Shown here: positions 1 to 64,000 of the stretch, in pieces
Layout of the letters: each line of letters opens with the position of its first letter
How positions within the stretch are numbered: position 1 is the stretch's first letter
NCBI RefSeq assembly: GCF_963676275.1
Contig: NZ_OY781091.1
Span: 3,140,775-3,204,774, forward strand
DNA from: an uncultured Cohaesibacter sp.
Lineage (GTDB): Bacteria; Pseudomonadota; Alphaproteobacteria; Rhizobiales; Cohaesibacteraceae
DNA: 64,000 nucleotides
Direction of reading: 5' to 3'
The notes under the pieces: generated by a model
The model's input: the letters and a program-made list of their open reading frames with translations, nothing else
The model's database searches: none
What the model was told of the DNA's origin: nothing
Position numbers and translations under genes: made by a program

Positions 1-115
1 GCCGATACGCTCATCAGCCATCAGCCAGAGCTTGCGCTGGGCGTTCGTTGTCCACTTGATCAAAGTGGCCGGCTCGGTATGGTTCTCGCTGAATGCGTGG
101 ACAGAGCTCCGACCT
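1..115 (-). other. Window-edge stretch, possible start of the next phage gene
   Basis: Downstream of the DUF1804 gene one minus-strand frame stays open to the window edge, and it contains an ATG at 21. This could be the beginning of the next phage gene, by position a large terminase subunit, but the visible peptide is too short to recognise and no clear ribosome-binding site precedes the ATG. Confidence 0.2.
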
Positions 116-613
116 TTACACTCTTTCTACCTTCTCAGACATAGCCACGCCGAATGGTTCGAGAATGTTCAAATAGGTTGGGGCAACATCTGGGTGATGC
201 TGAATGAGATATGCCGCGAACTCCTCAAGCACATAGCCCACTGCGCTCAATCGCAGTTGTTTTTCTTCCTGCTTCCTCGCGATACTCATGCACTTTGTGA
301 ATGCGTCGGAAAGACTGGTAATTGCCCGAGCCTTTTCTATTGGATCCTTCTCAGTTTTTTCAAGATCTTTTAGAGTGGTATTTTGCACAGAAATCATAGT
401 CGCCAAAATTTCATCAATTGTGGTTTGGGGCAAGCCTTGCGAAATACTACCCTGCTTTTGGTCCCAATCCTGAAGAGTTCCTTTGTCCTTTTTCCGCCAC
501 CTGCGAATGGTTCCTTCCGAAAGGCCCGTGTTCCTCGCAATGGCAGCTATAGATTGACCTTTATTTACATAAGCGTCTTTTACTGCCTTCAGACGCGCCA
601 GATCATAAGCCAT
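116..613 (-). CDS. DUF1804-like Mu-type phage protein (putative small terminase)
   Basis: 165-residue protein of the DUF1804 type found in Mu-like phages, where it occupies the small-terminase position. Its N-terminal 40 residues form a helix-turn-helix with GQSIAAIARNTGLSEGTIRRW, as expected for a DNA-recognition subunit of packaging. The rest is predicted helical. I chose the ATG at 613 because AGGAG lies five bases upstream; an ATG seven codons earlier lacks such a site. It is the last complete gene of the leftward phage block. The family call rests on recognition of the sequence pattern; the packaging role is inferred from known relatives and position. Confidence 0.6.
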   Translation of the reverse strand: MAYDLARLKAVKDAYVNKGQSIAAIARNTGLSEGTIRRWRKKDKGTLQDWDQKQGSISQGLPQTTIDEILATMISVQNTTLKDLEKTEKDPIEKARAITSLSDAFTKCMSIARKQEEKQLRLSAVGYVLEEFAAYLIQHHPDVAPTYLNILEPFGVAMSEKVERV

Positions 614-668
614 TGGTTTCTCCTGAAGGGGCATAGCAGGCCAACCGATGCCTGCTACGGGAGTTGAA

Positions 669-1004
669 TTATTTTAAAAGGATCTCAACGGAGTTGCCCG
701 CATTGGCAGCACTATTGAGGGCGGTGCCAAAGATGTTGACCGCCCCCTCTGGTGCAACAATTGGTTTCCCAGAGGCGTTAGAAATTACATCATCACCGGC
801 GTTAATTGCGCCTCCAGAGAGGAATTCGCGGGTGCCTTTAACGCCGATGGTGATTTCGTTGCCAGCAGAGCCTTTTGACTTTGCATAGCCAAGTACCTTG
901 CCATCTTCTCCGGCTGGAGCTCCGTCAAAACCAACAAGTTGGTTTTGGGTAACGTCAGCGGTGAGCTTCTTGGGTAGGCAAAGAATGTCGCGAAATAGAT
1001 ACAT
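669..1004 (-). CDS. DUF2190-like capsid decoration/cement protein
   Basis: 111-residue protein resembling DUF2190 phage proteins, which are small beta-rich capsid decoration or cement proteins. It has the glycine-, alanine- and valine-rich pattern of that family, for example GKVLGYAKSKGSAGNEITIGVKG split by short loops, and no cysteine-based or enzymatic motif. The start is supported by GGAGG six bases upstream of the ATG. The gene begins 12 bases after the protease gene ends, so the two are almost certainly co-transcribed. Its function is inferred from family resemblance and head-gene context. Confidence 0.6.
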   Translation of the reverse strand: MYLFRDILCLPKKLTADVTQNQLVGFDGAPAGEDGKVLGYAKSKGSAGNEITIGVKGTREFLSGGAINAGDDVISNASGKPIVAPEGAVNIFGTALNSAANAGNSVEILLK

Positions 1005-1016
1005 TGGAACCTCCTA

Positions 1017-1976
1017 TTAGTTTTGGGCTGTGTAGCGAGAAAAGGCTTCTGTGAAAGACAAGTTGTCTCGTTTTGCGATTGCTTCGATTTCCCGCAAAGT
1101 TTGCTCTCCCTCGATATCGATCTTGTAACCGGATGGAGCATCAAAGCTGGAAGGTGCCTCATCAAGATCCGGACCAAGGTCCAGTTCGCCGAACATGACC
1201 ATTGGCGGTAGATGGCTTATGAAGTTCTGGAACCACTCCCGAGAGCCCTTGTGCTCCACGGTGTCGCTGCCATGCTCCGAGAAAGAAATAACCTCTTCGT
1301 TGTCCAGTCCATTCATGAAAGCAAGCATGCCTTGCTTGAAGCCGGTCGGAAATCTCGCCTGATCAAGAGCTTTCTCAATGCATTCTTCGTTTTCCTTGGC
1401 GATAAGTGCCTGACGAACTTTTGGTGGCATACAGAGATAGTCATCGTCCCCAAAGAGGAGATAGTCATCGTCATCAGAAAAGCTGCACAGGCGTGAGCCG
1501 TGATGGTCGGCAGATTGAATACCTGCCTGATTGAGTGCACGCTGAATGAGTGACGGCTTCTTCTCTTCGCTATCTGCAAATTCTAAAGGCCTCATGCCCT
1601 TCACTGCCGGAGCCATGGCCCCAAGGACACCGATATGGCGCAAGTAGGGTTTGCCGGGAACTGGGCTTGATTTCGACCCAGCGGTGAAGAATGCGGCGGA
1701 AACTTTTCGATATCGGCCAGCATTGACCGCTTCTGCAAATTGAGGCTCCAAATCCCGGACTGTTGCAAACAGCTGATCACCTTTGCGGAATAGTTCCTTA
1801 ACCCAGCCAAAGGCAGGTTCATCATTCTTGGGGTGACCTTTAACAACAGGAGCATCAAAGACTTCCGGGTCATAGTTCTTGATGACTTCGTCTAGGAAGT
1901 CTGTGGTAAAGGTCATGGCGCTGCCGCCCATCGGGGTATGGGTGCCTGCACGAAAAATCTCAATCGGGTCTGACAT
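1017..1976 (-). CDS. Mu-like phage head maturation protease (gpI-type)
   Basis: 319-residue protein that resembles the head protease/scaffold proteins of Mu-like phages. The first 130 residues carry the family pattern IFRAGTHTPMGG, APVVKGHPKNDEPAFGWV, then YRKVSAAFF and YLRHIGVLGAMAPAVKGM. The C-terminal half is longer and more charged and could act as scaffold. An unusual acidic insert with FSDDDDYLLFGDDDYL lies near residues 165-180. A strong AGGAGG precedes the ATG. The gene lies 9 bases downstream of the capsid gene in the same direction, whereas in Mu the protease normally precedes the capsid gene. Confidence 0.65.
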   Translation of the reverse strand: MSDPIEIFRAGTHTPMGGSAMTFTTDFLDEVIKNYDPEVFDAPVVKGHPKNDEPAFGWVKELFRKGDQLFATVRDLEPQFAEAVNAGRYRKVSAAFFTAGSKSSPVPGKPYLRHIGVLGAMAPAVKGMRPLEFADSEEKKPSLIQRALNQAGIQSADHHGSRLCSFSDDDDYLLFGDDDYLCMPPKVRQALIAKENEECIEKALDQARFPTGFKQGMLAFMNGLDNEEVISFSEHGSDTVEHKGSREWFQNFISHLPPMVMFGELDLGPDLDEAPSSFDAPSGYKIDIEGEQTLREIEAIAKRDNLSFTEAFSRYTAQN

Positions 1977-1985
1977 GGTTGCCTC

Positions 1986-2933
1986 CTAATCTTCTGCGAT
2001 AACATTCTGGATGAGAAAACCGGAAGAAATTCCGGTCAGGACCGGTACGCGCTCATAGGTGACGCCATAAACATGGGAACGAATAGAACGGTCCCATGTT
2101 GGTTGTTCGGTGAAAGGGTGGCCGGTAAGAGTGTAGGTGTAGCCGAATGATGGCTGCTCTAGGCCGGAGGGTGTTTGCGGCGCGTAAGCCAAAATGGCAT
2201 TGTTGCCCCAAACATCTTCAAAGGGTGCATCAGGTTCTGGTGAGTCAATCCCCACAGCGGTTCCGATAGCAAGTTTTTCAAATCCGAACAGATTGGCCAG
2301 CATCTTGGCCGTGATGGACTCGGACGTCGTATACTTGAACTTGTCCATAATCTTCTCGTGGTTCTTGATCACGTTGAAGACCGGTTTTGAAATAGCCATC
2401 ACATTGGGCGTTACACCAGTTGAGCGACGGACGGCTTCCTTTGCCTCTTCAATCTGTTTTTCGGGATCGCTGGCAGCATTGCTAAACTGATCAGTGCCTG
2501 CCAATGAGATTTTAAGGCCGTCAGGATAGTTTGCTGGATCTTGAGCAAGCTCGGCCTGCTCATATTCGAGATTGAGCGTCAACGTGTTCATAATTGTATC
2601 AACAGCTCTACGCCCGAATTCAATGCTGGGTACTTTTTTAGCATCTTGGGCAACTTCACGAGGAACAGGCGCGTCTAGTGCATCCTGAACCAGCGAGAAG
2701 GGTTTGCCTTCATAACCGATGGAAATCATCTTGACGTCAGAGCCAGGTGTCCGTCGAGAGTTATATCGGCGGAAGCTCTCTCTGCCGAATTCGATAATGT
2801 GGCCACCACGAACGGTAACTTCGACACGAGGGAAAAGGATGTGACCGATCCGTTCGGGGTGTTGATAGCCTTGAACATATTTGCTCAAGACTGGGTCGAT
2901 GATACGAGCATCTTGGGTGCTGTAAGAGGACAT
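1986..2933 (-). CDS. Mu-like phage major capsid protein
   Basis: 315-residue protein matching the pattern of major capsid proteins of Mu-like alphaproteobacterial prophages. Near the N terminus it has the HILFPRVEV and RRYNSRRTPGSD segments, and in the middle VDTIMNTLTLNLEYEQAELA, typical of the long helix and E-loop region. The C terminus is beta-rich and ends near the residues expected for a capsid of this size. Together with the adjacent protease and decoration genes it forms a head module. The assignment is from pattern recognition and context, without a search. The Mor-like regulator lies 123 bases upstream on the same strand. Confidence 0.65.
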   Translation of the reverse strand: MSSYSTQDARIIDPVLSKYVQGYQHPERIGHILFPRVEVTVRGGHIIEFGRESFRRYNSRRTPGSDVKMISIGYEGKPFSLVQDALDAPVPREVAQDAKKVPSIEFGRRAVDTIMNTLTLNLEYEQAELAQDPANYPDGLKISLAGTDQFSNAASDPEKQIEEAKEAVRRSTGVTPNVMAISKPVFNVIKNHEKIMDKFKYTTSESITAKMLANLFGFEKLAIGTAVGIDSPEPDAPFEDVWGNNAILAYAPQTPSGLEQPSFGYTYTLTGHPFTEQPTWDRSIRSHVYGVTYERVPVLTGISSGFLIQNVIAED

Positions 2934-3056
2934 AAACTTGTTCTTTCGAGTTCGGGCTACAGAAGCGCGGAGAGCGCGATTTGTTGATCTTGGCTAGGGC
3001 ATGTCGGCAAATCCCGCCATTCCCCGTTAGATCCCCGTTAAAAGGACGGGAAAGAG

Positions 3057-3506
3057 CTATTGTGTTGGGACTGGTCGCACTTGAGCCTTGTTGGCATCAG
3101 AAAAGGTATTGGGGTGGGCTTTTCTATATTTGCTGCGAACCATACGAACATACCGTTCTGAAACGCCTTCAATGCGAGCGATGTCCAAAGTGGTGCAGTC
3201 GCCAGAAAGCAGGAGCTTAATGATGCGTCCTTTACGACCTTTGCTTTCTGAGTAGCCCTGTTGAGGCAAGTAAAAGCTGTCGCCGGGAAATGTCTCGCAA
3301 AGCTTCTTGACCGCTTCATTTCCGATTGCATTGGAGAGAGTTCGGCCAATCGGCGTGTCCACTGTGCGTGGGATTTTGATTTGGATGCCAGCAAACTCTT
3401 CGAACATTGCAATGGCGATATCTTTGCCGCAATGTTCGGCGATATCATCGTAGACGGTCCATGGACGGCTTGGATCTCCATTTTGAAAAATCTCCATAGA
3501 ATTCAT
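3057..3506 (-). CDS. Mor/C-family phage transcription activator
   Basis: 149-residue member of the Mor activator family. In phage Mu, Mor turns on the middle promoter and the related C protein turns on the late promoters. The dimerisation part is seen as DDIAEHCGKDIAIAMFEEFAG and GNEAVKKLCETFPGDSFYLPQ. The C-terminal helix-turn-helix is seen as GRKGRIIKLLLSGDCTTLDIARIEGVSERYVRMV split around residues 90-125. It is the first gene of the leftward block and sits directly upstream of the head genes, so it probably acts as a late activator of this module. A second ATG three codons downstream is an alternative start. Confidence 0.75.
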   Translation of the reverse strand: MNSMEIFQNGDPSRPWTVYDDIAEHCGKDIAIAMFEEFAGIQIKIPRTVDTPIGRTLSNAIGNEAVKKLCETFPGDSFYLPQQGYSESKGRKGRIIKLLLSGDCTTLDIARIEGVSERYVRMVRSKYRKAHPNTFSDANKAQVRPVPTQ

Positions 3507-3686
3507 GCGACTAACCTTTCATGGTGTCGCTGTTTCCCCATGTGAGGAACTATTCCGTAGATTTATTTTTTGAGCTACGGAACACTTCCAAGCGGCCTAG
3601 ATGCCTTCCGTTGTTACGAGATGTGTTCAGAGCGCTTGCCGCATCTCACTTCCGCTGTTTCCTCATTTGCAGCTTGAACACACAAA

Positions 3687-3726
3687 ACCCCCGGACCTAA
3701 AAAGGTCACGGGGGTCTTTTTTATTT
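3687..3726 (+). terminator. Strong intrinsic terminator, possibly bidirectional
   Basis: ACCCCCGGACCT and AGGTCACGGGGGT form a near-perfect stem around an AAA-type loop (3687-3715), followed by CTTTTTTATTT. It lies between the leftward Mor gene and the rightward 347-residue gene. The T tract favours termination on the plus strand, although no plus-strand gene is visible upstream. Confidence 0.75.
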
Positions 3727-3784
3727 GGTTCAATGCTAGCAGAATGAAGTTACAGGCTGATTCTCAAGAGGTGGAGCCAACAAT

Positions 3785-4828
3785 ATGTCAGCGGATGGAA
3801 ACAATAAAAATAGCTGGGATGGTTTCCTAAAAGCTCTGAACACAGAACCCCGAATAGTTGAAACTCTGACGGGCATTTCAGGGATAGAACATTCAATTTC
3901 AGCTCTGGGTGTTGACGATGTGGGACAACGGGTCATTATCGTTGCCGATCAGGTGGATGCCAAAAGTGCTGCTCTGATGCAGGCAGATATTCAAGCCACC
4001 TTTAATACCGGCATCAATGTTTTGGTTACTAGACCCGTATATTTCAGCCTTCCCAAAATTGCTGATGTACTGTCTGACTTTTTTGGATCATCTGTTATTG
4101 ATGTTCAGCAAATAAACAACATTCCGACGGAAGAGCTGAAAGCATTTCTGGAACCGATAGCTCCGCCAATCGAAGCGGCCTTCAGAAACTTTAAGCCAAA
4201 CATTTTACCTCAGATACTACAGGCTGTTCCCCAAGTCTCATTGTTGCAGATTGGCAAAGAAAGCAGCTCGCTAGCGAGTTTTGAAGATGGCGAAGCTACC
4301 ATTTCAAACTATACACTCGATCTGGCTGGACTGCAGAACCATGACTTAACCGCGGCAGATAGGGAATTTGGAGTGTGTGGCGTTCCATTTTATCAGTTCC
4401 CTATTGAGAAGATCGAACTGCTAAATTCGAATGAACATGTTGAAGATATTGCGCAATTACTCAAAGATGAAGGCGTTTTTCAATACTTTTTCCCAACAGC
4501 GGATCAAACTGCGCTGAGCCTCGTAGATAGAGGCATGCATAATGAGACCATTGTGAATAGTAGCATCCAACGAGCTGGTGAATATGGTCATATCATCACT
4601 GGTTCGGAACTAGTCCCCAGTCTACAGGACATAGCCGATACAGTTAGCGAACTCAAAGATTTAGGCTATGTAGCTGACGGTGAGTTTGGGGTCGAAGTGA
4701 CTGACGACGGCAAAATGGTGCGCTCGATGATCAAATTCAAACCAAGAGAAGGGTTTGTTTCTAGACTGATGAATCGTGTTTCGATTAAGCTTGATATGAA
4801 GGATTTTCTCGGGGGTACAGGGCTGTAG
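3785..4828 (+). CDS. Unrecognised 347-residue protein at the prophage end
   Basis: I do not recognise this protein. It has no signal peptide, no membrane segment and no catalytic signature that I can name. Residues 1-180 look like an alternating alpha/beta region, with strands such as GQRVIIVADQV and INVLVTRPVYFSL. The C-terminal 70 residues are basic-acidic, with GEFGVEVTDDGKMVRSMIKF near 300-320. It starts at an ATG preceded by AGAGGTGGAG. It lies between a strong terminator and a non-coding interval, so it is probably a single-gene unit. Its place between the Mor activator and the repressor-like gene suggests prophage accessory cargo, but that is inference only. Confidence 0.55.
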   Translation: MSADGNNKNSWDGFLKALNTEPRIVETLTGISGIEHSISALGVDDVGQRVIIVADQVDAKSAALMQADIQATFNTGINVLVTRPVYFSLPKIADVLSDFFGSSVIDVQQINNIPTEELKAFLEPIAPPIEAAFRNFKPNILPQILQAVPQVSLLQIGKESSSLASFEDGEATISNYTLDLAGLQNHDLTAADREFGVCGVPFYQFPIEKIELLNSNEHVEDIAQLLKDEGVFQYFFPTADQTALSLVDRGMHNETIVNSSIQRAGEYGHIITGSELVPSLQDIADTVSELKDLGYVADGEFGVEVTDDGKMVRSMIKFKPREGFVSRLMNRVSIKLDMKDFLGGTGL

Positions 4829-4973
4829 CCGGAAGCCCTCCCTCATAAGGAAATGCTCGAAATCATCCATGCTGGATTGTGTGTAATTTCTTCCGCGCGA
4901 CTTCGCGGAAGCAAGACTTGATTGAACACCGGTGCAGGGGCTTGCCCAGGTCGACAGAAATTCCCCGACCCAC

Positions 4974-5001
4974 GTCTCCTCGTCAGGAGGGGACTTTTTT
5001 T
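4974..5001 (+). terminator. Intrinsic terminator inside the non-coding interval
   Basis: GTCTCCTC and GAGGGGAC form an 8-bp stem with one G-U pair and a 5-base loop, followed directly by seven Ts. No gene ends just upstream apart from the 347-residue gene 145 bases earlier, which may already end at the 4890-4911 hairpin. Confidence 0.75.
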
Positions 5002-5068
5002 GTTGCACAGGATACCACCTCGCGCTAGACTCCCTGATAGAGCTTCAAAACTCTTCACTGGCGGCAAG

Positions 5069-5109
5069 GCACCGCCCGATCTTTGGTTAAGATCAAAGGT
5101 GCTTTTTTT
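5069..5109 (+). terminator. Second intrinsic terminator inside the non-coding interval
   Basis: An outer stem GCACC/GGTGC encloses an inner stem GATCTT/AAGATC, followed by seven Ts. It lies 68 bases after the previous terminator with no gene between them, so it probably ends a short non-coding transcript or is left from a lost gene. Confidence 0.7.
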
Positions 5110-5145
5110 ATGCCCGAAATCCGGGCTGGCGCATAATATTATGTG

Positions 5146-5225
5146 GCCGGGAGACTGTGGCGCATGTCCAGAGCTTCGGCTTAAAGGCTGTGGTGCCGTT
5201 CCAGTGACGGTTTTGAACTCCCGGC
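5146..5225 (+). ncRNA. Candidate structured RNA, 80 nt, multibranched fold
   Basis: A perfect 8-bp closing stem, GCCGGGAG (5146-5153) with CTCCCGGC (5218-5225), encloses at least two small hairpins: GAGC-TTCG-GCTT (5171-5182), with the exceptionally stable C(UUCG)G loop, and CCGT-TCCAGTG-ACGG (5196-5210). The size is like that of a tRNA, but no T-loop or D-loop consensus can be placed, so I do not call a tRNA. It lies 50 bases upstream of the 185-residue gene and could be its leader. The fold was done by eye. Confidence 0.3.
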
Positions 5226-5274
5226 TTCTTGCGATCATGCAAGAGGCAACTTCAAAAAAACACTGGAAACGATC

Positions 5275-5832
5275 ATGTCTCAATCTACAAACAAATATGG
5301 CATTCCATATGCAGATAATGCTTCGGGTGCACTCGATTCTTCTATCGCCATCCTCGATACTCTGAGCACATTCATTGGTGGGCAGGAAGACTTGACGGCC
5401 TTTCAGCGGAACTATAGCAGCCGCGATCCTTTGACTGGCATCACTATCATGCTGGACAGCGTCCAAACGGCACTAGAAGCGGTAGGCGAAGATCTGAGAG
5501 AGCTCTATCAATCCCTCAAAAATGCCAGAGAGCAAAACAAATCCCTGAAAGCGGATTTGAATGACGCCTACGGACCCATCCCCGGCCCGCAATTCATAGA
5601 CGAAGAGAAAAGCGGGATTTGGGAAATTGGCCGTAGGTTTGGCTATCGCCAGGCGAGCGGGAATGATGCCGAACCATTCATTCCTGGCAATCAATCTGTC
5701 GATGAGATAGCCACGGCAACCGATATCGATACAAACGTGGTTCAGGCCGTTATTGACCAGATTAAGGGCGACGGGAACAGTTCCAATCCACAGGGTGTTA
5801 GCAGCAAAAAACGTGTGAACACCAAATCCTGA
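5275..5832 (+). CDS. Unrecognised 185-residue protein at the prophage end
   Basis: I do not recognise this protein. It appears soluble. Residues 55-100 form a likely coiled coil (SVQTALEAVGEDLRELYQSL, then KNAREQNKSLKADL). Residues 133-165 look like a small helix-turn-helix (NQSVDEIATATDIDTNVVQA), in the style of a regulator or a DNA-packaging protein. The C terminus is serine- and lysine-rich and probably disordered. The ribosome-binding site is weak. A strong terminator follows 14 bases after the stop. The position between two other plus-strand prophage genes suggests phage origin, but no function can be given. Confidence 0.5.
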   Translation: MSQSTNKYGIPYADNASGALDSSIAILDTLSTFIGGQEDLTAFQRNYSSRDPLTGITIMLDSVQTALEAVGEDLRELYQSLKNAREQNKSLKADLNDAYGPIPGPQFIDEEKSGIWEIGRRFGYRQASGNDAEPFIPGNQSVDEIATATDIDTNVVQAVIDQIKGDGNSSNPQGVSSKKRVNTKS

Positions 5833-5845
5833 TTTTGTATTTCCG

Positions 5846-5873
5846 GGGCGTGGTGACGAGCCACGCCCTTTTT
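5846..5873 (+). terminator. Intrinsic terminator after the 185-residue gene
   Basis: GGGCGTGG and CCACGCCC form a perfect 8-bp stem with a 7-base loop, followed by five Ts. It separates the 185-residue gene from the Mu-type regulator. Confidence 0.8.
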
Positions 5874-5892
5874 GTATGTAGGGACGGACGAA

Positions 5893-6456
5893 ATGGATAG
5901 TTTCGAGTTCACAATCCAGATCCGGGCAGATGAATGGGCAGAAAAGAAAAGGCGCATTGCCTATCTGGAAGCGATGTTGGTTCATGTCCTCAAGGGCAAG
6001 GCCAATATAAAGGAATGGTTTAGCGCTTCGGAGCTGGCGGCACTGCGCCTACCCGGTCTGCCAACAGCCAAGGCATCAATTACCAAACTCGCCTCAAGAC
6101 AAAACTGGAAGAGGAAGGAAGTGCGAAGCAAAGGCGGCACGAAATTCCTCTATCACTTTTCCAATTTGCCAGGACGAGCTTTTGATCGTCTGATCGGCTA
6201 TATCATCAACCAGATTAATCAGGCAGAATGCAACACAGAGCCCTTACCGATCCCAGCCCCACCTGAACGGGATTTGCCCGTCAATGCGGCCCCGGCTTGG
6301 GTGCTACCACTCATGCGCCTGATGAAAGGCGAAGCCCACGGCAATCTGGCCATAGCATGGCAAGCCCTTCCAGACCATGTGCCAACAGGAACAGTCCTGC
6401 CAGACGTTGAAGAAGCAGCCGAAGTGATGGTTCGATGGGGGCTGGACAAGCTGTAG
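5893..6456 (+). CDS. Mu-type DNA-binding regulator (repressor-like)
   Basis: 187-residue protein with the winged-helix DNA-binding domain shared by the Mu repressor and the MuA N terminus: WFSASELAALRLPGLP, ASITKLASRQNWKRKEV, then GGTKFLYHFSNLP at about residues 40-95. In Mu this domain binds operators and the internal enhancer. The protein is far too short for a transposase and lacks a DDE catalytic core, so it fits a repressor or related regulator. A short acidic C-terminal region might mediate oligomerisation or turnover. The ATG at 5893 follows GGGACGGACG; the upstream ATG at 5872 lies in the preceding terminator's T tract and is unlikely. It points toward the presumed prophage end, as Mu c does. 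Confidence 0.65.
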   Translation: MDSFEFTIQIRADEWAEKKRRIAYLEAMLVHVLKGKANIKEWFSASELAALRLPGLPTAKASITKLASRQNWKRKEVRSKGGTKFLYHFSNLPGRAFDRLIGYIINQINQAECNTEPLPIPAPPERDLPVNAAPAWVLPLMRLMKGEAHGNLAIAWQALPDHVPTGTVLPDVEEAAEVMVRWGLDKL

Positions 6457-7242
6457 CAAGGCAATCATCACACTTCCATTTTGTCGGCCTTGTCATTGGC
6501 GAGAGATAAATCTTCTTGTCTCCATTGTCTTATAGAAAGTGGGATGGCAGCATCCCACTTTGTTCTTTTATGTGCGATGTTATCAAATTTGATGGTAAAG
6601 ACGAAAGCAGTTCAAAATCGCAGCAAAACATCCGAACAAGTCAATTGAAAATACAAATCGGCTATACACTGAGTATTTAATTTATATTACTATATCGGTA
6701 ACGTTATATCAAATATAATTAACAATAATGTCAGTCTATAAATTTATTACTTAATGCCTTGACTTTCTATGTTGAAGTTCATACTCACATATTAGTCCCT
6801 TCAAAAAATAGTCATATTATTCAATTGGTTAGACAAATGCTGGCCAAGGTCTGACACTTCGAACAAAACGCCATTGTTATTTAGACCTCTTGCGTTTGAG
6901 GTTTATATTTTTAGATCCTTTGATTTTTAGAACACGAGCATCAATTTAACTAATAAGATCAACAATCTAGACAGCTTCCAAAATCCTTTATGAAATCCCA
7001 ATTCTCCGACAGTTTGTGCGAAGTACCCGGGCTTATTTAGCCTGTCTTTCCCAAGGTTGTGCAAAGACAAAATTTTTCTAATAATGCAAATTATTTATAT
7101 AATACCGATAGTTAGGAATAATTTTCGGGTTTCCCATTTGTGCAATCTAACAGGTCCCCCCACAGCATAAGGCCTTATCTGGCCTTTACCGGGCCCAGAG
7201 GCTGTCTTTACAAACTGATTGGAGCGTCGAGAAGAGAGATTA
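6457..7242. other. AT-rich interval at the presumed prophage boundary
   Basis: 786 bases without a convincing gene and clearly richer in A+T than the surrounding coding DNA. It holds the 6536-6561 hairpin, a perfect 12-bp palindrome ATCAAATTTGAT at 6582-6593, and a small hairpin AAGGCC/GGCCTT at 7169-7186 near the end of the acetyltransferase gene. The Mu-like end and its flanking target duplication should lie here or just inside, but I could not place them by eye. Confidence 0.4.
6536..6561. terminator. Perfect 11-bp hairpin after the Mu-type regulator
   Basis: AAAGTGGGATG and CATCCCACTTT form a perfect stem around a GCAG tetraloop, with a T-rich tail (GTTCTTTTA). It lies 80 bases after the regulator and probably ends its transcript. 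Confidence 0.6.
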
Positions 7243-8088
7243 TCACTGCGCTTGTTTTGCAGGCTCCAGATCAATCTCGTCGCAAGGATACCAGCGGACC
7301 TTTTTGCCTTCTTTCATGACAGCAAGCCCCTGATTGGCGAAATTGAGTGTTTCGCGTTGGTAATGCCCGAGACGCCCTTCACTTCTTGCCTGCTCAAGCA
7401 ACTCGATCGCTGCATTGACGTCCGAAAAATCGATGCCATGCAGTATGACAGGATCAATATCCCACCATTTCAAGGCCAACAGATCGGCAATGATCCGATC
7501 GCTGAAGCGCATCCTGATCACTTTGGCAGGCGACCCACCGACGATCGCATAGGGGGGCACATCCTTCGTCACATTTGCACCACCCGCGATTACAGCCCCA
7601 TCGCCAATTTTGACACCAGCCCGAATGCGCGCATGCGCACCAATCCAGACATCATTACCAACGAGCACGAACCCATAGCTTGAGGTCAGTTTCGTCAAAG
7701 GGCCCTTGAACCGAACCCGCTCTGGCAACAGTTTGGTATAGTAATCATCATAGGAAACAGGGCTAGAGGACAGGGCTCCGATAGGATGTTGCCCATCGTA
7801 AATTTCCACTTGTCCCGCCACGCTGCAATATCTGCCCAATTTCATTTTCAGCAGAGATCTTTGCCGGGAAACACAATAGGAAAACGCTCCCATCGACATC
7901 ATCAAGCCTTCAGGATGTCGCGAAAAAGGCTCTACGGAGGTGTTATTGAGATAGGTTATCTGATCGCCGCGTTTGAAAGGGAGCTTGTTTCGCCCACGAA
8001 AAATCTCGATTGTCATATCGGAAAGCTGCGCAGAGAGAACATCACTTATCGTCGTCGTGATCAAAGCATTCTCCATATAGAACGCCAT
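7243..8088 (-). CDS. Hexapeptide-repeat acetyltransferase (CatB/Vat-like)
   Basis: 281-residue protein of the left-handed beta-helix acyltransferase superfamily, closest in pattern to xenobiotic acetyltransferases (CatB/VatD type) that move acetyl from acetyl-CoA to a hydroxyl group. Hexapeptide repeats run through [20 protein letters not shown] and [20 protein letters not shown] at about residues 145-190, followed by the typical [10 protein letters not shown] and KWWD segment. Residues 1-70 extend beyond the usual family start. The natural substrate cannot be told, and such genes often modify surface polysaccharides rather than drugs. The ATG at 8073 (MENA) is an alternative start. It borders the prophage end and may be transferred DNA. 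Confidence 0.7.
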
Positions 8089-8450
8089 CCTGAGACGGGT
8101 TCAATCCATTGATATCGAAAATAAATCGCAAAAATTGCAGACTGAGAAATTAAACCAATAAGACTATATCCGCACTCCGCTATCAAAACAATTGCATTGT
8201 CATGCAGATCACCACTTTAGGGAGAATTCGATTCCACAAGCTTCAAACAACAAATGGAAACAAAAAATATTTCCCGTGAAGCGCAAGTCATCTCGATTAC
8301 CGAGCAAAATATGACCATCAAAAACCAATATGATAAATGGATTTTCTACTAACCTGAACATCAACAAACAACCATATCTTGAGAGAAGAGCGTCCGCTGC
8401 GGTAATTTGTCCGCCAACGAACATCACTTTTTTGAAGGGCTCTAAACCTC
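8089..8450. promoter_or_regulatory. Divergent promoter region between acetyltransferase and sbp
   Basis: 362 bases, AT-rich, separating the leftward acetyltransferase from the rightward sulfate operon. It must hold both promoters. I see GAAGGG as the likely ribosome-binding site for sbp about 15 bases before its ATG, but no recognisable operator or riboswitch. Confidence 0.4.
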
Positions 8451-9461
8451 ATGAAAAAAACCATTCTAGCCGCAGTTGGCGCCGCGCTTCTCCTCTCCGC
8501 TCCAGCCTCGGCGAGCGACAATGCCCCCAAAGAGATCCTCAATGTCTCCTATGACATTGCCCGTGAGCTTTACGCGGCGATCAATCCCAAATTTCAGGCC
8601 TACTGGAAAAACAAGACCGGTCAGGACATCGAGATCAAACAGTCTCACGCCGGTTCATCCAAACAGGCCCGCGCCATCATGCAGGGTCTGAAAGCCGATA
8701 TCGTGACCTTCAATCAGGTGCTTGATGTGCAGGTGCTGGCCGATCGTGGCGGCTTCGTTTCCAAGAGCTGGCAGCAGGATCTGCCAAACAATGCCTCTCC
8801 CTATTTCTCCCTTCCAGCCTTCCTCGTGCGAGAGGGCAACCCGAAGGGCATCAAGGACTGGAGTGATCTGGTGCGCGACGACGTGAAGCTCGTCTTCCCA
8901 AACCCGAAAACCTCCGGCAATGCCCGCTACACCTATCTGGCCGCCTATGCCTATGCGCTGGAGCAGAATGGTGGCGATGACGCCAAGGCCCGCGAATTCG
9001 TCGGCAAGCTGCTGAGCAATGTGGCCGTATTCGACACCGGCGGCCGCGGCGCGACCACAAGCTTTGTCGAGCGTGAAATCGGCGATGTGCTGATCACCTT
9101 CGAAGCCGAAGTGGAAAATATTCGCGCCAAATATGGCGAAGACGAATATCAGCGCGTTGTGCCGTCCATTTCGCTGCTGGCCGAATTCCCGGTTGCTCTG
9201 GTTCAGAAGGTTGCCCAGGAGCGCGGCAGCGCAGATGTTTCCAAGGCCTATCTGGATTATCTCTACAGCGAAGAAGCACAAGACATCATCGCCTCCTTCA
9301 ACAACCGCGTGCACAATGAAACGGTCAAGGCGAAATATGCCGCCAATTTCCCTGAAGTCCGCCTGATCCGCGTCGAAGACGTGTTCGGCAGCTGGGAAGA
9401 AGCCAACAAGACCCACTTCGCAGAAGGTGGCGTGCTTGATCAGGTCTTCACCGGCAACTGA
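8451..9461 (+). CDS. sbp: Sulfate-binding periplasmic protein
   Basis: 336-residue precursor with a clear Sec signal peptide (residues 1-22, cut after ASA). The mature protein follows the Sbp/CysP pattern: LNVSYDIARELYAAINPKF, IKQSHAGSSKQARAI (sulfate-binding loop), VFPNPKTSGNARYTYLAAYA and FDTGGRGATTSF. It binds sulfate or thiosulfate in the periplasm and delivers it to CysT-CysW-CysA, whose genes follow. The length matches the family. A hairpin between sbp and cysT probably lets the binding protein be made in excess. Sbp and CysP cannot be told apart by eye. Confidence 0.9.
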   Translation: MKKTILAAVGAALLLSAPASASDNAPKEILNVSYDIARELYAAINPKFQAYWKNKTGQDIEIKQSHAGSSKQARAIMQGLKADIVTFNQVLDVQVLADRGGFVSKSWQQDLPNNASPYFSLPAFLVREGNPKGIKDWSDLVRDDVKLVFPNPKTSGNARYTYLAAYAYALEQNGGDDAKAREFVGKLLSNVAVFDTGGRGATTSFVEREIGDVLITFEAEVENIRAKYGEDEYQRVVPSISLLAEFPVALVQKVAQERGSADVSKAYLDYLYSEEAQDIIASFNNRVHNETVKAKYAANFPEVRLIRVEDVFGSWEEANKTHFAEGGVLDQVFTGN

Positions 9462-9481
9462 TAGCCCCCGACAAGATAGAT

Positions 9482-9512
9482 ACGGCCCGAAGCCCCCGTT
9501 GCTTCGGGCCGT
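9482..9512 (+). terminator. Intercistronic hairpin between sbp and cysT
   Basis: ACGGCCCGAAGC and GCTTCGGGCCGT form a perfect 12-bp stem with a 7-base loop. The T tail is poor (TGTTAT), so it is more likely an attenuator or a 3'-end protector for the sbp transcript than a full terminator. Confidence 0.65.
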
Positions 9513-9544
9513 TGTTATCGTCCCCATACAGACAGGCAACAGCG

Positions 9545-10423
9545 ATGACTCATTCCAATGCAGCCGCGCCGCGCGCATTTCTCAGCCCCTTTAGCGCCAA
9601 ACGTCATGTCATGCCCGGCTTCTCCCTGACGCTGGGCACAAGTCTGCTGTTTGTCTGCCTCATCATCCTGCTGCCGCTCAGCGGACTTTTCTGGCAAATG
9701 GGCCAACTGGGGCTTGCTGACTATTGGCGCATCATCTCTTCTGATCGCACGCTGGCCTCCTTCCGCGTTACTCTGAGCGCGGCGGCCTTTGCCACCCTGT
9801 TCAACGCCATCTTCGGCCTGCTGCTCGCCTATGTGCTGGTGCGCTACAGATTTCCCGGCAAGCGGCTGGTCGATGCGCTGGTCGATCTGCCCTTTGCATT
9901 GCCAACGGCTGTCGCCGGCATCGCCCTCGTTGCCCTTTATGACAAGAATGGCTGGATGGGGTCTCTGCTTGCCACCGTCGGCCTGAAGGTCGCCTATAGC
10001 TGGTGGGGTATCATGCTGGCCATGATGTTCACCTCTGTGCCCTTTGGCGTGCGCACGGTGCAGCCTGTGCTGGAGAGCCTTAAGCCGGATCCGGAAGAGG
10101 CAGCCCGAACCCTTGGGGCCAGCGACTGTCAGGTTTTTCGCCATGTTGTTTTCCCGCAAGTCTGGCCAAGCTTCATTACCGGCGCATCGCTGGCCTTTGC
10201 CCGTTCGCTGGGCGAATTCGGCGCCGTCATCTTCATAGCGGGCAACATGCCCTTCAAGACCGAGATCGCATCCCTGCTGATCATGATCCGGCTGGAGGAA
10301 TATGATTATCCTGCGGCCAGTGCCATTGCCGGTACCATTCTGTTGATTGCTCTGCTCGTCCTCGTCGCCGCGAATATCGCCCAGTCTCGCGCCACTAAGC
10401 ATCTGCACAAAGGGAGTGCCTGA
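9545..10423 (+). CDS. cysT: Sulfate ABC transporter permease CysT
   Basis: 292-residue inner-membrane permease with about six membrane segments, the first at residues 30-55. The coupling loop that contacts the ATPase is EEAARTLGASDCQVFRHVVF at about residues 184-203, in the usual EAA pattern. The ATG at 9545 is preferred. The open frame extends upstream to a TTG at 9512, but that codon sits in the intercistronic hairpin. It partners CysW, encoded 2 bases downstream, to form the channel for sulfate or thiosulfate. Confidence 0.9.
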   Translation: MTHSNAAAPRAFLSPFSAKRHVMPGFSLTLGTSLLFVCLIILLPLSGLFWQMGQLGLADYWRIISSDRTLASFRVTLSAAAFATLFNAIFGLLLAYVLVRYRFPGKRLVDALVDLPFALPTAVAGIALVALYDKNGWMGSLLATVGLKVAYSWWGIMLAMMFTSVPFGVRTVQPVLESLKPDPEEAARTLGASDCQVFRHVVFPQVWPSFITGASLAFARSLGEFGAVIFIAGNMPFKTEIASLLIMIRLEEYDYPAASAIAGTILLIALLVLVAANIAQSRATKHLHKGSA

Positions 10424-10425
10424 CC

Positions 10426-11298
10426 ATGACCGCCCCCTCGTCCTCTCCCGTGCCAGCGATATCCAACCCGCAAGTGCTTGCCCTGTTGCGCGCAAAGGCT
10501 CGCAAACGCGCCCTGCTCATCATCATAGCGGTTCTTTTTGCCGCCCTTGTCATGGCGCTGCCGGTGGTCGCCATCTTTGCCCGCGCCTTTGCCGAAGGGC
10601 TGGAGATCTATGCCGCCAACATCACGACGCCAGACACCCTGCATGCCATCTGGCTGACGGTATTGACAGCCCTCATCGTGCTGCCGATCAATCTGGCCTA
10701 TGGCATCGCGGTTTCATGGGCGATCGTGCATTACCGTTTCCCCGGTCGCCGCGCGCTGCAAACCATCATCGAGCTGCCCTTTTCCATTTCCCCCATCGTT
10801 GCCGGTCTCTGCTATCTGCTGATCTATGGTGCCATGGGATTTGTCGGCAGTTGGCTGGACGGCTGGAACATCCAGTTGATGTTCAACCTCACGGGCATCG
10901 TGCTGGTCTCGCTGTTTGTCACCTGCCCCTTCGTGGCGCGCGAGCTGATCCCGCTGATGGAAATTTCCGGCCGAGATCAGGAAGAAGCCGCCCTGACGCT
11001 GGGCGCCACCGGCTGGCAGACCTTCCGCCATGTCACGCTGCCCAAAATCAAATGGGCGCTGCTTTATGGGGCCATTCTGGCCAATGCGCGGGTCATCGGC
11101 GAGTTTGGCGCGGTAAGCGTGGTCTCGGGCAATATCCGCGGCGAAACCATGACCCTGCCCTTGCAGGTGCAGCTGCTATATGACGATTACAACCCCACCG
11201 GGGCATTCGCCGCCGCAACCGTTCTGACGGTTATCGCCGTCATCACCTTGATTTTGCGCTCAGCCATCGAAGCGCGCCACCCGCATCAGAATGCCTAG
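10426..11298 (+). CDS. cysW: Sulfate ABC transporter permease CysW
   Basis: 290-residue inner-membrane permease, paralogous to CysT, with about six membrane segments beginning near residue 28 (ALLIIIAVLFAALVMALPVV). The EAA coupling loop is EEAALTLGATGWQTFRHVTL at about 185-204. GEFGAVSVVSGNIRGETMTL is a typical CysW segment. The start follows GGGAG and the gene is only 2 bases after cysT, so translation is probably coupled. Confidence 0.9.
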   Translation: MTAPSSSPVPAISNPQVLALLRAKARKRALLIIIAVLFAALVMALPVVAIFARAFAEGLEIYAANITTPDTLHAIWLTVLTALIVLPINLAYGIAVSWAIVHYRFPGRRALQTIIELPFSISPIVAGLCYLLIYGAMGFVGSWLDGWNIQLMFNLTGIVLVSLFVTCPFVARELIPLMEISGRDQEEAALTLGATGWQTFRHVTLPKIKWALLYGAILANARVIGEFGAVSVVSGNIRGETMTLPLQVQLLYDDYNPTGAFAAATVLTVIAVITLILRSAIEARHPHQNA

Positions 11299-11307
11299 GA
11301 AGCCATC

Positions 11308-12060
11308 ATGTCTCTTCATATAAAGGAAATCACCAAATATTACGGCTCCAATCTCGTGCTAGACTCCGTCAGCCTCGATATTGAACCGGGCGAATTCATT
11401 GCCCTGCTGGGACCATCCGGCTCCGGCAAGACCACCCTGCTGCGCACAATCGCTGGCCTACAATTTGCCGAAAAGGGTTCATTGTCTTTCGACGGTGAAG
11501 ATATAACCGGCCTTGACGCCCGCAAGCGCCAGTTCGGCATGGTTTTTCAGAATTACGCCCTGTTTGAGCATATGAGTGTTGCCGAGAATGTTGCCTTCGG
11601 CCTCAAAATGCGCGACCGGGCCAGCCGCCCCTCACCGGCAGAGATCAAAAGGCGCGTCGAGGAGCTGCTGCTCATGGCCCAGATCGACCATCTGGCAGGC
11701 CGCTTCCCCAGCCAGCTTTCCGGCGGACAGCGCCAGCGCGTCGCACTCACCCGTGCTCTGGCGATTGAGCCACGGCTTCTGCTGCTCGACGAGCCCTTCA
11801 GCGCTCTGGATACGCGCGTGCGCAAGGGGCTGCGCGGCTCTTTGCGCGATCTTCAGCAGAAGGTCGGCGTTGGCGCGATACTCGTAACACACGATCAGGA
11901 GGAGGCTTTTGAGCTGGCAGACCGCATTGCCGTGATGGCTGACGGAAAGATCGAACAGTTCGACACCCCGGCCAACCTGATCAAGAAGCCCTCCTCTCCC
12001 TTCGTGGCAGAATTTCTCGAAGGAGCTGGTGGCTACAACCAGTCTGGCGCGGGCATTTAG
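11308..12060 (+). CDS. cysA: Sulfate ABC transporter ATPase CysA, short form
   Basis: 250-residue ATPase with Walker A GPSGSGKTT (about 35-43), Q loop FQNYALF, signature LSGGQRQRVALTRAL, Walker B RLLLLDEPFSALD and the H loop VTHDQEEAFELAD. It powers sulfate or thiosulfate uptake through CysT-CysW. CysA proteins are usually near 340-360 residues and end in a TOBE-type domain; this one stops about 30 residues after the nucleotide-binding domain, and no frameshifted remainder is visible downstream. It should still be active as an ATPase but may lack C-terminal regulation. Confidence 0.85.
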   Translation: MSLHIKEITKYYGSNLVLDSVSLDIEPGEFIALLGPSGSGKTTLLRTIAGLQFAEKGSLSFDGEDITGLDARKRQFGMVFQNYALFEHMSVAENVAFGLKMRDRASRPSPAEIKRRVEELLLMAQIDHLAGRFPSQLSGGQRQRVALTRALAIEPRLLLLDEPFSALDTRVRKGLRGSLRDLQQKVGVGAILVTHDQEEAFELADRIAVMADGKIEQFDTPANLIKKPSSPFVAEFLEGAGGYNQSGAGI

Positions 12061-12134
12061 CTTTTCTGAAACGGCAGTGTCAAAAGCAACGCCGAAAGAC
12101 AATCAGCCACTAACAAACAGACAAAACCAAAAGA

Positions 12135-12165
12135 AAAGGGGCCTCTCGGCCCCTTTCCCTTTTTC
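12135..12165 (+). terminator. Terminator shared by cysA and the chemoreceptor gene
   Basis: AAAGGGGCC and GGCCCCTTT form a perfect 9-bp stem with a TCTC loop, followed by CCCTTTTTC. It lies between two convergent genes. On the minus strand the tail is CTTTTGGTTTT, so it may serve both. Confidence 0.8.
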
Positions 12166-12197
12166 ATGACTGACAATGCCCCATTGCAGAGCCGAAA

Positions 12198-13487
12198 CTA
12201 GAGCGCCTGATAGGTCTCGTTAAGAGAGGCAAGAAAAGTTCCTGCATGATCACTAAGCTCTCTGGATTGCCCGGACAGATGTACGGAACGCTCGGCAACA
12301 GTCTTTGCCGCATTTTCTGTTGCCTTGGCGGAATGCTCGACGCTTTCCAGCGCCGCATTGATCTGCTCAGCACCACCGGAAGCCTGCGTCACATTGTCGG
12401 CAATCTCCTTGGCCGAGGAAGCCTGCTGCTCAACGGCGCTGGCAATCGATGACGAAATTTCATTGATGTGCGAAATGGTACCGGCGATCTTCTCGATGGC
12501 GGCAACGGTTTCGCTGGTCGAGGTCTGAATACCAGACACCTGCCCGGAAATTTCTTCGGTAGCCTTGGCGGTCTGGTTGGCCAGATCCTTCACCTCAGCA
12601 GCAACGACAGCAAAGCCTCTGCCAGCCTCGCCGGCACGGGCCGCCTCGATGGTCGCGTTGAGAGCCAGAAGGTTGGTCTGCTCGGCGATCTCCTGAATAA
12701 GCCGGATGACATCACCGATGCGGCTGGCCGAGGTGGCCAGTTCGCTGACAACATTTGTGGTCGCCTCAGCCTGACCGGATGCCTCATGCACCACTTGAGT
12801 AGAAGTGGTCACCTGCCGTCCGATCTCTTCGATGGAAGCGGAAAGCTCTTCGGTTGCCGCCTGCACGGACCGCATATTATCGACGGTTCGATTGGTCAGT
12901 TCAAACAGGGCCGATGTTTCGCTGCTGGTCCGCTGCGCCCCTGTGATCATTTGTTCCGCAGTGGTCTGCAAATCGCCTGCGGCCCCTTCGATGGACTGGG
13001 CAACGCCGCCCACATTCTCTTCGAAAGTAACGGAGAGCGCCTGAAAACTGCGATTTCTCGCAAAGGCCGCCTCGCTATTTTCCGCATCCTGAATCATGGT
13101 GCAGGCATATGGCAAACCGTCAATCATGGTCATGGAGACATCGACCAGAGCACCGAAACTGCCACCGTGATATTTGTTATAGATTGTGCGGCCAGACCAT
13201 CTGCCATATTTCTGAATGGCGGTTTCCACGGTCCTTTTGAATTCGGAAACAGACTTGCCACCATATTGTTCATCGGCAAAAAGCTGGGTGACCGGCTTGC
13301 TCTGAACCGTTTCCAGAGAAGGAAAGCCAGAAGCATTCAGAAATGCCTTATTGACATAAACAATGCCTTCCTGCCCTGGAGCCAGACAATTAATAAAAAT
13401 TCCGCACGGTGATCCATCCACCGCGGCAGCAACAAGATCATTCATAGAAGGTCTCGTATTTGCCTTTTCCTTACCTAGCCCGAACAT
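12198..13487 (-). CDS. Soluble PAS-domain methyl-accepting chemotaxis protein
   Basis: 429-residue chemoreceptor without any membrane segment or signal peptide, so cytoplasmic. Residues 15-130 form a PAS-like sensor ([30 protein letters not shown]). The remainder is the coiled-coil signalling domain, with the highly conserved hairpin tip [20 protein letters not shown] followed by [17 protein letters not shown] at about 265-302. Such proteins control the CheA kinase from within the cell, often sensing redox state or an internal ligand; the ligand here is unknown. AGGAGT precedes the ATG. No che genes lie nearby. Confidence 0.9.
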
Positions 13488-14340
13488 TCGAATACTCCTG
13501 CGACCTGGTCATCAATCAAAATTTTTCGACCGGATCTTGCTCCCCAATCATTTATCAAGCCGTTAACCAGCCTGCGAAAACTACAAAATATAAACCGCAG
13601 CAAGAAATACTTTCGAAATAACAAGAAGAAAAACTTCAAATATTGAAAAATTAAATTTCGATATTTGAATGAAAATATAAAGTTTTTAATAGTTAAAAAG
13701 AAAAAGCAGGAACCGAGAGAATGAAATTATTTTAAATTATTAGAAATACATAAGGATAAAATACTACAACATTATACGGATATGCGAGATGATAACTGAA
13801 TTGAACATCCCGGCTGGCGACAATTCATGGATAAGTATTTTTAACAGGAACAATTAGGTCAGTTCCGACAAAAACTATTCTGGACAGCGAGGACGATGGG
13901 GTGCGCCCGAAACTCCCCCAGACATGCCGAGCATCAGAGAAGCACCCCATCCCCAGTCCCACCCACGGGAATCCTGCAACCCGTCTTCCTAGAAGCATCG
14001 CCCTGATTCACCGCAGAAATGATTCTGTTTCAGAAGGTCTCATCAGGAGGAATGAGGATAGTGAAAATCAGCATCAGAAGGGCAGGCAGGCAGCAGAATG
14101 GCCGCCGCCTCCTGCCTCATCAGAAAAGGAGAACAATTATAGAAAGGAAGAAAAGAAGAATAAATTCAATGGTACCAGTACATTTAACAATGCCATATTC
14201 ACATATAAGAATCCTGCAATCCAGTGAACGACAGGTTTCGGTTTCAGGCAACCCACCTCAAACACAGCCCCAAACAGCAATGCGCCTTCGGCAAGAATAC
14301 GGCAATCATTGCCGCCCCGCTTTTGCCAGCCCAAAGCCCG
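13488..14340. other. Intergenic stretch, nothing recognised
   Basis: 853 bases between the chemoreceptor and a TetR gene. The part from 13560 to 13860 is strongly AT-rich. Open frames near 13901-14453 overlap one another, lack ribosome-binding sites and have no protein-like pattern. I see no RNA gene, repeat or insertion sequence. Confidence 0.5.
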
Positions 14341-14988
14341 TCACAGGATTGTTTCAGACCGGTCATCGCCCCGCAAACCGGATGCCTGCCCGATCTGCTG
14401 CCTTTGTTGAAAATAGATGGCGGGCAATACGACCATATCGACAATTTCAGTGATGCTTTGCTGATCCGGCTGTTTCAGCGTCATGAAAAATTCGCCGCGA
14501 ATAAGATCAAAAGGCAAATGCTTGACCCGATCAGGCAGAGGACTGGCACTGATTTCGCCACGCTGTACCGCGTTAAACAGCAAAGCATCCAGCACGGAAT
14601 TGCCCAGAAGGACGATCTTTTCCCTCAGCTCCTTCGGCTTGACGGCTGTTTCATGATAATAATCAATAAGTTGCGTTGAGAGGATCATCATCAGATGCCC
14701 CCTCATCAAGCAGACCTCGCTCAACAATTCAATCAGATCGGCCCTGAGAGATCCGGCATTTGGAACCGAAGGCCTGTTCTGTTGGAAATAATGCAGAAGT
14801 GCCGCCTCAAACAGCTCTATCTTGTTTGACCAGCGACGATAAACCACCGAGCGGCTGGTCTGTGCCCGTTTGACCACGCCTTCGATGGTATATTGCTGAA
14901 ATCCATGGATCAGCACTTCTTCCCATGCCGCATCCAATATTGCGCGCTCAAGGGTTTCTCCTCGACGCCTCGTTTTCTTTTCGCTCAA
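14341..14988 (-). CDS. TetR-family regulator with TTG start
   Basis: 215-residue TetR-type repressor. The N-terminal helix-turn-helix is ERAILDAAWEEVLIHGFQQY, then TIEGVVKRAQTSRSVVYRRW up to residue 55; the rest is a divergent helical ligand-binding domain. The frame has no ATG until far inside the domain. The TTG at 14988 is preceded by GGAGGGG at proper distance, so TTG is taken as the start codon. No neighbouring target gene is evident: the fructokinase lies 270 bases away on the same strand and ends in its own terminator. Confidence 0.8.
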   Translation of the reverse strand: MSEKKTRRRGETLERAILDAAWEEVLIHGFQQYTIEGVVKRAQTSRSVVYRRWSNKIELFEAALLHYFQQNRPSVPNAGSLRADLIELLSEVCLMRGHLMMILSTQLIDYYHETAVKPKELREKIVLLGNSVLDALLFNAVQRGEISASPLPDRVKHLPFDLIRGEFFMTLKQPDQQSITEIVDMVVLPAIYFQQRQQIGQASGLRGDDRSETIL

Positions 14989-15172
14989 ATACCCCTCCAG
15001 CGTTCAAGATACTTCAGATACTGTTGATCAACTGGACACCTTCGTCTTAGATACAAAAATGTTCTTTATATTTCAAGCCGATGTAGCCATCGCCCCGGCC
15101 TGCCTGTTCGTAAATACAAGACAGCAACCGCCAAGTGAATGAAACATAACTGAAAGTGACTATTAGTCGCAG

Positions 15173-15209
15173 AAAGAAAAAAGGCATGTCACCCGCGCAA
15201 CATGCCTTT
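15173..15209 (-). terminator. Terminator of the fructokinase unit
   Basis: On the minus strand AAAGGCATGT and ACATGCCTTT form a perfect 10-bp stem with a 10-base loop, followed by a T-rich tail (CCTTTTTTCTTTC). It lies about 50 bases after the kinase stop codon. Confidence 0.8.
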
Positions 15210-15261
15210 CATCAGTTAAGCTCAGATCATCCGCCGCAACAGGGAGAAAATCAACCGGCCG

Positions 15262-16203
15262 TTACAGCTCGCCCGCCCAGGGCGGATTGGCCCCTTTGCG
15301 TGATACGGTCACTCCGGCAACCCGGGCAGCATAGGCCATGGCTTGCGCTATCGCTTCATCCGAGATGCTTTTAAGAGCCGCTTTGCTCAGCAGATTCATT
15401 TCATCGAGCTTTGCAAGCATGCCAGCGTTGAAAGTATCCCCGGCGCCGACCGTATCCACCACGGTGACCTGTTCGGATTGAATGGAAATCTCCCGCCCGT
15501 CACAAAGATAGGCCGTTGCGCCGTCAGCGCCCTTGGTGATCACCACGATGGCAGGCCCCAGTTTCTGCACTTCTCCGACCCGAGCCTCCAGTCCATCCAG
15601 TTCGGGGAAGAACCATGCGATATCTTCATCCGAAAGCTTGACGATATCGCTATGAGCCATCATTGAACGAATTCGCGTGCGATAGACATCGGCATCCGCG
15701 ATGAAGCCGGGCCGAACGTTGGGATCAACCATGATAACGTGGTTCTCAGCCTCCCGCAGCGCTATCGCTTCATAGGTGCGGGCACAGGGCTCGACCGCCA
15801 GACTGATGCCGCCAAAAAACATCGCATTGATGGAAGCAGGAACCGGCCCGACATCGTCAATGGACAACATCCGGCCAGCAGAATTCTCATCATAGAAATG
15901 ATAGGTGGCATGGCCATTGGCCAGTTTGACGAAAGCCAGTGTCGTAGGCAGCTTGCTCTGTTTGCAAAGGCTCGACCCGACGCCGCTTTCAACCAGCGCC
16001 TGCTTGATCTGCTCTCCGAACAGATCCGAGGAAAGACCGGTGAGAAATTCGGTCGGGATCCCGAGCCGCCCCAAAGCGATTGCCGTATTGAAAACCGAGC
16101 CGCCCGAACAGGGCTGATAGGCCAGAGAAGCCCCATCACACTCTGTTGGTATCATGTCGATCAAGGCCTCGCCGCAGCAAATGACCCTTGCCTCTTCACT
16201 CAT
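15262..16203 (-). CDS. PfkB-family sugar kinase (fructokinase-like)
   Basis: 313-residue ribokinase/PfkB-fold kinase. Motifs include GEALIDMIPT (N terminus), the sugar-binding GGSVFNTAIALGRLG near residue 35, MVDPNVRPG near 155 and the catalytic anion-hole segment DTVGAGDTFNAGM near 250. It phosphorylates a ketose with ATP. Fructose is most likely from family resemblance and because a D-lyxose/D-mannose isomerase is encoded nearby, but D-xylulose is an alternative. GGAGGACGGGAG precedes the start. The LacI gene lies 49 bases upstream on the same strand, so the two are probably co-transcribed. Confidence 0.8.
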   Translation of the reverse strand: MSEEARVICCGEALIDMIPTECDGASLAYQPCSGGSVFNTAIALGRLGIPTEFLTGLSSDLFGEQIKQALVESGVGSSLCKQSKLPTTLAFVKLANGHATYHFYDENSAGRMLSIDDVGPVPASINAMFFGGISLAVEPCARTYEAIALREAENHVIMVDPNVRPGFIADADVYRTRIRSMMAHSDIVKLSDEDIAWFFPELDGLEARVGEVQKLGPAIVVITKGADGATAYLCDGREISIQSEQVTVVDTVGAGDTFNAGMLAKLDEMNLLSKAALKSISDEAIAQAMAYAARVAGVTVSRKGANPPWAGEL

Positions 16204-16252
16204 GCTCCCGTCCTCCCTGAGTAGCGAATTTCATATTATTTCCAGATGCTTG

Positions 16253-17269
16253 TCACATATCGTGAAAACTGATTTTTGGCTCTTGTATGATCTTTGAAAA
16301 CCCCTGCCCGCGCCCTTCAAGAAGCGACAACAACGCCTCACCCATCAGGAAACCGGCATTCTCGATATCTTCATAAACCCGGTCCAGATTGGGCGAAATC
16401 TGCCTGAGAATGACACTGCTGGTCTTGACCACTGCGCGATAGTCCACCCCGCGCTTGAGGCCAATATTGCGCAGTCCGGCATTGAGCGCCAGATAGCTGG
16501 TCTCACCCGGACAGACAAAACCGAATATTTCGCCCTCCTTGCGATTGGACAGCAAATCGACCGCCCAGGCGCGGATGGCATCAAGATTGGAATCCAGCGA
16601 AACCGTGTCCGGGATGACATAATCAAGCCCCCCTTCGCGCACGGCACGCATGAAACCATAACGCAAATGCTGATGGAAGGTGAAACCCTCTTTCGGCAGG
16701 ATGACCGACAGGCGATTGCAGCCCAGCCCCGCCAACCGCTTGGCAGCCTGATAGGCAAAGGCCTCATTGTCGAAATCGACGAAATTATGCTCCAGCGAAA
16801 AGTCGGTGCGACCATGGCTGATGAAGGGGAATTTTTCCTCCATCAGATAGCGAATGCGCTCATCGAAATTGCGCGTCCGCGTCAACACCAGCCCGTCAGC
16901 CAAACCATTGCGGATCACATGCTTGATCGGCGCCATTTCATCCCCTCCGGAGAAGGTGGGCGTGATGATCAGATGATAGCCACTCCCCTCCAGCGAGCGG
17001 GTCAGCCCTTCGATCATGCTGTTGCCAAAGCCGAAAATCTCGTCATGAGGGCTCAGCATCAAGCCGATGACGCGGGTCTTGCCAGTGCGCAGGCGCTGGG
17101 CCGCACGATCCGGCACATAACCGATCTCCTCGGCCACCTTGGCCACCTCAACCCGCGTTGCCTTGGCAATCTTGGGGTCCTCATTGAGCGCACGGGATAC
17201 GGTGGTCACCGCCAATCCCATGATTTTCGCGATTGTTTTTTGTGTCGGCTTGGTAGACCCTTGCTGCAT
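16253..17269 (-). CDS. LacI-family regulator of the lyxose isomerase/fructokinase module
   Basis: 338-residue LacI/GalR regulator. The helix-turn-helix is TQKTIAKIMGLAVTTVSRAL at about residues 9-28, followed by the hinge region (YVPDRAAQRLRTGKT). The C-terminal periplasmic-binding-protein fold (GLMLSPHDEIFGFGNSMIEG onward) should bind a sugar or sugar phosphate. It sits head-to-head with the D-lyxose isomerase gene and upstream of the fructokinase gene, so it likely controls both. I could not find a clear perfect operator palindrome in the 229-base divergent interval. Confidence 0.85.
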   Translation of the reverse strand: MQQGSTKPTQKTIAKIMGLAVTTVSRALNEDPKIAKATRVEVAKVAEEIGYVPDRAAQRLRTGKTRVIGLMLSPHDEIFGFGNSMIEGLTRSLEGSGYHLIITPTFSGGDEMAPIKHVIRNGLADGLVLTRTRNFDERIRYLMEEKFPFISHGRTDFSLEHNFVDFDNEAFAYQAAKRLAGLGCNRLSVILPKEGFTFHQHLRYGFMRAVREGGLDYVIPDTVSLDSNLDAIRAWAVDLLSNRKEGEIFGFVCPGETSYLALNAGLRNIGLKRGVDYRAVVKTSSVILRQISPNLDRVYEDIENAGFLMGEALLSLLEGRGQGFSKIIQEPKISFHDM

Positions 17270-17498
17270 GGAAGCCCTTCAATTGCACGCCAAAGACAAC
17301 AGAAACTCAAAATATTTAACACGTAATCCGTATAGACCGATTTAAATGCTATGACATTATCGTGCCAATTACAAACAGTTACGAGTTTATCCCACCTATC
17401 TTTTGTAACGATATAAATTCCGGGAAAATTGCCCTATACTATCGCCAATTGCAGCTTTGCAGTGATTTTTCAAACCGTGCATTCAGAGAGAAAATTCG

Positions 17499-18179
17499 AT
17501 GAAACGTTCTCACGTCAATGAAATTCTGAAAGAAGCCGACGCCTTCATTCGCTCCTTTGGTTATATCCTGCCGCCCTTTGCCTATCTCAGCCCGGAAGAA
17601 ATGAAAGCCACCGACCACAGCCTTTATGTGGAGCGGAGCATGGGATGGGACATTACCGATTATGGTCAAGGAAAATTTGATGAGCTTGGCCTGTTTCTCT
17701 TCACCGTGCGCAACGGCATCGCTGCCGACCTAAAAAAGGGCACGGGCATGCTTTATGCCGAAAAGATCATGATCAGCCGCGACATGCAGATTTCACCGAT
17801 GCATCGCCACTATCTCAAGGCCGAAGACATCATCAATCGCGGTGGCGGCAAGCTGGTGCTGGAGCTGTTTGCCCCTGATGAAGAGGGCAAGATCGACCGC
17901 GTCAAAGATGTTGTCGTCCCCATTGATGGCCGCATGAAAACCTTCTCCGCAGGCAGCTGTGTCCGTCTTGATCCAGGCGAAAGCATCACCCTGATGCCGG
18001 GTGTGTGGCATAAATTCTGGGGCGAGGAAGGCGATGTCCTGATTGGCGAGGTCTCGACCGTCAATGACGACCGGACAGACAACTGGTTCGAACTCGACAT
18101 TGGCCGCTTCTCCACCATCGATGAAGATGAAGCCCCGCTTCACCTGCTCGTATCCGACTATGAAAAATATCTGGCCTGA
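17499..18179 (+). CDS. D-lyxose ketol-isomerase
   Basis: 226-residue cupin enzyme matching D-lyxose isomerase (EC 5.3.1.15), which interconverts D-lyxose and D-xylulose and usually also D-mannose and D-fructose. The expected metal ligands are visible: H102 and H104 in MHRHYLKAED, E109 in the same segment and H171 in LMPGVWHKFW, matching the pattern in the characterised E. coli O157 enzyme. The length is typical. It is divergent from the LacI/fructokinase unit, suggesting a route from mannose or lyxose through fructose or xylulose to a phosphorylated sugar. No transporter is adjacent, so uptake depends on genes elsewhere. Confidence 0.85.
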   Translation: MKRSHVNEILKEADAFIRSFGYILPPFAYLSPEEMKATDHSLYVERSMGWDITDYGQGKFDELGLFLFTVRNGIAADLKKGTGMLYAEKIMISRDMQISPMHRHYLKAEDIINRGGGKLVLELFAPDEEGKIDRVKDVVVPIDGRMKTFSAGSCVRLDPGESITLMPGVWHKFWGEEGDVLIGEVSTVNDDRTDNWFELDIGRFSTIDEDEAPLHLLVSDYEKYLA

Positions 18180-18204
18180 CGGTTCGAGCCAGACGACAGC
18201 AACA

Positions 18205-18236
18205 AAAGAGGCCCTCATCAAGAGGGCCTTTCCCTT
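18205..18236. terminator. Hairpin between the convergent isomerase and GDPD genes
   Basis: AGGCCCTC and GAGGGCCT form a perfect 8-bp stem with a 5-base loop, flanked by AAAA on one side and TTCCCTT on the other. It can serve both convergent genes. Confidence 0.7.
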
Positions 18237-19069
18237 CAACTGATCTGGGCGCAAAAGCCTTCAGGATCATCGGTGGTGATCTGATCCACCTTGAGCGCCA
18301 GCAAGCGCTCGATCATCGGCCGCGTTGCGTCCGTAACCGCATGCAGCGTCCAGGCATCGACCAGCTTGCCCACCTCGTGAAAGGCGCCGATCATATCGAA
18401 ACCAGCCTTATCGGCCTGTAGCACAAAGCGGTGTTCGAGATAGATCATGCTGGCCCATGGCGCCGTTGCCAAAGCTCTCTCGACAAAATCCTGATACTCC
18501 CCTGTTGCGATGGTTTGCCTCACAGCGGCCTCGTTGCATGGGTCATATCCTACCGGAAGCCCCTCAAGCGCATCTGCCAGCCTTAGAACCGCATCCGCAT
18601 GCATGCCAGACAGGATCATATGTCCGGCCACAGGCGCAATGGCATCAGCGAAGGAAGCAACCGTATTGTCATGGAAGGCGTCAAGACCATCCTTGAGGTC
18701 GAGTTGCAACACCGCACCTTCGCCGACAGCACTCTGTGCCACCAGCTCTGCCAGCTCATCGAGCAGCATCACCTTTTCACCACTATTGCCGCCCGTATTA
18801 TCCTTGAGAAACAGCGCTGCCAATTGTGCAGCGCTGGCCTTGTTGACCGGCCCCTTCCCGCTCGTTGATTGCTCCAGCAACTCGTCATGCAGCACAACAA
18901 ATGTACCATCCCCATTCACCTGCAGATCGATCTCGATGCTGCCTCCTGCCTGCATGCATTCGAGGATGCGGCGACCGGTAAAGGCCGTATCCTGAGCAAA
19001 GCGACGGGCACGATGCCATTTGAGCAAAGTGCGATGACCATTTCGGCTGATTGAGACCGGTGCCTTCAT
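18236..19069 (-). CDS. Glycerophosphodiester phosphodiesterase family protein
   Basis: 277-residue GDPD-family TIM-barrel protein. The metal and catalytic residues sit in GGSIEIDLQVNGDGTFVVLHDE (read in two parts, about residues 42-64). The family N-terminal HR element appears as NGHRTLLKWHRAR. DLKDG near 125 and the C-terminal VDQITTDDPEGF are also typical. It would hydrolyse glycerophosphodiesters to glycerol-3-phosphate and an alcohol. No signal peptide is present, so it acts in the cytoplasm. AAGGA precedes the ATG. Substrate specificity is unknown. Confidence 0.75.
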   Translation of the reverse strand: MKAPVSISRNGHRTLLKWHRARRFAQDTAFTGRRILECMQAGGSIEIDLQVNGDGTFVVLHDELLEQSTSGKGPVNKASAAQLAALFLKDNTGGNSGEKVMLLDELAELVAQSAVGEGAVLQLDLKDGLDAFHDNTVASFADAIAPVAGHMILSGMHADAVLRLADALEGLPVGYDPCNEAAVRQTIATGEYQDFVERALATAPWASMIYLEHRFVLQADKAGFDMIGAFHEVGKLVDAWTLHAVTDATRPMIERLLALKVDQITTDDPEGFCAQIS

Positions 19070-19102
19070 TTTCTTTTCCTTGCAGTGACCGATACAAATA
19101 GA

Positions 19103-19134
19103 GACACCCGGAAAGCCAGTCGCTTCCGGGTGTC
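19103..19134 (-). terminator. Perfect 11-bp hairpin after the CpdB-like gene
   Basis: GACACCCGGAA and TTCCGGGTGTC form a perfect stem with a 10-base loop, 40 bases after the CpdB-like stop. The minus-strand tail (TCTATTTGT) is only moderately T-rich. Confidence 0.65.
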
Positions 19135-19173
19135 GCCTTGTTTCACAGTCTCATGTCAGTTTTGTAAAACGGA

Positions 19174-21153
19174 TCACAGCGTGATGCGATAAATTCCGAA
19201 ACCGGCATCGCTGGTCTTGCCGGTTGCCTCGATCTTGACCGCTTCCACATCCTTGACATAAGCCGCAGCCTTCGGACCCGTTTCAAACAACACGGTGGTA
19301 CCGGCAAGCGGCGCCAGCGACCAGTTGGAATCGGCGGTCGGATTCACCGTTCCCTTTTCCACGATATAGCGCACGATCACATCGCGGTTGGTATCCGGAG
19401 CCGTTAGAATGATGGTGGATCCGTCGCAACCGGGGAAATTGCCCCCGCCGCCAGCGCGATAATTGTTGGTGGCAACCACAAACTCGGCAGCCGGATCAAT
19501 CGGCTTGCCATCATACATCAGATCGACAATGCGGTTGGCATCCGGATTGATCACTTCCTTGCCGTCTGAGGAATATTTCGATGGCTGGGAAATGTCGATC
19601 TTGTAGGTCACCCCGTCGATGACATCGAAATTATAGGATGGGAAGTCCGGGTTGAGCAGCGTCTGATCGCTGGATCCGGCCTCGATCTGGTTGAACATCC
19701 CCGCCGAACGTTCCAGCCAGTCCTTGACCTGCTGCCCGGTGACTTTCACCGCGCGGGCCGTGTTGGGATAGAGATAGAGATCGGCAACATTCTTGATCGC
19801 GACCGGACCGGCAGGCACATCGGTATAATAGTCTGGCCCACCGCGACCACCGCATTTGAAGGGCGCTGCGGCCGAGAGCAGCGGCAGGCCTCCATATTCG
19901 GAGCCTTTCAGCATCTGGCTGGTGTACCAGAGCTGGGCGTTGGAGACGATCTGAACGGAGGGATCATCGGCCACAAGAGCGAAATAGGAGAACAGAGCCG
20001 ATGCCGCATTGCCCACCGGACGGCGGATATAGTCCAGCGTTTCCTCATGGGTTTTCTGCACCGGAGCCAGAACAGAGGCAACGCTTTCAACCAGCGGCAC
20101 ATATTTGCGATCTTCCCGCTTGTAGATCGGGCGCGCTTCGGACACATGCGAGGCAATGGCCCATTTGCCATTGTCGTCCTTCTCCAGCAACAAGTCGATC
20201 AGCCCCATGTGAGAGCCCCAGAAACCGGCCATCACGGCGGGCTTGCCCATCAATGTGCCCTTCTCATTATCCACGCCCTTCAGATCCGGATAATCGCCGG
20301 GGAAGACGCGGTGATGATGGCCGGTAAAGACCACATCGATATCCTTGACGCCCGCCAGATAAAGCGCGGCATTTTCCATGCCTTCGGAATAGCCGTCACC
20401 AGTGATGCCGGAATGGCAGAGCGCGACGATCAGGTCTGCTCCCTCTTCTTTCATCTGCGGCACATAGGCTTCTGCGGTCTTGATAATGTCGCGCGTCATC
20501 ACCTTGCCTTGCAGATTGGCCATGTCCCACGTCATGATCTGGGGCGGAACAAAGCCGATGAAGCCGAGCTTGATGGCATGTTCCTTGCCTTCCCCGTCCT
20601 TGATTTTCTTTTCCAGAATTTCATAGGGCTTGATCAGGGTCTTGTCCTTGGTCGGATCCGCCCCCAGCACATCACCCATGGCAATATTGGCGCAGACAAA
20701 CGGGAAATTCGCCCCCGCCAGAGACTTGTTGAGGAAATCAAGACCATAGTTGAATTCATGATTGCCAAGGGTTGCCATGTCATAGCCAAGAGTGTTCATG
20801 GCCGCCATCATCGGATGGATCTGATCGCCCTCAAAGCCGCGTTCATAGGCGACATAATCCCCCATCGGGTTGCCCTGAATGAGGTCGCCATTATCCAGCA
20901 GCATCGAGTTGGATGCCTCGGCGCGAATATTGTTGATCAGGGCTGCCGTGCGCGCAAGCCCGGCAGAATCCGTCGGCTTGTCGCCATAATAGTCATAAGG
21001 GAAAATCGCGACATGAATGTCGGTGGTTTCCATCAGGCGCAAATGTGCCTGTCCGGCCTTGGCAAAAGCCGAAAATGGATGCAGAGCAATCAATGCGCCT
21101 GCGCCGGCAGCACCTGCCAGAAAATGACGGCGGGAAATGGAAAGTGTAGACAT
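19174..21153 (-). CDS. cpdB: Tat-exported 2',3'-cyclic-nucleotide 2'-phosphodiesterase/3'-nucleotidase
   Basis: 659-residue periplasmic enzyme. The N terminus carries a twin-arginine signal ([10 protein letters not shown], then a hydrophobic stretch and AFA). The metallophosphatase domain has [37 protein letters not shown] and [10 protein letters not shown]. The C-terminal 5'-nucleotidase-like domain has [20 protein letters not shown]. CpdB turns 2',3'-cyclic nucleotides to 3'-nucleotides and then nucleosides, so the cell can scavenge phosphate and nucleosides. The ATG at 21153 has AAGGAG upstream and begins directly before the Tat signal; the frame stays open 37 codons further upstream but that part lacks support. 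E. coli CpdB uses Sec, so Tat export is a difference. Confidence 0.85.
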
Positions 21154-21360
21154 GCTCAATCGCTCCTTTGATTTGAATGAATTCGGCAGAAAAAACAGGC
21201 CAGTCCGGACAGAAACGCAGATGAATGCCCGAACAGGCCGCTTCAGCTCAAAACTGAGAAACAAAATGTAGAGTGTATTTGCATTTATTGTGACGCACAG
21301 ACGACTTTACGCCAATGGCCGGGAAAATCACAGATAAATGGGAAGCCTGTGTCATCTCGC

Positions 21361-21375
21361 AGCGGACTGTCCGCT
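21361..21375. terminator. Short perfect inverted repeat after the TetR gene
   Basis: AGCGGAC-T-GTCCGCT abuts the 3' end of the leftward TetR gene. It may be a weak terminator; no T tract follows. Confidence 0.3.
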
Positions 21376-21986
21376 CATTGATGAGCGATCGTTGACTTCT
21401 TGCTATCGTCCAGCTCTATGCCATTCAGAAAGACCGCCAGCACGAGCTCAACATGGGTCCGAATCTCGGCTTCACTCATTCCTTCCCCGGCCCGCATCAG
21501 AAGGAAGGTCCTTTTGGCCAGAAGCATCGCATTGAAGAGTTGCGCATAGGCCTTGCAACGTCCCTCGGGCACATGCCCCTCCAGAAAAGCGGACAGTTTG
21601 CCAAACCAGTAGGGCTGAGCCTGTTCGCTGAAAATATCGCCAAGCTCGCTGCTGTCGCGACTTTCGGAAATCATCAGACGAAAAAAGGCCAGATGGCGCG
21701 GCTGCATATGATGGGAAAGGAAAGCCACGCCATAGCGTCGCAATTCCTCGGCACATGCTTCATTTCGGAAGGAAAATTCAGCGTCATTCTGATCAAAATG
21801 ACCGATCAGAGCAGAAAATAGCGAAACCTTGGAGGGAAAATAACGATAGACCGTCTGCTTGGTGACGCCCGCCTCGATTGCCACCGCATCCATTGTTGTT
21901 CCGATATAGCCCAGCGACAGAAAAAGGCGTTCGGCAGCAGCCAGAATGCCCCCCCGTTTCAAAAGAATTTTCTCAGCTGCTTTCAT
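21375..21986 (-). CDS. TetR-family regulator divergent from an EamA transporter
   Basis: 203-residue TetR repressor. The DNA-binding part is GGILAAAERLFLSLGYIGTT, then MDAVAIEAGVTKQTVYRYFPSK (to about residue 48). The C-terminal domain has the TetR_C-type pattern with a likely ligand pocket. The start is the ATG at 21986, with a GTG directly before it. It is divergent from an EamA-type exporter gene, and the shared 79-base interval holds the palindrome ATACTGACCAGTAT, so it probably represses the exporter and itself. Confidence 0.85.
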   Translation of the reverse strand: MKAAEKILLKRGGILAAAERLFLSLGYIGTTMDAVAIEAGVTKQTVYRYFPSKVSLFSALIGHFDQNDAEFSFRNEACAEELRRYGVAFLSHHMQPRHLAFFRLMISESRDSSELGDIFSEQAQPYWFGKLSAFLEGHVPEGRCKAYAQLFNAMLLAKRTFLLMRAGEGMSEAEIRTHVELVLAVFLNGIELDDSKKSTIAHQ

Positions 21987-22012
21987 CACGACACCAATAA
22001 GTCTTGCAAATC

Positions 22013-22026
22013 ATACTGACCAGTAT
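22013..22026. promoter_or_regulatory. Putative TetR operator in the TetR/EamA interval
   Basis: ATACTG-AC-CAGTAT is a perfect inverted repeat located 27 bases from the TetR start and 40 bases from the EamA start. Placement and symmetry fit an operator for the divergent TetR. Confidence 0.65.
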
Positions 22027-22065
22027 TATGTTCAAAATCCTGAAATTACAAGTCAGGATATATCA

Positions 22066-22944
22066 ATGACACAACACGAAAAAGGTCTCACCTATATTCT
22101 GGTAGCAGCCATATTGATGAGTCTGGACGCCGTCTTCATCCGCCTGTCCGGGCTGCACGGCTTTGCGCCATCCTTTCTGTTCGGCGTCTTCTCGCTTATC
22201 TCGATGACCCTGCTGACACGCATCACAGAAGGCAACCTTCTCGCGGTCATGAAAAGCGGGGGCTATATGCTTCTTGTATCGGGAGCCATCATGGGCGTCA
22301 GCGGCACCGCCTTTACCCTCGCCGTACAGAAGACAACCGTCGCCAACGTGTTGCTGATCATGAGCATAACACCGATATTGTCAGCCATTTTCAGCTGGAT
22401 CTTCCTCAAGGAGCGCCTGCAGAGACAAACGCTCTACGCCATCCTTCTATCCATGATCGGCATCTTCGTCATCGTCAAAGGCTCTCTTGCCACCGGCGGA
22501 CTGGTCGGCGACCTCATCGCGCTTGTCTGCTCGCTGGCGGTATCGGCAAATTTCATTGTCTGGCGTAAATACAAGCATCTCAACCGCTCATTAGTCGTGG
22601 GAGCAGGAGGGTTGTTCATCGCCCTGTTTGCCACGCCCTTTATCAATGTTGGCCAATTCGACATGCACGGGATTCTGGTGATGATGGTAATGGGATTGTT
22701 CACAGCGCCGGTCGGGCGCATGTTCAATGCCATGGCAACCCGAATGATTTCGGCCCCGGAAGTCAGCCTGATCTCACAGATCAAGATCGTAATCGCCCCG
22801 GTCATCATCTGGGCGATCTTTTCGGAGATACCAAGTCGGGAGACCTATATCGGCGGCAGCCTCATTCTCATCGCCGCGCTGGGCCAACCGTTATTCAAGC
22901 TCTATCAGATCAAAAGGCAGCCTGCCCCGACAATTGCCGAATAA
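22066..22944 (+). CDS. EamA/DMT-family transporter
   Basis: 292-residue inner-membrane protein with about ten membrane segments in two EamA repeats, the usual drug/metabolite transporter layout. The first repeat spans residues 8-140 (GLTYILVAAILMSLDAVFIRL; TTVANVLLIMSITPILSAIF with the family's conserved proline). The second runs 150-285. The ATG at 22066 is preferred over the longer frame because the preceding 40 codons overlap the divergent TetR promoter and start. It probably exports a metabolite or drug that is the ligand of the divergent TetR; the substrate is unknown. Confidence 0.8.
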   Translation: MTQHEKGLTYILVAAILMSLDAVFIRLSGLHGFAPSFLFGVFSLISMTLLTRITEGNLLAVMKSGGYMLLVSGAIMGVSGTAFTLAVQKTTVANVLLIMSITPILSAIFSWIFLKERLQRQTLYAILLSMIGIFVIVKGSLATGGLVGDLIALVCSLAVSANFIVWRKYKHLNRSLVVGAGGLFIALFATPFINVGQFDMHGILVMMVMGLFTAPVGRMFNAMATRMISAPEVSLISQIKIVIAPVIIWAIFSEIPSRETYIGGSLILIAALGQPLFKLYQIKRQPAPTIAE

Positions 22945-23010
22945 AGCCCCCTTGCCAAAGGGCGCCTAGAGCCGTTTGCCGATGGTCGCCCCATGGCGAA
23001 TTGGCCACGC

Positions 23011-23041
23011 AAAAAACGCAGCCAGCGGCAAGCTGACTGCG
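23011..23041 (-). terminator. Terminator of the liv/hydratase unit, copy 1 of a repeated hairpin
   Basis: On the minus strand CGCAGTCAGC and GCTGGCTGCG form a 10-bp stem with one mismatch, followed by six Ts. It lies 37 bases after the fused hydratase/dehydrogenase gene. The core at 23017-23042 is repeated at 43509-43534 with only two differences in 26 bases. Confidence 0.8.
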
Positions 23042-23077
23042 CCCGGATTCGACAGAGCGTCAGGCTCCGATTACAGG

Positions 23078-25030
23078 CTATTGCGGTTTGCCGGAGAGAA
23101 ACATCGGACCGCCTTTCCAGCGGGGAAATCCATATCCATGGATTTCTACCAGATCAATATCACTTCCCTTCAGCGCAATCCCCTCCTCGAGAATAGCCTG
23201 TCCTTCGTTGGACATGGCTGCCAGCAGATGCCCTGAAATCTCCCCGCTCGACATTTCCCGGTTTGCGGATATCCGCTCGGCCAGAAGCGCCTGCACCGCA
23301 GGAGAAGGGCATGGCGCGCGATCTCCAGCGTCATAATCATACCAGCCCGAGCCGGTTTTCTGCCCCTTGCGCCCGGCTTGAACGAGAATATCGCCCAGCG
23401 TTTCCGGCACGTCCTCCCCGGCGGCTCTTGCCCCTTCCCGCTGTAAAAAGGCGATATCCAGCCCGCCCAGATCCTGCGCCTCGAAAGGCCCCATCCTGAA
23501 ACCGAAATCACGCATCGCGGCATCAATCGCAGCTATGGCCACGCCATTGCGCACCAGAGCTTCAGCCTCGGCCCGATAGCGTTTCAAGATGCGGTTGCCA
23601 ATGAAACCTTCACAGATGCCAGCCTGCACAGGAATCTTGCCTAGCTGGCCAGCGAGCGCAAAGGCCGTCGCCAGCACATCCCTTGCCGTTTCCGGCACCG
23701 GCACGATTTCCAGCAGCTTCATGATATGGGCCGGGCTGAAAAAATGCAGCCCGATGAATCTTTCCGGATTTGCCAGTCCCTGCACAATCGCGCGCGGATC
23801 CAGATAGGAGGTATTGGTGGCCAATATGGCATCGGGGCGGCAATGTCTGGCCAGTTCGGCAAATACCGCCCGCTTAACGCCGATTTCCTCGAAAACCGCC
23901 TCAATCACCAGATCACAATCCCCAAGGGCGGCATAATCCATCGAGCCGATAACGCCCCCCATAAGGGCGCTCTTGCCTGCCGCATCCAGCTTGCCGCGTT
24001 TCATCGCACCATCGAACAATGCGGACAGATTGGAAAGCCCGCGCGCAAGCGCTTCCTCGTCCCGTTCGATAAGCACCACACCAAGCCCGGCCTGAAGGCA
24101 GGCCGCTGCGATGCCTGCCCCCATGGTACCCCCACCAATCACACCGGCCTTGGCAAGCTTGCGTGGTCTCACATCGCGCAAGGCATCAGGCCGCACAGCG
24201 CCTCTCTCGGCAAAGAAGACATGGCGTAGCGCCGCTGCCTCATCGCTCTGGCGCAAGGCCAGAAAGGTTTCCCTCTCTTTTGCCATCGCTTCGGCGAACG
24301 GTTGCTCCGAGCCAAAACGGATCAGTTCCAAAGCCTTGAGCGGTGCCTGATACCCGGCCTTGGCGGCCTGTTTTCGGGCCTCCTGCCAGAAGTCTTCCCC
24401 CATCGGCTCGACAGGACGTTCTGAAACCGCTGGAGGCAACGGGCAATTGAGAACCGAACGGGCGAAAGCGATGGCACCGGCCTCAAGATCACCGGCAACG
24501 ATCTCGTCAACCAGCCCCATGGACAGGGCCCTTGATGCTTTCCATGGTCGTCCGCTGGTGACCAGATCCACGGCGACCGAAACCCCGGCAAGGCGCGACG
24601 TCCGCACTGTCCCCGACGCCCCCGGCACAATCCCCAAGGACACCTCGGGCAGGCCGACCTTTGCATCGGGGCCAGCAACCCGGAATCGGCAGCCCATGGC
24701 CACTTCGAAACCGCCACCAAGAGCGGCCCCATGGATCGCTGCGATCCATGGTTTTTGTGCCCCTTCGATATGAGCAACAACATCGGGCAGATGCGGCGGC
24801 TCGGTTGGCTTGCCAAATTCGCGTACATCAGCTCCGGCAATGAAGGTACGCCCGGCGCAGATCAGCACCACCGCGCGCACATCGTCATCGCCCTCACACA
24901 GATCCACCGCATCAAGCAGGGCCTGACGCAGTTCGACCGAGAGCGCATTGACGGGCGGATTGTTCACCGTCACCACGGCGATATCGCCCTCCTTGTGAAG
25001 GCTGATCACAGCAGGTGTTTTCGCGTCCAT
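23078..25030 (-). CDS. Fused enoyl-CoA hydratase/3-hydroxyacyl-CoA dehydrogenase (PaaF+PaaH role)
   Basis: 650-residue FadB/FadJ-like fusion. Residues 1-200 are a crotonase domain with the oxyanion-hole segment GRTFIAGADVREFG (about 60-73) and HGAALGGGFEVAMG (about 100-114). From about 290 an NAD-binding domain follows (AGVIGGGTMGAGIAAACLQAG), with ATNTSYLD and GLHFFSPAHIMKLLEIV typical of 3-hydroxyacyl-CoA dehydrogenases. It should hydrate 2,3-dehydroadipyl-CoA and oxidise the product, the steps done in E. coli by separate PaaF and PaaH, neither of which is otherwise seen here. The ATG at 25030 lies 1 base past the livF stop, so it is the last gene of the paaN-liv unit. A general beta-oxidation role is the alternative. 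Confidence 0.8.
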   Translation of the reverse strand: MDAKTPAVISLHKEGDIAVVTVNNPPVNALSVELRQALLDAVDLCEGDDDVRAVVLICAGRTFIAGADVREFGKPTEPPHLPDVVAHIEGAQKPWIAAIHGAALGGGFEVAMGCRFRVAGPDAKVGLPEVSLGIVPGASGTVRTSRLAGVSVAVDLVTSGRPWKASRALSMGLVDEIVAGDLEAGAIAFARSVLNCPLPPAVSERPVEPMGEDFWQEARKQAAKAGYQAPLKALELIRFGSEQPFAEAMAKERETFLALRQSDEAAALRHVFFAERGAVRPDALRDVRPRKLAKAGVIGGGTMGAGIAAACLQAGLGVVLIERDEEALARGLSNLSALFDGAMKRGKLDAAGKSALMGGVIGSMDYAALGDCDLVIEAVFEEIGVKRAVFAELARHCRPDAILATNTSYLDPRAIVQGLANPERFIGLHFFSPAHIMKLLEIVPVPETARDVLATAFALAGQLGKIPVQAGICEGFIGNRILKRYRAEAEALVRNGVAIAAIDAAMRDFGFRMGPFEAQDLGGLDIAFLQREGARAAGEDVPETLGDILVQAGRKGQKTGSGWYDYDAGDRAPCPSPAVQALLAERISANREMSSGEISGHLLAAMSNEGQAILEEGIALKGSDIDLVEIHGYGFPRWKGGPMFLSGKPQ

Positions 25031-25031
25031 A

Positions 25032-25733
25032 TCAAATCCCCAGATAAGCTTCCCGAATGCGCGGATCGGCAATCAGTTCATCCGCCGGGCCGGAAATCGT
25101 CACCCGGCCGGTCTCCATCACATAGCCACGATCGGCAATTTTCAGCGCTCCGAAGGCATTTTGCTCGACCAGCAAAACGGTCACATTGCGCGCCTTCAGG
25201 CTTTGCACCACATCGAAAATCTGCGCCACCAGCAGCGGTGCAAGCCCCATGGAAGGCTCATCAAGCAACAGGCAATGGGGCCGCCCCATCAGCGCGCGCG
25301 CAATCGCCAGCATCTGCTGCTGACCGCCAGAAAGCCCGCCAGCCATCAGATTGCGCTTCTGCTTGAGAATCGGAAACATGGTAAAGGCATCTTCCATGTC
25401 GGCGGTCACCCGCTCATCGGTGAAGAGAAAGGCCCCAAGGCGAAGATTTTCCTCGACCGAGAGATTGGTAAAAATCTGGCGTCCCTCGGGCGATTGCGAA
25501 AGCCCGCGCTCCAGCCGCTTGAAGGCTGGCACTTTTGTGATCGCCTCACCGCGAAAATCGATCCGGCCACCGGTCACCGGCTGCGTGCCGGAAAGGCATT
25601 TCAGCAGGGTTGTCTTGCCCGCGCCATTGGCTCCGACCACTGTGACGATTTCGCCCGAATTGACCTCCAGATCGATCCCGTGCAACACCTCGATGCGGCC
25701 ATAGGCGGAGTGCAGCTTGTCAACGGTCAGCAT
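25032..25733 (-). CDS. livF: Branched-chain-type ABC transporter ATPase LivF
   Basis: 233-residue ATPase with Walker A GANGAGKTT (about 36-44), signature LSGGQQQMLAIARALM, Walker B CLLLDEPSMGLAP and the LivF-typical QIFDVVQSLKARNVTVLLVEQ. It powers uptake with LivG. Its start lies inside the livG 3' end (14-base overlap), so translation is coupled. Placement in the paaN unit suggests the substrate is phenylacetate or a related aromatic acid. Confidence 0.88.
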   Translation of the reverse strand: MLTVDKLHSAYGRIEVLHGIDLEVNSGEIVTVVGANGAGKTTLLKCLSGTQPVTGGRIDFRGEAITKVPAFKRLERGLSQSPEGRQIFTNLSVEENLRLGAFLFTDERVTADMEDAFTMFPILKQKRNLMAGGLSGGQQQMLAIARALMGRPHCLLLDEPSMGLAPLLVAQIFDVVQSLKARNVTVLLVEQNAFGALKIADRGYVMETGRVTISGPADELIADPRIREAYLGI

Positions 25734-26550
25734 TGGCAGCCTCCTTGGTCTCTACTCCCGCCAGCACGCCGTCTTCGAGCAGCTCCGGCGTCTGATCCAC
25801 TCCCAGATAGGCAGAAATCACGTCAGGATTTCGCGAAACCTGATCCGGGCGCCCCTCGGCAATCTTCACACCATGATCGAGCACCACGATATGGTTCGAG
25901 ATCCGCATGACCATCTTCATGTCATGTTCCACCAGCAGAATGGCGATGCCTGACGCAGCAAGCTCGGCGATGAATTCATCGATCTCCTCGGTTTCCACCG
26001 CATTGCAGCCCGCTGCCGGTTCATCCAGCAGCAGAACCCGTGGCGACATGGCCAGCGCCCGCACGATCTCCAGTCGTTTGAGCGCACCATAGGAAAGATT
26101 CCCCGCCACCAGTTCGGCCGCCTTTTCAAGACGAACCCGTTCCAGCAGCTTCATGGCCTTGGCCCGAGCGTCAGCGGAACGACGTCTGGTGCCGGGAAGC
26201 GAGAAGAGATCAGAAAGCAGATGCCCCCGCTCGGCGAGATGAAACCCGACAATGACATTCTCAAGCACCGTCATGTCCTGAAAGATCTGCAGATTTTGAA
26301 ATGTCCGGGTCAGTCCCTTGCGGGCGAGCAGATGCGGCTCAAGGCGCGTCACCTCTTCGCCATCGAGCAGAACCCGTCCCCTGTCGGGCAGATAAACGCC
26401 GGAGATCATGTTGAACAGGGTGGTCTTGCCCGCCCCGTTCGGCCCGATCACCGAGACGATTTCACCCGGTTTGGCAGCAAAGCCCACATCATTGACAGCA
26501 CGCAAACCGCCAAAGCTGATTCCCAGTCCTTCGACTTGCAAAAGTGTCAT
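25720..26550 (-). CDS. livG: Branched-chain-type ABC transporter ATPase LivG
   Basis: 276-residue ATPase with Walker A GPNGAGKTTLFNMISG (about 36-51), signature LSYGALKRLEIVRALA (a Liv-type variant of LSGGQ), Walker B VLLLDEPAAG and the LivG-typical NAVETEEIDEFIAEL. The last 30 residues extend past the common end of the family. It overlaps livM by 4 bases (ATGA) and livF by 14. With LivF it drives the LivH-LivM channel. Confidence 0.88.
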   Translation of the reverse strand: MTLLQVEGLGISFGGLRAVNDVGFAAKPGEIVSVIGPNGAGKTTLFNMISGVYLPDRGRVLLDGEEVTRLEPHLLARKGLTRTFQNLQIFQDMTVLENVIVGFHLAERGHLLSDLFSLPGTRRRSADARAKAMKLLERVRLEKAAELVAGNLSYGALKRLEIVRALAMSPRVLLLDEPAAGCNAVETEEIDEFIAELAASGIAILLVEHDMKMVMRISNHIVVLDHGVKIAEGRPDQVSRNPDVISAYLGVDQTPELLEDGVLAGVETKEAANADR

Positions 26551-27503
26551 TCCCCCCTCCCCCTGAGCTTGGCGGCGATGGAAGGCAGAAGTCCCTTTGG
26601 CAAGAAGATCATCACAAGAATCATCACCAGCCCCATGACCAGTTGCTCATATTCGGCAAACACCGTCAGAATCTGCGGCAGCAGAGTAAGAATGGCAGCC
26701 CCCAAAGCCGCTCCGAGCACAGAGTTGACGCCCCCCAGAACAGCCATGGTCACCATTTCGATCGAGTGCATGAAGCCTGCAACATCGGGCGTGATGAAAC
26801 TGTTCTGCAAGGCCAGCAGAGACCCGGCAACCGAGGCATAAACCGCAGAGATCACAAAAGCCTGTAGCTTGACCTGCGCCACATCGATGCCCACCGTGCG
26901 CGCCGCCACTTCCGATCCGTGCAGCGCCCGCATCGCCCGACCGGTAGAACTGTTGAACAGATTGAGCGCAATCCAGACCCCGATCAGCAGCGTGAAACCA
27001 CAGACGAGATACCAGAATTCACCGCTGGAAAGTTTCAGGCCGAGATCTTTCAGACCACTCCTCATGCCGAGTTTGGCAACGTCCATGCCATCCGGCCCGC
27101 CAGTCAAATCCCTTTCATTGGTCAGCAGCATGGACACCAGAATGCCAAAGCCGAGCGTCGCAACGGCGAGATAATAGCCTCTCAAGCGCAGGATCGGTTT
27201 TCCGATCAAGGCCGCCATAGCCGCAGAGACAAGCGCCCCCAAGATGACCGATAAAGCCGGATGCAGCCCCAGATAGTGCGGCCCCAGCGCACAGGCATAG
27301 GCTCCGATGCCGGCAAAACCGGCATGGCCAAGACTGATCTGGCCGGCATATCCGATCAGAATCACCAGACCGACAACACTCAGGGCATTGACGAAAATCA
27401 GCGCACCAACGCGGAAATAATAGCCTGAGGGGAAAAAGACCGGCAGGACCACGATCAATGCCAACAGAATGGCCAGTTGAATCCACTTGGAATAAGTTTG
27501 CAT
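26547..27503 (-). CDS. livM: Branched-chain-type ABC transporter permease LivM
   Basis: 318-residue inner-membrane permease with about eight to ten membrane segments. Family features include VGLVILIGYAGQISLGHAGF, GAYACALGPHYLG and the conserved IGKPILRLRGYYLAVATLGF near residues 100-120, as well as the DLTGGPDGM loop. It forms the channel with LivH. The gene follows livH after 3 bases. Confidence 0.88.
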   Translation of the reverse strand: MQTYSKWIQLAILLALIVVLPVFFPSGYYFRVGALIFVNALSVVGLVILIGYAGQISLGHAGFAGIGAYACALGPHYLGLHPALSVILGALVSAAMAALIGKPILRLRGYYLAVATLGFGILVSMLLTNERDLTGGPDGMDVAKLGMRSGLKDLGLKLSSGEFWYLVCGFTLLIGVWIALNLFNSSTGRAMRALHGSEVAARTVGIDVAQVKLQAFVISAVYASVAGSLLALQNSFITPDVAGFMHSIEMVTMAVLGGVNSVLGAALGAAILTLLPQILTVFAEYEQLVMGLVMILVMIFLPKGLLPSIAAKLRGRGE

Positions 27504-27506
27504 GGC

Positions 27507-28379
27507 TCACACTCTCTCGGTTCTCTTGGCACCGAACAGGCCTTGCGGCATGGCAAACAGCACCGCCAGAATGACGATGAAGGCCACCGCATCCTTATAT
27601 TGCGAGCTGAGATAGCCCGCAGTCAGCGCTTCGAGCAACCCCAGCATGATACCGCCAACCAGTGCGCCCTTGGGATTTCCCATTCCGCCCAGCATGGCAG
27701 CCGCAAAGCCCTTGAGCGCCAGCCCGACACCAACGTCATAAGCCACCAGAGTAATGGGCGTGACCAGTACACCCGCCAGCGCCCCGATGGCAGCGGACAG
27801 GGAGAAGGAAAGGGTCATGACCCAGCCGGTATTGATGCCGACCAGCTGCGCTGCCAGCCTGTTGTTGGCCGTGGCCAAAACGGCCTTGCCTGTCAGCGTC
27901 TTGGTGAAGAAGGCCCAAAGAGCAATAAAAATGAAGAAGGCTCCCCCGACCACCCAGAGGCTCTGCGGCAGGATCGCGGCCCCCAGCAGGTGGATCGGTT
28001 CGTCACCGGAAAAGGACGGGAAACGATGCAGTTGCTTGTCGAAGATCAGCTGCGCGGCACCGCGAATGAAAATGGATGCGCCAATGGTGATGATGATCAG
28101 CGATACGACAGGCGCACCACGCGCCGGTTCGATCGCCAGCTTGTTCAGCGCCACACCGACCAGAGCAGTCAGCAGGATCGCGATCAGGGCAGCCAGCGGC
28201 AAAGGCAATCCGGCAGCATGGGCAAAGACGGTGATCATCCCCCCCAACATGACGAATTCCCCTTGCGCGAAATTCACCACATCCGAAGCGTTATAGATAA
28301 TTGTGAAGCCCAGAGCGACGAGCGCATAGACAGCGCCGACCGTCACCCCGGACAAAAGAAACTGCATCAAGGCATCCAT
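27507..28379 (-). CDS. livH: Branched-chain-type ABC transporter permease LivH
   Basis: 290-residue inner-membrane permease with about eight membrane segments. Typical LivH features are LLSGVTVGAVYALVALGFTI at the N terminus, ASDVVNFAQGEFVMLGGM near residue 33 and AAMLGGMGNPKGALVGGIML near 230. It is separated from the binding-protein gene upstream by a GC-rich hairpin. Confidence 0.88.
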   Translation of the reverse strand: MDALMQFLLSGVTVGAVYALVALGFTIIYNASDVVNFAQGEFVMLGGMITVFAHAAGLPLPLAALIAILLTALVGVALNKLAIEPARGAPVVSLIIITIGASIFIRGAAQLIFDKQLHRFPSFSGDEPIHLLGAAILPQSLWVVGGAFFIFIALWAFFTKTLTGKAVLATANNRLAAQLVGINTGWVMTLSFSLSAAIGALAGVLVTPITLVAYDVGVGLALKGFAAAMLGGMGNPKGALVGGIMLGLLEALTAGYLSSQYKDAVAFIVILAVLFAMPQGLFGAKRTERV

Positions 28380-28412
28380 GAGCGGCTCTCCCTTTAAGAT
28401 CGAGTCGATAGA

Positions 28413-28432
28413 GGCGGGGCAAAAGCCCCGCC
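28413..28432 (-). terminator. Intercistronic hairpin between the binding-protein gene and livH
   Basis: GGCGGGGC-AAAA-GCCCCGCC is a perfect 8-bp stem with a tetraloop just after the binding-protein stop and without a T tract. It probably protects the upstream message or attenuates readthrough, so that the binding protein is made in excess. Confidence 0.65.
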
Positions 28433-28442
28433 CGATGCAAGA

Positions 28443-29591
28443 TTATTCGGCAAGGGTCCAGCCGCCATTCTTGATCTCGAGCATGCGGAATGCGCTGAGA
28501 TCGAGCCCGAGATGATCCGTAGCCGAGAAGCTGTAAGTCCCGGTCGTGCCAACCAGACCTGCGGTTGCTTCCAGAGCATCGCGGATGGCCTCGGCGTCCG
28601 AACCGCCTTTTTTCATCGCTTCGGTCATCAGCAGGAAGGCGTCATTGGCATAGCCGCCGAAGGTGGAAACCTTCAGGTCATATTTGCCCTCAAAAGCAGC
28701 CTTGTAGGATGTCACAACACCCTTCTGGGGATCGCCATCGGGCAGAATGTCGGCGATCAGCAATGCCGTCCCCGGCAGTCGCACGCCCTCTGCCGCATCA
28801 GCTCCGGCGAGCTTGATGAAGCCGTCGGAGGCAACGCCGTGGCTCTGATAGAGTGGCAGTTCGATACCGAGCTGGGCCTTGTTGCGGGTGACGATAGCCG
28901 GGCCCTGACCAAAGCCGGGATTAAGGATCGCCTGCACCCCGTCTGTCTTGGAAATCTTGGTCAATTGCGGCGTCATGTCGGCGTCCTGCGGACCATAGGT
29001 CTCATCGGCGATGATATCGATACCATGCTCGCCTGCAATCTCATGGCACTGAGCCTGCATCGAAGCGCCAAAACCGTCGGTGCCGGAAATCATGCCGATC
29101 TTGGTCAGGCCCCGCCCTGCCATATCGGTAAAGATCTTGGCGCAGGCCATGCGATCGGTATGCGGGGTCTTGAAGACAAAGGCGCGCACCGGATCGATGA
29201 TCTGAATGGCACCGGCCAGCGAAATGAACGGAATTTCCTCATCTTCCGCGACAGAAAGAATCGACATGGTGGTGCCTGTCGTCGAACCGCCGATGATGGC
29301 GACAACTTCGTCATCCTCGACAAGACGGGTCGCAAAAGTGCGTGCCTTGTTCGGATCGCCGCCATCGTCATAAAGGAAAAGCTCGATCTTCTCGCCATTG
29401 ATGCCACCAGCTTCGTTAAGCTGCTCGACCAGCATCTCGATGGTCTTTGCCTCAGGATCTCCCAGAAAGGCGGCCGGCCCGGTGGCAGAAACGCTGACCC
29501 CAAGGCGGATTTCTGCGGATGCCGGTGCCGAAAGACTGATGGCACCGAGCGCGACCAAGGTGGTCATGGCTGTGGTGATTGCGGTTTTCAT
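28443..29591 (-). CDS. Periplasmic binding protein of the LIV-type transporter in the Paa island
   Basis: 382-residue precursor with a Sec signal peptide (residues 1-25, cut after APASA). The mature protein is a type I periplasmic binding protein of the LivJ/amide-binding kind: IRLGVSVSATGPAAFLGDPE, VEQLNEAGGINGEKIELFLYDDGGD and AIIGGSTTGTTMSILSVAED. GGGAGG precedes the ATG at 29591; the frame stays open far upstream but overlaps paaN and lacks support. It follows paaN by 47 bases in the same direction, so a role in phenylacetate or related aromatic acid capture is likely but inferred. Related proteins elsewhere bind amino acids or aromatic acids. Confidence 0.85.
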   Translation of the reverse strand: MKTAITTAMTTLVALGAISLSAPASAEIRLGVSVSATGPAAFLGDPEAKTIEMLVEQLNEAGGINGEKIELFLYDDGGDPNKARTFATRLVEDDEVVAIIGGSTTGTTMSILSVAEDEEIPFISLAGAIQIIDPVRAFVFKTPHTDRMACAKIFTDMAGRGLTKIGMISGTDGFGASMQAQCHEIAGEHGIDIIADETYGPQDADMTPQLTKISKTDGVQAILNPGFGQGPAIVTRNKAQLGIELPLYQSHGVASDGFIKLAGADAAEGVRLPGTALLIADILPDGDPQKGVVTSYKAAFEGKYDLKVSTFGGYANDAFLLMTEAMKKGGSDAEAIRDALEATAGLVGTTGTYSFSATDHLGLDLSAFRMLEIKNGGWTLAE

Positions 29592-29638
29592 GGATAATCC
29601 TCCCGTTATATCCAATTGATAAATATGGCCTTTGTCGC

Positions 29639-31291
29639 TCAGGCGACCTTTGGCCAACGAACCATGACGCGCCGGAAACGCGGCGCGACAAAGGCTGAAT
29701 CCGTCAGACAGGCATTGCCTGAAGGATTGGCTCCGGTAACGTGAAAATCGGAAAAGGCCGCCGACTGATTGACATAGATATTGCCGGTCAGATTGACGGA
29801 CAGATTGACCCCCGCACGCCCGAAGGCATCCGCAGCAGCCTCGATCAGATTTTGATCCCTGGCATAAAGTGCTGCGGTGATCGCCCCTTTTTTTGTCGCT
29901 ATGCCAGATGCCCGGGCGATGGCATCTGCTGCATCGATGCAGGATATGAAGTAGGAGATCGGTCCGAAGCATTCCTCTTGCTCCACTCCCACCTCGTCTG
30001 CATCGAGTGCCAATAACAATGGTGTTGCGCTGCGGCCCCGTCCGGTCTCGCCGCTCTCGCGAATAACCCGGCCCAAGCTGCGGGCGATGGCAACCCGGGC
30101 CAGCGTCGCCGGATTGGCGATGGTGCCACAGACCCCGGACGCATGATCAGGATCGCACAGCAGATCATCAATGGCGCGCGCGATGCCGGAAGCGACCTCT
30201 TCGAAGCTCTTCTTTCCCTGATCGGTTTCGATCCCGGTACGCGGGATATAGATATTCTGCGGCGAGGTGCACATCTGGCCGGAATAGAGCGACAGCGAGA
30301 AGGCGATATTGTCACACATGCCTTTGAAATCGTCGGTATCGATGATGGTGATCGAGTTGACGCCGCTCTCTTCAGTGAAGATCTGCGCTGCGCCCGCGTT
30401 GGCCCGCACCCAGATTCCAAAAACCGAAGACCCCGTATAGTCGATCAGCGCGAAGGCGCCGCTCAGCACCAGTTCGCGCGTTATCTCCTGCCCCGGTTCA
30501 TCGGCTGCCAACAAGACAGCATCGGCAGGCAAGCCCGCCTCAGCCAACACCTCGCGCAAGACCTTAACGGTCAGCGCCAACGGCAGAATGGCAGCCGGAT
30601 GCGGTTTGACAATCACGCAATTGCCCGTCGCCAGACTGGCAAACAGTCCCGGATAGCCATTCCAGTTTGGAAAGGTATTGCAGCCAATGGTCAAGGCCAG
30701 CCCGCGCGGCAGAAGCTTCCAGCGCTTCTCCATGACGATGGATGGATGCTTGCCCTGAGGCTTCTCCCATATCGCATCCCGTACGGTCACATTCATCTCG
30801 GCCCACGCCGCTGCCACCGCCTCCAACCCGCGATCCTGCGAGTGCGGGCCTCCCGCCTGAAAGGCCATCGGGAAAGCCTGCCCGGTCACATGCATCACCG
30901 CATGCCCCATCACAAAGCTCATACCATTGAGCCGCACCAGCGCTTCGAGAAGAATACCCACACGCATTTCCGGGCTGACATCCCCCCAGACCTTCTGGGC
31001 CTTTTGAGAAGCGTCAATCAGCGTGGTTGCATCCGCAGCCGGATAAGAGATTTGCAGCAGCATCCCCCAAGGCGATTCCTCCAGCCCTACCCGATGGGTT
31101 TCAGGGTGATTGGCCATTTCAAAAGACTGACCGATCAATCGGTCAAAATCCCGTTGGCCGTCTTCCCGAGCCGTTTCCCCATAAAAGCGCCCGCTCGGAA
31201 TCTCCGGAAAGGGAGTCCAGAATTGACGCGATTTCAAAGCAGAAACTGCGTCATCCAATAGTTTTTGATGGCGATGAAAGAAGTCGGTCAT
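29639..31291 (-). CDS. paaN: PaaN-type aldehyde dehydrogenase of phenylacetate degradation
   Basis: 550-residue aldehyde dehydrogenase-like protein of the PaaN family proper, which is distinct from the PaaZ fusion. Catalytic Cys lies in SLYSGQMCTSPQNIYI (about residue 342) and the general-base Glu in IFTEESGVNSITII (about 310). GCNTFPNWNGYPGLFASLATG is a family-specific segment. Its exact step is not settled in the literature known to me; it has been proposed to act in ring opening or aldehyde oxidation. GGGGGG precedes the ATG. It is the first gene of the unit that continues with the LIV transporter, and a GACCGT box lies 32 bases upstream. Confidence 0.82.
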   Translation of the reverse strand: MTDFFHRHQKLLDDAVSALKSRQFWTPFPEIPSGRFYGETAREDGQRDFDRLIGQSFEMANHPETHRVGLEESPWGMLLQISYPAADATTLIDASQKAQKVWGDVSPEMRVGILLEALVRLNGMSFVMGHAVMHVTGQAFPMAFQAGGPHSQDRGLEAVAAAWAEMNVTVRDAIWEKPQGKHPSIVMEKRWKLLPRGLALTIGCNTFPNWNGYPGLFASLATGNCVIVKPHPAAILPLALTVKVLREVLAEAGLPADAVLLAADEPGQEITRELVLSGAFALIDYTGSSVFGIWVRANAGAAQIFTEESGVNSITIIDTDDFKGMCDNIAFSLSLYSGQMCTSPQNIYIPRTGIETDQGKKSFEEVASGIARAIDDLLCDPDHASGVCGTIANPATLARVAIARSLGRVIRESGETGRGRSATPLLLALDADEVGVEQEECFGPISYFISCIDAADAIARASGIATKKGAITAALYARDQNLIEAAADAFGRAGVNLSVNLTGNIYVNQSAAFSDFHVTGANPSGNACLTDSAFVAPRFRRVMVRWPKVA

Positions 31292-31322
31292 ATGCCCCCC
31301 AATTGACTTTCTATTTATAATT

Positions 31323-31334
31323 GACCGTTCGGAC
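31323..31334. promoter_or_regulatory. Paa box 1 (paaN side of the divergent promoter)
   Basis: GACCGTTCGGAC, preceded by ATAATT. It aligns without gaps with three other boxes at Paa promoters. It lies 32 bases upstream of the paaN start and exactly 33 bases (about three helical turns) from box 2. Confidence 0.65.
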
Positions 31335-31355
31335 TATTTATTCAAGTGTATAATT

Positions 31356-31370
31356 GACCGTCCGGACGGT
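31356..31370. promoter_or_regulatory. Paa box 2 (paaG side of the divergent promoter)
   Basis: GACCGTCCGGAC, again preceded by ATAATT, and lying inside the perfect 14-bp palindrome ACCGTCCGGACGGT (31357-31370). It lies 56 bases upstream of the paaG start. It probably binds the TetR encoded at 34104-34703. Confidence 0.7.
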
Positions 31371-31426
31371 TTATGCAACATATCTTTCGTCGGCTCTACA
31401 AAAGTGGGCCTTGGGGGGAGAAATAG

Positions 31427-32221
31427 ATGAGTGAATCCGAGACCGTTCTGTCGAATCTGGAAAGCGGCGTGCTGAGGCTGACGCTGAACCGGCCCGACAA
31501 ACTGAACAGCTTTAATGAAGAGATGCATCGCAGCCTGCAGGCCAAGCTGGAACTTGCCCACAGCGACAAGACCATTCGCGCCATATTGCTCACCGGGGCT
31601 GGTCGGGGCTTCTGCGCCGGGCAGGATCTTGGTGATCGCGATCCCAGAAAAGGCGGCGAAAAGCCCGATCTCGGCGTAACCCTTGAAACTTTTTACAATC
31701 CGACATTGCGCCTGATCCGCTCGCTGGAAAAACCGGTCATTTGTGCCGTTAATGGCGTGGCAGCAGGTGCAGGTGCCAATATTGCCCTTGCCTGCGATAT
31801 CGTTGTAGCGGCCAGATCGGCGAAATTCATTCAGGCCTTTGCAAAAATCGGCCTCATTCCCGACGCTGGCGGCAGCTGGTCGCTGACCAATATTCTGGGC
31901 GAGCCCCGCGCCAAGGCTCTTGCCATGCTGGCCGAGCCCCTGCCCGCCGAGCAGGCCGAGCGCTGGGGGCTGATCTGGAAGGCGGTGGATGACGAGGCCC
32001 TGCTTGACGAAGCAACCGCCATCGCCGAGCGCCTCGCCGCAGGTCCGACGGTAGGGCTGGGCCTCACCAAGCGTCTCATTCAGGCAGCATCAAGCCAATC
32101 GCTCGACAGCCATCTCGACATGGAACGGGACTGCCAACGACAGGCAGGTCAGACCGATGACTATGCCGAAGGGGTTGCGGCTTTTCTTGAGAAACGCCCG
32201 GCAAGCTTCAAGGGGCGCTGA
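31427..32221 (+). CDS. paaG: 1,2-epoxyphenylacetyl-CoA isomerase PaaG
   Basis: 264-residue crotonase-family enzyme. It has LTLNRPDKLNSFNEEMH at the N terminus, the oxyanion-hole segment GRGFCAGQDLGDRD (about 64-77) and NGVAAGAGANIALACDIV (about 108-125), all matching PaaG. KIGLIPDAGGSW carries the catalytic aspartate at the position used by isomerases. In the Paa pathway it converts the ring epoxide of phenylacetyl-CoA to oxepin-CoA and later shifts a double bond in the open chain. It is the first gene of the rightward paaG-paaI-paaK unit and is preceded by GGGGGGAGA. Confidence 0.9.
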   Translation: MSESETVLSNLESGVLRLTLNRPDKLNSFNEEMHRSLQAKLELAHSDKTIRAILLTGAGRGFCAGQDLGDRDPRKGGEKPDLGVTLETFYNPTLRLIRSLEKPVICAVNGVAAGAGANIALACDIVVAARSAKFIQAFAKIGLIPDAGGSWSLTNILGEPRAKALAMLAEPLPAEQAERWGLIWKAVDDEALLDEATAIAERLAAGPTVGLGLTKRLIQAASSQSLDSHLDMERDCQRQAGQTDDYAEGVAAFLEKRPASFKGR

Positions 32222-32222
32222 T

Positions 32223-32681
32223 ATGGACCAATATAACATGATGAGCCCGCAGAAACTGGCTGAGGCCTGCGCCCAGGCAATGTGGAATGGCGATGCAGCC
32301 TCTCAGGATCTGGGTTTGAAACTGGAGCGGATCGCGCCGGGCGAGGCGACCGTAAGCATGACCGTTTCCAAATCCATGACGAATGGTCACGGCAACGCCC
32401 ATGGCGGCTTTCTTTTTGCGCTTGCGGACAGTGCCTTCGCCTTTGCCTGCAACAGCTACAACCAAATCACGGTCGGCCAGAATTGCACGATCCACTATCT
32501 CGCGCCGGGGACTCTGGGAGACCGTTTGACGGCCCGGGCAACCGAGATTTTCCGTTCAGGCCGATCCGGCCTCTATGACGTGCAGGTGACACGCGAGGAC
32601 GGAATGGTAATCGCCGAGTTCCGAGGCCATGCCCGCACAATCAAGGGAACACTTCTGTCGCCACAAAGCGACAGCATCTGA
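32223..32681 (+). CDS. paaI: Hydroxyphenylacetyl-CoA thioesterase PaaI
   Basis: 152-residue hot-dog thioesterase. The characteristic active-site helix segment is GNAHGGFLFALADSAFAFAC (about 59-78), followed by ITVGQNCTIHYL and APGTLGDRLTARATE. PaaI releases CoA from dead-end or inhibitory acyl-CoAs such as ring-hydroxylated phenylacetyl-CoA. The ATG at 32223 overlaps nothing and begins 1 base after the paaG stop, with AAGGGGCG as ribosome-binding site inside paaG; the longer upstream frame overlaps paaG and is rejected. Confidence 0.88.
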   Translation: MDQYNMMSPQKLAEACAQAMWNGDAASQDLGLKLERIAPGEATVSMTVSKSMTNGHGNAHGGFLFALADSAFAFACNSYNQITVGQNCTIHYLAPGTLGDRLTARATEIFRSGRSGLYDVQVTREDGMVIAEFRGHARTIKGTLLSPQSDSI

Positions 32682-32700
32682 TACCGGGGAGGAAACAACA

Positions 32701-34011
32701 ATGAACGATCTGACACCGACAAGGAATCTACTGGACCCGATTGAAGTCGCATCCCGCGATGAAATCGCAGCCCTGCAATATCACCGTATGCGTCGCTCGC
32801 TGACCCATGCTTATGAAAATTCGCCTTTTTATCGCAAGAGGTTCGATGACCATGGCATTCATCCGTCCGACCTGAAATCGCTTGCCGATCTGGCCAAATT
32901 TCCCTTCACCCAGAAGACCGATCTCAGAGACACCTATCCCTTCGGCATGTTTGCGGTGCCAAGAGAAAAGCTGGTTCGTATTCATGGTTCATCGGGCACG
33001 ACCGGCAAGCCGACCGTTGTCGGATACACCCAAAATGACATTGACGTCTGGGCCGATCTGGTCGCCCGTTCGATCCGCGCATCCGGTGGCCGTCCCGGCG
33101 ATATTGTCCATGTTGCCTATGGCTATGGCCTGTTCACAGGCGGTCTCGGAGCCCATTACGGAGCCGAGCGTCTTGGCTGCACGGTGGTTCCCATTTCCGG
33201 CGGCATGACCGAACGTCAGGTTACACTGATCGAGGATTTCAAGCCCTCGATCATCATGGTTACGCCATCCTACATGCTGTCGATCCTTGATGAGTTCCGC
33301 AGGCAGGGTCTTGACCCGCGCAAAAGCTCTCTCAAGGTTGGCATCTTCGGGGCCGAACCCTGGACCAACTCCATGCGCGCCGAAATCGAGCAGGCTTTTG
33401 ACATGCATGCTGTTGACATTTATGGGCTTTCCGAAATCATGGGACCGGGTGTCGCCAATGAATGCGTCGAGACGAAGGATGGGCTGCACATCTGGGAAGA
33501 CCATTTTTATCCCGAAATCATCGACCCAGTAACGGGGGACGTTCTGCCTGATGGGGAAATGGGCGAGTTGGTCTTTACCACCCTCACCAAGGAAGGGCTG
33601 CCGATGGTGCGCTACCGCACCCGCGACCTGACCCGTCTTCTGCCCGGCACGGCGCGCTCCATGCGCCGGATGGAGAAGATTACCGGCCGTTCCGACGACA
33701 TGATCATCCTGCGCGGTGTCAATGTCTTCCCGACCCAGATCGAGGAACAGATCCTCAAATGCAAGGGCCTTACCCCGCATTTCCAGATCGAGTTGTCGCG
33801 CAAGAATCACAAGGACACCATGGTCATCCATGTGGAAGCGGCAACAGACCACATATCCGAGGATGCCCGCAAGGCCTCTGCCGTCGAGCTTTCCCACCAT
33901 ATCAAGTCCGTGGTCGGAGTGACGACGAGAATTGATGTGAGGGACCCGCAGGAACTGGCCCGTTCCGAAGGCAAGGCCAAGCGCGTTATAGACAATCGGC
34001 CAAAAATTTAA
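32701..34011 (+). CDS. paaK: Phenylacetate-CoA ligase PaaK
   Basis: 436-residue AMP-forming ligase that turns phenylacetate, ATP and CoA into phenylacetyl-CoA, the committed step. The P-loop-like segment is IHGSSGTTGKPTVVGYT (about 93-109). The DIYGLSEIMGPGVANECVET segment (about 238-257) and MVRYRTRDLT (about 302) are typical of PaaK. The C-terminal GRSDDMIILRGVNVFPTQIE region completes the adenylation fold. The ATG at 32701 follows GGGGAGGAAACAACA; the frame opens earlier but overlaps paaI. The length matches characterised PaaK proteins. Confidence 0.92.
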   Translation: MNDLTPTRNLLDPIEVASRDEIAALQYHRMRRSLTHAYENSPFYRKRFDDHGIHPSDLKSLADLAKFPFTQKTDLRDTYPFGMFAVPREKLVRIHGSSGTTGKPTVVGYTQNDIDVWADLVARSIRASGGRPGDIVHVAYGYGLFTGGLGAHYGAERLGCTVVPISGGMTERQVTLIEDFKPSIIMVTPSYMLSILDEFRRQGLDPRKSSLKVGIFGAEPWTNSMRAEIEQAFDMHAVDIYGLSEIMGPGVANECVETKDGLHIWEDHFYPEIIDPVTGDVLPDGEMGELVFTTLTKEGLPMVRYRTRDLTRLLPGTARSMRRMEKITGRSDDMIILRGVNVFPTQIEEQILKCKGLTPHFQIELSRKNHKDTMVIHVEAATDHISEDARKASAVELSHHIKSVVGVTTRIDVRDPQELARSEGKAKRVIDNRPKI

Positions 34012-34014
34012 ACC

Positions 34015-34026
34015 GACCGTATGGTC
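34015..34026. promoter_or_regulatory. Paa box 3 upstream of the paaR-like gene
   Basis: GACCGTATGGTC, preceded by AAACC, lies 4 bases after the paaK stop and 78 bases before the TetR start. It suggests autoregulation from a promoter of its own. Confidence 0.6.
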
Positions 34027-34047
34027 AACCATACTAGAATTGGTGTA

Positions 34048-34070
34048 TAGGGGGCATAGAGCGCCCCCTA
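34048..34070 (+). terminator. Hairpin between paaK and the paaR-like gene
   Basis: TAGGGGGC and GCCCCCTA form a perfect 8-bp stem with a 7-base loop, followed by the weak tail CTTTCGTCTT. It may reduce readthrough from paaK into the regulator gene or form part of the regulator leader. Confidence 0.55.
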
Positions 34071-34103
34071 CTTTCGTCTTCATTATTTTGGAGAATTCTG
34101 TCC

Positions 34104-34703
34104 ATGGCCCGAACACGCGCAAACGATTTCGAAGAAAAACAACATGGTTTGCTGCTGGACGCGGCGCGGGTTTTTGCAACACAGGGCATGGAAAAGGCGT
34201 CCATGTCCCAGATTGCATCCGCAGCCGGCGTGTCGAAATCCCTGCTCTATCACTATTATCCGTCAAAGGATGCACTGATCTTTGAGATCGTCCATTCTCA
34301 CCTGTCGGAACTGGATCAGGCCCTGATAGAAGCAGATGACGCCACGCTCGCTCCTGAAGCGCGGCTGGAAAAGCTCGTCAGTACGGTGATTGAAGCCTAT
34401 CGTGGCGCGGACGATCAGCACAAGGTGCAGCTCAATGCCAGTCAGGCTCTGTCCGACGAACAAAGAGCCGAAATCGTCAAGGTCGAGCGGCGCATCGTCA
34501 AGCGCTTTTCAAACACCTTGCGGTTGGTCCACCCGACATTGGATGATCCGGACCGCCCGTTGCTGATGCCGGTCACCATGTCCCTGTTCGGCATGATGAA
34601 CTGGGTCTATATGTGGTTCAAGGAAGACGGCCCGATCTCGCGCGAGGATTATGCGCATATCGCAACTGTGCTGATACTGGAGGGCGTAAAGGCCGTTCGC
34701 TAG
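34104..34703 (+). CDS. paaR: TetR-family regulator of the Paa island (PaaR-like)
   Basis: 199-residue TetR repressor. The helix-turn-helix is ARVFATQGMEKASMSQIASA, then AGVSKSLLYHYYPSKDALIF (to about residue 60). The C-terminal ligand domain carries LLMPVTMSLFGMMNWVYMWF near 155-174, typical of regulators responding to aromatic acyl-CoAs. In bacteria that use TetR-type PaaR, phenylacetyl-CoA is the inducer; that it is here too is inference. It lies in the middle of the cluster, downstream of paaK, and four copies of a shared box occur at the three Paa promoters. The gene ends 1 base from the convergent paaY stop. Confidence 0.8.
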   Translation: MARTRANDFEEKQHGLLLDAARVFATQGMEKASMSQIASAAGVSKSLLYHYYPSKDALIFEIVHSHLSELDQALIEADDATLAPEARLEKLVSTVIEAYRGADDQHKVQLNASQALSDEQRAEIVKVERRIVKRFSNTLRLVHPTLDDPDRPLLMPVTMSLFGMMNWVYMWFKEDGPISREDYAHIATVLILEGVKAVR

Positions 34704-34704
34704 G

Positions 34705-35313
34705 TTAGCTTTTGCGCGCGAGAACCAAAGGTTCATGCCCCGCAACCTCAACCCGACGCCGGTTTTCTTCCGGTGCCCGCAGGGGCTGAGCAGCCTTCAG
34801 TTTTGAAGGCGCATCCTGCGCCAAACGCTGATAGACAGCAGTCCCTTCCATCTTCCATGCGATTTCCGCCTCGGACAGCGTCCGGACAATGCGCGCAGGC
34901 GAGCCGACGACCATTGATGCGGCCGGAATGATCATCCCGGCCTTGACGAAGGATCCGGCCCCGATGATCGCATTCTCTCCCACCTCGGCCTCATCCATCA
35001 CAACGGCATTCATGCCCACCATGGCATTGCGGCCGATATGACATCCATGCAGAACAGCACCATGGCCGATATGGCCCAGCTCTTCTATCACCACATCCTT
35101 GCCGGGAAAGGCATGGGCAACGCAGGTCTCCTGAAAATTCGAGCCCGGCGCCATGGTGATCCGCCCGAAATCACCGCGCAGAACGGCTCCGGGGCCGACA
35201 TAGCAGCCAGCCCCGATAATGACGTCACCGATCAGGACCGCTGCCGGATGAACAAAAGCGGTATCGTCCACCACTGGCACGATGTCATCCCACGACCAGA
35301 CGCCCCCAGTCAT
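34705..35313 (-). CDS. paaY: PaaY, gamma-carbonic-anhydrase-fold thioesterase
   Basis: 202-residue left-handed beta-helix protein. Hexapeptide repeats run through HPAAVLIGDVIIGAGCYVG, GAVLRGDFGRITMAPGSNFQ and HIGHGAVLHGCHIGRNAMVG. The zinc-type histidines are visible in VAHAFPG, HIGHGAVLHG. In E. coli PaaY is a thioesterase that removes a dead-end seven-membered-ring CoA ester made when PaaZ's aldehyde step fails. The start overlaps the paaZ stop by 4 bases (ATGA). It is the last gene of the paaJ-to-paaY unit and converges on the regulator gene without room for a terminator. Confidence 0.85.
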   Translation of the reverse strand: MTGGVWSWDDIVPVVDDTAFVHPAAVLIGDVIIGAGCYVGPGAVLRGDFGRITMAPGSNFQETCVAHAFPGKDVVIEELGHIGHGAVLHGCHIGRNAMVGMNAVVMDEAEVGENAIIGAGSFVKAGMIIPAASMVVGSPARIVRTLSEAEIAWKMEGTAVYQRLAQDAPSKLKAAQPLRAPEENRRRVEVAGHEPLVLARKS

Positions 35314-37382
35314 TCCGCAGCCTCCAGCAACGGCCAGCTCTTGGCCACCATGGTCAACACATCATATTGCGCAACGATCTGGTCGCGCTGATTGGCAACC
35401 TGACAATCCCAGCGCACTTCGCCATGTTCGGCATTCTCACGCGGATTGATTTCCTTGCAGGTCAGACGCACATGCAGACTGTCGCCGAAATAGACCGGCA
35501 TCATGAAGCGCAGATTATCGACACCATAATTGGCAAGCACCGGTCCCGGTTCCGGATCAACAAACAGGCCAGCCGCAAAGGAAGCGATGAGATAGCCATG
35601 GGCGACCCGATCCTCGAAAAATGGATTGGCCCTGGCCGCTTCCCTGTCCATATGGGCATAGAAGCGATCACCGGTGAATTCGGCAAAATGCTCGACATCG
35701 GCCTGAGTGACCGGACGGGCATCGGTGACAATCTGATCGCCGATCTGCAGATCTGCCAAAGATTTGCGGAACGGGTGGATGTCGCTATGTGCAGGCGCGC
35801 CTTCCATCCATTGCCCGGTTACCGCAGACAGCATTGCCGGAGGCCCCTGAATGGCCGAGCGCTGCATGAAATGCTTGACGCCCCGCATCCCTCCCATTTC
35901 CTCGCCACCACCAGCCCGGCCTGGCCCACCATGCACCAGCGGCGCAAGCGGCGAGCCATGCCCGGTCGAACTTTTGGCCGAGGCGCGATTGCCGATCAGC
36001 ACCCGACCATGGAACGGCGCCAGTTCGCTGGCAAATTTCGCAGCGAGACCGGCATTGTTGGTAAAGACGGAGGAAACAAGAGAACCGCGCCCCTTGCGCG
36101 CAAGCGCAACCGCTTCGGATGCATCATCATAGGGCATCAGCGTAGCCACCGGTCCGAATGCCTCGATGGCATGCACCGCCTCGGCCTCCATCGGATTGGC
36201 ACAATGGAGCAATATCGGAGCCATGAAAGCCCCCGTCTCATTGTCACCCGACACCAGAGCGCAGCCATCAGGATCACCCGCAAGAATCTCCGCTTCGCCC
36301 ATCAGCTCACGCACCCGATTGCGCACGGTCTCACGGTCCCTGAGCGAGACCAGCGCTCCCATGCGCACCGAAGGGTCTGTCGGCAGCCCGATCGGTATCT
36401 GACCAAGACGGCCTTTGAGCGCATCAATCACGGCCCCCTCGCAATCACGAGGCACCATGATCCGGCGAATGGCGGTGCATTTCTGTCCCGCCTTGGCAGT
36501 CATCTCGCGCGAAACTTCGCGCACGAACAGGTCGAACTCCGGCGTCCCCGGCCCTGCGTCGGCCCCAAGAATGGACGCATTGAGACTGTCCGCCTCCATG
36601 GTGAAGCGCACCGAGTTGGCAACGATGGAAGACTTGCTCCTGAGCATCCGGCCAGTGGTGGCAGAGCCGGTAAAGGTCACCACATCCTGTTCGGTCACAT
36701 GATCGAGCAGATCTCCCGGATTGCCGGTCACAATCTGCAAGGCGCCATCGGGCAGCAGCCCGCTTTCCAGCATCCGCCGGACCACAAGCTCTGTCAGATA
36801 GGCCGTCTGCGTTGCCGGTTTGACCAGACAGGGCATGCCTGCAATCAGTGATGGTGCAATCTTCTCCAGCATGCCCCAGACCGGAAAATTATAGGCATTG
36901 ATATGGATGGCCACACCTTCCATCGGCGTCAGAATATGCTGCCCCATGAAGGAAGCATCGCGCGACAGCACCTCGACCGGCCCTTCCGTCAGCACACGGG
37001 CATTGGGAAACTCGCGCCGGGCCTTGGAAGCGAAGGCCAGCATGGTGCCGATCCCGCCCTCTATGTCAGGCCATGAATCAGCCCGTGTGGCACCCGTGGC
37101 AAAGCTCTCCTGATAGAATTCTTCCTTCAGCTCCATAAGTCTGAGGCCTAGTGCCTTGAGCATCAGGGCTCGCTGATGGATCGTCATGGCGCGCAAGGCC
37201 GGACCGCCAACGGCGCGCCCCCATTCAAGAGCAGCCCTGAAATCGAGCCCCTCGGTTCCGATCAGGGCATGCAGCTTGCCTGTGGCAGCATTGGCGACCG
37301 GCTCTCCCTCGCCTTCTCCCGCACGCCAGGCGCCGACGATATAGCTTTCCAGACGGCGTGGTGACAGGATCTCGTCCGTCAT
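35310..37382 (-). CDS. paaZ: Bifunctional oxepin-CoA hydrolase/aldehyde dehydrogenase PaaZ
   Basis: 690-residue fusion. Residues 1-520 are an aldehyde dehydrogenase domain with the catalytic Cys in MTAKAGQKCTAIRRIMV (about 300) and the Glu in FTMEADSLNASILG. Residues 535-680 are a MaoC-like hydratase domain, QIVTDARPVTQADVEHFAEF then TGDRFYAHMD and FEDRVAHGYLIASFAAG, with the expected catalytic Asp and His. It hydrolyses oxepin-CoA, opening the ring, and oxidises the resulting aldehyde with NADP. The ATG at 37382 has AGAGG eight bases upstream; ATGs at 37388 and 37397 are less well placed. Confidence 0.92.
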   Translation of the reverse strand: MTDEILSPRRLESYIVGAWRAGEGEGEPVANAATGKLHALIGTEGLDFRAALEWGRAVGGPALRAMTIHQRALMLKALGLRLMELKEEFYQESFATGATRADSWPDIEGGIGTMLAFASKARREFPNARVLTEGPVEVLSRDASFMGQHILTPMEGVAIHINAYNFPVWGMLEKIAPSLIAGMPCLVKPATQTAYLTELVVRRMLESGLLPDGALQIVTGNPGDLLDHVTEQDVVTFTGSATTGRMLRSKSSIVANSVRFTMEADSLNASILGADAGPGTPEFDLFVREVSREMTAKAGQKCTAIRRIMVPRDCEGAVIDALKGRLGQIPIGLPTDPSVRMGALVSLRDRETVRNRVRELMGEAEILAGDPDGCALVSGDNETGAFMAPILLHCANPMEAEAVHAIEAFGPVATLMPYDDASEAVALARKGRGSLVSSVFTNNAGLAAKFASELAPFHGRVLIGNRASAKSSTGHGSPLAPLVHGGPGRAGGGEEMGGMRGVKHFMQRSAIQGPPAMLSAVTGQWMEGAPAHSDIHPFRKSLADLQIGDQIVTDARPVTQADVEHFAEFTGDRFYAHMDREAARANPFFEDRVAHGYLIASFAAGLFVDPEPGPVLANYGVDNLRFMMPVYFGDSLHVRLTCKEINPRENAEHGEVRWDCQVANQRDQIVAQYDVLTMVAKSWPLLEAAE

Positions 37383-37398
37383 GATCATTCCTCTCATT

Positions 37399-38163
37399 TC
37401 AGAGTAATTTCAGCGCTGCAAGTTGCGTCTGGGCAAGGTTCGTCCACTCATCCAGAAGGGCCTGATTGGAGCTATGGCGCAACCCCATGCGGTGCAGACG
37501 TGCAAAGCGCTCAGACTCCGCGGCTCCAAATGTCGCAGCCACCCGCGGCAACCAGTAATCGACAGACCGGGCAGCCTCGGCCCACCCCTCTTCGCTGGTG
37601 CAGATATCTTCAAGGCCAATCAGGCCCAGATCCTTGTGCCGGTCTTCAACGGGCGCAATCTCACGAATGACCTCGGCAAAGGGAATATAGGATATCTGGG
37701 CCAGCTCTCTGAGCTGAATGCCCGTCGCCAATCCCATCAGCAAATTCATCACACATGCATCGGTCCAGCCCGCAAGCGGAGAGTGAAACACCGACAGGCG
37801 CATGTCTGCCCCCTGCCTGCGCGGATCAATGCCGGCTTCGCGGGGCTGGCGCGCAGCCCAGTCGTGGGCCCGATTATAGAGCGCCTTGTCGGTGCCGAAA
37901 TCTTCCATCAGATCAAGCACCTTCTCCGCATTGGCCGCCTTCTCCAGAACGATCCGGCTGGCAGCAATGCGTTGGGATATCCCCGGCGCCCAATTGATGG
38001 CATCGGCAAAGCCTGCCGAACCGGCCAGTTCGCTGTCCACAAAGGAAGACATCATGCGCAACAGTTCGGCGCGATAGCGCGGCGGCACATTGTCCGGCGA
38101 GGTGAGCTTGCCACCCTTGGCAAGATAATCCTCGATTGGCATCACAGCGGCTTCACTCGTCAT
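37399..38163 (-). CDS. Extra PaaA/PaaC-like ferritin-fold protein with a degenerate metal site
   Basis: 254-residue helical protein related to the phenylacetyl-CoA epoxidase PaaA/PaaC family, in addition to the full set paaA-E. By eye, E45 (DSELAGS) and the EDRH motif (E173, H176) keep positions of di-iron ligands, but the first EXXH motif of PaaA (DEAGH) is replaced by a segment around E80-V82 (NAEKV) without histidine. Like PaaC it may therefore be a structural or regulatory partner rather than a second oxygenase. It overlaps the paaE 3' end by 11 bases and precedes paaZ by 16 bases, so it belongs to the same transcript. Its function is unknown to me. Confidence 0.7.
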   Translation of the reverse strand: MTSEAAVMPIEDYLAKGGKLTSPDNVPPRYRAELLRMMSSFVDSELAGSAGFADAINWAPGISQRIAASRIVLEKAANAEKVLDLMEDFGTDKALYNRAHDWAARQPREAGIDPRRQGADMRLSVFHSPLAGWTDACVMNLLMGLATGIQLRELAQISYIPFAEVIREIAPVEDRHKDLGLIGLEDICTSEEGWAEAARSVDYWLPRVAATFGAAESERFARLHRMGLRHSSNQALLDEWTNLAQTQLAALKLL

Positions 38164-39229
38164 AACTGATCACCACCTTGTCTGAAACAGGAACACACTG
38201 GCAGGAAAGGACATAACCGGCCTTCACCTCGTAATCTTCCAGCGCATGATTGACTGCCATCTCGACTTCGCCTTCCAGAACCCGGGCGCGACAGGTCGAG
38301 CAGACCCCGGCCTTGCAGGAGTAGGGTGCGTCCATTTCATTGGCAACCGCTGCATCGAGAATGGAATGCCCGTCCTTGGGCATTGAAAACTGGCGCGTCG
38401 ATCCATCCAGCGTCACGGAAACATCACAGCTGTTGCTCGTCACCGCACCGGCCTTCGAAACCGCCTTATGGGGTGCCCTGCCCGGTTGCGATGAAGCGAA
38501 CAGCTCGAACTTGATCTGTTCATCGGCAATGCCATGCTTGCGCAGATTGTCCGCGATGGTCAGCATCATCGCCTCCGGCCCACAGATGAAGGCCGTATCA
38601 ATGCTCTCCGCCTCGATCCAGAGATCGAACAGGGCATCGAGCTTTTCTTCATCGATCCGTCCGGTAAAGAGATCGATCTCCTGCCCCTCGCTCTTGAGAA
38701 TATGGATAACCGACAAGCGCCCCAGATAGCTGTTCTTGAGATCCTCCAGATCCTCGCGGAACATGATGGAACTCATCTGACGGTTGGCATAAACCAGCGT
38801 AAAGGTGGACTTCGGCTCTCGAGCCAAGGTGGTCTTGATGATCGAGAGCACCGGCGTAATGCCAGAACCGGCGGCAAAGGCCAGATAGTTTTTCTCCGCC
38901 GCCGGGTCGAGCGGCGTGAAGAAGCGCCCCATTGGCGGCATGGCGTCGATATGATCGCCCACCTTCAGCTCTTCATTGGCCCAGGTGGAGAAGGCACCGC
39001 CCTCCACCCGCTTGATGCCGACCTGCAGGCAGCCGTCATCAACACCGGCGCAAATGGAATAGGAGCGCCGCAGCTCCTGCTGATCGAATGCGCGGCGAAA
39101 GGTCAGATACTGCCCCTGCGTGAAGGCAAAATCCTTCTCGTCGGCAGCATCCGGTTTCAGGGTCAGAACCACGGCATCGCGTGTCTCGCGGCGCACATCG
39201 GTCACTTCAAGTGAAGAAAATCGTGACAT
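38153..39229 (-). CDS. paaE: Phenylacetyl-CoA epoxidase reductase PaaE
   Basis: 358-residue flavo-iron-sulfur reductase that carries electrons from NADPH to the PaaA di-iron site. The FAD domain has RRSYSICAG (about 50) and AGSGITPVLSIIKTTL (about 118), the NAD(P) domain has FICGPEAMM (about 217) and the C-terminal plant-type ferredoxin domain has YSCKAGVCSTCRARVLEG with the later cluster cysteine in VLSCQCVPVS. The ATG at 39229 has GGAGGAGAGG upstream; an upstream ATG at 39247 is within the leader and less likely. Confidence 0.92.
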   Translation of the reverse strand: MSRFSSLEVTDVRRETRDAVVLTLKPDAADEKDFAFTQGQYLTFRRAFDQQELRRSYSICAGVDDGCLQVGIKRVEGGAFSTWANEELKVGDHIDAMPPMGRFFTPLDPAAEKNYLAFAAGSGITPVLSIIKTTLAREPKSTFTLVYANRQMSSIMFREDLEDLKNSYLGRLSVIHILKSEGQEIDLFTGRIDEEKLDALFDLWIEAESIDTAFICGPEAMMLTIADNLRKHGIADEQIKFELFASSQPGRAPHKAVSKAGAVTSNSCDVSVTLDGSTRQFSMPKDGHSILDAAVANEMDAPYSCKAGVCSTCRARVLEGEVEMAVNHALEDYEVKAGYVLSCQCVPVSDKVVISYDE

Positions 39230-39250
39230 GGCAAGCCTCTCCTCCAAGGC

Positions 39251-39790
39251 TCAGATGCATTTGAAATAGTCGAATGGCTCCAGACAATCCTTGCAGCGCC
39301 AGGAAGCCTTGCAGGGGGTCGAGCCAAACTGGCTGACCCGCTCTGTATGGGTGGAGCCGCAGCGTGGACACTCGACCACCAGGTTCCCCTTGCCGGTCAT
39401 GCGGCGCGCGCGCGCAGCCATGACGCCACTGGCAGCCGTGCCGTCAATCGGCGGAGCGATACCAAAGGCACGCAGCTTCTCGCGCGCCTCCGTGGTGATC
39501 CAGTCACTCGTCCATGGAGGCGAGAGCCGCCTTTCAAGCCGCAGCCTGTCAAGGCCCTTCTCGCGCAATTTCTCCTCGATGGCGAGGTCGATGACAGAGG
39601 TTGCCGGACAACCCGAATAGGTCGGCGTGACAGCGACAACCAGCATCTCGCCCTCATAGCGCACCTCTCGAATGATGCCCAATTCGGCAACCGAGACCAC
39701 CGGGATTTCCGGATCCGGCACTTCGCCGAGCCAATCCCATATGGTGTCAACTGACGGCCGCGTCATGGTTGGACTGATGGTCGTCATCAT
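39251..39790 (-). CDS. paaD: Epoxidase maturation factor PaaD
   Basis: 179-residue protein with an N-terminal MIP18/DUF59-type domain (GEVPDPEIPVVSVAELGII at about 22-40, TPTYSGCPATSVIDLAIEEK near 55-75) and a C-terminal zinc-ribbon-like tail (CPRCGSTHTE, then WRCKDCLEPFDYFKC). PaaD is needed for epoxidase activity, probably as an iron or iron-sulfur maturation factor. It lies 5 bases after paaC in the same unit. Confidence 0.9.
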   Translation of the reverse strand: MMTTISPTMTRPSVDTIWDWLGEVPDPEIPVVSVAELGIIREVRYEGEMLVVAVTPTYSGCPATSVIDLAIEEKLREKGLDRLRLERRLSPPWTSDWITTEAREKLRAFGIAPPIDGTAASGVMAARARRMTGKGNLVVECPRCGSTHTERVSQFGSTPCKASWRCKDCLEPFDYFKCI

Positions 39791-39795
39791 CGCAC

Positions 39796-40632
39796 CTACC
39801 AGCTCGCGCCGGGATAGGCACGCTGCAGAAACTGCATTTCGGCCAGAATGTAACCCAGATGCTCGGTATGTCGCCCGATATTACCACCCTTCTGGGCAAA
39901 ACCGGCCGGTCCGGGCATGTCGAGCGTAGCCTCGGCCAGAACCTCGCGCAGGGTTCCTTCCCATTCCTTGCGCAAAGCCGATGGTCTGGGTGCGATACCT
40001 GCCGCGGCCATTGCGTCGTCAACGGCATCATCCATGAACATTTCATCGATATAGGGCCAGAGCTGATCCAGCGCAGCTTGCATCCGGCAATGGCTTTCCT
40101 CGGTGCCGTCCCCCAGCCGGACAACCAGATCGGACGAGCGCTCAAGATGATAGCTGGCTTCCTTGACGGCCTTGGCTGCGATCTCGGCAACCCTCGGGCT
40201 GGCCGAGCCGGTCAACCACACCAGCATGGCATGATGACGCGCATCAAACAGGAACTGGCGCATCAGGGTGACGCCCATGTCGCCATTGGGCAATTCGCAC
40301 AAAAGCAAATTGCGGAACTGCAAGGCATCGCGCAGATAGGCAAGCGCATCGGCATCCCGGCCCTTGCCTTCGACTTCACCAGCGAGCCCCAGCCACATCT
40401 GGGTGTGGCCGATCAGATCCAGCGCCGTGTTGGCCATGGCGATATCTTCTTCCAGTGCTGGCGCATGGCCGCACCATTCAGACACGCGATGGCCCAGAAT
40501 GATGGCACTGTCCCCCATCCGGCAAAGCCACTCAAAAAATGCAGGTGCCAATGCGGCATCACTGACAAAGCGGTCCTCGACCGGGTTCAGCAAAGCCCCG
40601 GTTGCGGCCTTTTCCATTGCTCCAGCGCTCAT
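39796..40632 (-). CDS. paaC: Epoxidase structural subunit PaaC
   Basis: 278-residue ferritin-fold protein, the non-catalytic partner of PaaA. Typical segments are DSAIILGHRVSEWCGHAPALEED (in two parts, about 41-63), LRDALQFRNLLLCELPNGD and DLVVRLGDGTEESHCRMQAA. The start ATG shares its A with the TGA of paaB (TGATG), a common coupled arrangement. A downstream ATG (40617) is possible but its spacing to GGAG is too short. Confidence 0.9.
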   Translation of the reverse strand: MSAGAMEKAATGALLNPVEDRFVSDAALAPAFFEWLCRMGDSAIILGHRVSEWCGHAPALEEDIAMANTALDLIGHTQMWLGLAGEVEGKGRDADALAYLRDALQFRNLLLCELPNGDMGVTLMRQFLFDARHHAMLVWLTGSASPRVAEIAAKAVKEASYHLERSSDLVVRLGDGTEESHCRMQAALDQLWPYIDEMFMDDAVDDAMAAAGIAPRPSALRKEWEGTLREVLAEATLDMPGPAGFAQKGGNIGRHTEHLGYILAEMQFLQRAYPGASW

Positions 40633-40919
40633 CACATATGCCCCACTTCTTCGGGGATATCGAAGAAGGTCGGATGTCGATAGGCCTTGCTTTCAGCCGG
40701 ATCGAACAATGGCCCCTTCTCGGACGGGCTGGACGCGGTGATGTCGTTGGACTTCACCACCCAGATGGACACCCCCTCCTTGCGGCGGGTATAGACATCG
40801 CGCGCATGGTGGATCGCCATTTCAGCGTCGGGCGCATGCAGGCTGCCGACATGACGGTGATTGAGGCCGTGTTGACCCCGGATAAAAACTTCCCAAAGCG
40901 GCCATTCTTTTCTGGACAT
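40632..40919 (-). CDS. paaB: Epoxidase subunit PaaB
   Basis: 95-residue PaaB protein, a small bridging subunit of the PaaABCE complex. The pattern WPLWEVFIRGQHGLNHRHVG and SLHAPDAEMAIHHARDVYTRR matches the family, as does the short length. The ATG at 40919 is preceded by an excellent AGGGGGAGGAGA; the frame opens 53 codons earlier but overlaps paaA and is rejected. Confidence 0.92.
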   Translation of the reverse strand: MSRKEWPLWEVFIRGQHGLNHRHVGSLHAPDAEMAIHHARDVYTRRKEGVSIWVVKSNDITASSPSEKGPLFDPAESKAYRHPTFFDIPEEVGHM

Positions 40920-40951
40920 GGTTTCTCCTCCCCCTAAAACGTCCCCAAAGG

Positions 40952-41947
40952 TCACTCGGCTGCGGTTGTTGCAGCCCGACGGCGCATTGCCTTTTCGGCA
41001 TGGGCGTAAAGCCCTTCCCGGAACCATTCCCCCTCGTCCCAAGCCTTGACGCGGGCATTCATCCTCTCGCGATTGCACGGACCATTGCCCTTGATCACTT
41101 CGAAAAACTCGGACCAGTCCGGCTGGCTGAAATCATAGCCACCCTTTTCCTCATTCCATTTGAGATGCTCGTCCGGAATCGTCAGGCCCAGATATTCCGC
41201 CTGCGGCACAGTCTGATCGACGAATTTCTGACGCAGCTCGTCATTGGTATTGATCTTGATTTTCCAGGCCATCGACTGGGCAGAATGAACCGAATCCGCA
41301 TCCGACGGACCAAACATCATCAGCGCCGGATACCAGAAGCGGTTCATCGCATCCTGCGCCATTTCCTTCTGCGCCGGGGTGCCTGCGGCCATCTTCATCA
41401 TGATCGAATAGCCCTGACGCTGGTGGAAGCTTTCTTCCTTGCAAATGCGGATCATCGCCCGGCTATAGGGGCCATAGGAAGTGCGCTGCAAAGGCACCTG
41501 ATTCATGATCGCAGCCCCATCGACCAGCCAGCCAACCGCACCCATGTCGGCCCAGTTGAGGGTTGGATAGTTGAAGATGGAGCTGTATTTCATGGCACCG
41601 GAATGCAGCTTTTCGGTCAGATCATCGCGGCTGACGCCAAGCGTTTCTGCCGCCGAATAGAGATAGAGCCCGTGGCCAGCCTCATCCTGCACCTTGGCCA
41701 GCAAAATGGCCTTGCGCTCAAGGGTTGGAGCGCGGGTGATCCAGTTGCCCTCCGGCAGCTGTCCGACAATTTCCGAATGGGCATGCTGTCCGATCTGCCG
41801 GATCAGCGTCTTGCGATAACCCTCGGGCATCCATTCCTTGGGCTCGATCTTTTCGCCCCGGTCGATCCGGTCCTGAAAAGCCAGTTCTTCGGGCGTCATT
41901 TCATCCCGGGATTTCATTCCTTCCGACTTCACCATCTGAGCATACAT
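40952..41947 (-). CDS. paaA: Phenylacetyl-CoA epoxidase catalytic subunit PaaA
   Basis: 331-residue di-iron oxygenase subunit that inserts one oxygen into the ring of phenylacetyl-CoA. Iron ligands are visible: [10 protein letters not shown] (Glu), [17 protein letters not shown] (Glu and His) and [15 protein letters not shown] (Glu and His). The [20 protein letters not shown] segment is also typical. The ATG at 41947 has GGAGG upstream. It is the second gene after paaJ in the leftward unit. Confidence 0.93.
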
Positions 41948-41961
41948 GTCCGACCTCCTCT

Positions 41962-43167
41962 TCAGACCCGTTCCAGAATGAGAGCAATGCCCTGCCCGAC
42001 CCCGACGCACATGGTGCAGAGCGCATAGCGCCCACCGCTGCGTTGAAGCTGGTATGTGGCGTGCAATACGAGCCGCGCCCCGGACATGCCCAGCGGATGC
42101 CCCATGGCGATGGCGCCGCCATTGGCGTTGATATGGCCAGCCTCCTCCGGCAGACCAAGCTCGCGCAGCACGGCAAGCGCCTGCGCGGCAAAAGCTTCGT
42201 TGAGTTCGATGACATCCATCTGATCCAGCGTCAGACCGGCCCGCTCCAGCACCCGACGGGTTGCAGGCACCGGCCCGATGCCCATCACGCGCGGCGGCAC
42301 CCCGGCGGCAGCCATGGCAACAATGCGCGCTTTCGGTACAAGGCCATTGGCCTTGGCCGCGCTTTCTGAAGCGATGATCAGCCCAGCAGCGCCATCATTG
42401 ACGCCGGATGCATTACCCGCTGTCACGCTCAGATACGGGCCATTCACACCGCGCAATCTGGCCAGCGCCTCAGCGCTGGTACCCGGACGCGGATGCTCGT
42501 CGCAGTCAACGAGGATCGGATCTCCCTTGCGCTGGGGAATGGCAACGGGAACGATTTCTTCGGCAAAGAGGCCAGCCTTCTGTGCAACGTCCCAGCGGCG
42601 CTGGCTTTCTGCGGCAAAGCGGTCCTGATCCTCACGCGAAATTCCATAGTCCGCCGCCACATTGTCCGCCGTTTCCGGCATGCTGTGGGTGCCATGGATC
42701 TTGTCCAGTGCAGCATTCTTGAAGCGCCAACCGATGGTCGTGTCATAGATCTCAGCATTGCGGGAAAAGGCTCTGTCTGCCTTGGCAAGGACGAAAGGAG
42801 CCCGGCTCATGCTCTCCACGCCACCGGCCACCAGCATATCGCCGTCGCCTGCGCGAATGGTCCGTGCTGCGAGCCCGATGGCGTCCATGCCGGAACCACA
42901 AAGCCGGTTGACCGTCGTGCCCGGAACACCGACGGGCATGCCGGACAGCAGAACCGCCATGCGGGCAACATTGCGATTATCCTCGCCAGCCTGATTGGCA
43001 CAGCCCAAGATCACATCGTCGATCTGTTCCCAGTCAACCTGCGGATTGCGTTCGAGCAATGCCTTGAGCGGCACCGCGGCCAGATCGTCGGCACGCACCG
43101 AAGACAGGGCTCCCCCGTAGCGCCCAATCGGTGTGCGGATCGCGTCGCAAACAAAGGCTTCCGCCAT
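41962..43167 (-). CDS. paaJ: 3-oxoadipyl-CoA/3-oxo-5,6-dehydrosuberyl-CoA thiolase PaaJ
   Basis: 401-residue thiolase. The active-site Cys lies in [16 protein letters not shown] (about 90), the His region in [20 protein letters not shown] (about 350) and the second Cys in [18 protein letters not shown] near the C terminus. [20 protein letters not shown] is typical of PcaF/PaaJ. It acts twice in the pathway, releasing acetyl-CoA each time and finally succinyl-CoA. GGGGAGAG precedes the ATG. It is the first gene of the leftward paaJ-A-B-C-D-E-X-Z-Y unit; the equivalent PcaF of the protocatechuate pathway is the alternative name. Confidence 0.9.
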
Positions 43168-43215
43168 GAAATCTCTCCCCCCAATGAGATTGAAAATCGG
43201 CCTTATTAATTAACC

Positions 43216-43227
43216 GACCGTTCGTTC
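43216..43227. promoter_or_regulatory. Paa box 4 upstream of paaJ
   Basis: GACCGTTCGTTC, preceded by TTAACC, lies 48 bases upstream of the paaJ start, in line with the three other Paa boxes. Confidence 0.6.
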
Positions 43228-43502
43228 ACATTATGACAAAGAAATTTTCATGCGCAACCGCTTTCTGCCAGCAATTGGGATGAGAGGCCCGATTAAGCCA
43301 CACCACATTGGTAGTATTTGCCAATAGGATACTGAATTAACTTATATATTCACCTTATCAAAAATACAGCATCAGCCAGTTGCAAGGTGACCGGGGTTCA
43401 AAACAGGACAATAGTTCCAACCAGAAAGTCGCAAATATGCCCATCCCCGACGGCATATCCGACAAAGGCGACCGGCTCCAACAATTGGCCGACATCTCCA
43501 AA

Positions 43503-43533
43503 AACAAACGCAGCCAGCGTGAAGCTGACTGCG
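43503..43533 (-). terminator. Terminator of the GH94 gene, copy 2 of a repeated hairpin
   Basis: On the minus strand CGCAGTCAGC and GCTGGCTGCG form a 10-bp stem with one mismatch, followed by TTTGTTTTT. It is 50 bases after the GH94 stop. The core matches 23017-23042 except for two loop bases. Confidence 0.75.
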
Positions 43534-43582
43534 CTCATTTCCTGTTTGTGCAAAACAGGATCGACATCACCTGAATGTCGCC

Positions 43583-46027
43583 CTAACCGATGGTGGCTTC
43601 TACCGTCACCTTGGCTACGCCTTCGGCAGGCGGAGGGACAATATCGCCGGCAATCGGCTTGCCATCTACGGAGAGAGAGACCAGATTGCCCGATCCCTTA
43701 CGCACTACAGAAATGTCATAAGTCACCCCGCGGAAAATCCGCTGCACCCTGAAATCATCCCAACGTTCGGGAATGACCGGCGCGATTCTGAGGCCGTCAT
43801 AATCGGGCCGGATGCCAAGAATCCACTGGGTAATGGTGTAATAGTTCCACGCTGCTGTGCCGGTCAGCCATGAATTCTTGGCCTCGCCATGACTTGGAGC
43901 ATCACGCCCGGCAATCATCTGGGCATAGACATAGGGCTCCAGCCGATGCACATCGGAAATGCCTTCGCGCACAGAAGGGCTGATCCGGCTGTAATAATCA
44001 AAAGCTGCATCGCCATTGCCCATCACAGCCTCGGCAATCGCCACCCAGGGGTTATTGTGGCAGAAGATACCGGCATTTTCCTTATAGCCCGGCGGATAGG
44101 TGGAGATTTCGCCATATTCGATATAGTAGCGCGAATAGGCCGGTTGCTGCAGCACGATGCCATGCGGCGTCGCCAAATGTTTGGCAACCGAATCCAGCGC
44201 CTTGCGCGCCTTACCATCTTCCACGCCAACGCCAGCCAGAACGCAGAAACCCTGCGGCTCGATAAAGATCTTGCCCTCGGCCTGCTCGCTGGTTCCCAGC
44301 TTGTTGCCGAAATCATCATAGGCCCTGAGGAACCAGTCCCCGTCCCAGCCATGCTCTGAAATCGTCGCGCTCATGTCGGAGGAGACACGGGCATAATAGG
44401 CCGCATCACCATCCTTGCCGATCACCTTGGCAATGTCGGACAATTCTCTGGAAGAAAGCACCATCAAACCGGCAATAAAGACCGATTCAGCAACCGTGCC
44501 TTCCTTGCTTGTGGTGGTCTGGAAGCTTTCCCCCGGCGTATCGGAGAAGCAATTGAGATTGAGGCAATCATTCCAGTCGGCCCGCCCGATCAGGGGCAGA
44601 CCATGCGGCCCCATCCGCTCTTCGGCATATTGGATGGAGCGTTTGAGATGCTCATAGAGCGGCTCTTCGGTACCCGGCTTGCAATCAAACATCACCGGCT
44701 CTTCCAGAATGGAGAAATCGCCGGTTTCCTTGAGATAGGCTGCAACACCGATGATCAGCCAATGGGGATCGTCGTTGAAGTCGCCACCAATGTCATTGTT
44801 GCCCTTCTTGGTCAGCGGCTGATATTGATGATAGGCACCGCCGGAAGAAAGCTGGGTGGCCGCAATGTCGAGAATGCGCTCCCGCGCCCGCGACGGCACC
44901 ATATGCACGAAGCCCAACAGATCCTGATTGGAATCGCGGAAGCCAAGCCCGCGCCCGATACCGGATTCAAACGAGGAAGCCGAGCGCGACATGTTGAAGG
45001 TCGCCATGCATTGATAGGCATTCCAGATATTGACCATGCGGTTGGTATGCTGATCAGGTGATGACACCTGATAGACGCCCAGCAACGTGTCCCAATGCTC
45101 CGCAAGCCTGTCAAAGGCAGCGTCTACCTTGGCCAGATCGCAATATTTTGCAATGACCGGCTTGACCGTCTTCTTGTTCAGGATCTGGGAATTGGGCGGA
45201 TCAAACTTGTCGGCCTTGTCATTCTCATGATAGCCGAGCACGAAGACAACCTGCCTTGTCTCGCCCGGATCAAGCCGCAGTTTGACCTGATGGGATCCCA
45301 TTGGCGACCAGCCATGAGCGATGGAATTGCGCGACTTGCCTTCCATCACGGCGATGGGCTTGTCCCAGCCACGCCAGGGGCCGAGAAAATCCTCACGCTG
45401 GGTATCGAAACCGGCAATTTCCTCGGAACAGGCGAAAAAGGCGAAATGATTGCGGCGCTCGCGATATTCGGTCTTGTGATAGATCACCCCGTCTTCCACT
45501 TCCACCTGACCGGTGGAGAGATTGCGCTGGAAATTGCTCTGATCATCCAGCGCATCCCAGAGACAGAATTCAACCGAGGAGAAGAGCGACACATCAGCAG
45601 CCACAAGCCGCTCGTTGGTCACCGTCACCTGCCAGATTTCAAGTGTCTCATCGAGAGGCACGAAATAGCGGGTCGCTGTCCGGATACCGTCTTTCTTGGA
45701 AGAAATCACCGAATAGCCCATGCCATGGCGGCAGCTATATTCCTCGATATCCGATTGCATCGGCATCCAGGAAGGCGTCCAGCTCTCTCCGCTTTCATTA
45801 TCGCGCATATAAATATAGCGACCACCGAAATCTGTCGGCACATTGTTATAGCGGCCACGGGTCAGGCGGCGCAGGCGCGCATCGCGATAATAGGAATAGC
45901 CACCGGCTGTGGCTGACAGAATGCCAAAATAGCTTTGACAACCGATATAATTGATCCAGGGAAGAGGCGTATCAGGACGCGTGATCACATATTCGCGGGC
46001 CTGATCATCAAAATATCCGTATTTCAT
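43583..46027 (-). CDS. GH94 phosphorylase, cellobiose phosphorylase-like
   Basis: 814-residue cytosolic GH94 enzyme that cleaves a beta-linked disaccharide with phosphate. The N terminus MKYGYFDDQAREYVITRPDT, then PLPWINYIG and GGYSYYRDARLRRLTRGRYN, matches cellobiose phosphorylases closely. The general-acid aspartate is in RADWNDCLNLNCFS (about residue 483), and GRGLGFRDSNQDLLGF near 365 binds substrate and phosphate. The length is typical (near 800-820). Cellobiose is most likely, but cellobionate or diacetylchitobiose cannot be ruled out by eye. AGGT precedes the ATG and a LacI-type palindrome lies 128 bases upstream. It has no adjacent transporter; the sugar ABC operon at 55.9-62.7 kb may supply it. 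Confidence 0.85.
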   Translation of the reverse strand: MKYGYFDDQAREYVITRPDTPLPWINYIGCQSYFGILSATAGGYSYYRDARLRRLTRGRYNNVPTDFGGRYIYMRDNESGESWTPSWMPMQSDIEEYSCRHGMGYSVISSKKDGIRTATRYFVPLDETLEIWQVTVTNERLVAADVSLFSSVEFCLWDALDDQSNFQRNLSTGQVEVEDGVIYHKTEYRERRNHFAFFACSEEIAGFDTQREDFLGPWRGWDKPIAVMEGKSRNSIAHGWSPMGSHQVKLRLDPGETRQVVFVLGYHENDKADKFDPPNSQILNKKTVKPVIAKYCDLAKVDAAFDRLAEHWDTLLGVYQVSSPDQHTNRMVNIWNAYQCMATFNMSRSASSFESGIGRGLGFRDSNQDLLGFVHMVPSRARERILDIAATQLSSGGAYHQYQPLTKKGNNDIGGDFNDDPHWLIIGVAAYLKETGDFSILEEPVMFDCKPGTEEPLYEHLKRSIQYAEERMGPHGLPLIGRADWNDCLNLNCFSDTPGESFQTTTSKEGTVAESVFIAGLMVLSSRELSDIAKVIGKDGDAAYYARVSSDMSATISEHGWDGDWFLRAYDDFGNKLGTSEQAEGKIFIEPQGFCVLAGVGVEDGKARKALDSVAKHLATPHGIVLQQPAYSRYYIEYGEISTYPPGYKENAGIFCHNNPWVAIAEAVMGNGDAAFDYYSRISPSVREGISDVHRLEPYVYAQMIAGRDAPSHGEAKNSWLTGTAAWNYYTITQWILGIRPDYDGLRIAPVIPERWDDFRVQRIFRGVTYDISVVRKGSGNLVSLSVDGKPIAGDIVPPPAEGVAKVTVEATIG

Positions 46028-46527
46028 TGTAGGTACCTGTCATATGCGAGCAAGGGAAAGAGCCGCGCCATTATCGGTCATGCCCTTCAAGCCTCATCAA
46101 AAGCTCCAATCCTCCAGTTGTGCATTGCCTAACACACAAGACAGAAAGTTGGAAGTGAAACGTTTCAGATTTCAAAAATATTTCACATATGAGCAATTTT
46201 TGAAAAAATAACTTTCACTGGACTGAACTTGCTTTCAAAAGAGGTGGAATAAGATTCACCGGACCTGCGAAGATATGACCGATGTGACAGCCAAGGTGGG
46301 CGGAAGAACAAATCTCCCTTTCATGCCCCAGAGATGGGACGGGCGGAAAGGAAGGGAATAAGAGAGGGGATTGATCGAGTGTCAAGACAGAGCGTTTGGC
46401 AGATCAAACGGCCAGACAACATCAGCCATCGGTGCGTGTCGCACACGTCAGCCTGCATCGGATCGTCAGCCCGTCATCGGTTTGACAATCGTAGGCCCAC
46501 CCCAAAGGGTATCATTTTTCTCGATAC
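46028..46527. other. Promoter interval of the GH94 gene
   Basis: 500 bases between two leftward genes. Besides the TGAAACGTTTCA palindrome I see an AT-rich part at 46140-46250 that should hold the GH94 promoter. No terminator for the upstream M14 gene is clear. Open frames near 46334-46612 overlap and lack protein character. Confidence 0.5.
46156..46167. promoter_or_regulatory. LacI-type operator upstream of the GH94 gene
   Basis: TGAAACGTTTCA is a perfect 12-bp palindrome with the central CG typical of LacI/GalR operators. It does not match the operator of the LacI unit at 54.6 kb, so another regulator should bind it. Confidence 0.6.
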
Positions 46528-48354
46528 TCAGATCAGATCGCGCAACACTCTGGCCCCCGCGATGGCACAGCGCATCTGTGCTTCATGCAGGATCTTGAAA
46601 TCCTCACCATAGACGGTTTCGTCCGGGGCCTCGGTAATGATGGTCACGGGGAAGAGCGCCTCGGGAGCTTCCTGCCGGAAATGCGCAACGTCTTTCCTGA
46701 CATCAAAACCCGGCTCTGCGCCGCTATAGTGGCGAAAGCGGGCCAATTGTGCGCGATTGAGCGACATGATCGGCTCATATTCCTGCAACACGCTGATCAT
46801 GGTTTGCAGGATGGCTTCCCCCACCCTTTCCCAGCCGGGATGATACCGCAGGATCAGCATGAAACCTTTCGGCAGCGTCCAAAGCTCCTGACCACGCGGC
46901 ACATAGCCCGAGAAAGGCCGGACAAATTCGTGGGAAGGATAGCCATGCAGATTCACATGCAGCTTGGCATCAGCCAATGCCTTGATCTCGTGCAGAATAT
47001 CATTCTCATAACCGCGCTCGACATATTCCAGATCGTTGCCCCCGGCGGTAAAGCGCGCCGCGTGGTTCATATGTCCGGGATAGTCCTTGCAGAGTTCGCG
47101 CATCAGGGCGAAGCCGTCAGGATTGATCAGCGGCACAATGGCGAAATTGTTTTTCTTGTCCTCGCGCAATTTGGCTGCCGCCCGCAAGGCTCCGACAGGA
47201 CCGCTGGTTTCATTGGCATGCTGGCCCGAGCTGATCACCACACCGGGACCATCGCCCTTGCGATAACGTCCCCAGACCGGCCTGCCCCGCCGCGAGCATG
47301 AGATCAGCGTCTCGCCACCAACCACCTTCAGGCTTTCCCTGATCGTCTCCGGCGACAGCCAGTGATCGACATGGGCGAGACTTTTAAGCGGCGCATCGCC
47401 TTCTTTCAGCCTCCAGCCTTCAACCCGGCTATGCAGCATGGGCATCGACTCACTGGCACAATCGATCGCCAGACAAGGATCGGATGCAAGCGCCAGTTCC
47501 ACCAATATGATCTCGTCGCCCCGCGGCGCCAGACAGGGCACCAGTTGCCCCGGCGCAAAAGTGCGGTCATCCTCCTTGAAGCCATTCAGGATCTTCAGCG
47601 TTTCCAGCGCGGCAAAATACAGCTCCTCATGCATCAGTTCTGCTGTGCTGATGGCTTCTCCGGCCAGAGGCAGCGCCATTTCATGAAAGGGCGCCTCGAC
47701 GCGCATCTCCAGCCGCTCGAACAAGGGGCTTTTGTCTTCCCAGGAATAGTCCTTGAAAAAACCGATAATGGAATGGAAAGCCTGTTCCAGATCGGTCTCG
47801 AAAGCTTCATCACAATCGAGCGCTTCATCTTGCGCTCCGCAAACCCGCAGCCAGCCGCAGTTGGACAGCACTGCCTGCCCGACATGATCCTGCCTCTCCC
47901 GATTGGGCGCAAAGATCACAACGCTCTCCTTGCGGCTGGAAGACATCGTCATATCAACCCGATAAAAAGGCACACCGTCTTGCAGCGGCATCGGCTCAAA
48001 CCGGCATTCACATCCCGCAAGCAGATCCTGCAAAGGATAGGCCTCCATAAGAAACCGGGCCTCGGGCGTTCCGAAAACCACCGGATAATGCACCACAAGT
48101 GACTCGATATGGGTAAGGTCTATCTCTTCCAGAAAGGCATGAAGGAGTGGTTTGAAGGCCGAACGGATATGTGCTTTCACACCGGCGCGCGCAAGCTCCC
48201 GCTCGGCAGCTTTGCGCCGTTTTTGACCATCGAAAACCCATGCCTCAACCGTTGCACCATGATATTGGGATCTTTTGAAGCGATCTGTCAGCGCAGACAA
48301 GGAGGTCGACAATTCTCTGCGATAGATCACGGACTTGGACTGCGAATTCATCAT
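46528..48354 (-). CDS. M14 zinc carboxypeptidase-like protein with a long N-terminal region
   Basis: About 608 residues. The C-terminal half is an M14-type zinc peptidase or amidohydrolase: the HANE zinc motif in ISSGQHANETSGPVGALRAA (about 377), the third zinc His in NLHGYPSHEF (about 468) and a likely catalytic Glu in TEAPDETVYGEDF (about 575). The first 370 residues are not like a standard propeptide and I do not recognise them. No signal peptide is seen, so it may be cytoplasmic. The start is uncertain: the ATG at 48354 (MMNSQSKS) lacks a good ribosome-binding site, and ATGs further upstream exist. Substrate unknown. Confidence 0.65.
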   Translation of the reverse strand: MMNSQSKSVIYRRELSTSLSALTDRFKRSQYHGATVEAWVFDGQKRRKAAERELARAGVKAHIRSAFKPLLHAFLEEIDLTHIESLVVHYPVVFGTPEARFLMEAYPLQDLLAGCECRFEPMPLQDGVPFYRVDMTMSSSRKESVVIFAPNRERQDHVGQAVLSNCGWLRVCGAQDEALDCDEAFETDLEQAFHSIIGFFKDYSWEDKSPLFERLEMRVEAPFHEMALPLAGEAISTAELMHEELYFAALETLKILNGFKEDDRTFAPGQLVPCLAPRGDEIILVELALASDPCLAIDCASESMPMLHSRVEGWRLKEGDAPLKSLAHVDHWLSPETIRESLKVVGGETLISCSRRGRPVWGRYRKGDGPGVVISSGQHANETSGPVGALRAAAKLREDKKNNFAIVPLINPDGFALMRELCKDYPGHMNHAARFTAGGNDLEYVERGYENDILHEIKALADAKLHVNLHGYPSHEFVRPFSGYVPRGQELWTLPKGFMLILRYHPGWERVGEAILQTMISVLQEYEPIMSLNRAQLARFRHYSGAEPGFDVRKDVAHFRQEAPEALFPVTIITEAPDETVYGEDFKILHEAQMRCAIAGARVLRDLI

Positions 48355-48715
48355 GGCGCTACTGTTCAAGAGAATCGTGGAAATTAAATGGCCAGAAATG
48401 AACCCTAGCATGATAACCGGAAAAGGAAGACCGCAGGGCAAGGGAAAGGTCCCGGTCCCTGTGACAAACCTCAATCCGGATTTCAGCAGAATTATCTTGC
48501 GAAGCGCACCCGGCCCATCCACATTATTTCGCGATGAGGTCGGGTAGCAAATCTGGCTCCACAGCACAAGCCTCAAATTCGAAAAGCCGATGGCCGCGCG
48601 TGGCGGCCAACAGATCTGGACGGATCACAAACAGCCCGTAAAACGAGCTCTCGACAGGATCGGCTATCAGCATTTGATGCCAGACAGACAGCCCTGCCGA
48701 TATGGATTTTTCCTG
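48355..48715. other. Interval between Sel1 and M14 genes
   Basis: 361 bases, if the M14 start at 48354 is right. It holds the 48591-48609 hairpin and should contain the M14 promoter. Nothing else is recognisable. If M14 starts further upstream, part of this is coding. Confidence 0.4.
48591..48609. terminator. Perfect hairpin after the Sel1 gene
   Basis: TGGCCGC and GCGGCCA form a perfect 7-bp stem about 107 bases after the Sel1 stop. No strong T tract follows on the minus strand (CATCGGCTTTTCG), so its role is uncertain. Confidence 0.35.
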
Positions 48716-49462
48716 CTATTTAAGGAACTTAAGCGTCATTTTTGCGATGACATTACCCTGATCGGCGGCTTTCTGATAAAGCTCCTTGGCTTTGGCGTGA
48801 TCAACCGGCACCCCTTCGCCATGTTCATAGAGCGATGCCAAACCGACCATGCCGTCAGAGGCAATGAAATCGCCCCGCTCGGCGGCCTTGCTATACCATT
48901 GCAGCGCGGCAGCGAAATCCCGCTCGACACCTTCTCCCAGTTCATAGGCACGACCCAGATGATACTGGCTGGTAATGTCTCCTGCCTCGGCCCCTTTCTT
49001 GAACCAGCGCGCAGCCTCTGCAAAATCTTTCACTTCCAGTGCATGCAGACCGATATAGCGGGCAGCTTTCATATCGCCGGCTTCGTCTGCCTGATGAAAA
49101 TAGCCCTCGGCCTTTTCGATATCCGGGTTGACGCCGCGACCATCCATCCAGATTTTGCCAAGATAGAGCAATCCGGCTGTTTCACCGGCATCGGCTGATT
49201 TCTGCGCCCATTCCATGGCAGCCTGTGAATCCACCGGCACGCCCTGAGCTCCCTCAAGATAAATGCGGGCCAATTGGCCAGCGGCATGAGGCTCCGCATT
49301 GGCGTAAGCCTTTTTATAGAGCTCAACCGCATTTACCAGATCACCTGCATCGGTCGCTGCCTTCGCCTCGGCCATGATGGATCCGGTCGGAGGCGTGCCT
49401 TGTGCCTGAGCGGTTCCGAACAAAGAAAGAAAGAAGAAAAGCGAGATACAGATCCTGCGCAT
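48716..49462 (-). CDS. Exported Sel1-repeat protein
   Basis: 248-residue precursor with a Sec signal peptide (residues 1-21, cut after AQA). The rest consists of five or six Sel1-like repeats of about 36 residues, for example AAMEWAQKSADAGETAGLLY, AAARWFKKGAEAGDITSQYH-type and ALQWYSKAAERGDFIASDGM segments. Such proteins are periplasmic adaptors for protein-protein contacts, often in stress or envelope signalling. No partner can be named from the context. Confidence 0.8.
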   Translation of the reverse strand: MRRICISLFFFLSLFGTAQAQGTPPTGSIMAEAKAATDAGDLVNAVELYKKAYANAEPHAAGQLARIYLEGAQGVPVDSQAAMEWAQKSADAGETAGLLYLGKIWMDGRGVNPDIEKAEGYFHQADEAGDMKAARYIGLHALEVKDFAEAARWFKKGAEAGDITSQYHLGRAYELGEGVERDFAAALQWYSKAAERGDFIASDGMVGLASLYEHGEGVPVDHAKAKELYQKAADQGNVIAKMTLKFLK

Positions 49463-49532
49463 AATGTTTAACTCATAATTTCAGCTTGTTTATCGGCCAA
49501 GAAGCTTACGCATGGTTGGCTGCGCCCGGGGG

Positions 49533-50876
49533 TCAGGCGTCTTTGCGAAAGATCCACTCCCTGATCGGCTCGATCGAATAGGCGACGCGCCATGTATTGC
49601 GATGACCGCTGGCGCCTTCCCTGCTCTCGCCTTCTTCAAAGACGGATCCCTTGGTAAATGTAACATAGTTGATTCGCGCAAGTTCAGCATCGAGCTTATT
49701 GAAAGCAGAACGGACTTGTTCGCTATTCCAGTGACCATTCCATTCAGCCCGCGCAATCTGGGCCCCCTCCAGTTCCAGAGCTTTTGTAATGGCATTCTGG
49801 CCGGGGAAGGCCTTGCTGTCATCCTGACTGACAAGAATGAAAAGTCTGTTACCAGCCATGGGAGCAACCAGAGAGGCATCCCACTGGCAGGCGACAAGGA
49901 ATGACGCGGCAAAGAAATCCGGATATTTGATATTCATGGCAATCGACATCATGCCGCCGCCAGACTGGCCGGTTGTATAGATCCGCTTTCGGTCAATCGA
50001 GAACTGATCAGCCAGCGCCTTGATCAGATTGATGGTCGTCTCCAGCATGCTCGATGTCTCGGAATCATCATCCGCGATGATTTCGCTATATTGCGGCGCC
50101 AGAACAAAGCATGGGCGTTTGGCCTGATCTTGCGGGCTTGCCCAACAGATCGCTCCCAGCCCCTGCATCAGCGTGTTGCGAACAACATTGCTGGTTGCCC
50201 CTGCATCATGCATGAAATTGACCAGCGGATAGGATTTGGACGGGTCATACTCTTTCGGAATGAAGAGATTATAGGGCAGCACATCCCCCGTTTGCGGATC
50301 ATGCCACTCAAGCTGTTCGAAATCATCGACGATGAGATTGCGCACATCTGTCGTCTCGAGCGAACCGGCTGCGATGCGCTCCCCTCCGCCCAGATCGATC
50401 ATGGCCTGATCCAATGCAGCAACAGGCTTGGCCCAGCTCGTGTCCGAAATGCTGACATCACCGGCCTTGCCCGGCCCTCCCTTGCCTTTGGCTTTTTCGC
50501 TGTCCTTGTCCCTGCCCTCGTCTTGGCGCTCGGCCTTTATGGCCAGACTGGCATCCGCATCATCGGGCGACAGGGCAACAATCACCACGGAACCGGCATC
50601 AGCCCGATCCGCAGGATCAGCAGAGGTCGCGGGATAGACATCCATTACCGTCCGCCCGGCAACCTTGAACAGGCCGGTCGATAACACGCCTTGCGAAACA
50701 GGCCCCGAATAGGTCACGGCCACCGCAACAAAGCGGATGCCGTCGCCATAAACCTGCGTGATGGCCACGGCATCAAGAGCTGAAACATCCCCGGCAAGAG
50801 AGGGTGCTGCCATGGAGGCCAAGGCACCCGTTGCGGTCAGCCCCAGAATGAAAGTGCGGCGGGAAAGGTTGGGCAT
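49533..50876 (-). CDS. Tat-exported alpha/beta hydrolase with an N-terminal Ig-like domain
   Basis: 447-residue exported hydrolase. It has a twin-arginine signal (NLSRRTFILGLTATG, cut after SLA). Residues 35-150 look like a beta-sandwich of the kind found before some esterases, with a charged linker (ERQDEGRDKDSEKAKGKGGP). The catalytic domain has the nucleophile in YTTGQSGGGMMSIAM (about 304) and a likely His in SGHRNTWRVAY (about 425), as in the PHB-depolymerase/prolyl-oligopeptidase-like group. Substrate is unknown, probably an ester or peptide outside the membrane. AAGGAG precedes the start. A GGTACC-type box 62 bases upstream links it to the TetR at 51.8 kb. Confidence 0.75.
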   Translation of the reverse strand: MPNLSRRTFILGLTATGALASMAAPSLAGDVSALDAVAITQVYGDGIRFVAVAVTYSGPVSQGVLSTGLFKVAGRTVMDVYPATSADPADRADAGSVVIVALSPDDADASLAIKAERQDEGRDKDSEKAKGKGGPGKAGDVSISDTSWAKPVAALDQAMIDLGGGERIAAGSLETTDVRNLIVDDFEQLEWHDPQTGDVLPYNLFIPKEYDPSKSYPLVNFMHDAGATSNVVRNTLMQGLGAICWASPQDQAKRPCFVLAPQYSEIIADDDSETSSMLETTINLIKALADQFSIDRKRIYTTGQSGGGMMSIAMNIKYPDFFAASFLVACQWDASLVAPMAGNRLFILVSQDDSKAFPGQNAITKALELEGAQIARAEWNGHWNSEQVRSAFNKLDAELARINYVTFTKGSVFEEGESREGASGHRNTWRVAYSIEPIREWIFRKDA

Positions 50877-50937
50877 GGCGATCTCCTTGACTCAAATACG
50901 GCTCTATATGATTGGCATTTTTACTAATATAAAATAA

Positions 50938-50954
50938 GGTACCCATCAAGTACC
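50938..50954. promoter_or_regulatory. GGTAC box upstream of the Tat hydrolase gene
   Basis: GGTACCCATCAAGTACC is a 17-bp inverted repeat (GGTAC-N7-GTACC). Its reverse complement matches the box at 51757-51773 in 13 of 17 positions, including both arms. It lies 62 bases upstream of the hydrolase start. Confidence 0.6.
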
Positions 50955-51005
50955 ATTATTGTATCTTTTTGTAATCAATCAGTGATTGATCAAAGCACAA
51001 AGAAA

Positions 51006-51037
51006 AAGCCGCACATACACAAGGCATTGAGCGGCTT
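51006..51037 (-). terminator. Terminator of the PepSY gene
   Basis: AAGCCGC and GCGGCTT form a 7-bp stem with a long loop; on the minus strand it is followed by a T-rich tail (GGCTTTTTCTTTG). It lies 78 bases after the PepSY stop. Confidence 0.6.
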
Positions 51038-51114
51038 CTTTCTTGACCATTATGGATGATTGACAGTCTGAGGCGCTCAGGGTCAGAAGCACCCCATCCA
51101 TTCAACCAAAAGAC

Positions 51115-51579
51115 CTATTTCTCTTTTTTCAACTCAAGCAATTTGCCATCATGGCGAAATTCTGCCTTGAACTCGCGAATGTTGGGGCCGTAACCTTCGA
51201 TCTCTACCTTGTAACCATCCTTGAGGTCCAGCTTGTGAATGAAGGCTCCTTGCGGATAGGAGGGATTCTTGACGATCTGTTCGGGCACCAGAACCCGGAC
51301 AAATTCTTCCTCGAAGCCGCGCTTATGCAGGCCTTCCACTTCATCAATCTCGCCATTTCGATCCAGATGAACCTCAACTCTTGTTCCATTCGGCAATGCT
51401 GCCTTGATATTCTGCCCATAAAAGTCGCGATAATCGAGAACCACATCGGTGAGCTTCAATTTCTGCTGTGCGGCGTCGATGGCCTCATCCTGCGTCATGG
51501 CCTGCGCTGCCATGGTCCCGGCCAAAAGACAGAGCCCCGAAAGGCCGAGCGATATTTTCTTGTTTCTTTTCATTGACAC
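51115..51579 (-). CDS. Exported PepSY-domain protein
   Basis: 154-residue precursor with a signal peptide (cut after AAQA near residue 27). The mature part has two PepSY-like halves (TQDEAIDAAQQKLKLTDVV; ALPNGTRVEVHLDRNGEIDE; later YKVEIEGYGPNIREFKAEF and HDGKLLELKKEK). PepSY proteins often bind or inhibit peptidases or act in envelope signalling. The GTG at 51579 has AAGGA nine bases upstream, better spaced than for the ATG at 51573. It is divergent from a TetR gene, with a GGTAC box in the shared interval. Confidence 0.75.
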   Translation of the reverse strand: MSMKRNKKISLGLSGLCLLAGTMAAQAMTQDEAIDAAQQKLKLTDVVLDYRDFYGQNIKAALPNGTRVEVHLDRNGEIDEVEGLHKRGFEEEFVRVLVPEQIVKNPSYPQGAFIHKLDLKDGYKVEIEGYGPNIREFKAEFRHDGKLLELKKEK

Positions 51580-51756
51580 TGGTCATTTTCCTTTGTCTTT
51601 TCAAGGCAAGTCAAACGGCCTCCTGAATCGATCAACCAAAGAAGAGTTCCCGCGTGGAAACCTTCAGGATTACAGCTTCATTTCATCCCGAAACATCGAT
51701 AGAAATGAACGGGACATATTCGGCTCAGGGCAGTCTCTTGCGAGAATATACAATCT

Positions 51757-51773
51757 GGTACTTATTTGGTACC
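51757..51773. promoter_or_regulatory. GGTAC box upstream of the TetR gene
   Basis: GGTACTTATTTGGTACC is a 17-bp inverted repeat lying 46 bases before the preferred TetR start (or 4 bases before the ATG at 51778). With the related site at 50938-50954 it suggests autoregulation plus control of the exported hydrolase. Confidence 0.65.
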
Positions 51774-51819
51774 ATTAATGTGTCAAAATAGTGAGCATAG
51801 CTGCAGGCATCAAGTGGTC

Positions 51820-52455
51820 ATGGTGGAATCTTTAAAAAAAAGCAGGGGACGCCCCAAGGCAATAGAGGCCACGGATTTGCGACGCCGGATCATAAGCGCC
51901 GCACACAGCTGCTTTGTCACCCATGGATTTGGCAAGACCACAACAGCCATGATCGCCTCCGAAGCAAAAATCTCGAAGCGCGATCTTTATCGCCTCTTTC
52001 CCTCCAAGGCAGACCTGTTTGGCGAAGTCATCCGTAATCGCAAACAGGCAATATTGGATCTGCCAAGACCTGCCGACGAAAAGCTGTCGCCGCTGGACAC
52101 CCTTTGCAGGATCTTTCGCCTCGATCTGGATGATCAGGCCGCAGCAGAAAGAGACGCCATGCTCAATCTTTTCGCCCGTGAAAGCCTGCAATATCCCGAG
52201 CTGTCAGATCTCATCTACGATACCGGGATCATCCGCTCGCGCGAGGAGCTGATCGAATGGCTGGAAGAGCAGAAGCGCTCAGGTACCCTTGTCCTTGGCG
52301 ATACCGTCGATTGCGCAGGGCTGATGATGGATGTGGTCTTCGGTGCTCTCCTGCCACGGCGGCGCAACAAGGAAGCCATTGACCGAAAATGGCAAAGCCA
52401 GATGATCCGCGGGCGTCTCGCCATCATTCTGAAGGGACTTGACGCAGTGCGCTGA
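51820..52455 (+). CDS. TetR-family regulator with AcrR-like DNA-binding domain
   Basis: 211-residue TetR repressor. Residues 8-60 hold the helix-turn-helix: LRRRIISAAHSCFVTHGFGK, then TTTAMIASEAKISKRDLYRLFPSK. The C-terminal domain (about 75-205) is a typical TetR_C fold with a likely ligand pocket. The ATG at 51820 directly precedes the RGRPK-type N-terminal arm; ATG 51778 is an alternative. It shares a promoter region with the divergent PepSY gene and a GGTAC box with the hydrolase gene 0.9 kb away. Confidence 0.8.
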   Translation: MVESLKKSRGRPKAIEATDLRRRIISAAHSCFVTHGFGKTTTAMIASEAKISKRDLYRLFPSKADLFGEVIRNRKQAILDLPRPADEKLSPLDTLCRIFRLDLDDQAAAERDAMLNLFARESLQYPELSDLIYDTGIIRSREELIEWLEEQKRSGTLVLGDTVDCAGLMMDVVFGALLPRRRNKEAIDRKWQSQMIRGRLAIILKGLDAVR

Positions 52456-52538
52456 TTGCCCCAATCAACCGCGCACAAAAGCCATTTGGCTTGATAGTCA
52501 TCGTCAGCCGATGCGGCATTCCTGCGCCAAGCGACCGA

Positions 52539-53099
52539 TCAATCATCTGCATTCATCAGGAATTCGCGTGTCGAGGTGAGAATTTCTTCGGACAACTCTG
52601 TATCGGAAACCGCGCGCGCCATGATCAGCGCCCCGACCATCGCCGACCATTTGCCAATCGCCTGCCGCCTCAACTCTTCCCCGGACAGGTTCTGACCAGC
52701 TTCCTTGCCAAGGGTCTGAGCGATGCGCGCCAATTGCGCCTCAATCGCTTTCGTCAATGCACAGCGGGCTTCCGGCGACTGATGACGAAATTCCAGACTC
52801 AAGGCAGCAGTGGGGCAGCCCTCTCCCGCATTGTCCCAGTGATCGGCAGACAAATAGCTCTCAGCAAAGGCCGCAAAGCTGGGCAATGGCTCTTCATGCG
52901 CCACCATCTGCTCGACCGCCTGACAGACCAGATCGGCCTTCGATTTGAAATGCCCGTAAAAACCGCCATGCGTCAGCCCTGCGGCTTTCATCACCTGAGC
53001 CACGGAGACCGCATCCACACCCTGTTCCCGAAACAATCGGGCCGCTTCTGTGATGATCCGTTGACGGTTTTCCGCCATTTGTTCGCGTGACACTTTCAT
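52539..53099 (-). CDS. TetR-family regulator of the divergent old yellow enzyme (NemR/AcuR-like)
   Basis: 186-residue TetR repressor with the helix-turn-helix RQRIITEAARLFREQGVDAV, then SVAQVMKAAGLTHGGFYGHF (to about residue 48), the pattern of the NemR/AcuR-like subgroup that senses electrophiles. GEGCPTAALSLEFRHQ near 100 has a cysteine that could be the sensor. AAGGA precedes the ATG at 53099; the frame is open 37 codons further upstream but that part crosses the operators. It is divergent from an ene-reductase gene, with two palindromes in the interval. Confidence 0.85.
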   Translation of the reverse strand: MKVSREQMAENRQRIITEAARLFREQGVDAVSVAQVMKAAGLTHGGFYGHFKSKADLVCQAVEQMVAHEEPLPSFAAFAESYLSADHWDNAGEGCPTAALSLEFRHQSPEARCALTKAIEAQLARIAQTLGKEAGQNLSGEELRRQAIGKWSAMVGALIMARAVSDTELSEEILTSTREFLMNADD

Positions 53100-53135
53100 T
53101 TCTGCATTTCCTTCAAGTTCGCCCTTGATTTTTAT

Positions 53136-53149
53136 ATGATGATCATCAT
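53136..53149. promoter_or_regulatory. Operator palindrome 1 in the TetR/ene-reductase interval
   Basis: ATGATGATCATCAT is a perfect 14-bp palindrome 36 bases upstream of the TetR start. Confidence 0.65.
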
Positions 53150-53159
53150 TTAAATAATC

Positions 53160-53173
53160 ATGACAAACGTCAT
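53160..53173. promoter_or_regulatory. Operator palindrome 2 in the TetR/ene-reductase interval
   Basis: ATGAC-AAAC-GTCAT is an inverted repeat whose centre lies 24 bases from that of palindrome 1. Its ATGA/TCAT ends match those of palindrome 1, suggesting paired binding by the divergent TetR. Confidence 0.5.
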
Positions 53174-53324
53174 TTAAAACCACACTACTCTGGAGAGCGC
53201 AGCATGACAATGATTTCCCAATTTCCGATTACCAGAGCAACAAGCTGAAGGGCCAGACCATGCTGCCCGCTCTCGCCATCATCTTACCGACAGTTCGCGC
53301 CCCATTCCATAAAGGATCATATCA

Positions 53325-54407
53325 ATGACAGACATATTGTTTCAGCCCTATTCTCTGGGCGATATCAAGCTTGCCAACCGTGTTGTCATGGCCCCTCTGA
53401 CCCGCAGCCGGGCTGAAAGCGGTCTGGTGCCCGGAGCCCTTGCCCCGCTTTATTACAGCCAGCGCGCAACCGCCGGTCTCATCATCGCCGAAGCCACCCA
53501 GGTTTCCGAACTGGCCCAAGGCTATCAGGACACCCCCGGCCTCTATACTCCGGAACAGATCGCCGGCTGGCGCAAAGTGACCGATGCGGTTCATGATGCC
53601 GGTGGCAAGATTTTCGTCCAGCTCTGGCATGTCGGGCGCGTCAGCCATTCCGATCTTTTGAACGGACAACAGCCTGTTGCCCCTTCCCCATTGGCCGCAG
53701 AAACAAAAGTCTATGTAAACAATGCCTTCGTTCCGCCCTCAACGCCACGCGCGCTCGAACTGGACGAGATTCCCGGTGTGATCGAAAGCTTCCGCAAGGC
53801 AGCGGCCAACGCCATTGCCGCCGGTTTTGACGGTGTCGAAGTGCATGGCGCCAATGGCTATCTGCTCGATCAGTTCGCCCGCGACGGCTCCAACCAGCGC
53901 ACCGATGCCTATGGCGGCAGTATTGAAAACCGTGCCCGCCTGATGCTGGAAGTAGCAAAAGCTGTTTCCGAGGAAATAGGCGCTGGACGCACGGGCATCC
54001 GCCTTTCCCCCGTATCACCGGCCAATGGTGTCACAGACAGCAATCCGCAGCCCCTCTTCAATTACATCACCGAAGAGCTCAACAAGCTGCATCTTGCCTA
54101 TCTGCATGTGATCGAAGGGGCCACGGGTGGACCGCGTGATGTTGCTCCATTCGATTTTGCCGCTCTGCGCACGCGCTTTGAAGGCACCTATATCGCCAAC
54201 AATGGATATGACCTTGCGCTGGCCAATGAGGCACTGAATGAAAAACGCGCCGACCTCGTTGCATTCGGTCGTCCCTTCATCGCCAATCCCGATCTAGTTG
54301 CCCGCTTCAAGGCAGGCGCAAAGCTGGCCGAGATGGACATGACAACACTCTATGGCAAGGGTGAAACGGGATATGTCGATTATCCCGCAATGGATGCCAG
54401 CAAGTGA
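53325..54407 (+). CDS. nemA: Old yellow enzyme-type alkene reductase (NemA-like)
   Basis: 360-residue FMN-dependent ene-reductase. Typical segments are IKLANRVVMAPLTRSRA (N terminus), FVQLWHVGRVSHSDLL (about 91-106) and HGANGYLLDQFARDGSNQRT followed by DAYGGSIENRARL (about 180-212), which carry the substrate His/Asn pair and the catalytic Tyr. It reduces activated double bonds such as those of N-ethylmaleimide, enones or nitroesters with NADPH, so it protects against electrophiles. AAGGA precedes the ATG. The divergent TetR is the likely repressor. Confidence 0.88.
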   Translation: MTDILFQPYSLGDIKLANRVVMAPLTRSRAESGLVPGALAPLYYSQRATAGLIIAEATQVSELAQGYQDTPGLYTPEQIAGWRKVTDAVHDAGGKIFVQLWHVGRVSHSDLLNGQQPVAPSPLAAETKVYVNNAFVPPSTPRALELDEIPGVIESFRKAAANAIAAGFDGVEVHGANGYLLDQFARDGSNQRTDAYGGSIENRARLMLEVAKAVSEEIGAGRTGIRLSPVSPANGVTDSNPQPLFNYITEELNKLHLAYLHVIEGATGGPRDVAPFDFAALRTRFEGTYIANNGYDLALANEALNEKRADLVAFGRPFIANPDLVARFKAGAKLAEMDMTTLYGKGETGYVDYPAMDASK

Positions 54408-54410
54408 GTT

Positions 54411-54435
54411 TTAGCAACTGAGCGTTAGCAACTGA
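54411..54435. repeat. Short tandem repeat after nemA
   Basis: TTAGCAACTGA occurs twice with a 14-base period directly after the nemA stop codon (54411-54421 and 54425-54435). Role unknown, probably a small local duplication. Confidence 0.6.
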
Positions 54436-54503
54436 TAGACGCGGCAAAGGCGTGACCCTCCCGTTGTGCGTCCCGATCATTGCAGCCTCTGCAAATAATC
54501 AAA

Positions 54504-54538
54504 CAACCCCGGATCCGACAGGATTCGGGGTTGCTTTT
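54504..54538 (+). terminator. Terminator of nemA
   Basis: CAACCCCGGATCC and GGATTCGGGGTTG form a 13-bp stem with one G-U pair and a GACA loop, followed by CTTTT. It lies about 100 bases after nemA and also separates it from the convergent LacI gene. Confidence 0.8.
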
Positions 54539-54631
54539 GGGGATCAGTTTCGGGCAATCGCCATGCGCGCCTAGCAGCCCGAGAAATAGGCCAAGGGTTA
54601 CTCCAGAGCCTCAGCCCTGCTCTTTGGCGCT

Positions 54632-55663
54632 CTAGCGGGCAGGATCAAGCCGTTTCGTTGATTCCCGCACGACGAGTTCTGTCGGCAGCGTGATCTGGTT
54701 GAAGGGCACATCCAGTCCGGCAATCATCGCCATCAGCATATTGACCGCAGAGCGCCCCATCTGCTGGAGTGGCTGATGTATGGTGGTCAGGGCCGGATGC
54801 ATTTGCTCGCAAAGTGCAATATCGTCAAACCCGACCAGAGAGATGTCATTGGGCACCGAAAGACCGGCCTCGCGAATGGCCGACATGGCACCAAGCGCGC
54901 TGACATCGTTTGACGCAAAAATCGCCGTTGGCCTCTGCTTCAGCTTCAAGATCCGCTTGGCAGCGTCATAGCCCCCCAGCTGCATATAATCGCCCTCGCA
55001 GATCAGGGCCGGATCGGCATCCAGATCATATTGGGCCACCATATCCTTGTAGGCTTTCAACCGGCTGCGGGCCGATAGCAGCTTGAGATTGCCGGTGATG
55101 AAACCAATGCGTTTATGCCCCAGTTCGATGAGATGGTTCATCGCCTGCCTGCCGCCCTGATAACCATCTGTGATGACGGCGGGGAAAGTCGGCTCGTCAA
55201 ACACAGTCTCCACCGTGACCACAGGCAGAGAGGCATCGCGCAAGGTTTCCAGATAGTCCGCCTCATAGGGCAGAAGCACAATGATGCCATCGGCAACCTG
55301 CTGCAACAGATTGACCACGCTGGAAGGCGGCTGGGTGTCATTGTCCGGCAGAGAATAGACCAGCATCTCATAGCCCGCGCCGCGGATTGTGGTGCCGATA
55401 CCCATCACCATTTCACCGGTAAAGGAGGTGTGCAACTGGGCCACCACGCCGATGATATGGGTGCGCCCGTTGGAAAGCTTTTGCGCCAGCGGGTTGGCCA
55501 CATAGCCCATCTCGCTGGCAATGCGCTGGATATCTTCCCTAGTCTTGTCGGAAACACCCGGCTTGTCATTGAGCGCACGTGAGGCCGTCATACGGGAAAC
55601 GCCCGCAACTTTTGCAACATCAGCAAGGGTGGGTCTTGGCATCTTCACTGGCAACGGTCTCAT
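54632..55663 (-). CDS. LacI-family regulator of the beta-glucoside ABC operon
   Basis: 343-residue LacI/GalR regulator. The helix-turn-helix is PTLADVAKVAGVSRMTASRA at about residues 11-30, with the hinge helix NPLAQKLSNGRTH. The effector domain starts at IIGVVAQLHTSFTG and ends with TLPTELVVRESTKR. It is divergent from the sugar ABC/GH3 operon, and a perfect 16-bp palindrome overlaps that operon's promoter, so it is very likely its repressor with a glucoside or glucose-type inducer. The start may instead be the ATG at 55642 (MPRPTL); neither has a strong ribosome-binding site. Confidence 0.85.
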   Translation of the reverse strand: MRPLPVKMPRPTLADVAKVAGVSRMTASRALNDKPGVSDKTREDIQRIASEMGYVANPLAQKLSNGRTHIIGVVAQLHTSFTGEMVMGIGTTIRGAGYEMLVYSLPDNDTQPPSSVVNLLQQVADGIIVLLPYEADYLETLRDASLPVVTVETVFDEPTFPAVITDGYQGGRQAMNHLIELGHKRIGFITGNLKLLSARSRLKAYKDMVAQYDLDADPALICEGDYMQLGGYDAAKRILKLKQRPTAIFASNDVSALGAMSAIREAGLSVPNDISLVGFDDIALCEQMHPALTTIHQPLQQMGRSAVNMLMAMIAGLDVPFNQITLPTELVVRESTKRLDPAR

Positions 55664-56004
55664 TCAATCTGAATCGGCAAATCTATACCACAGAACGGAA
55701 TTTTGTAACGCAATTTGCTGCTTCAGCTAGCATTTCTTACAATTACAGCGCATCAAAATCTGTTGTGCATTCACAGATCCGTTTGCAACTTTTGTCTAGG
55801 ATATCTGCTATCCCCTCTCAGGAGGGCGGAACCCAGCGGCAGAAATCAGCCTTTTTGTCGCCAAGCTTGCCTTTCATACAGTCTTTTGAAGCCTTTTCAA
55901 GCGCATTGACACAATGCAACGTTACCGGTAACGTAACACTTGTAAGGTTGAGCGATCAAGCCTTTGATCACTGCAACTCTTGTCGAACAATAAGGGAGGA
56001 AAGG
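55664..56004. other. Divergent control region between LacI and the sugar ABC operon
   Basis: 341 bases holding the promoter and operator at 55906-55934 and, at the far end, GGGAGGAAAGG as ribosome-binding site of the binding-protein gene. The long open frame that runs through it in the binding-protein frame is rejected because the operator and promoter interrupt it. Confidence 0.6.
55906..55934 (+). promoter_or_regulatory. Promoter with LacI-type operator for the sugar ABC operon
   Basis: A consensus -35 hexamer TTGACA (55906-55911) is followed 17 bases later by TAACGT as a weak -10. The perfect 16-bp palindrome ACGTTACCGGTAACGT (55919-55934) overlaps the spacer and -10, the classic place for repression. 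Centre CCGG/CG symmetry fits the LacI family. Confidence 0.8.
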
Positions 56005-57297
56005 ATGCAGCTGAAACTGTCAAGTCGCATCACCGGTCTTCTGTGCGGTGTCGCCATGGCAAGCCTTTTGCCAATGAGCGCATCGGCCGACGACACCAAA
56101 GTTATTACATCCTGGGATCTGCAGACACAGGAGCGGACGGTCGCCACCATTCGCGACGCAGCAGACCGCTTCGAAGCAAGTCATCCCGGCTTCAAGGTCG
56201 AAGATGCCCATATTGCCAATGATGCCTATAAGACCAAATTGAAAATTGCCTTCGGTGCCAATGAAGCACCTTGCGTCTTCACCAGTTGGGGCGGAGGCCC
56301 ATTGCGTGAATATATCAAGGCAGGCAACGTGACCAACCTCACGCCCTATCTTGAAAAAAACAAGGAATTTGCCGATCGCTTCCTGCCAGCCAGCTTCTCG
56401 CCAGCCAAATCCGGCGGCGATGTCTACGGCCTGCCGGTGATGGGCACCTCCGTTGCCGTTGTCATCTACAACAAGGAAATCTTTGAAAAACTCGGCATCA
56501 CGCCACCCAAGACATGGGGTGAGCTGATGGATGTGGTCAAGGTGCTGAACGACAACAAGATCGCGCCATTTGCTCTGGCCAACAAGGCCAAGTGGCCCGG
56601 CTCTATGTTCTTTGTCTATCTGGCAGATCGCATCGGCGGACCGGACGTGTTCCAGAAAGCCGCTGACCGCGAACCGGGTGGCTCCTTTGAGGATCCGACC
56701 TTCATTCAGGCTGGCAAGATGCTTCAGGATCTGGTCAAGGCCGGTGGCTTTGCCCGCGGCTATAACGGACTGGACTATGACATTGGCGGCTCGCGCCGTC
56801 TGCTCTATTCGGGCCGCGCCGCCATGGAGCTGATGGGCAGCTGGGAATTCGGTTCCATCGAGAATGAAAACCCGGAATTCGCCAAGAATGTCGGCTTCTT
56901 CACCTTCCCCGCAGTCGAGGGTGGCAAGGGCGATCCGAACAATGCCATCGGCACCATGGGCGACAACTATATCTCCATCAATTCGGCCTGCCCCTATCAG
57001 GACGAAGCCTTTGATCTGTTGATGGCCTCAACCGATGACACAGCAGCCAAGCTGAAAATGGAAGATAACAAGATCCTGCCGGTCAAGAATGCCAAGGTGG
57101 AGGATCCCTATCTTGCAGGCGTGATGGAAGCTGTTGCCAAGGCTCCAAGCATCCAGCTCTGGTATGATCAGGAACTGGCTCCGGCTCTGGCGGAAGTCCA
57201 CAAGGACACCACCCAGCAGCTGCTCGGCCTTTCCATCACTCCGGAAGAAGCCGCTGCAAAAATGGAAGCTGCCGCCAAGGAACTGGCCAGCAAATAG
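56005..57297 (+). CDS. Sugar ABC transporter substrate-binding protein
   Basis: 430-residue precursor with a Sec signal peptide (residues 1-27, cut after ASA). The mature protein is a type 1 extracellular solute-binding protein for sugars: VITSWDLQTQERTVATIRDA, GLPVMGTSVAVVIYNKEIFE, PKTWGELMDVVKVLNDNKIA and AMELMGSWEFGSIENENPEF. It captures an oligosaccharide or glucoside in the periplasm. The ATG at 56005 has GGGAGGA upstream. It opens the operon that ends in a GH3 beta-glucosidase, so a beta-glucoside such as cellobiose or gentiobiose is plausible. Confidence 0.88.
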   Translation: MQLKLSSRITGLLCGVAMASLLPMSASADDTKVITSWDLQTQERTVATIRDAADRFEASHPGFKVEDAHIANDAYKTKLKIAFGANEAPCVFTSWGGGPLREYIKAGNVTNLTPYLEKNKEFADRFLPASFSPAKSGGDVYGLPVMGTSVAVVIYNKEIFEKLGITPPKTWGELMDVVKVLNDNKIAPFALANKAKWPGSMFFVYLADRIGGPDVFQKAADREPGGSFEDPTFIQAGKMLQDLVKAGGFARGYNGLDYDIGGSRRLLYSGRAAMELMGSWEFGSIENENPEFAKNVGFFTFPAVEGGKGDPNNAIGTMGDNYISINSACPYQDEAFDLLMASTDDTAAKLKMEDNKILPVKNAKVEDPYLAGVMEAVAKAPSIQLWYDQELAPALAEVHKDTTQQLLGLSITPEEAAAKMEAAAKELASK

Positions 57298-57340
57298 TCT
57301 CCCAAGGGAGACATATCTCGTCGACATAGTGATCGATCTT

Positions 57341-57372
57341 TCCGGCCGCTGCCTTTCAGGGGCAACGGTCGG
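57341..57372 (+). terminator. Intercistronic hairpin after the sugar-binding protein gene
   Basis: CCGCTGCC and GGGCAACGG form an imperfect stem around TTTCA. It has no T tract and lies between the binding-protein and first permease genes, as in the two other transporter operons in this window. Confidence 0.4.
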
Positions 57373-57399
57373 TTGCTGCCAAATGAAGGGATACTCCTC

Positions 57400-58326
57400 A
57401 TGTCTGGTGGATCTCAAGAATCCATGACTCTTCGTTCAAGACAGTCCTATCGGCGGGCGCAGAAGCTGGCACCGATTGTCTTTCTCGCCCCGGCAATCAT
57501 ATTGCTGTCCGTCTTCCTGCTCTATCCCCTGCTCTACAGTTTCCGCCTGTCCTTTCTGGACTGGAACGGGCTGGGCAGTGGCGCTCGCTTTAACGGACTG
57601 GACAACTGGGAGCGCCTGCTTTCGGACGCCATTTTCTGGAAGTCTGCGCTGAACAATATCTATCTTGCCGTCTTCTCGGTTCTGATCCAGCTGCCCATTG
57701 CAGTTGTGCTGGCGGTGGTGCTGGATGAAGCAGCCAAGGGCTCGCGCATTCTCAAGATCCTCTATTTCATCCCGCTACTGATGTCGAGCGTCGCGCTCGG
57801 CGTGTTGTTCAAGAATATCTTTGACCCCAATTTCGGCCCCATCAACGCCATTCTTACAGAGTTGGGCCTCTATGGCCTGACGCAGGACTGGCTGGGCGAT
57901 CCGAAGCTTGCGCTCGGGTCGATCATTGCCGTTGTCTGCTGGCAGAATGTCCCCTTCTATATGGTGCTGTTTCTGGCTGCCCTCTCCTCCTTCCCCCGGG
58001 AGATCGTGGAAGCGGCGAACCTTGATGGCGCCAGCCAGAGCACCATTTTCTGGCGCCTCAAGCTGCCCCATCTGCAAGGCACCTTCCGCACTGCGGTTCT
58101 GCTCGCGGTCATCGGTTCCATGCGCTATTTCGATCTGGTCTATGTGATGACGGACGGCGGCCCCGAACATTCCTCGGAGATGATGGCCACCTACATGTAT
58201 CACACCGTCTTCAATTCATTCGAAATGGGCTATGGCAGCACCATCGCCTCGGCCATGTTCATCATCATCACCGTGATCGCGGCCATCTCCATGCGCCTGT
58301 CCAAACGCTTCGAAACGGAGGTCTGA
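57400..58326 (+). CDS. Sugar ABC transporter permease 1 (MalF/UgpA-like)
   Basis: 308-residue inner-membrane permease with six membrane segments, the first at about 25-48 (LAPIVFLAPAIILLSVFLLY). The EAA coupling loop is EIVEAANLDGASQSTIFWRL at about 203-222. The ATG at 57400 follows AAGGG; an ATG at 57424 is possible. It pairs with the second permease encoded 3 bases downstream. Confidence 0.85.
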   Translation: MSGGSQESMTLRSRQSYRRAQKLAPIVFLAPAIILLSVFLLYPLLYSFRLSFLDWNGLGSGARFNGLDNWERLLSDAIFWKSALNNIYLAVFSVLIQLPIAVVLAVVLDEAAKGSRILKILYFIPLLMSSVALGVLFKNIFDPNFGPINAILTELGLYGLTQDWLGDPKLALGSIIAVVCWQNVPFYMVLFLAALSSFPREIVEAANLDGASQSTIFWRLKLPHLQGTFRTAVLLAVIGSMRYFDLVYVMTDGGPEHSSEMMATYMYHTVFNSFEMGYGSTIASAMFIIITVIAAISMRLSKRFETEV

Positions 58327-58329
58327 TCG

Positions 58330-59163
58330 ATGAGCAGAAACAAGATCAAACTCTCGAAAATCGCCTTTCCCGTGCTGGGCCTGTTCTGGCTGCTGGTCAC
58401 CACATTGCCCTTCATCTTCGTGGCCTTCACCAGCTTCAAGAGCTTGCAGGAAACCTACACAAATCCGGTCTGGATGCCGCCCGAGCACTGGAATTTCGGC
58501 AATTATCTCCAGTTGCTCAACGGCTCCTTCCTGACCTATCTGCGCAACTCGGTCTTTGTCATTTCCGTCTCAGTGATCCTGATCGTGCTGGTTAGCTCGA
58601 TGGCGGCCTATGCGCTGGCGCGGCTCAAATTCCGCTTCAACAATCTGCTGTTCGGCCTGATCGTGGCAGGCATGATCGTGCCGCTGCATGTCACGCTGGT
58701 CCCCATCTATCTGATGATCAAGAATATGGGGCTTTATGACACCATGTTCGCGCTCATTGGCCCCTATGTCGCCTGTAGCCTGCCGATCTCGGTCTTCATT
58801 TTGACCGAATTCATGCGACAGGTGCCGAGGGAGCTGGAGGAAGCGGCCTTTCTTGATGGTTGCGGCCCGTTCAAGATCTTCTTCAAGATCTTCTTCCCGC
58901 TCTCCGGTCCGGGCATCTCCACCGTCGCCATCTATAACGGCATCATGCTCTGGAACGAGTTCGTCTTTGCCTATGTGCTGACCAGCTCGCCGGGCACCCG
59001 AACCCTGCCCCTCGCCGTGTGGGATTTTCAGGGCCAGTATGCGGCCGATATTCCCGCCATTCTCGCCGTGGTTACCCTCAGCACCCTGCCGCTGATCCTC
59101 GTCTATGCCATCGGCCAGGAAAAGATCGTCAACGGCATGATGGCCGGATCGCTCAAAGGATAA
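58330..59163 (+). CDS. Sugar ABC transporter permease 2 (MalG/UgpE-like)
   Basis: 277-residue inner-membrane permease with six membrane segments, the first at about 12-35 ([20 protein letters not shown]). The EAA coupling loop is [20 protein letters not shown] at about 168-187. [15 protein letters not shown] near 50 is the usual MalG-type external segment. GGAGG lies upstream of the ATG. Confidence 0.87.
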
Positions 59164-59166
59164 GTT

Positions 59167-60327
59167 ATGACAAGCATCACCCTTTCCAATGCCGCCAAGA
59201 GATTTGGCCGGGTTACCGTGCTCAATGACATCAATCTGGAAATCGAGGATGGCCAGTTCTGCGTCTTTCTCGGCCCGTCGGGCTGCGGCAAGTCAACCCT
59301 GCTGCGCATGGTGGCGGGCATCGAAAGCCTGTCTGACGGTGAATTGAAGATCGGCGGCCAGCGCATGAATGAAGCCCTGCCCGCCGAGCGTCGCGTCGCC
59401 ATGGTGTTCCAGAATTACGCCCTCTATCCCCATATGAGCGTGTTCGAGAATATGGCTTTCGGCCTCAAGCAGGCCAAGACACCCAAGGATGAGATCGACC
59501 AACGGGTCAACGAGGCCGCCCGCATTCTGCAAATCGAAAATCTGCTTGAGCGCAAACCAAAGGAACTGTCCGGTGGCCAGCGTCAGCGCGTCGCCATTGG
59601 CCGGGCCATCGTGCGCCACCCTGCGGTGTTCCTGTTTGATGAACCGCTCTCCAACCTTGACGCCGCCCTGCGCGTGCATATGCGCACCGAGATCGCCAAT
59701 CTGCATCGCAAATTCCCTGAAGCCAGCATGATCTATGTGACCCACGACCAGACCGAAGCCATGGCTCTGGCCGACAAGATCGTTCTGCTGCGTGCGGGCG
59801 AAGAGGTGCTCAATAAAGGCTCGATTGCCCAGATTGGCAGCCCGCTGGAACTTTACCACCGCCCGAGCAATCTGTTTGTCGCCGGTTTTCTTGGCTCCCC
59901 TTCGATGAATTTCCTACCCGTTACGCTTCTGGAGGCCTCGACGGAAGGGGCTCGGGTCAAGCTTGAAAGCGGTGAGGAATTGTTCGTTCCCGTTGCAGCC
60001 GATCAACTGGCGCCCGGTGCAAGGCTGACGCTGGGCATTCGCCCCGAACATATGCTGCCGGTGGGAGACGATGTGAAGGAACAGGTCTTCTGCCGCCCCC
60101 TCAATGCCATCGAGAATTTCGGCGAATATAGCTTCCTGTATCTGGCGCAGGCAACGGATCACCCGATGATAGCCAAGGTGTCTGATGATGCGGTGGTGAA
60201 TGTGCGCGGCGATATCCGCTTCCATGTCCGCCCCGAGCTTTGCCACCTGTTCAGGGAAGATGGTGACGCCCTAACGCATCTTTTGCCAGCCCCCAAATCC
60301 CTCAGCTTCGACGCTCTGGCTCAGTGA
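59167..60327 (+). CDS. Sugar ABC transporter ATPase (MalK/UgpC-like)
   Basis: 386-residue ATPase with Walker A GPSGCGKSTLLRMVAG (about 37-52), Q loop FQNYALYPHMSV, signature LSGGQRQRVAIGRAI, Walker B VFLFDEPLSNLDAALR and H loop VTHDQTEAMALAD. The C-terminal 140 residues form the TOBE/regulatory part (LTLGIRPEHMLPVGDD), full length unlike the short CysA at 11.3 kb. It starts 3 bases after the second permease stop with AAAGGA as ribosome-binding site. Confidence 0.9.
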   Translation: MTSITLSNAAKRFGRVTVLNDINLEIEDGQFCVFLGPSGCGKSTLLRMVAGIESLSDGELKIGGQRMNEALPAERRVAMVFQNYALYPHMSVFENMAFGLKQAKTPKDEIDQRVNEAARILQIENLLERKPKELSGGQRQRVAIGRAIVRHPAVFLFDEPLSNLDAALRVHMRTEIANLHRKFPEASMIYVTHDQTEAMALADKIVLLRAGEEVLNKGSIAQIGSPLELYHRPSNLFVAGFLGSPSMNFLPVTLLEASTEGARVKLESGEELFVPVAADQLAPGARLTLGIRPEHMLPVGDDVKEQVFCRPLNAIENFGEYSFLYLAQATDHPMIAKVSDDAVVNVRGDIRFHVRPELCHLFREDGDALTHLLPAPKSLSFDALAQ

Positions 60328-60351
60328 CCGGCCCCAAAGGACATTACGATT

Positions 60352-62724
60352 ATGACTGACCTCTATAAAGATACCAACGCAAGCCCGGAAAGCCGCGCCG
60401 AAGATCTTCTCTCCCGCATGACGCTGGAGGAAAAGATCGGCCAGATGCACGCCGTCTGGCTGTTTCTCAATGAAAATGGCGAACATCGCGTGCGCAGTGA
60501 CCAATTCACCGGCGAAAGCGATGCCGACAGCCTGCGCCAGATGCTGGGTCGTGGCCTCGGCCAGATCACCCGCCCTCTGGGAACCCGCAGCATCGACCCT
60601 GCCGAGGGCGTGCGGGCGCTCAATGCCTTGCAGAAATTCATGCTGGAGGAAACCCGTCTCGGCATTCCGGTCATGTCCCACGAGGAATGCCTCTCGGGCC
60701 TGATGATCAAGGGAGCAACCTTGTTCCCCTCCGCGCTGGGTTTTGGGGCCACATGGAACCCCGAACTTATCGAGGAAGTCGGCCGCATGATCGGCGAGGA
60801 AGCCCGCTCCGTGGGCTGTCATCAGGGTCTGGCACCGGTGCTCGATGTCGCCCGCGATGCCCGCTGGGGCCGGACAGAGGAAACCTTCGGTGAAGACCCC
60901 TATCTGTGCGGCCTGATGGCGACCCATTATGTCAAGGGCTTGCAGGGCGAGAAACGCGACCTGCTGGCCACGCTCAAGCATTATGCGGGCCATTCCGCCA
61001 GCGAGGGCGGTCGCAACCATGCGCCGGTGCATATGGGCTGGCGTGAGCTCAATGACATGTTCCTGCTGCCCTTTGAAATGGCCGTCAAGCTGGGCAATGC
61101 AGGCTCTGTCATGCCCGCCTATCACGACATAGACAATGAGCCGGTACATGCCTCCCGCCACCTGCTGACCAAGGTTCTAAGGGAAGACTGGGGCTTTGAT
61201 GGCCTCATTGTTGCCGACTATGTCGGCGTCTCCCTGCTCTATCAGCATCACGGCATTGCCGCCGATGCGGCTGAGGCTGCCGCTCTCTCCTTCAATGCGG
61301 GTCTCGACATCGAACTGCCCGGCGATGACTGCGCCAAAGACCTGACAGATGCGGTGAAGCGTGGCCTGATCAGCGAGGAAACCATCAACGAGATCGTCAA
61401 GCGTGTCCTGGTTGAAAAGTTCCGCATCGGCCTGTTTGAAAAACCCTATGCTGATGACAGCGCCATCTCCTTGCAGAGCAAAAGGGCGGTTGAAGTGGCC
61501 CGCGAGGTGGCAGAGCAATCCGTTGTCATCGTCTCCAACGACGGTATCCTGCCGCTCAGGGGCCAGAAGAAAATCGCGGTGATCGGTCCGACCGCCGACG
61601 ATCCGCTGGCCCTTCTGGGCGACTATAGCTTCCCGGTCCATCTCATTCACAATGACGAGGAAGAAGAAATCGGCAATGTCGTAACCCCGCTTACGGGCCT
61701 TAAGGCCCTGATAGGCGACAAGGTCGAAATCACCTATGCCCGCGGCTGCAACATTCTCGATGAGCGCAAGGCCGGAGCCCCCGTCTTCCCCGGCGACGTG
61801 GACGACAGCACCAGCCTTGAGCAGGCATCCTCCCTCTCCACCCGCCTCGACATGATCCCCGAAGCCGTGGCTGCGGCCAGCGAGGCCGATGTCGCCATCG
61901 TCTGCGTCGGCGATCTTTCAGGCATCTTCCAGACCGGCACCGTGGGCGAAGGCTCGGACGTCGACAGCCTCAAGCTGCCAGCGGTCCAGCAGGAACTGCT
62001 TGATGCGGTTGTTGCCACCGGCAAGCCGGTGATCGTCGTGCTCTCATCCGGCCGTCCCTACAATCTGGGTGGCCTTGAAGACAAGCTCGCCGCACAGGTG
62101 CTGACCTTCTTCTCCGGCCAACAGGGCGGCGTTGCGTTGGCCTCCGTGCTAACCGGTGCGGTGGAGCCGTCTGGACGCCTGACCCTTTCCATTCCGAAAA
62201 GCGCAGGCGCTGCGCCCTATTTCTATAATCACAATCTGAAGGCATCCGGCACCCCGATCGCCCGCCATTTCGGCTCGGCATACCCCTTCGGCCATGGCCT
62301 TGGCTATACCGACTTTGCCTATTCCGACCTCACTCTTGAGAGTGACAGGGTGGATTGTGAAACGGGCGAAATCTGCCTTTCGCTCACCATCACCAACATA
62401 GGGCAAAGGGCGGGCGTTGCCATCCCGCAGCTCTATGTCCGGGATGAATTGGCCAGCGTGGTGCGCCCCGTCAAGGAACTGAAGGCCTTCGCCCGTGTCT
62501 CGTTAGAAGCGGGGCAAAAACGAAAAGTGAGCTTCAGGCTGCCCACAGACATGCTCTGCTTCACCGGACCGCAAGGCGTCCGGATCGTCGAGCCGGGCAA
62601 TTTCTCCCTGATGGTGGGAGCGTCGAGCGGCGACATTCGCCTCAAGGGACGGGTAACCCTGACCGGCTCGGTTCATACCCTTGGACGAGACTGGCGCATG
62701 CAAAGCAGCAGCAGCCTCGACTAG
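60352..62724 (+). CDS. Cytosolic GH3 beta-glucosidase
   Basis: 790-residue GH3 enzyme without signal peptide. The N-terminal barrel has SRMTLEEKIGQM, LAPVLDVARDARWGRTEETF then GEDPYL, the substrate motif TLKHYAGHSAS (about 207-217) and the nucleophile Asp in GLIVADYVGVSLL (about 289). The second alpha/beta domain runs about 390-640 and a C-terminal fibronectin III-like domain ends the protein. It hydrolyses terminal beta-linked glucose (or xylose) from oligosaccharides after import by the transporter encoded just upstream. AAAGGA precedes the ATG. Glucoside versus xyloside specificity cannot be told by eye. Confidence 0.88.
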   Translation: MTDLYKDTNASPESRAEDLLSRMTLEEKIGQMHAVWLFLNENGEHRVRSDQFTGESDADSLRQMLGRGLGQITRPLGTRSIDPAEGVRALNALQKFMLEETRLGIPVMSHEECLSGLMIKGATLFPSALGFGATWNPELIEEVGRMIGEEARSVGCHQGLAPVLDVARDARWGRTEETFGEDPYLCGLMATHYVKGLQGEKRDLLATLKHYAGHSASEGGRNHAPVHMGWRELNDMFLLPFEMAVKLGNAGSVMPAYHDIDNEPVHASRHLLTKVLREDWGFDGLIVADYVGVSLLYQHHGIAADAAEAAALSFNAGLDIELPGDDCAKDLTDAVKRGLISEETINEIVKRVLVEKFRIGLFEKPYADDSAISLQSKRAVEVAREVAEQSVVIVSNDGILPLRGQKKIAVIGPTADDPLALLGDYSFPVHLIHNDEEEEIGNVVTPLTGLKALIGDKVEITYARGCNILDERKAGAPVFPGDVDDSTSLEQASSLSTRLDMIPEAVAAASEADVAIVCVGDLSGIFQTGTVGEGSDVDSLKLPAVQQELLDAVVATGKPVIVVLSSGRPYNLGGLEDKLAAQVLTFFSGQQGGVALASVLTGAVEPSGRLTLSIPKSAGAAPYFYNHNLKASGTPIARHFGSAYPFGHGLGYTDFAYSDLTLESDRVDCETGEICLSLTITNIGQRAGVAIPQLYVRDELASVVRPVKELKAFARVSLEAGQKRKVSFRLPTDMLCFTGPQGVRIVEPGNFSLMVGASSGDIRLKGRVTLTGSVHTLGRDWRMQSSSSLD

Positions 62725-62759
62725 GCTCATGATGCCTCTCTCGCAGAGGAATAAACAGG

Positions 62760-62788
62760 TCGGCCTGCCCTCACAATTGGCAGGCCGA
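62760..62788. terminator. Hairpin between the convergent GH3 and cysJ-like genes
   Basis: TCGGCCTGCC and GGCAGGCCGA form a perfect 10-bp stem with a 9-base loop. T tracts are missing on both sides, so termination may be Rho-assisted or the hairpin may protect 3' ends. Confidence 0.6.
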
Positions 62789-62856
62789 AACCAGACAAGG
62801 CGGCAGAATTGGGGAGCAATGCTCCTTGCAGCAAGCAAAATGCGCAACAGGATGCG

Positions 62857-64000
62857 TCAATAGACGTCGCGTTGATAGCGATGATCGTGAGCAAGCGCTG
62901 TCATGTAGGCGTCAACCGCAGCATCATCCAGCCCTCCATGCACGCCGATCACCCTGCGAATGGCGGCATCCACATCTGATGCCATCCGGCTTGCATCGCC
63001 ACAAATATAGATCGCCGCTCCATTCTCCAGCCATTCAAAAAAGCGGGCACCGTCCTTTTCAATAAGATGCTGGACATAGACCTTCTCCTCCCCATCGCGA
63101 GACCATGCCAGACTGAGATTGGTCAGAAAACCACTTTCCTCCCACCCTTGCAGTTCCTCCTTGTAGAGAAAATCACTCTCCTGATGCTGATCACCAAAGA
63201 ACAGCCAGTTGCGGCCCTTGGCATTGCGCATTTCGCGCTCTTCCAGAAAGGCATGGAACGGAGCAATTCCGGTGCCCGGTCCGATCATGATGACGGGCAT
63301 GTCGTCATCTTCGGGAAGATGAAAATGTCCCGATCGCTGGACATACACCCCAAGGCTGCCACCGACAGCCAGCCTTTTGCCCAAGAAGAGCGAGGCCACA
63401 CCTTCACGCTTGCGACCATCCATTTCGTAATGCACTTCCCCGACCGTGAGATGAACTTCGCCCGGATGCTTCTTCGGGCTGGATGCGATGGAATAGAGGC
63501 GCGGTTGCAGCGGCCGCAGGCCGTCGACAAGCTTTTGCGGCGACAATGCCTCAACGCCGGAAACCAGCAGATCAACAATATGGGCATCGGCAAATGGCCG
63601 CTCCACGTCCCATTTTTCCAATGTCGATGGAATGGCGGTCACAATATCAAGTCTGGTCAGAAGAGCGCTGCGCAATTTGCACGCCCCATCCTTCAATTCC
63701 ACAGTCTCTTTGCCGGTGAAACCTGAAGCTTTCAGTATGGCATTGACGAGAGCGGCATCATTGACGGGCCAGACTCCCAGCGAGTCGCCAACGCAATAAT
63801 CCAGATCCTCACCACCACCGGCAAGCGAGATTTCGATATGATTGACACTCTTGGCGGACCCTTCACCATTGAGACAATCAGCAGCGAGAAGCGTAGCAAG
63901 AAAGGGATGATTCTTGTCAAATCTTGGCCCGGCCTCTTCCGGCTCCGGCGCCTGAGCACTGCCCGCCGCCGAAGCGAAAGCTTCAGAGCCGAACACCTTG
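62857..64000 (-). CDS. cysJ: Sulfite reductase flavoprotein alpha-component, 3' part (cut by window edge)
   Basis: At least 381 C-terminal residues; the frame stays open to the right edge, so the N terminus is outside the window. The FAD-binding part has LDYCVGDSLGVWPVND and RLYSIASSPKKHPGEVHLTV. The NADPH-binding part has IMIGPGTGIAPFHAFLEERE, WLFFGDQHQESDFLY and VYVQHLIEKDGARFFEWLEN, and it ends with HRYQRDVY as CysJ-type proteins do. It passes electrons from NADPH to the sulfite reductase haemoprotein. Whether a flavodoxin domain is present cannot be seen. With sbp-cysTWA it is the second sulfur-assimilation element in the window. Confidence 0.82.
   Translation of the reverse strand, partial: KVFGSEAFASAAGSAQAPEPEEAGPRFDKNHPFLATLLAADCLNGEGSAKSVNHIEISLAGGGEDLDYCVGDSLGVWPVNDAALVNAILKASGFTGKETVELKDGACKLRSALLTRLDIVTAIPSTLEKWDVERPFADAHIVDLLVSGVEALSPQKLVDGLRPLQPRLYSIASSPKKHPGEVHLTVGEVHYEMDGRKREGVASLFLGKRLAVGGSLGVYVQRSGHFHLPEDDDMPVIMIGPGTGIAPFHAFLEEREMRNAKGRNWLFFGDQHQESDFLYKEELQGWEESGFLTNLSLAWSRDGEEKVYVQHLIEKDGARFFEWLENGAAIYICGDASRMASDVDAAIRRVIGVHGGLDDAAVDAYMTALAHDHRYQRDVY

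Follow-up and report, generated by a model that had tools for sequence, protein, structure and literature searches.

A conserved, probable operator of the TetR-family regulator PaaR, predicted to link phenylacetate catabolism with a LIV-type transporter in Cohaesibacter

Four boxes in the phenylacetate (paa) region of an uncultured Cohaesibacter sp. are, with a probability that we put at about 0.9, operators of the adjoining TetR-family regulator PaaR, through which the paa units, a LIV-type transporter and a fused hydratase gene would be switched together by phenylacetyl-CoA. In the window, the whole 64,000-nt stretch of DNA analysed here, exact 12-mers begin at 31323, 31356, 34015 and 43216 (0 mismatches, read on the plus strand). 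All four are intergenic, two in the divergent paaN/paaG promoter, one ahead of paaR and one ahead of paaJ, as an earlier sequence-only reading of this DNA had placed them, and the AATT- or AACC-type flanks that it gave are found at all four. The features of the region are as follows.

23078–25033, minus strand: fused enoyl-CoA hydratase/3-hydroxyacyl-CoA dehydrogenase, FadJ-type (FadJ and FadB models below cut-off; PaaH and PaaF models partial)
25032–25733, minus strand: livF (best NCBIfam model LivF, below cut-off)
25720–26550, minus strand: livG (best NCBIfam model LivG, below cut-off)
26547–27503, minus strand: livM (best NCBIfam model LivM, below cut-off)
27507–28379, minus strand: livH (best NCBIfam model LivH, below cut-off)
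28443–29597, minus strand: livK, substrate-binding protein of LIV type (begins about 41 bases downstream of paaN, start codon approximate)
29639–31291, minus strand: paaN (PaaN_2; TIGR02288, 713.8 bits, cut-off 578.75)
31322–31338, plus strand: predicted PaaR operator, paaN-proximal copy (site 1), TGACCGTTCGGACTATT, rank 4 by the out-of-family matrix
31355–31371, plus strand: predicted PaaR operator, main copy in the divergent paaN/paaG promoter (site 2), window rank 1
31427–34011, plus strand: paaG, paaI and paaK (TIGR02280, TIGR02286 and TIGR02155, over cut-off)
34011–34027, minus strand: predicted PaaR operator in the paaK–paaR gap, TGACCATACGGTCGGTT, window rank 3
34048–34070, plus strand: terminator-like hairpin, after the paaR operator and ahead of paaR
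34104–34703, plus strand: paaR, TetR-family regulator of 199 amino acids
34705–43167, minus strand: paaJ-A-B-C-D-E-(PaaA-like)-Z-Y unit (PaaA, B, C, D, E, PaaJ-type thiolase and PaaZ over cut-off; PaaY model below)
43212–43228, minus strand: predicted PaaR operator upstream of paaJ, TGAACGAACGGTCGGTT, window rank 2

The four-site box of the earlier reading is real, but the operator is longer, about TGACCGNNCGGNCGGTTWA. The gapless alignment behind that box was right in its positions and wrong in orientation for two of the four sites: the paaR and paaJ operators read on the minus strand, and the ‘AACC left flank’ is the operator’s right end, GGTT, seen in reverse complement. The main copy holds a perfect 14-bp palindrome (31357–31370, ACCGTCCGGACGGT, 14/14 dyad). 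Site 1 has decayed in this strain, with seven distinct close relatives carrying GTCCGGACGATTT at the same place, and the paaJ operator sits in 23 bases that are invariant across the window and the seven close relatives.

With all same-family loci excluded, 51 nonredundant paaG promoters gave a re-estimated matrix (site positions were still located with an older, 54-promoter matrix) that ranks the four sites first to fourth over both strands of the window (27.4, 19.8, 17.9 and 12.3 bits; fifth, 11.0). The older matrix gives the same ranking, and de novo motif discovery on the 54 promoters yields CATTGACCGaCCGGTCGGTTTA; both include same-family loci (L057–L059). Run on paaJ promoters, de novo discovery settled on an A-rich string instead of the box, which there came out of a pattern search and of a scan with the matrix of paaG promoters. 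The fifth-ranked hit is a palindrome inside paaN (31128–31146, TGACCGATCAATCGGTCAA) with 3 mismatches to the long motif; considered as an auxiliary operator, it was set aside because its pattern is absent from all 91 relative loci scanned. No promoter emerged from a sigma-70 consensus scan of the three promoter regions, so −35 and −10 positions are suggestions only, and an Rfam scan of the 64-kb window gave no match at gathering score.

Conservation in relatives supports this assignment. Among relatives with this TetR (40–93% identical), the box is present in 82/82 paaG promoters, and it recurs in 63 of 68 paaJ/paaA promoters with usable sequence (7/7 close relatives and 56/61 other loci); L057–L060, whose PaaR is about 40–51% identical and two of which belong to the same genus, and L151 have no paaJ/paaA box. 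Block-shuffled copies give about 1 box per set. Ahead of the regulator gene, the box holds in the window and in 7/7 close relatives, but beyond them in only 23 of 82 loci (absent in 59; 30/89 overall). The two sites of the divergent promoter do start 33 bp apart, yet the pair read earlier as ‘three turns’ is a duplication limited to close relatives: the doubled site with 33-bp spacing occurs in 7 close Cohaesibacter relatives and is absent from all 75 other loci, of which two belong to the same genus. This local duplication is an unusual feature of this bacterium and its close kin. The boxes form invariant islands within otherwise variable spacers, site 1 excepted. L085 and L086 come from the same genomes as L052 and L056; they are removed from the 82/82, 63/68 and 30/89 counts and remain in those of the block shuffles, the matrix scan of loci, the livK position and the hairpins. 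The 75 and 82 other loci (paaG and paaR, respectively) include L057 from the same family and L058 and L059 from the same genus (PaaR 43–44% identical); L090, L109, L143 and L161 were dropped from the paaJ/paaA count for having no sequence upstream of these genes, and paaG was not found in 7 of the 91 loci.

livH, livM, livG and livF (25032–28379) touch or overlap, and the fused gene, which could supply the PaaF and PaaH steps, overlaps the livF stop. The alternative that survives best is that PaaR runs the catabolic units with the transporter and fused hydratase as mere neighbours, transcribed separately from a promoter that the gaps of about 41 bp (paaN–livK) and 63 bp (livK–livH) could hold. 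We consider it improbable: besides that tight packing, livK keeps its place behind a divergent paaN in 61/91 loci, and in 32 of 37 genomes the fused gene follows the liv genes as it does here (counted by eye; sought in 7/7 close relatives and 30 of 78 other loci), in line with the earlier proposal that the fused gene shares the regulon. In another 14 loci, where paaN was not found, livK faces the boxed promoter directly, and the LIV transporter, likewise proposed earlier as a member, therefore most likely belongs to the PaaR regulon. The PDB chains nearest to LivK by sequence are 3sg0, 4dqd, 3ukj and 3tx6. The transporter may import phenylacetate or a related aromatic acid. To our knowledge, LIV-type ABC importers are not usually listed for the phenylacetate pathway.

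The earlier reading tied the box to the TetR at 34104–34703, and both the paaG promoters above and co-occurrence across genomes bear this out. paaR starts 92 bp behind paaK, and across the 91 loci examined the regulator gene is never more than 600 bp from paaK. Among 297 genomes of the order, the box (at most 1 mismatch) occurs in 19 of 56 with PaaR (TetR match, E ≤ 1e-35) and in 1 of 241 without (Fisher 1.7e-14, phylogeny uncorrected); within PaaA-positive genomes, the figures are 19/47 and 0/25 (Fisher 1.2e-4, phylogeny uncorrected), where the 25 may hold a more distant PaaR. The 20 box genomes and the 47 and 25 PaaA-positive genomes were counted by eye, and the Fisher values use these counts. 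In the 19 genomes with both, box and TetR gene are no more than 4 kb apart; 37 of the 56 PaaR-positive genomes have no box at ≤1 mismatch of the strict pattern. A wider sample of 398 genomes of the phylum contains 23 with a TetR match at the same threshold. The predicted fold of PaaR is that of a TetR protein, its nearest folds including TetR structures determined with acyl-CoA ligands, AibR with isovaleryl-CoA and FasR with C20-CoA, and these VIA-align matches are compatible with other TetR subfamilies too; the 18 curated models that match the product are general TetR models, all below cut-off, and no PaaR-specific model surfaced.

Similar cores are recognised by other TetR proteins that govern fatty-acid and branched-chain catabolism, and the boxes might be bound by another such regulator of acyl-CoA catabolism, with a similar GACCGNNCGGTC-type core, acting as a global rather than a local switch. 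The genome indeed has 8 places that match PaaR at E 0.001 or better, PaaR itself included. A global regulator should, however, have other intergenic sites, and the genome’s only places with at most 2 mismatches to the long motif TGACCGNNCGGTCGGTTWA are 3 paa sites; moreover, the box goes with PaaR among paa-positive genomes, leaving this explanation very unlikely. A search for PaaX, the GntR-type regulator (TIGR02277), gave 0 matches in this genome at E 0.001; run on 14 genomes as a control, it matched in 3, one of them Escherichia coli, and never over cut-off.

The 12-mer string by itself is not diagnostic, because it occurs 19 times in the 5.03-Mb genome, fewer than a control of the pattern read backwards (73). 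Placement distinguishes the copies: the 15 outside paa all lie within mechanically called ORFs of at least 100 codons and the four paa copies between genes, the sole overlap of the paaR copy being with an antisense ORF running across paaK. At 3 mismatches, TGACCGNNCGGTCGGTTWA finds site 1 and 15 other places, 14 of them inside ORFs, and is no commoner than its control (19 versus 48). One weak genome match, L168, lies outside any ORF of 100 codons, with a tRNA about 300 bases away. In the window, the 12-mer at ≤1 mismatch has 10 matches against 3.51 expected, a number reached in 0 of 100 shuffles, and none of 60 third-order Markov sequences of 64 kb has four hits at or above the fourth-site score (mean 0.42 per sequence). 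That the boxes are chance matches is thus scarcely credible: the exact 12-mer does occur 19 times in the genome, less often than its control, and single Markov hits reach 23.0 bits, but the four are intergenic, top-ranked by the out-of-family matrix and, site 1 excepted, invariant islands, and loss at the paaG promoter, looked for in relatives, was found in none of the 82.

Burkholderia cenocepacia PaaR (BCAL0210) has a reporter-tested operator, a 15-bp inverted repeat ACCGACCGGTCGGTT, that recurs at paa promoters and is found once in the transcript leader of the regulator itself (PMC2770484, PMC9493321). The system here similarly has a TetR paa regulator, with repression predicted, and a dual overlapping inverted repeat of about 14–15 bp at paa promoters, cleanest at 31357–31370 and degenerate at site 1. 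It differs in its main site (ACCGTCCGGACGGT), in the doubled operator of close relatives, in the position of paaR after paaG-I-K rather than downstream of paaABCDE, and in a LIV transporter that is likely within the regulon. Thermus thermophilus PaaR (TTHA0973) represses two operons of paa genes, in one of which its own gene stands first, through a 14-bp palindrome, AACnAACGTTnGTT (PMC6651687); phenylacetyl-CoA is given as its effector in a review (PMC9493321). The palindromic architecture is common to both, and the 14-mers of our main site and of the two characterised operators are perfect dyads; unlike the window, T. thermophilus has A-rich half-sites and carries TTHA0973 as the first gene of the epoxidase operon. 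In Escherichia coli and Pseudomonas, the same role falls to PaaX, a member of an unrelated protein family with, according to that review, the same inducer. PaaR and/or PaaX adjoining paa genes are recorded for alphaproteobacterial clusters in a 2026 survey (PMC13186573). The terms operator, binding site, transporter and paaN occur 0 times in its main text, which therefore describes neither the boxes nor the LIV unit; our literature search on PaaR in Rhodobacterales and Rhizobiales found the regulator catalogued and no operator description.

By analogy with characterised PaaR proteins, we infer binding, repression and the phenylacetyl-CoA effector. PaaR would bind about TGACCGNNCGGNCGGTTWA, either as one dimer or as two whose half-sites overlap, at the divergent promoter of paaN-liv-fused hydratase and paaG-I-K, at the paaJ…Y promoter and in front of paaR, and would there block RNA polymerase. 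Once PaaK had converted phenylacetate to phenylacetyl-CoA, this product would release PaaR and the paa units would switch on together. Judged from sequence comparison, the box is very probably where PaaR sits to keep the phenylacetate genes and linked uptake off.

This PaaR regulon is of a known kind, a well-conserved new example with an unusual doubled operator. It provides an explicit conserved operator, TTGACCGNCCGGNCGGTTTATGCAA, predicted for PaaR in Rhodobacterales and Rhizobiales, would place a LIV-type ABC transporter inside the phenylacetate regulon as a testable substrate prediction, and supplies a candidate part for sensing phenylacetyl-CoA. The local operator duplication amounts to a natural experiment, on a small scale, in how promoters evolve. 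A broader proposal, to which we give slightly less than even odds, is that a 33-bp operator–promoter module was tandemly duplicated in a group of Cohaesibacter and that, across Rhodobacterales and Rhizobiales, the sensing of phenylacetyl-CoA is coupled through PaaR to a LIV-type ABC importer dedicated to phenylacetate. If so, the duplication would have left the divergent paaN-LIV/paaG promoter with two modules under PaaR control.

The phenylacetate (paa) gene cluster of the host, whose 5.03 Mb genome is a single contig, lies inside the window and carries four predicted operators for PaaR, the product of its TetR gene:

31322-31338, plus strand: site 1, divergent paaN/paaG promoter
31355-31371, plus strand: site 2, the main site, same promoter
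34011-34027, minus strand: paaR site, paaK-paaR gap
34048-34070: G+C-rich hairpin then T-rich sequence, terminator-like, between the paaK stop/operator and paaR
34104-34703, plus strand: paaR, the TetR gene
37399-38163, minus strand: second PaaA-like protein, between paaE and paaZ
43212-43228, minus strand: paaJ site, upstream of paaJ
Left arm: paaN-livKHMGF-fused FadJ-type gene
Right arm: paaG-I-K and the TetR gene
Converging unit: paaJ-A-B-C-D-E-(PaaA-like)-Z-Y

The PaaA-like protein scores 41.3 bits to TIGR02156 (cut-off 280). Among the relatives, 70 loci have both paaE and paaZ, and 59 of these encode it as well.

The sequence-only reading had noted a 12-mer at these four places, and all four copies are confirmed. 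The 12-mer by itself is not rare, with 19 copies in the whole genome, versus 73 for the same pattern written backwards, but the 15 copies outside the cluster all lie within ORFs of at least 100 codons. A de novo motif from 54 nonredundant paaG promoters is CATTGACCGaCCGGTCGGTTTA. Because 3 of these 54 belong to the host's own family, the matrix was re-estimated from the 51 other-family promoters; on both strands of the window its top four positions are the four sites, at 27.4, 19.8, 17.9 and 12.3 bits. None of 60 Markov sequences of window length held four hits equalling the fourth site, with single chance hits reaching 23.0 bits. Across the whole genome, TGACCGNNCGGTCGGTTWA occurs at three places with at most two mismatches, all paa; exactly three mismatches add site 1 plus 15 further places, of which 14 fall in ORFs (backward control, 48 hits). 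The matrix scan is the cleaner evidence, since TGACCGNNCGGTCGGTTWA was composed partly with the four sites in view.

Relatives with an orthologous TetR, the comparison proposed earlier, bear the box out. After dropping two duplicate genomes and allowing at most one mismatch, the core GACCGNNCGGTC is found in the paaG promoter of all 82 relatives with TetR, in 63 of 68 usable paaJ (or paaA) promoters and in 30 of 89 paaK-paaR gaps (7/7 close Cohaesibacter relatives, 23/82 others), against about one hit per set in a block-shuffled control. From ATTGACCG to TTTATGCAA, all but two positions are near-invariant in 69 of 75 other paaG promoters, the 69 being those that match one regular expression. 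When the window is compared with the 7 close relatives, the sites stand out as invariant islands in spacers that vary. Among the 68 loci scanned upstream of paaJ/paaA, the core was not found in L057-L060 and L151. L057-L060 are divergent paa clusters of the host's family, L058 and L059 coming from its genus; their PaaR is about 40-51% identical, they lack the paaJ/paaA box, and they make up a second lineage of the cluster. In two genomes, an additional one-mismatch box lies on a contig other than that of paaR (G275:C12:143919-143938 and G259:C92:98672-98691), each a possible further PaaR target.

The 12-mer proves to be part of a longer predicted operator of 17-19 bp and had been aligned in mixed orientation: the matches at the paaR site (TGACCATACGGTCGGTT) and paaJ site (TGAACGAACGGTCGGTT) are on the minus strand. 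Within the main site, ACCGTCCGGACGGT forms a perfect 14-bp dyad. The dyad can be viewed as a pair of ACCG-NN-CGGT-like repeats shifted 4 bp from each other, the same arrangement as in the Burkholderia cenocepacia operator, termed a dual overlapping inverted repeat in the available text of PMC2770484.

The two sites of the divergent promoter had been placed 33 bases, or three helical turns, apart. That spacing is exact in all 7 distinct close relatives (27-28 of 33 positions identical); in the window the 33-bp units agree at 26/33, site 1 having decayed. Three turns are not generally needed, as none of 75 other loci, including L058 and L059 with their divergent PaaR, has a second site at this spacing (L101 has a single weak second hit, 121 bp off). 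Because the pair is confined to the close relatives in this way, we read it as a tandem duplication within part of Cohaesibacter. By eye, in the region 31312-31385, the main operator takes up the 19 bp that separate TTGCAT from TTATAC on the paaN strand; on the paaG strand it overlaps TTGACC. These putative promoter elements had no match in a consensus promoter scan.

The paaR leader with the 34048-34070 hairpin has a predicted minimum free energy z of -3.3, and the hairpin is present, by eye, in 7/7 close relatives. A hairpin with a T-run occurs in 52 of 91 paaK-paaR gaps versus 10 of 91 shuffled, and in the host it may block paaGIK read-through into paaR.

PaaR-type regulation is already known: a phenylacetyl-CoA-responsive PaaR is described for B. 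cenocepacia and Thermus thermophilus, with PaaR named for Corynebacterium glutamicum as well, in the available text of PMC9493321; RegPrecise 3.0 includes a collection for PaaR and cites the C. glutamicum work (PMC3840689, in part); and a 2026 survey catalogues PaaR in Alphaproteobacteria, without operators in the portion available (PMC13186573). Our literature search found no description of the predicted operator or the LIV link for Alphaproteobacteria, though RegPrecise pages or subscription papers may hold one. The analysis itself shows the sites and how they are conserved, the box occurring together with this regulator, the order of the genes and a predicted TetR fold; by analogy, PaaR would bind and repress at these sites and be released by phenylacetyl-CoA.

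As the sequence-only reading proposed, the LIV transporter and the fused hydratase/dehydrogenase most likely belong to the PaaR regulon, because gene order is kept and, in 14 of 91 loci where no paaN is found, the gene facing the boxed promoter is livK. A further 61 have paaN opposite paaG with livK behind; the rest have paaN without livK found (4), neither (5) or no paaG (7), two duplicates being contained in this count. In 32 of 37 genomes (7 close relatives and 30 others, counted by eye), the fused gene is on the expected strand at a distance of about 7-9 kb from paaR, the exceptions being L087, L088, L106, L112 and L136. In Rhodopseudomonas palustris, according to the available text of PMC3223731, the 22 binding proteins with a branched-chain amino acid or amide annotation included few that responded to such compounds, and aromatic, fatty or dicarboxylic acids were bound instead; phenylacetate is therefore a sensible guess for the ligand of the LIV binding protein.
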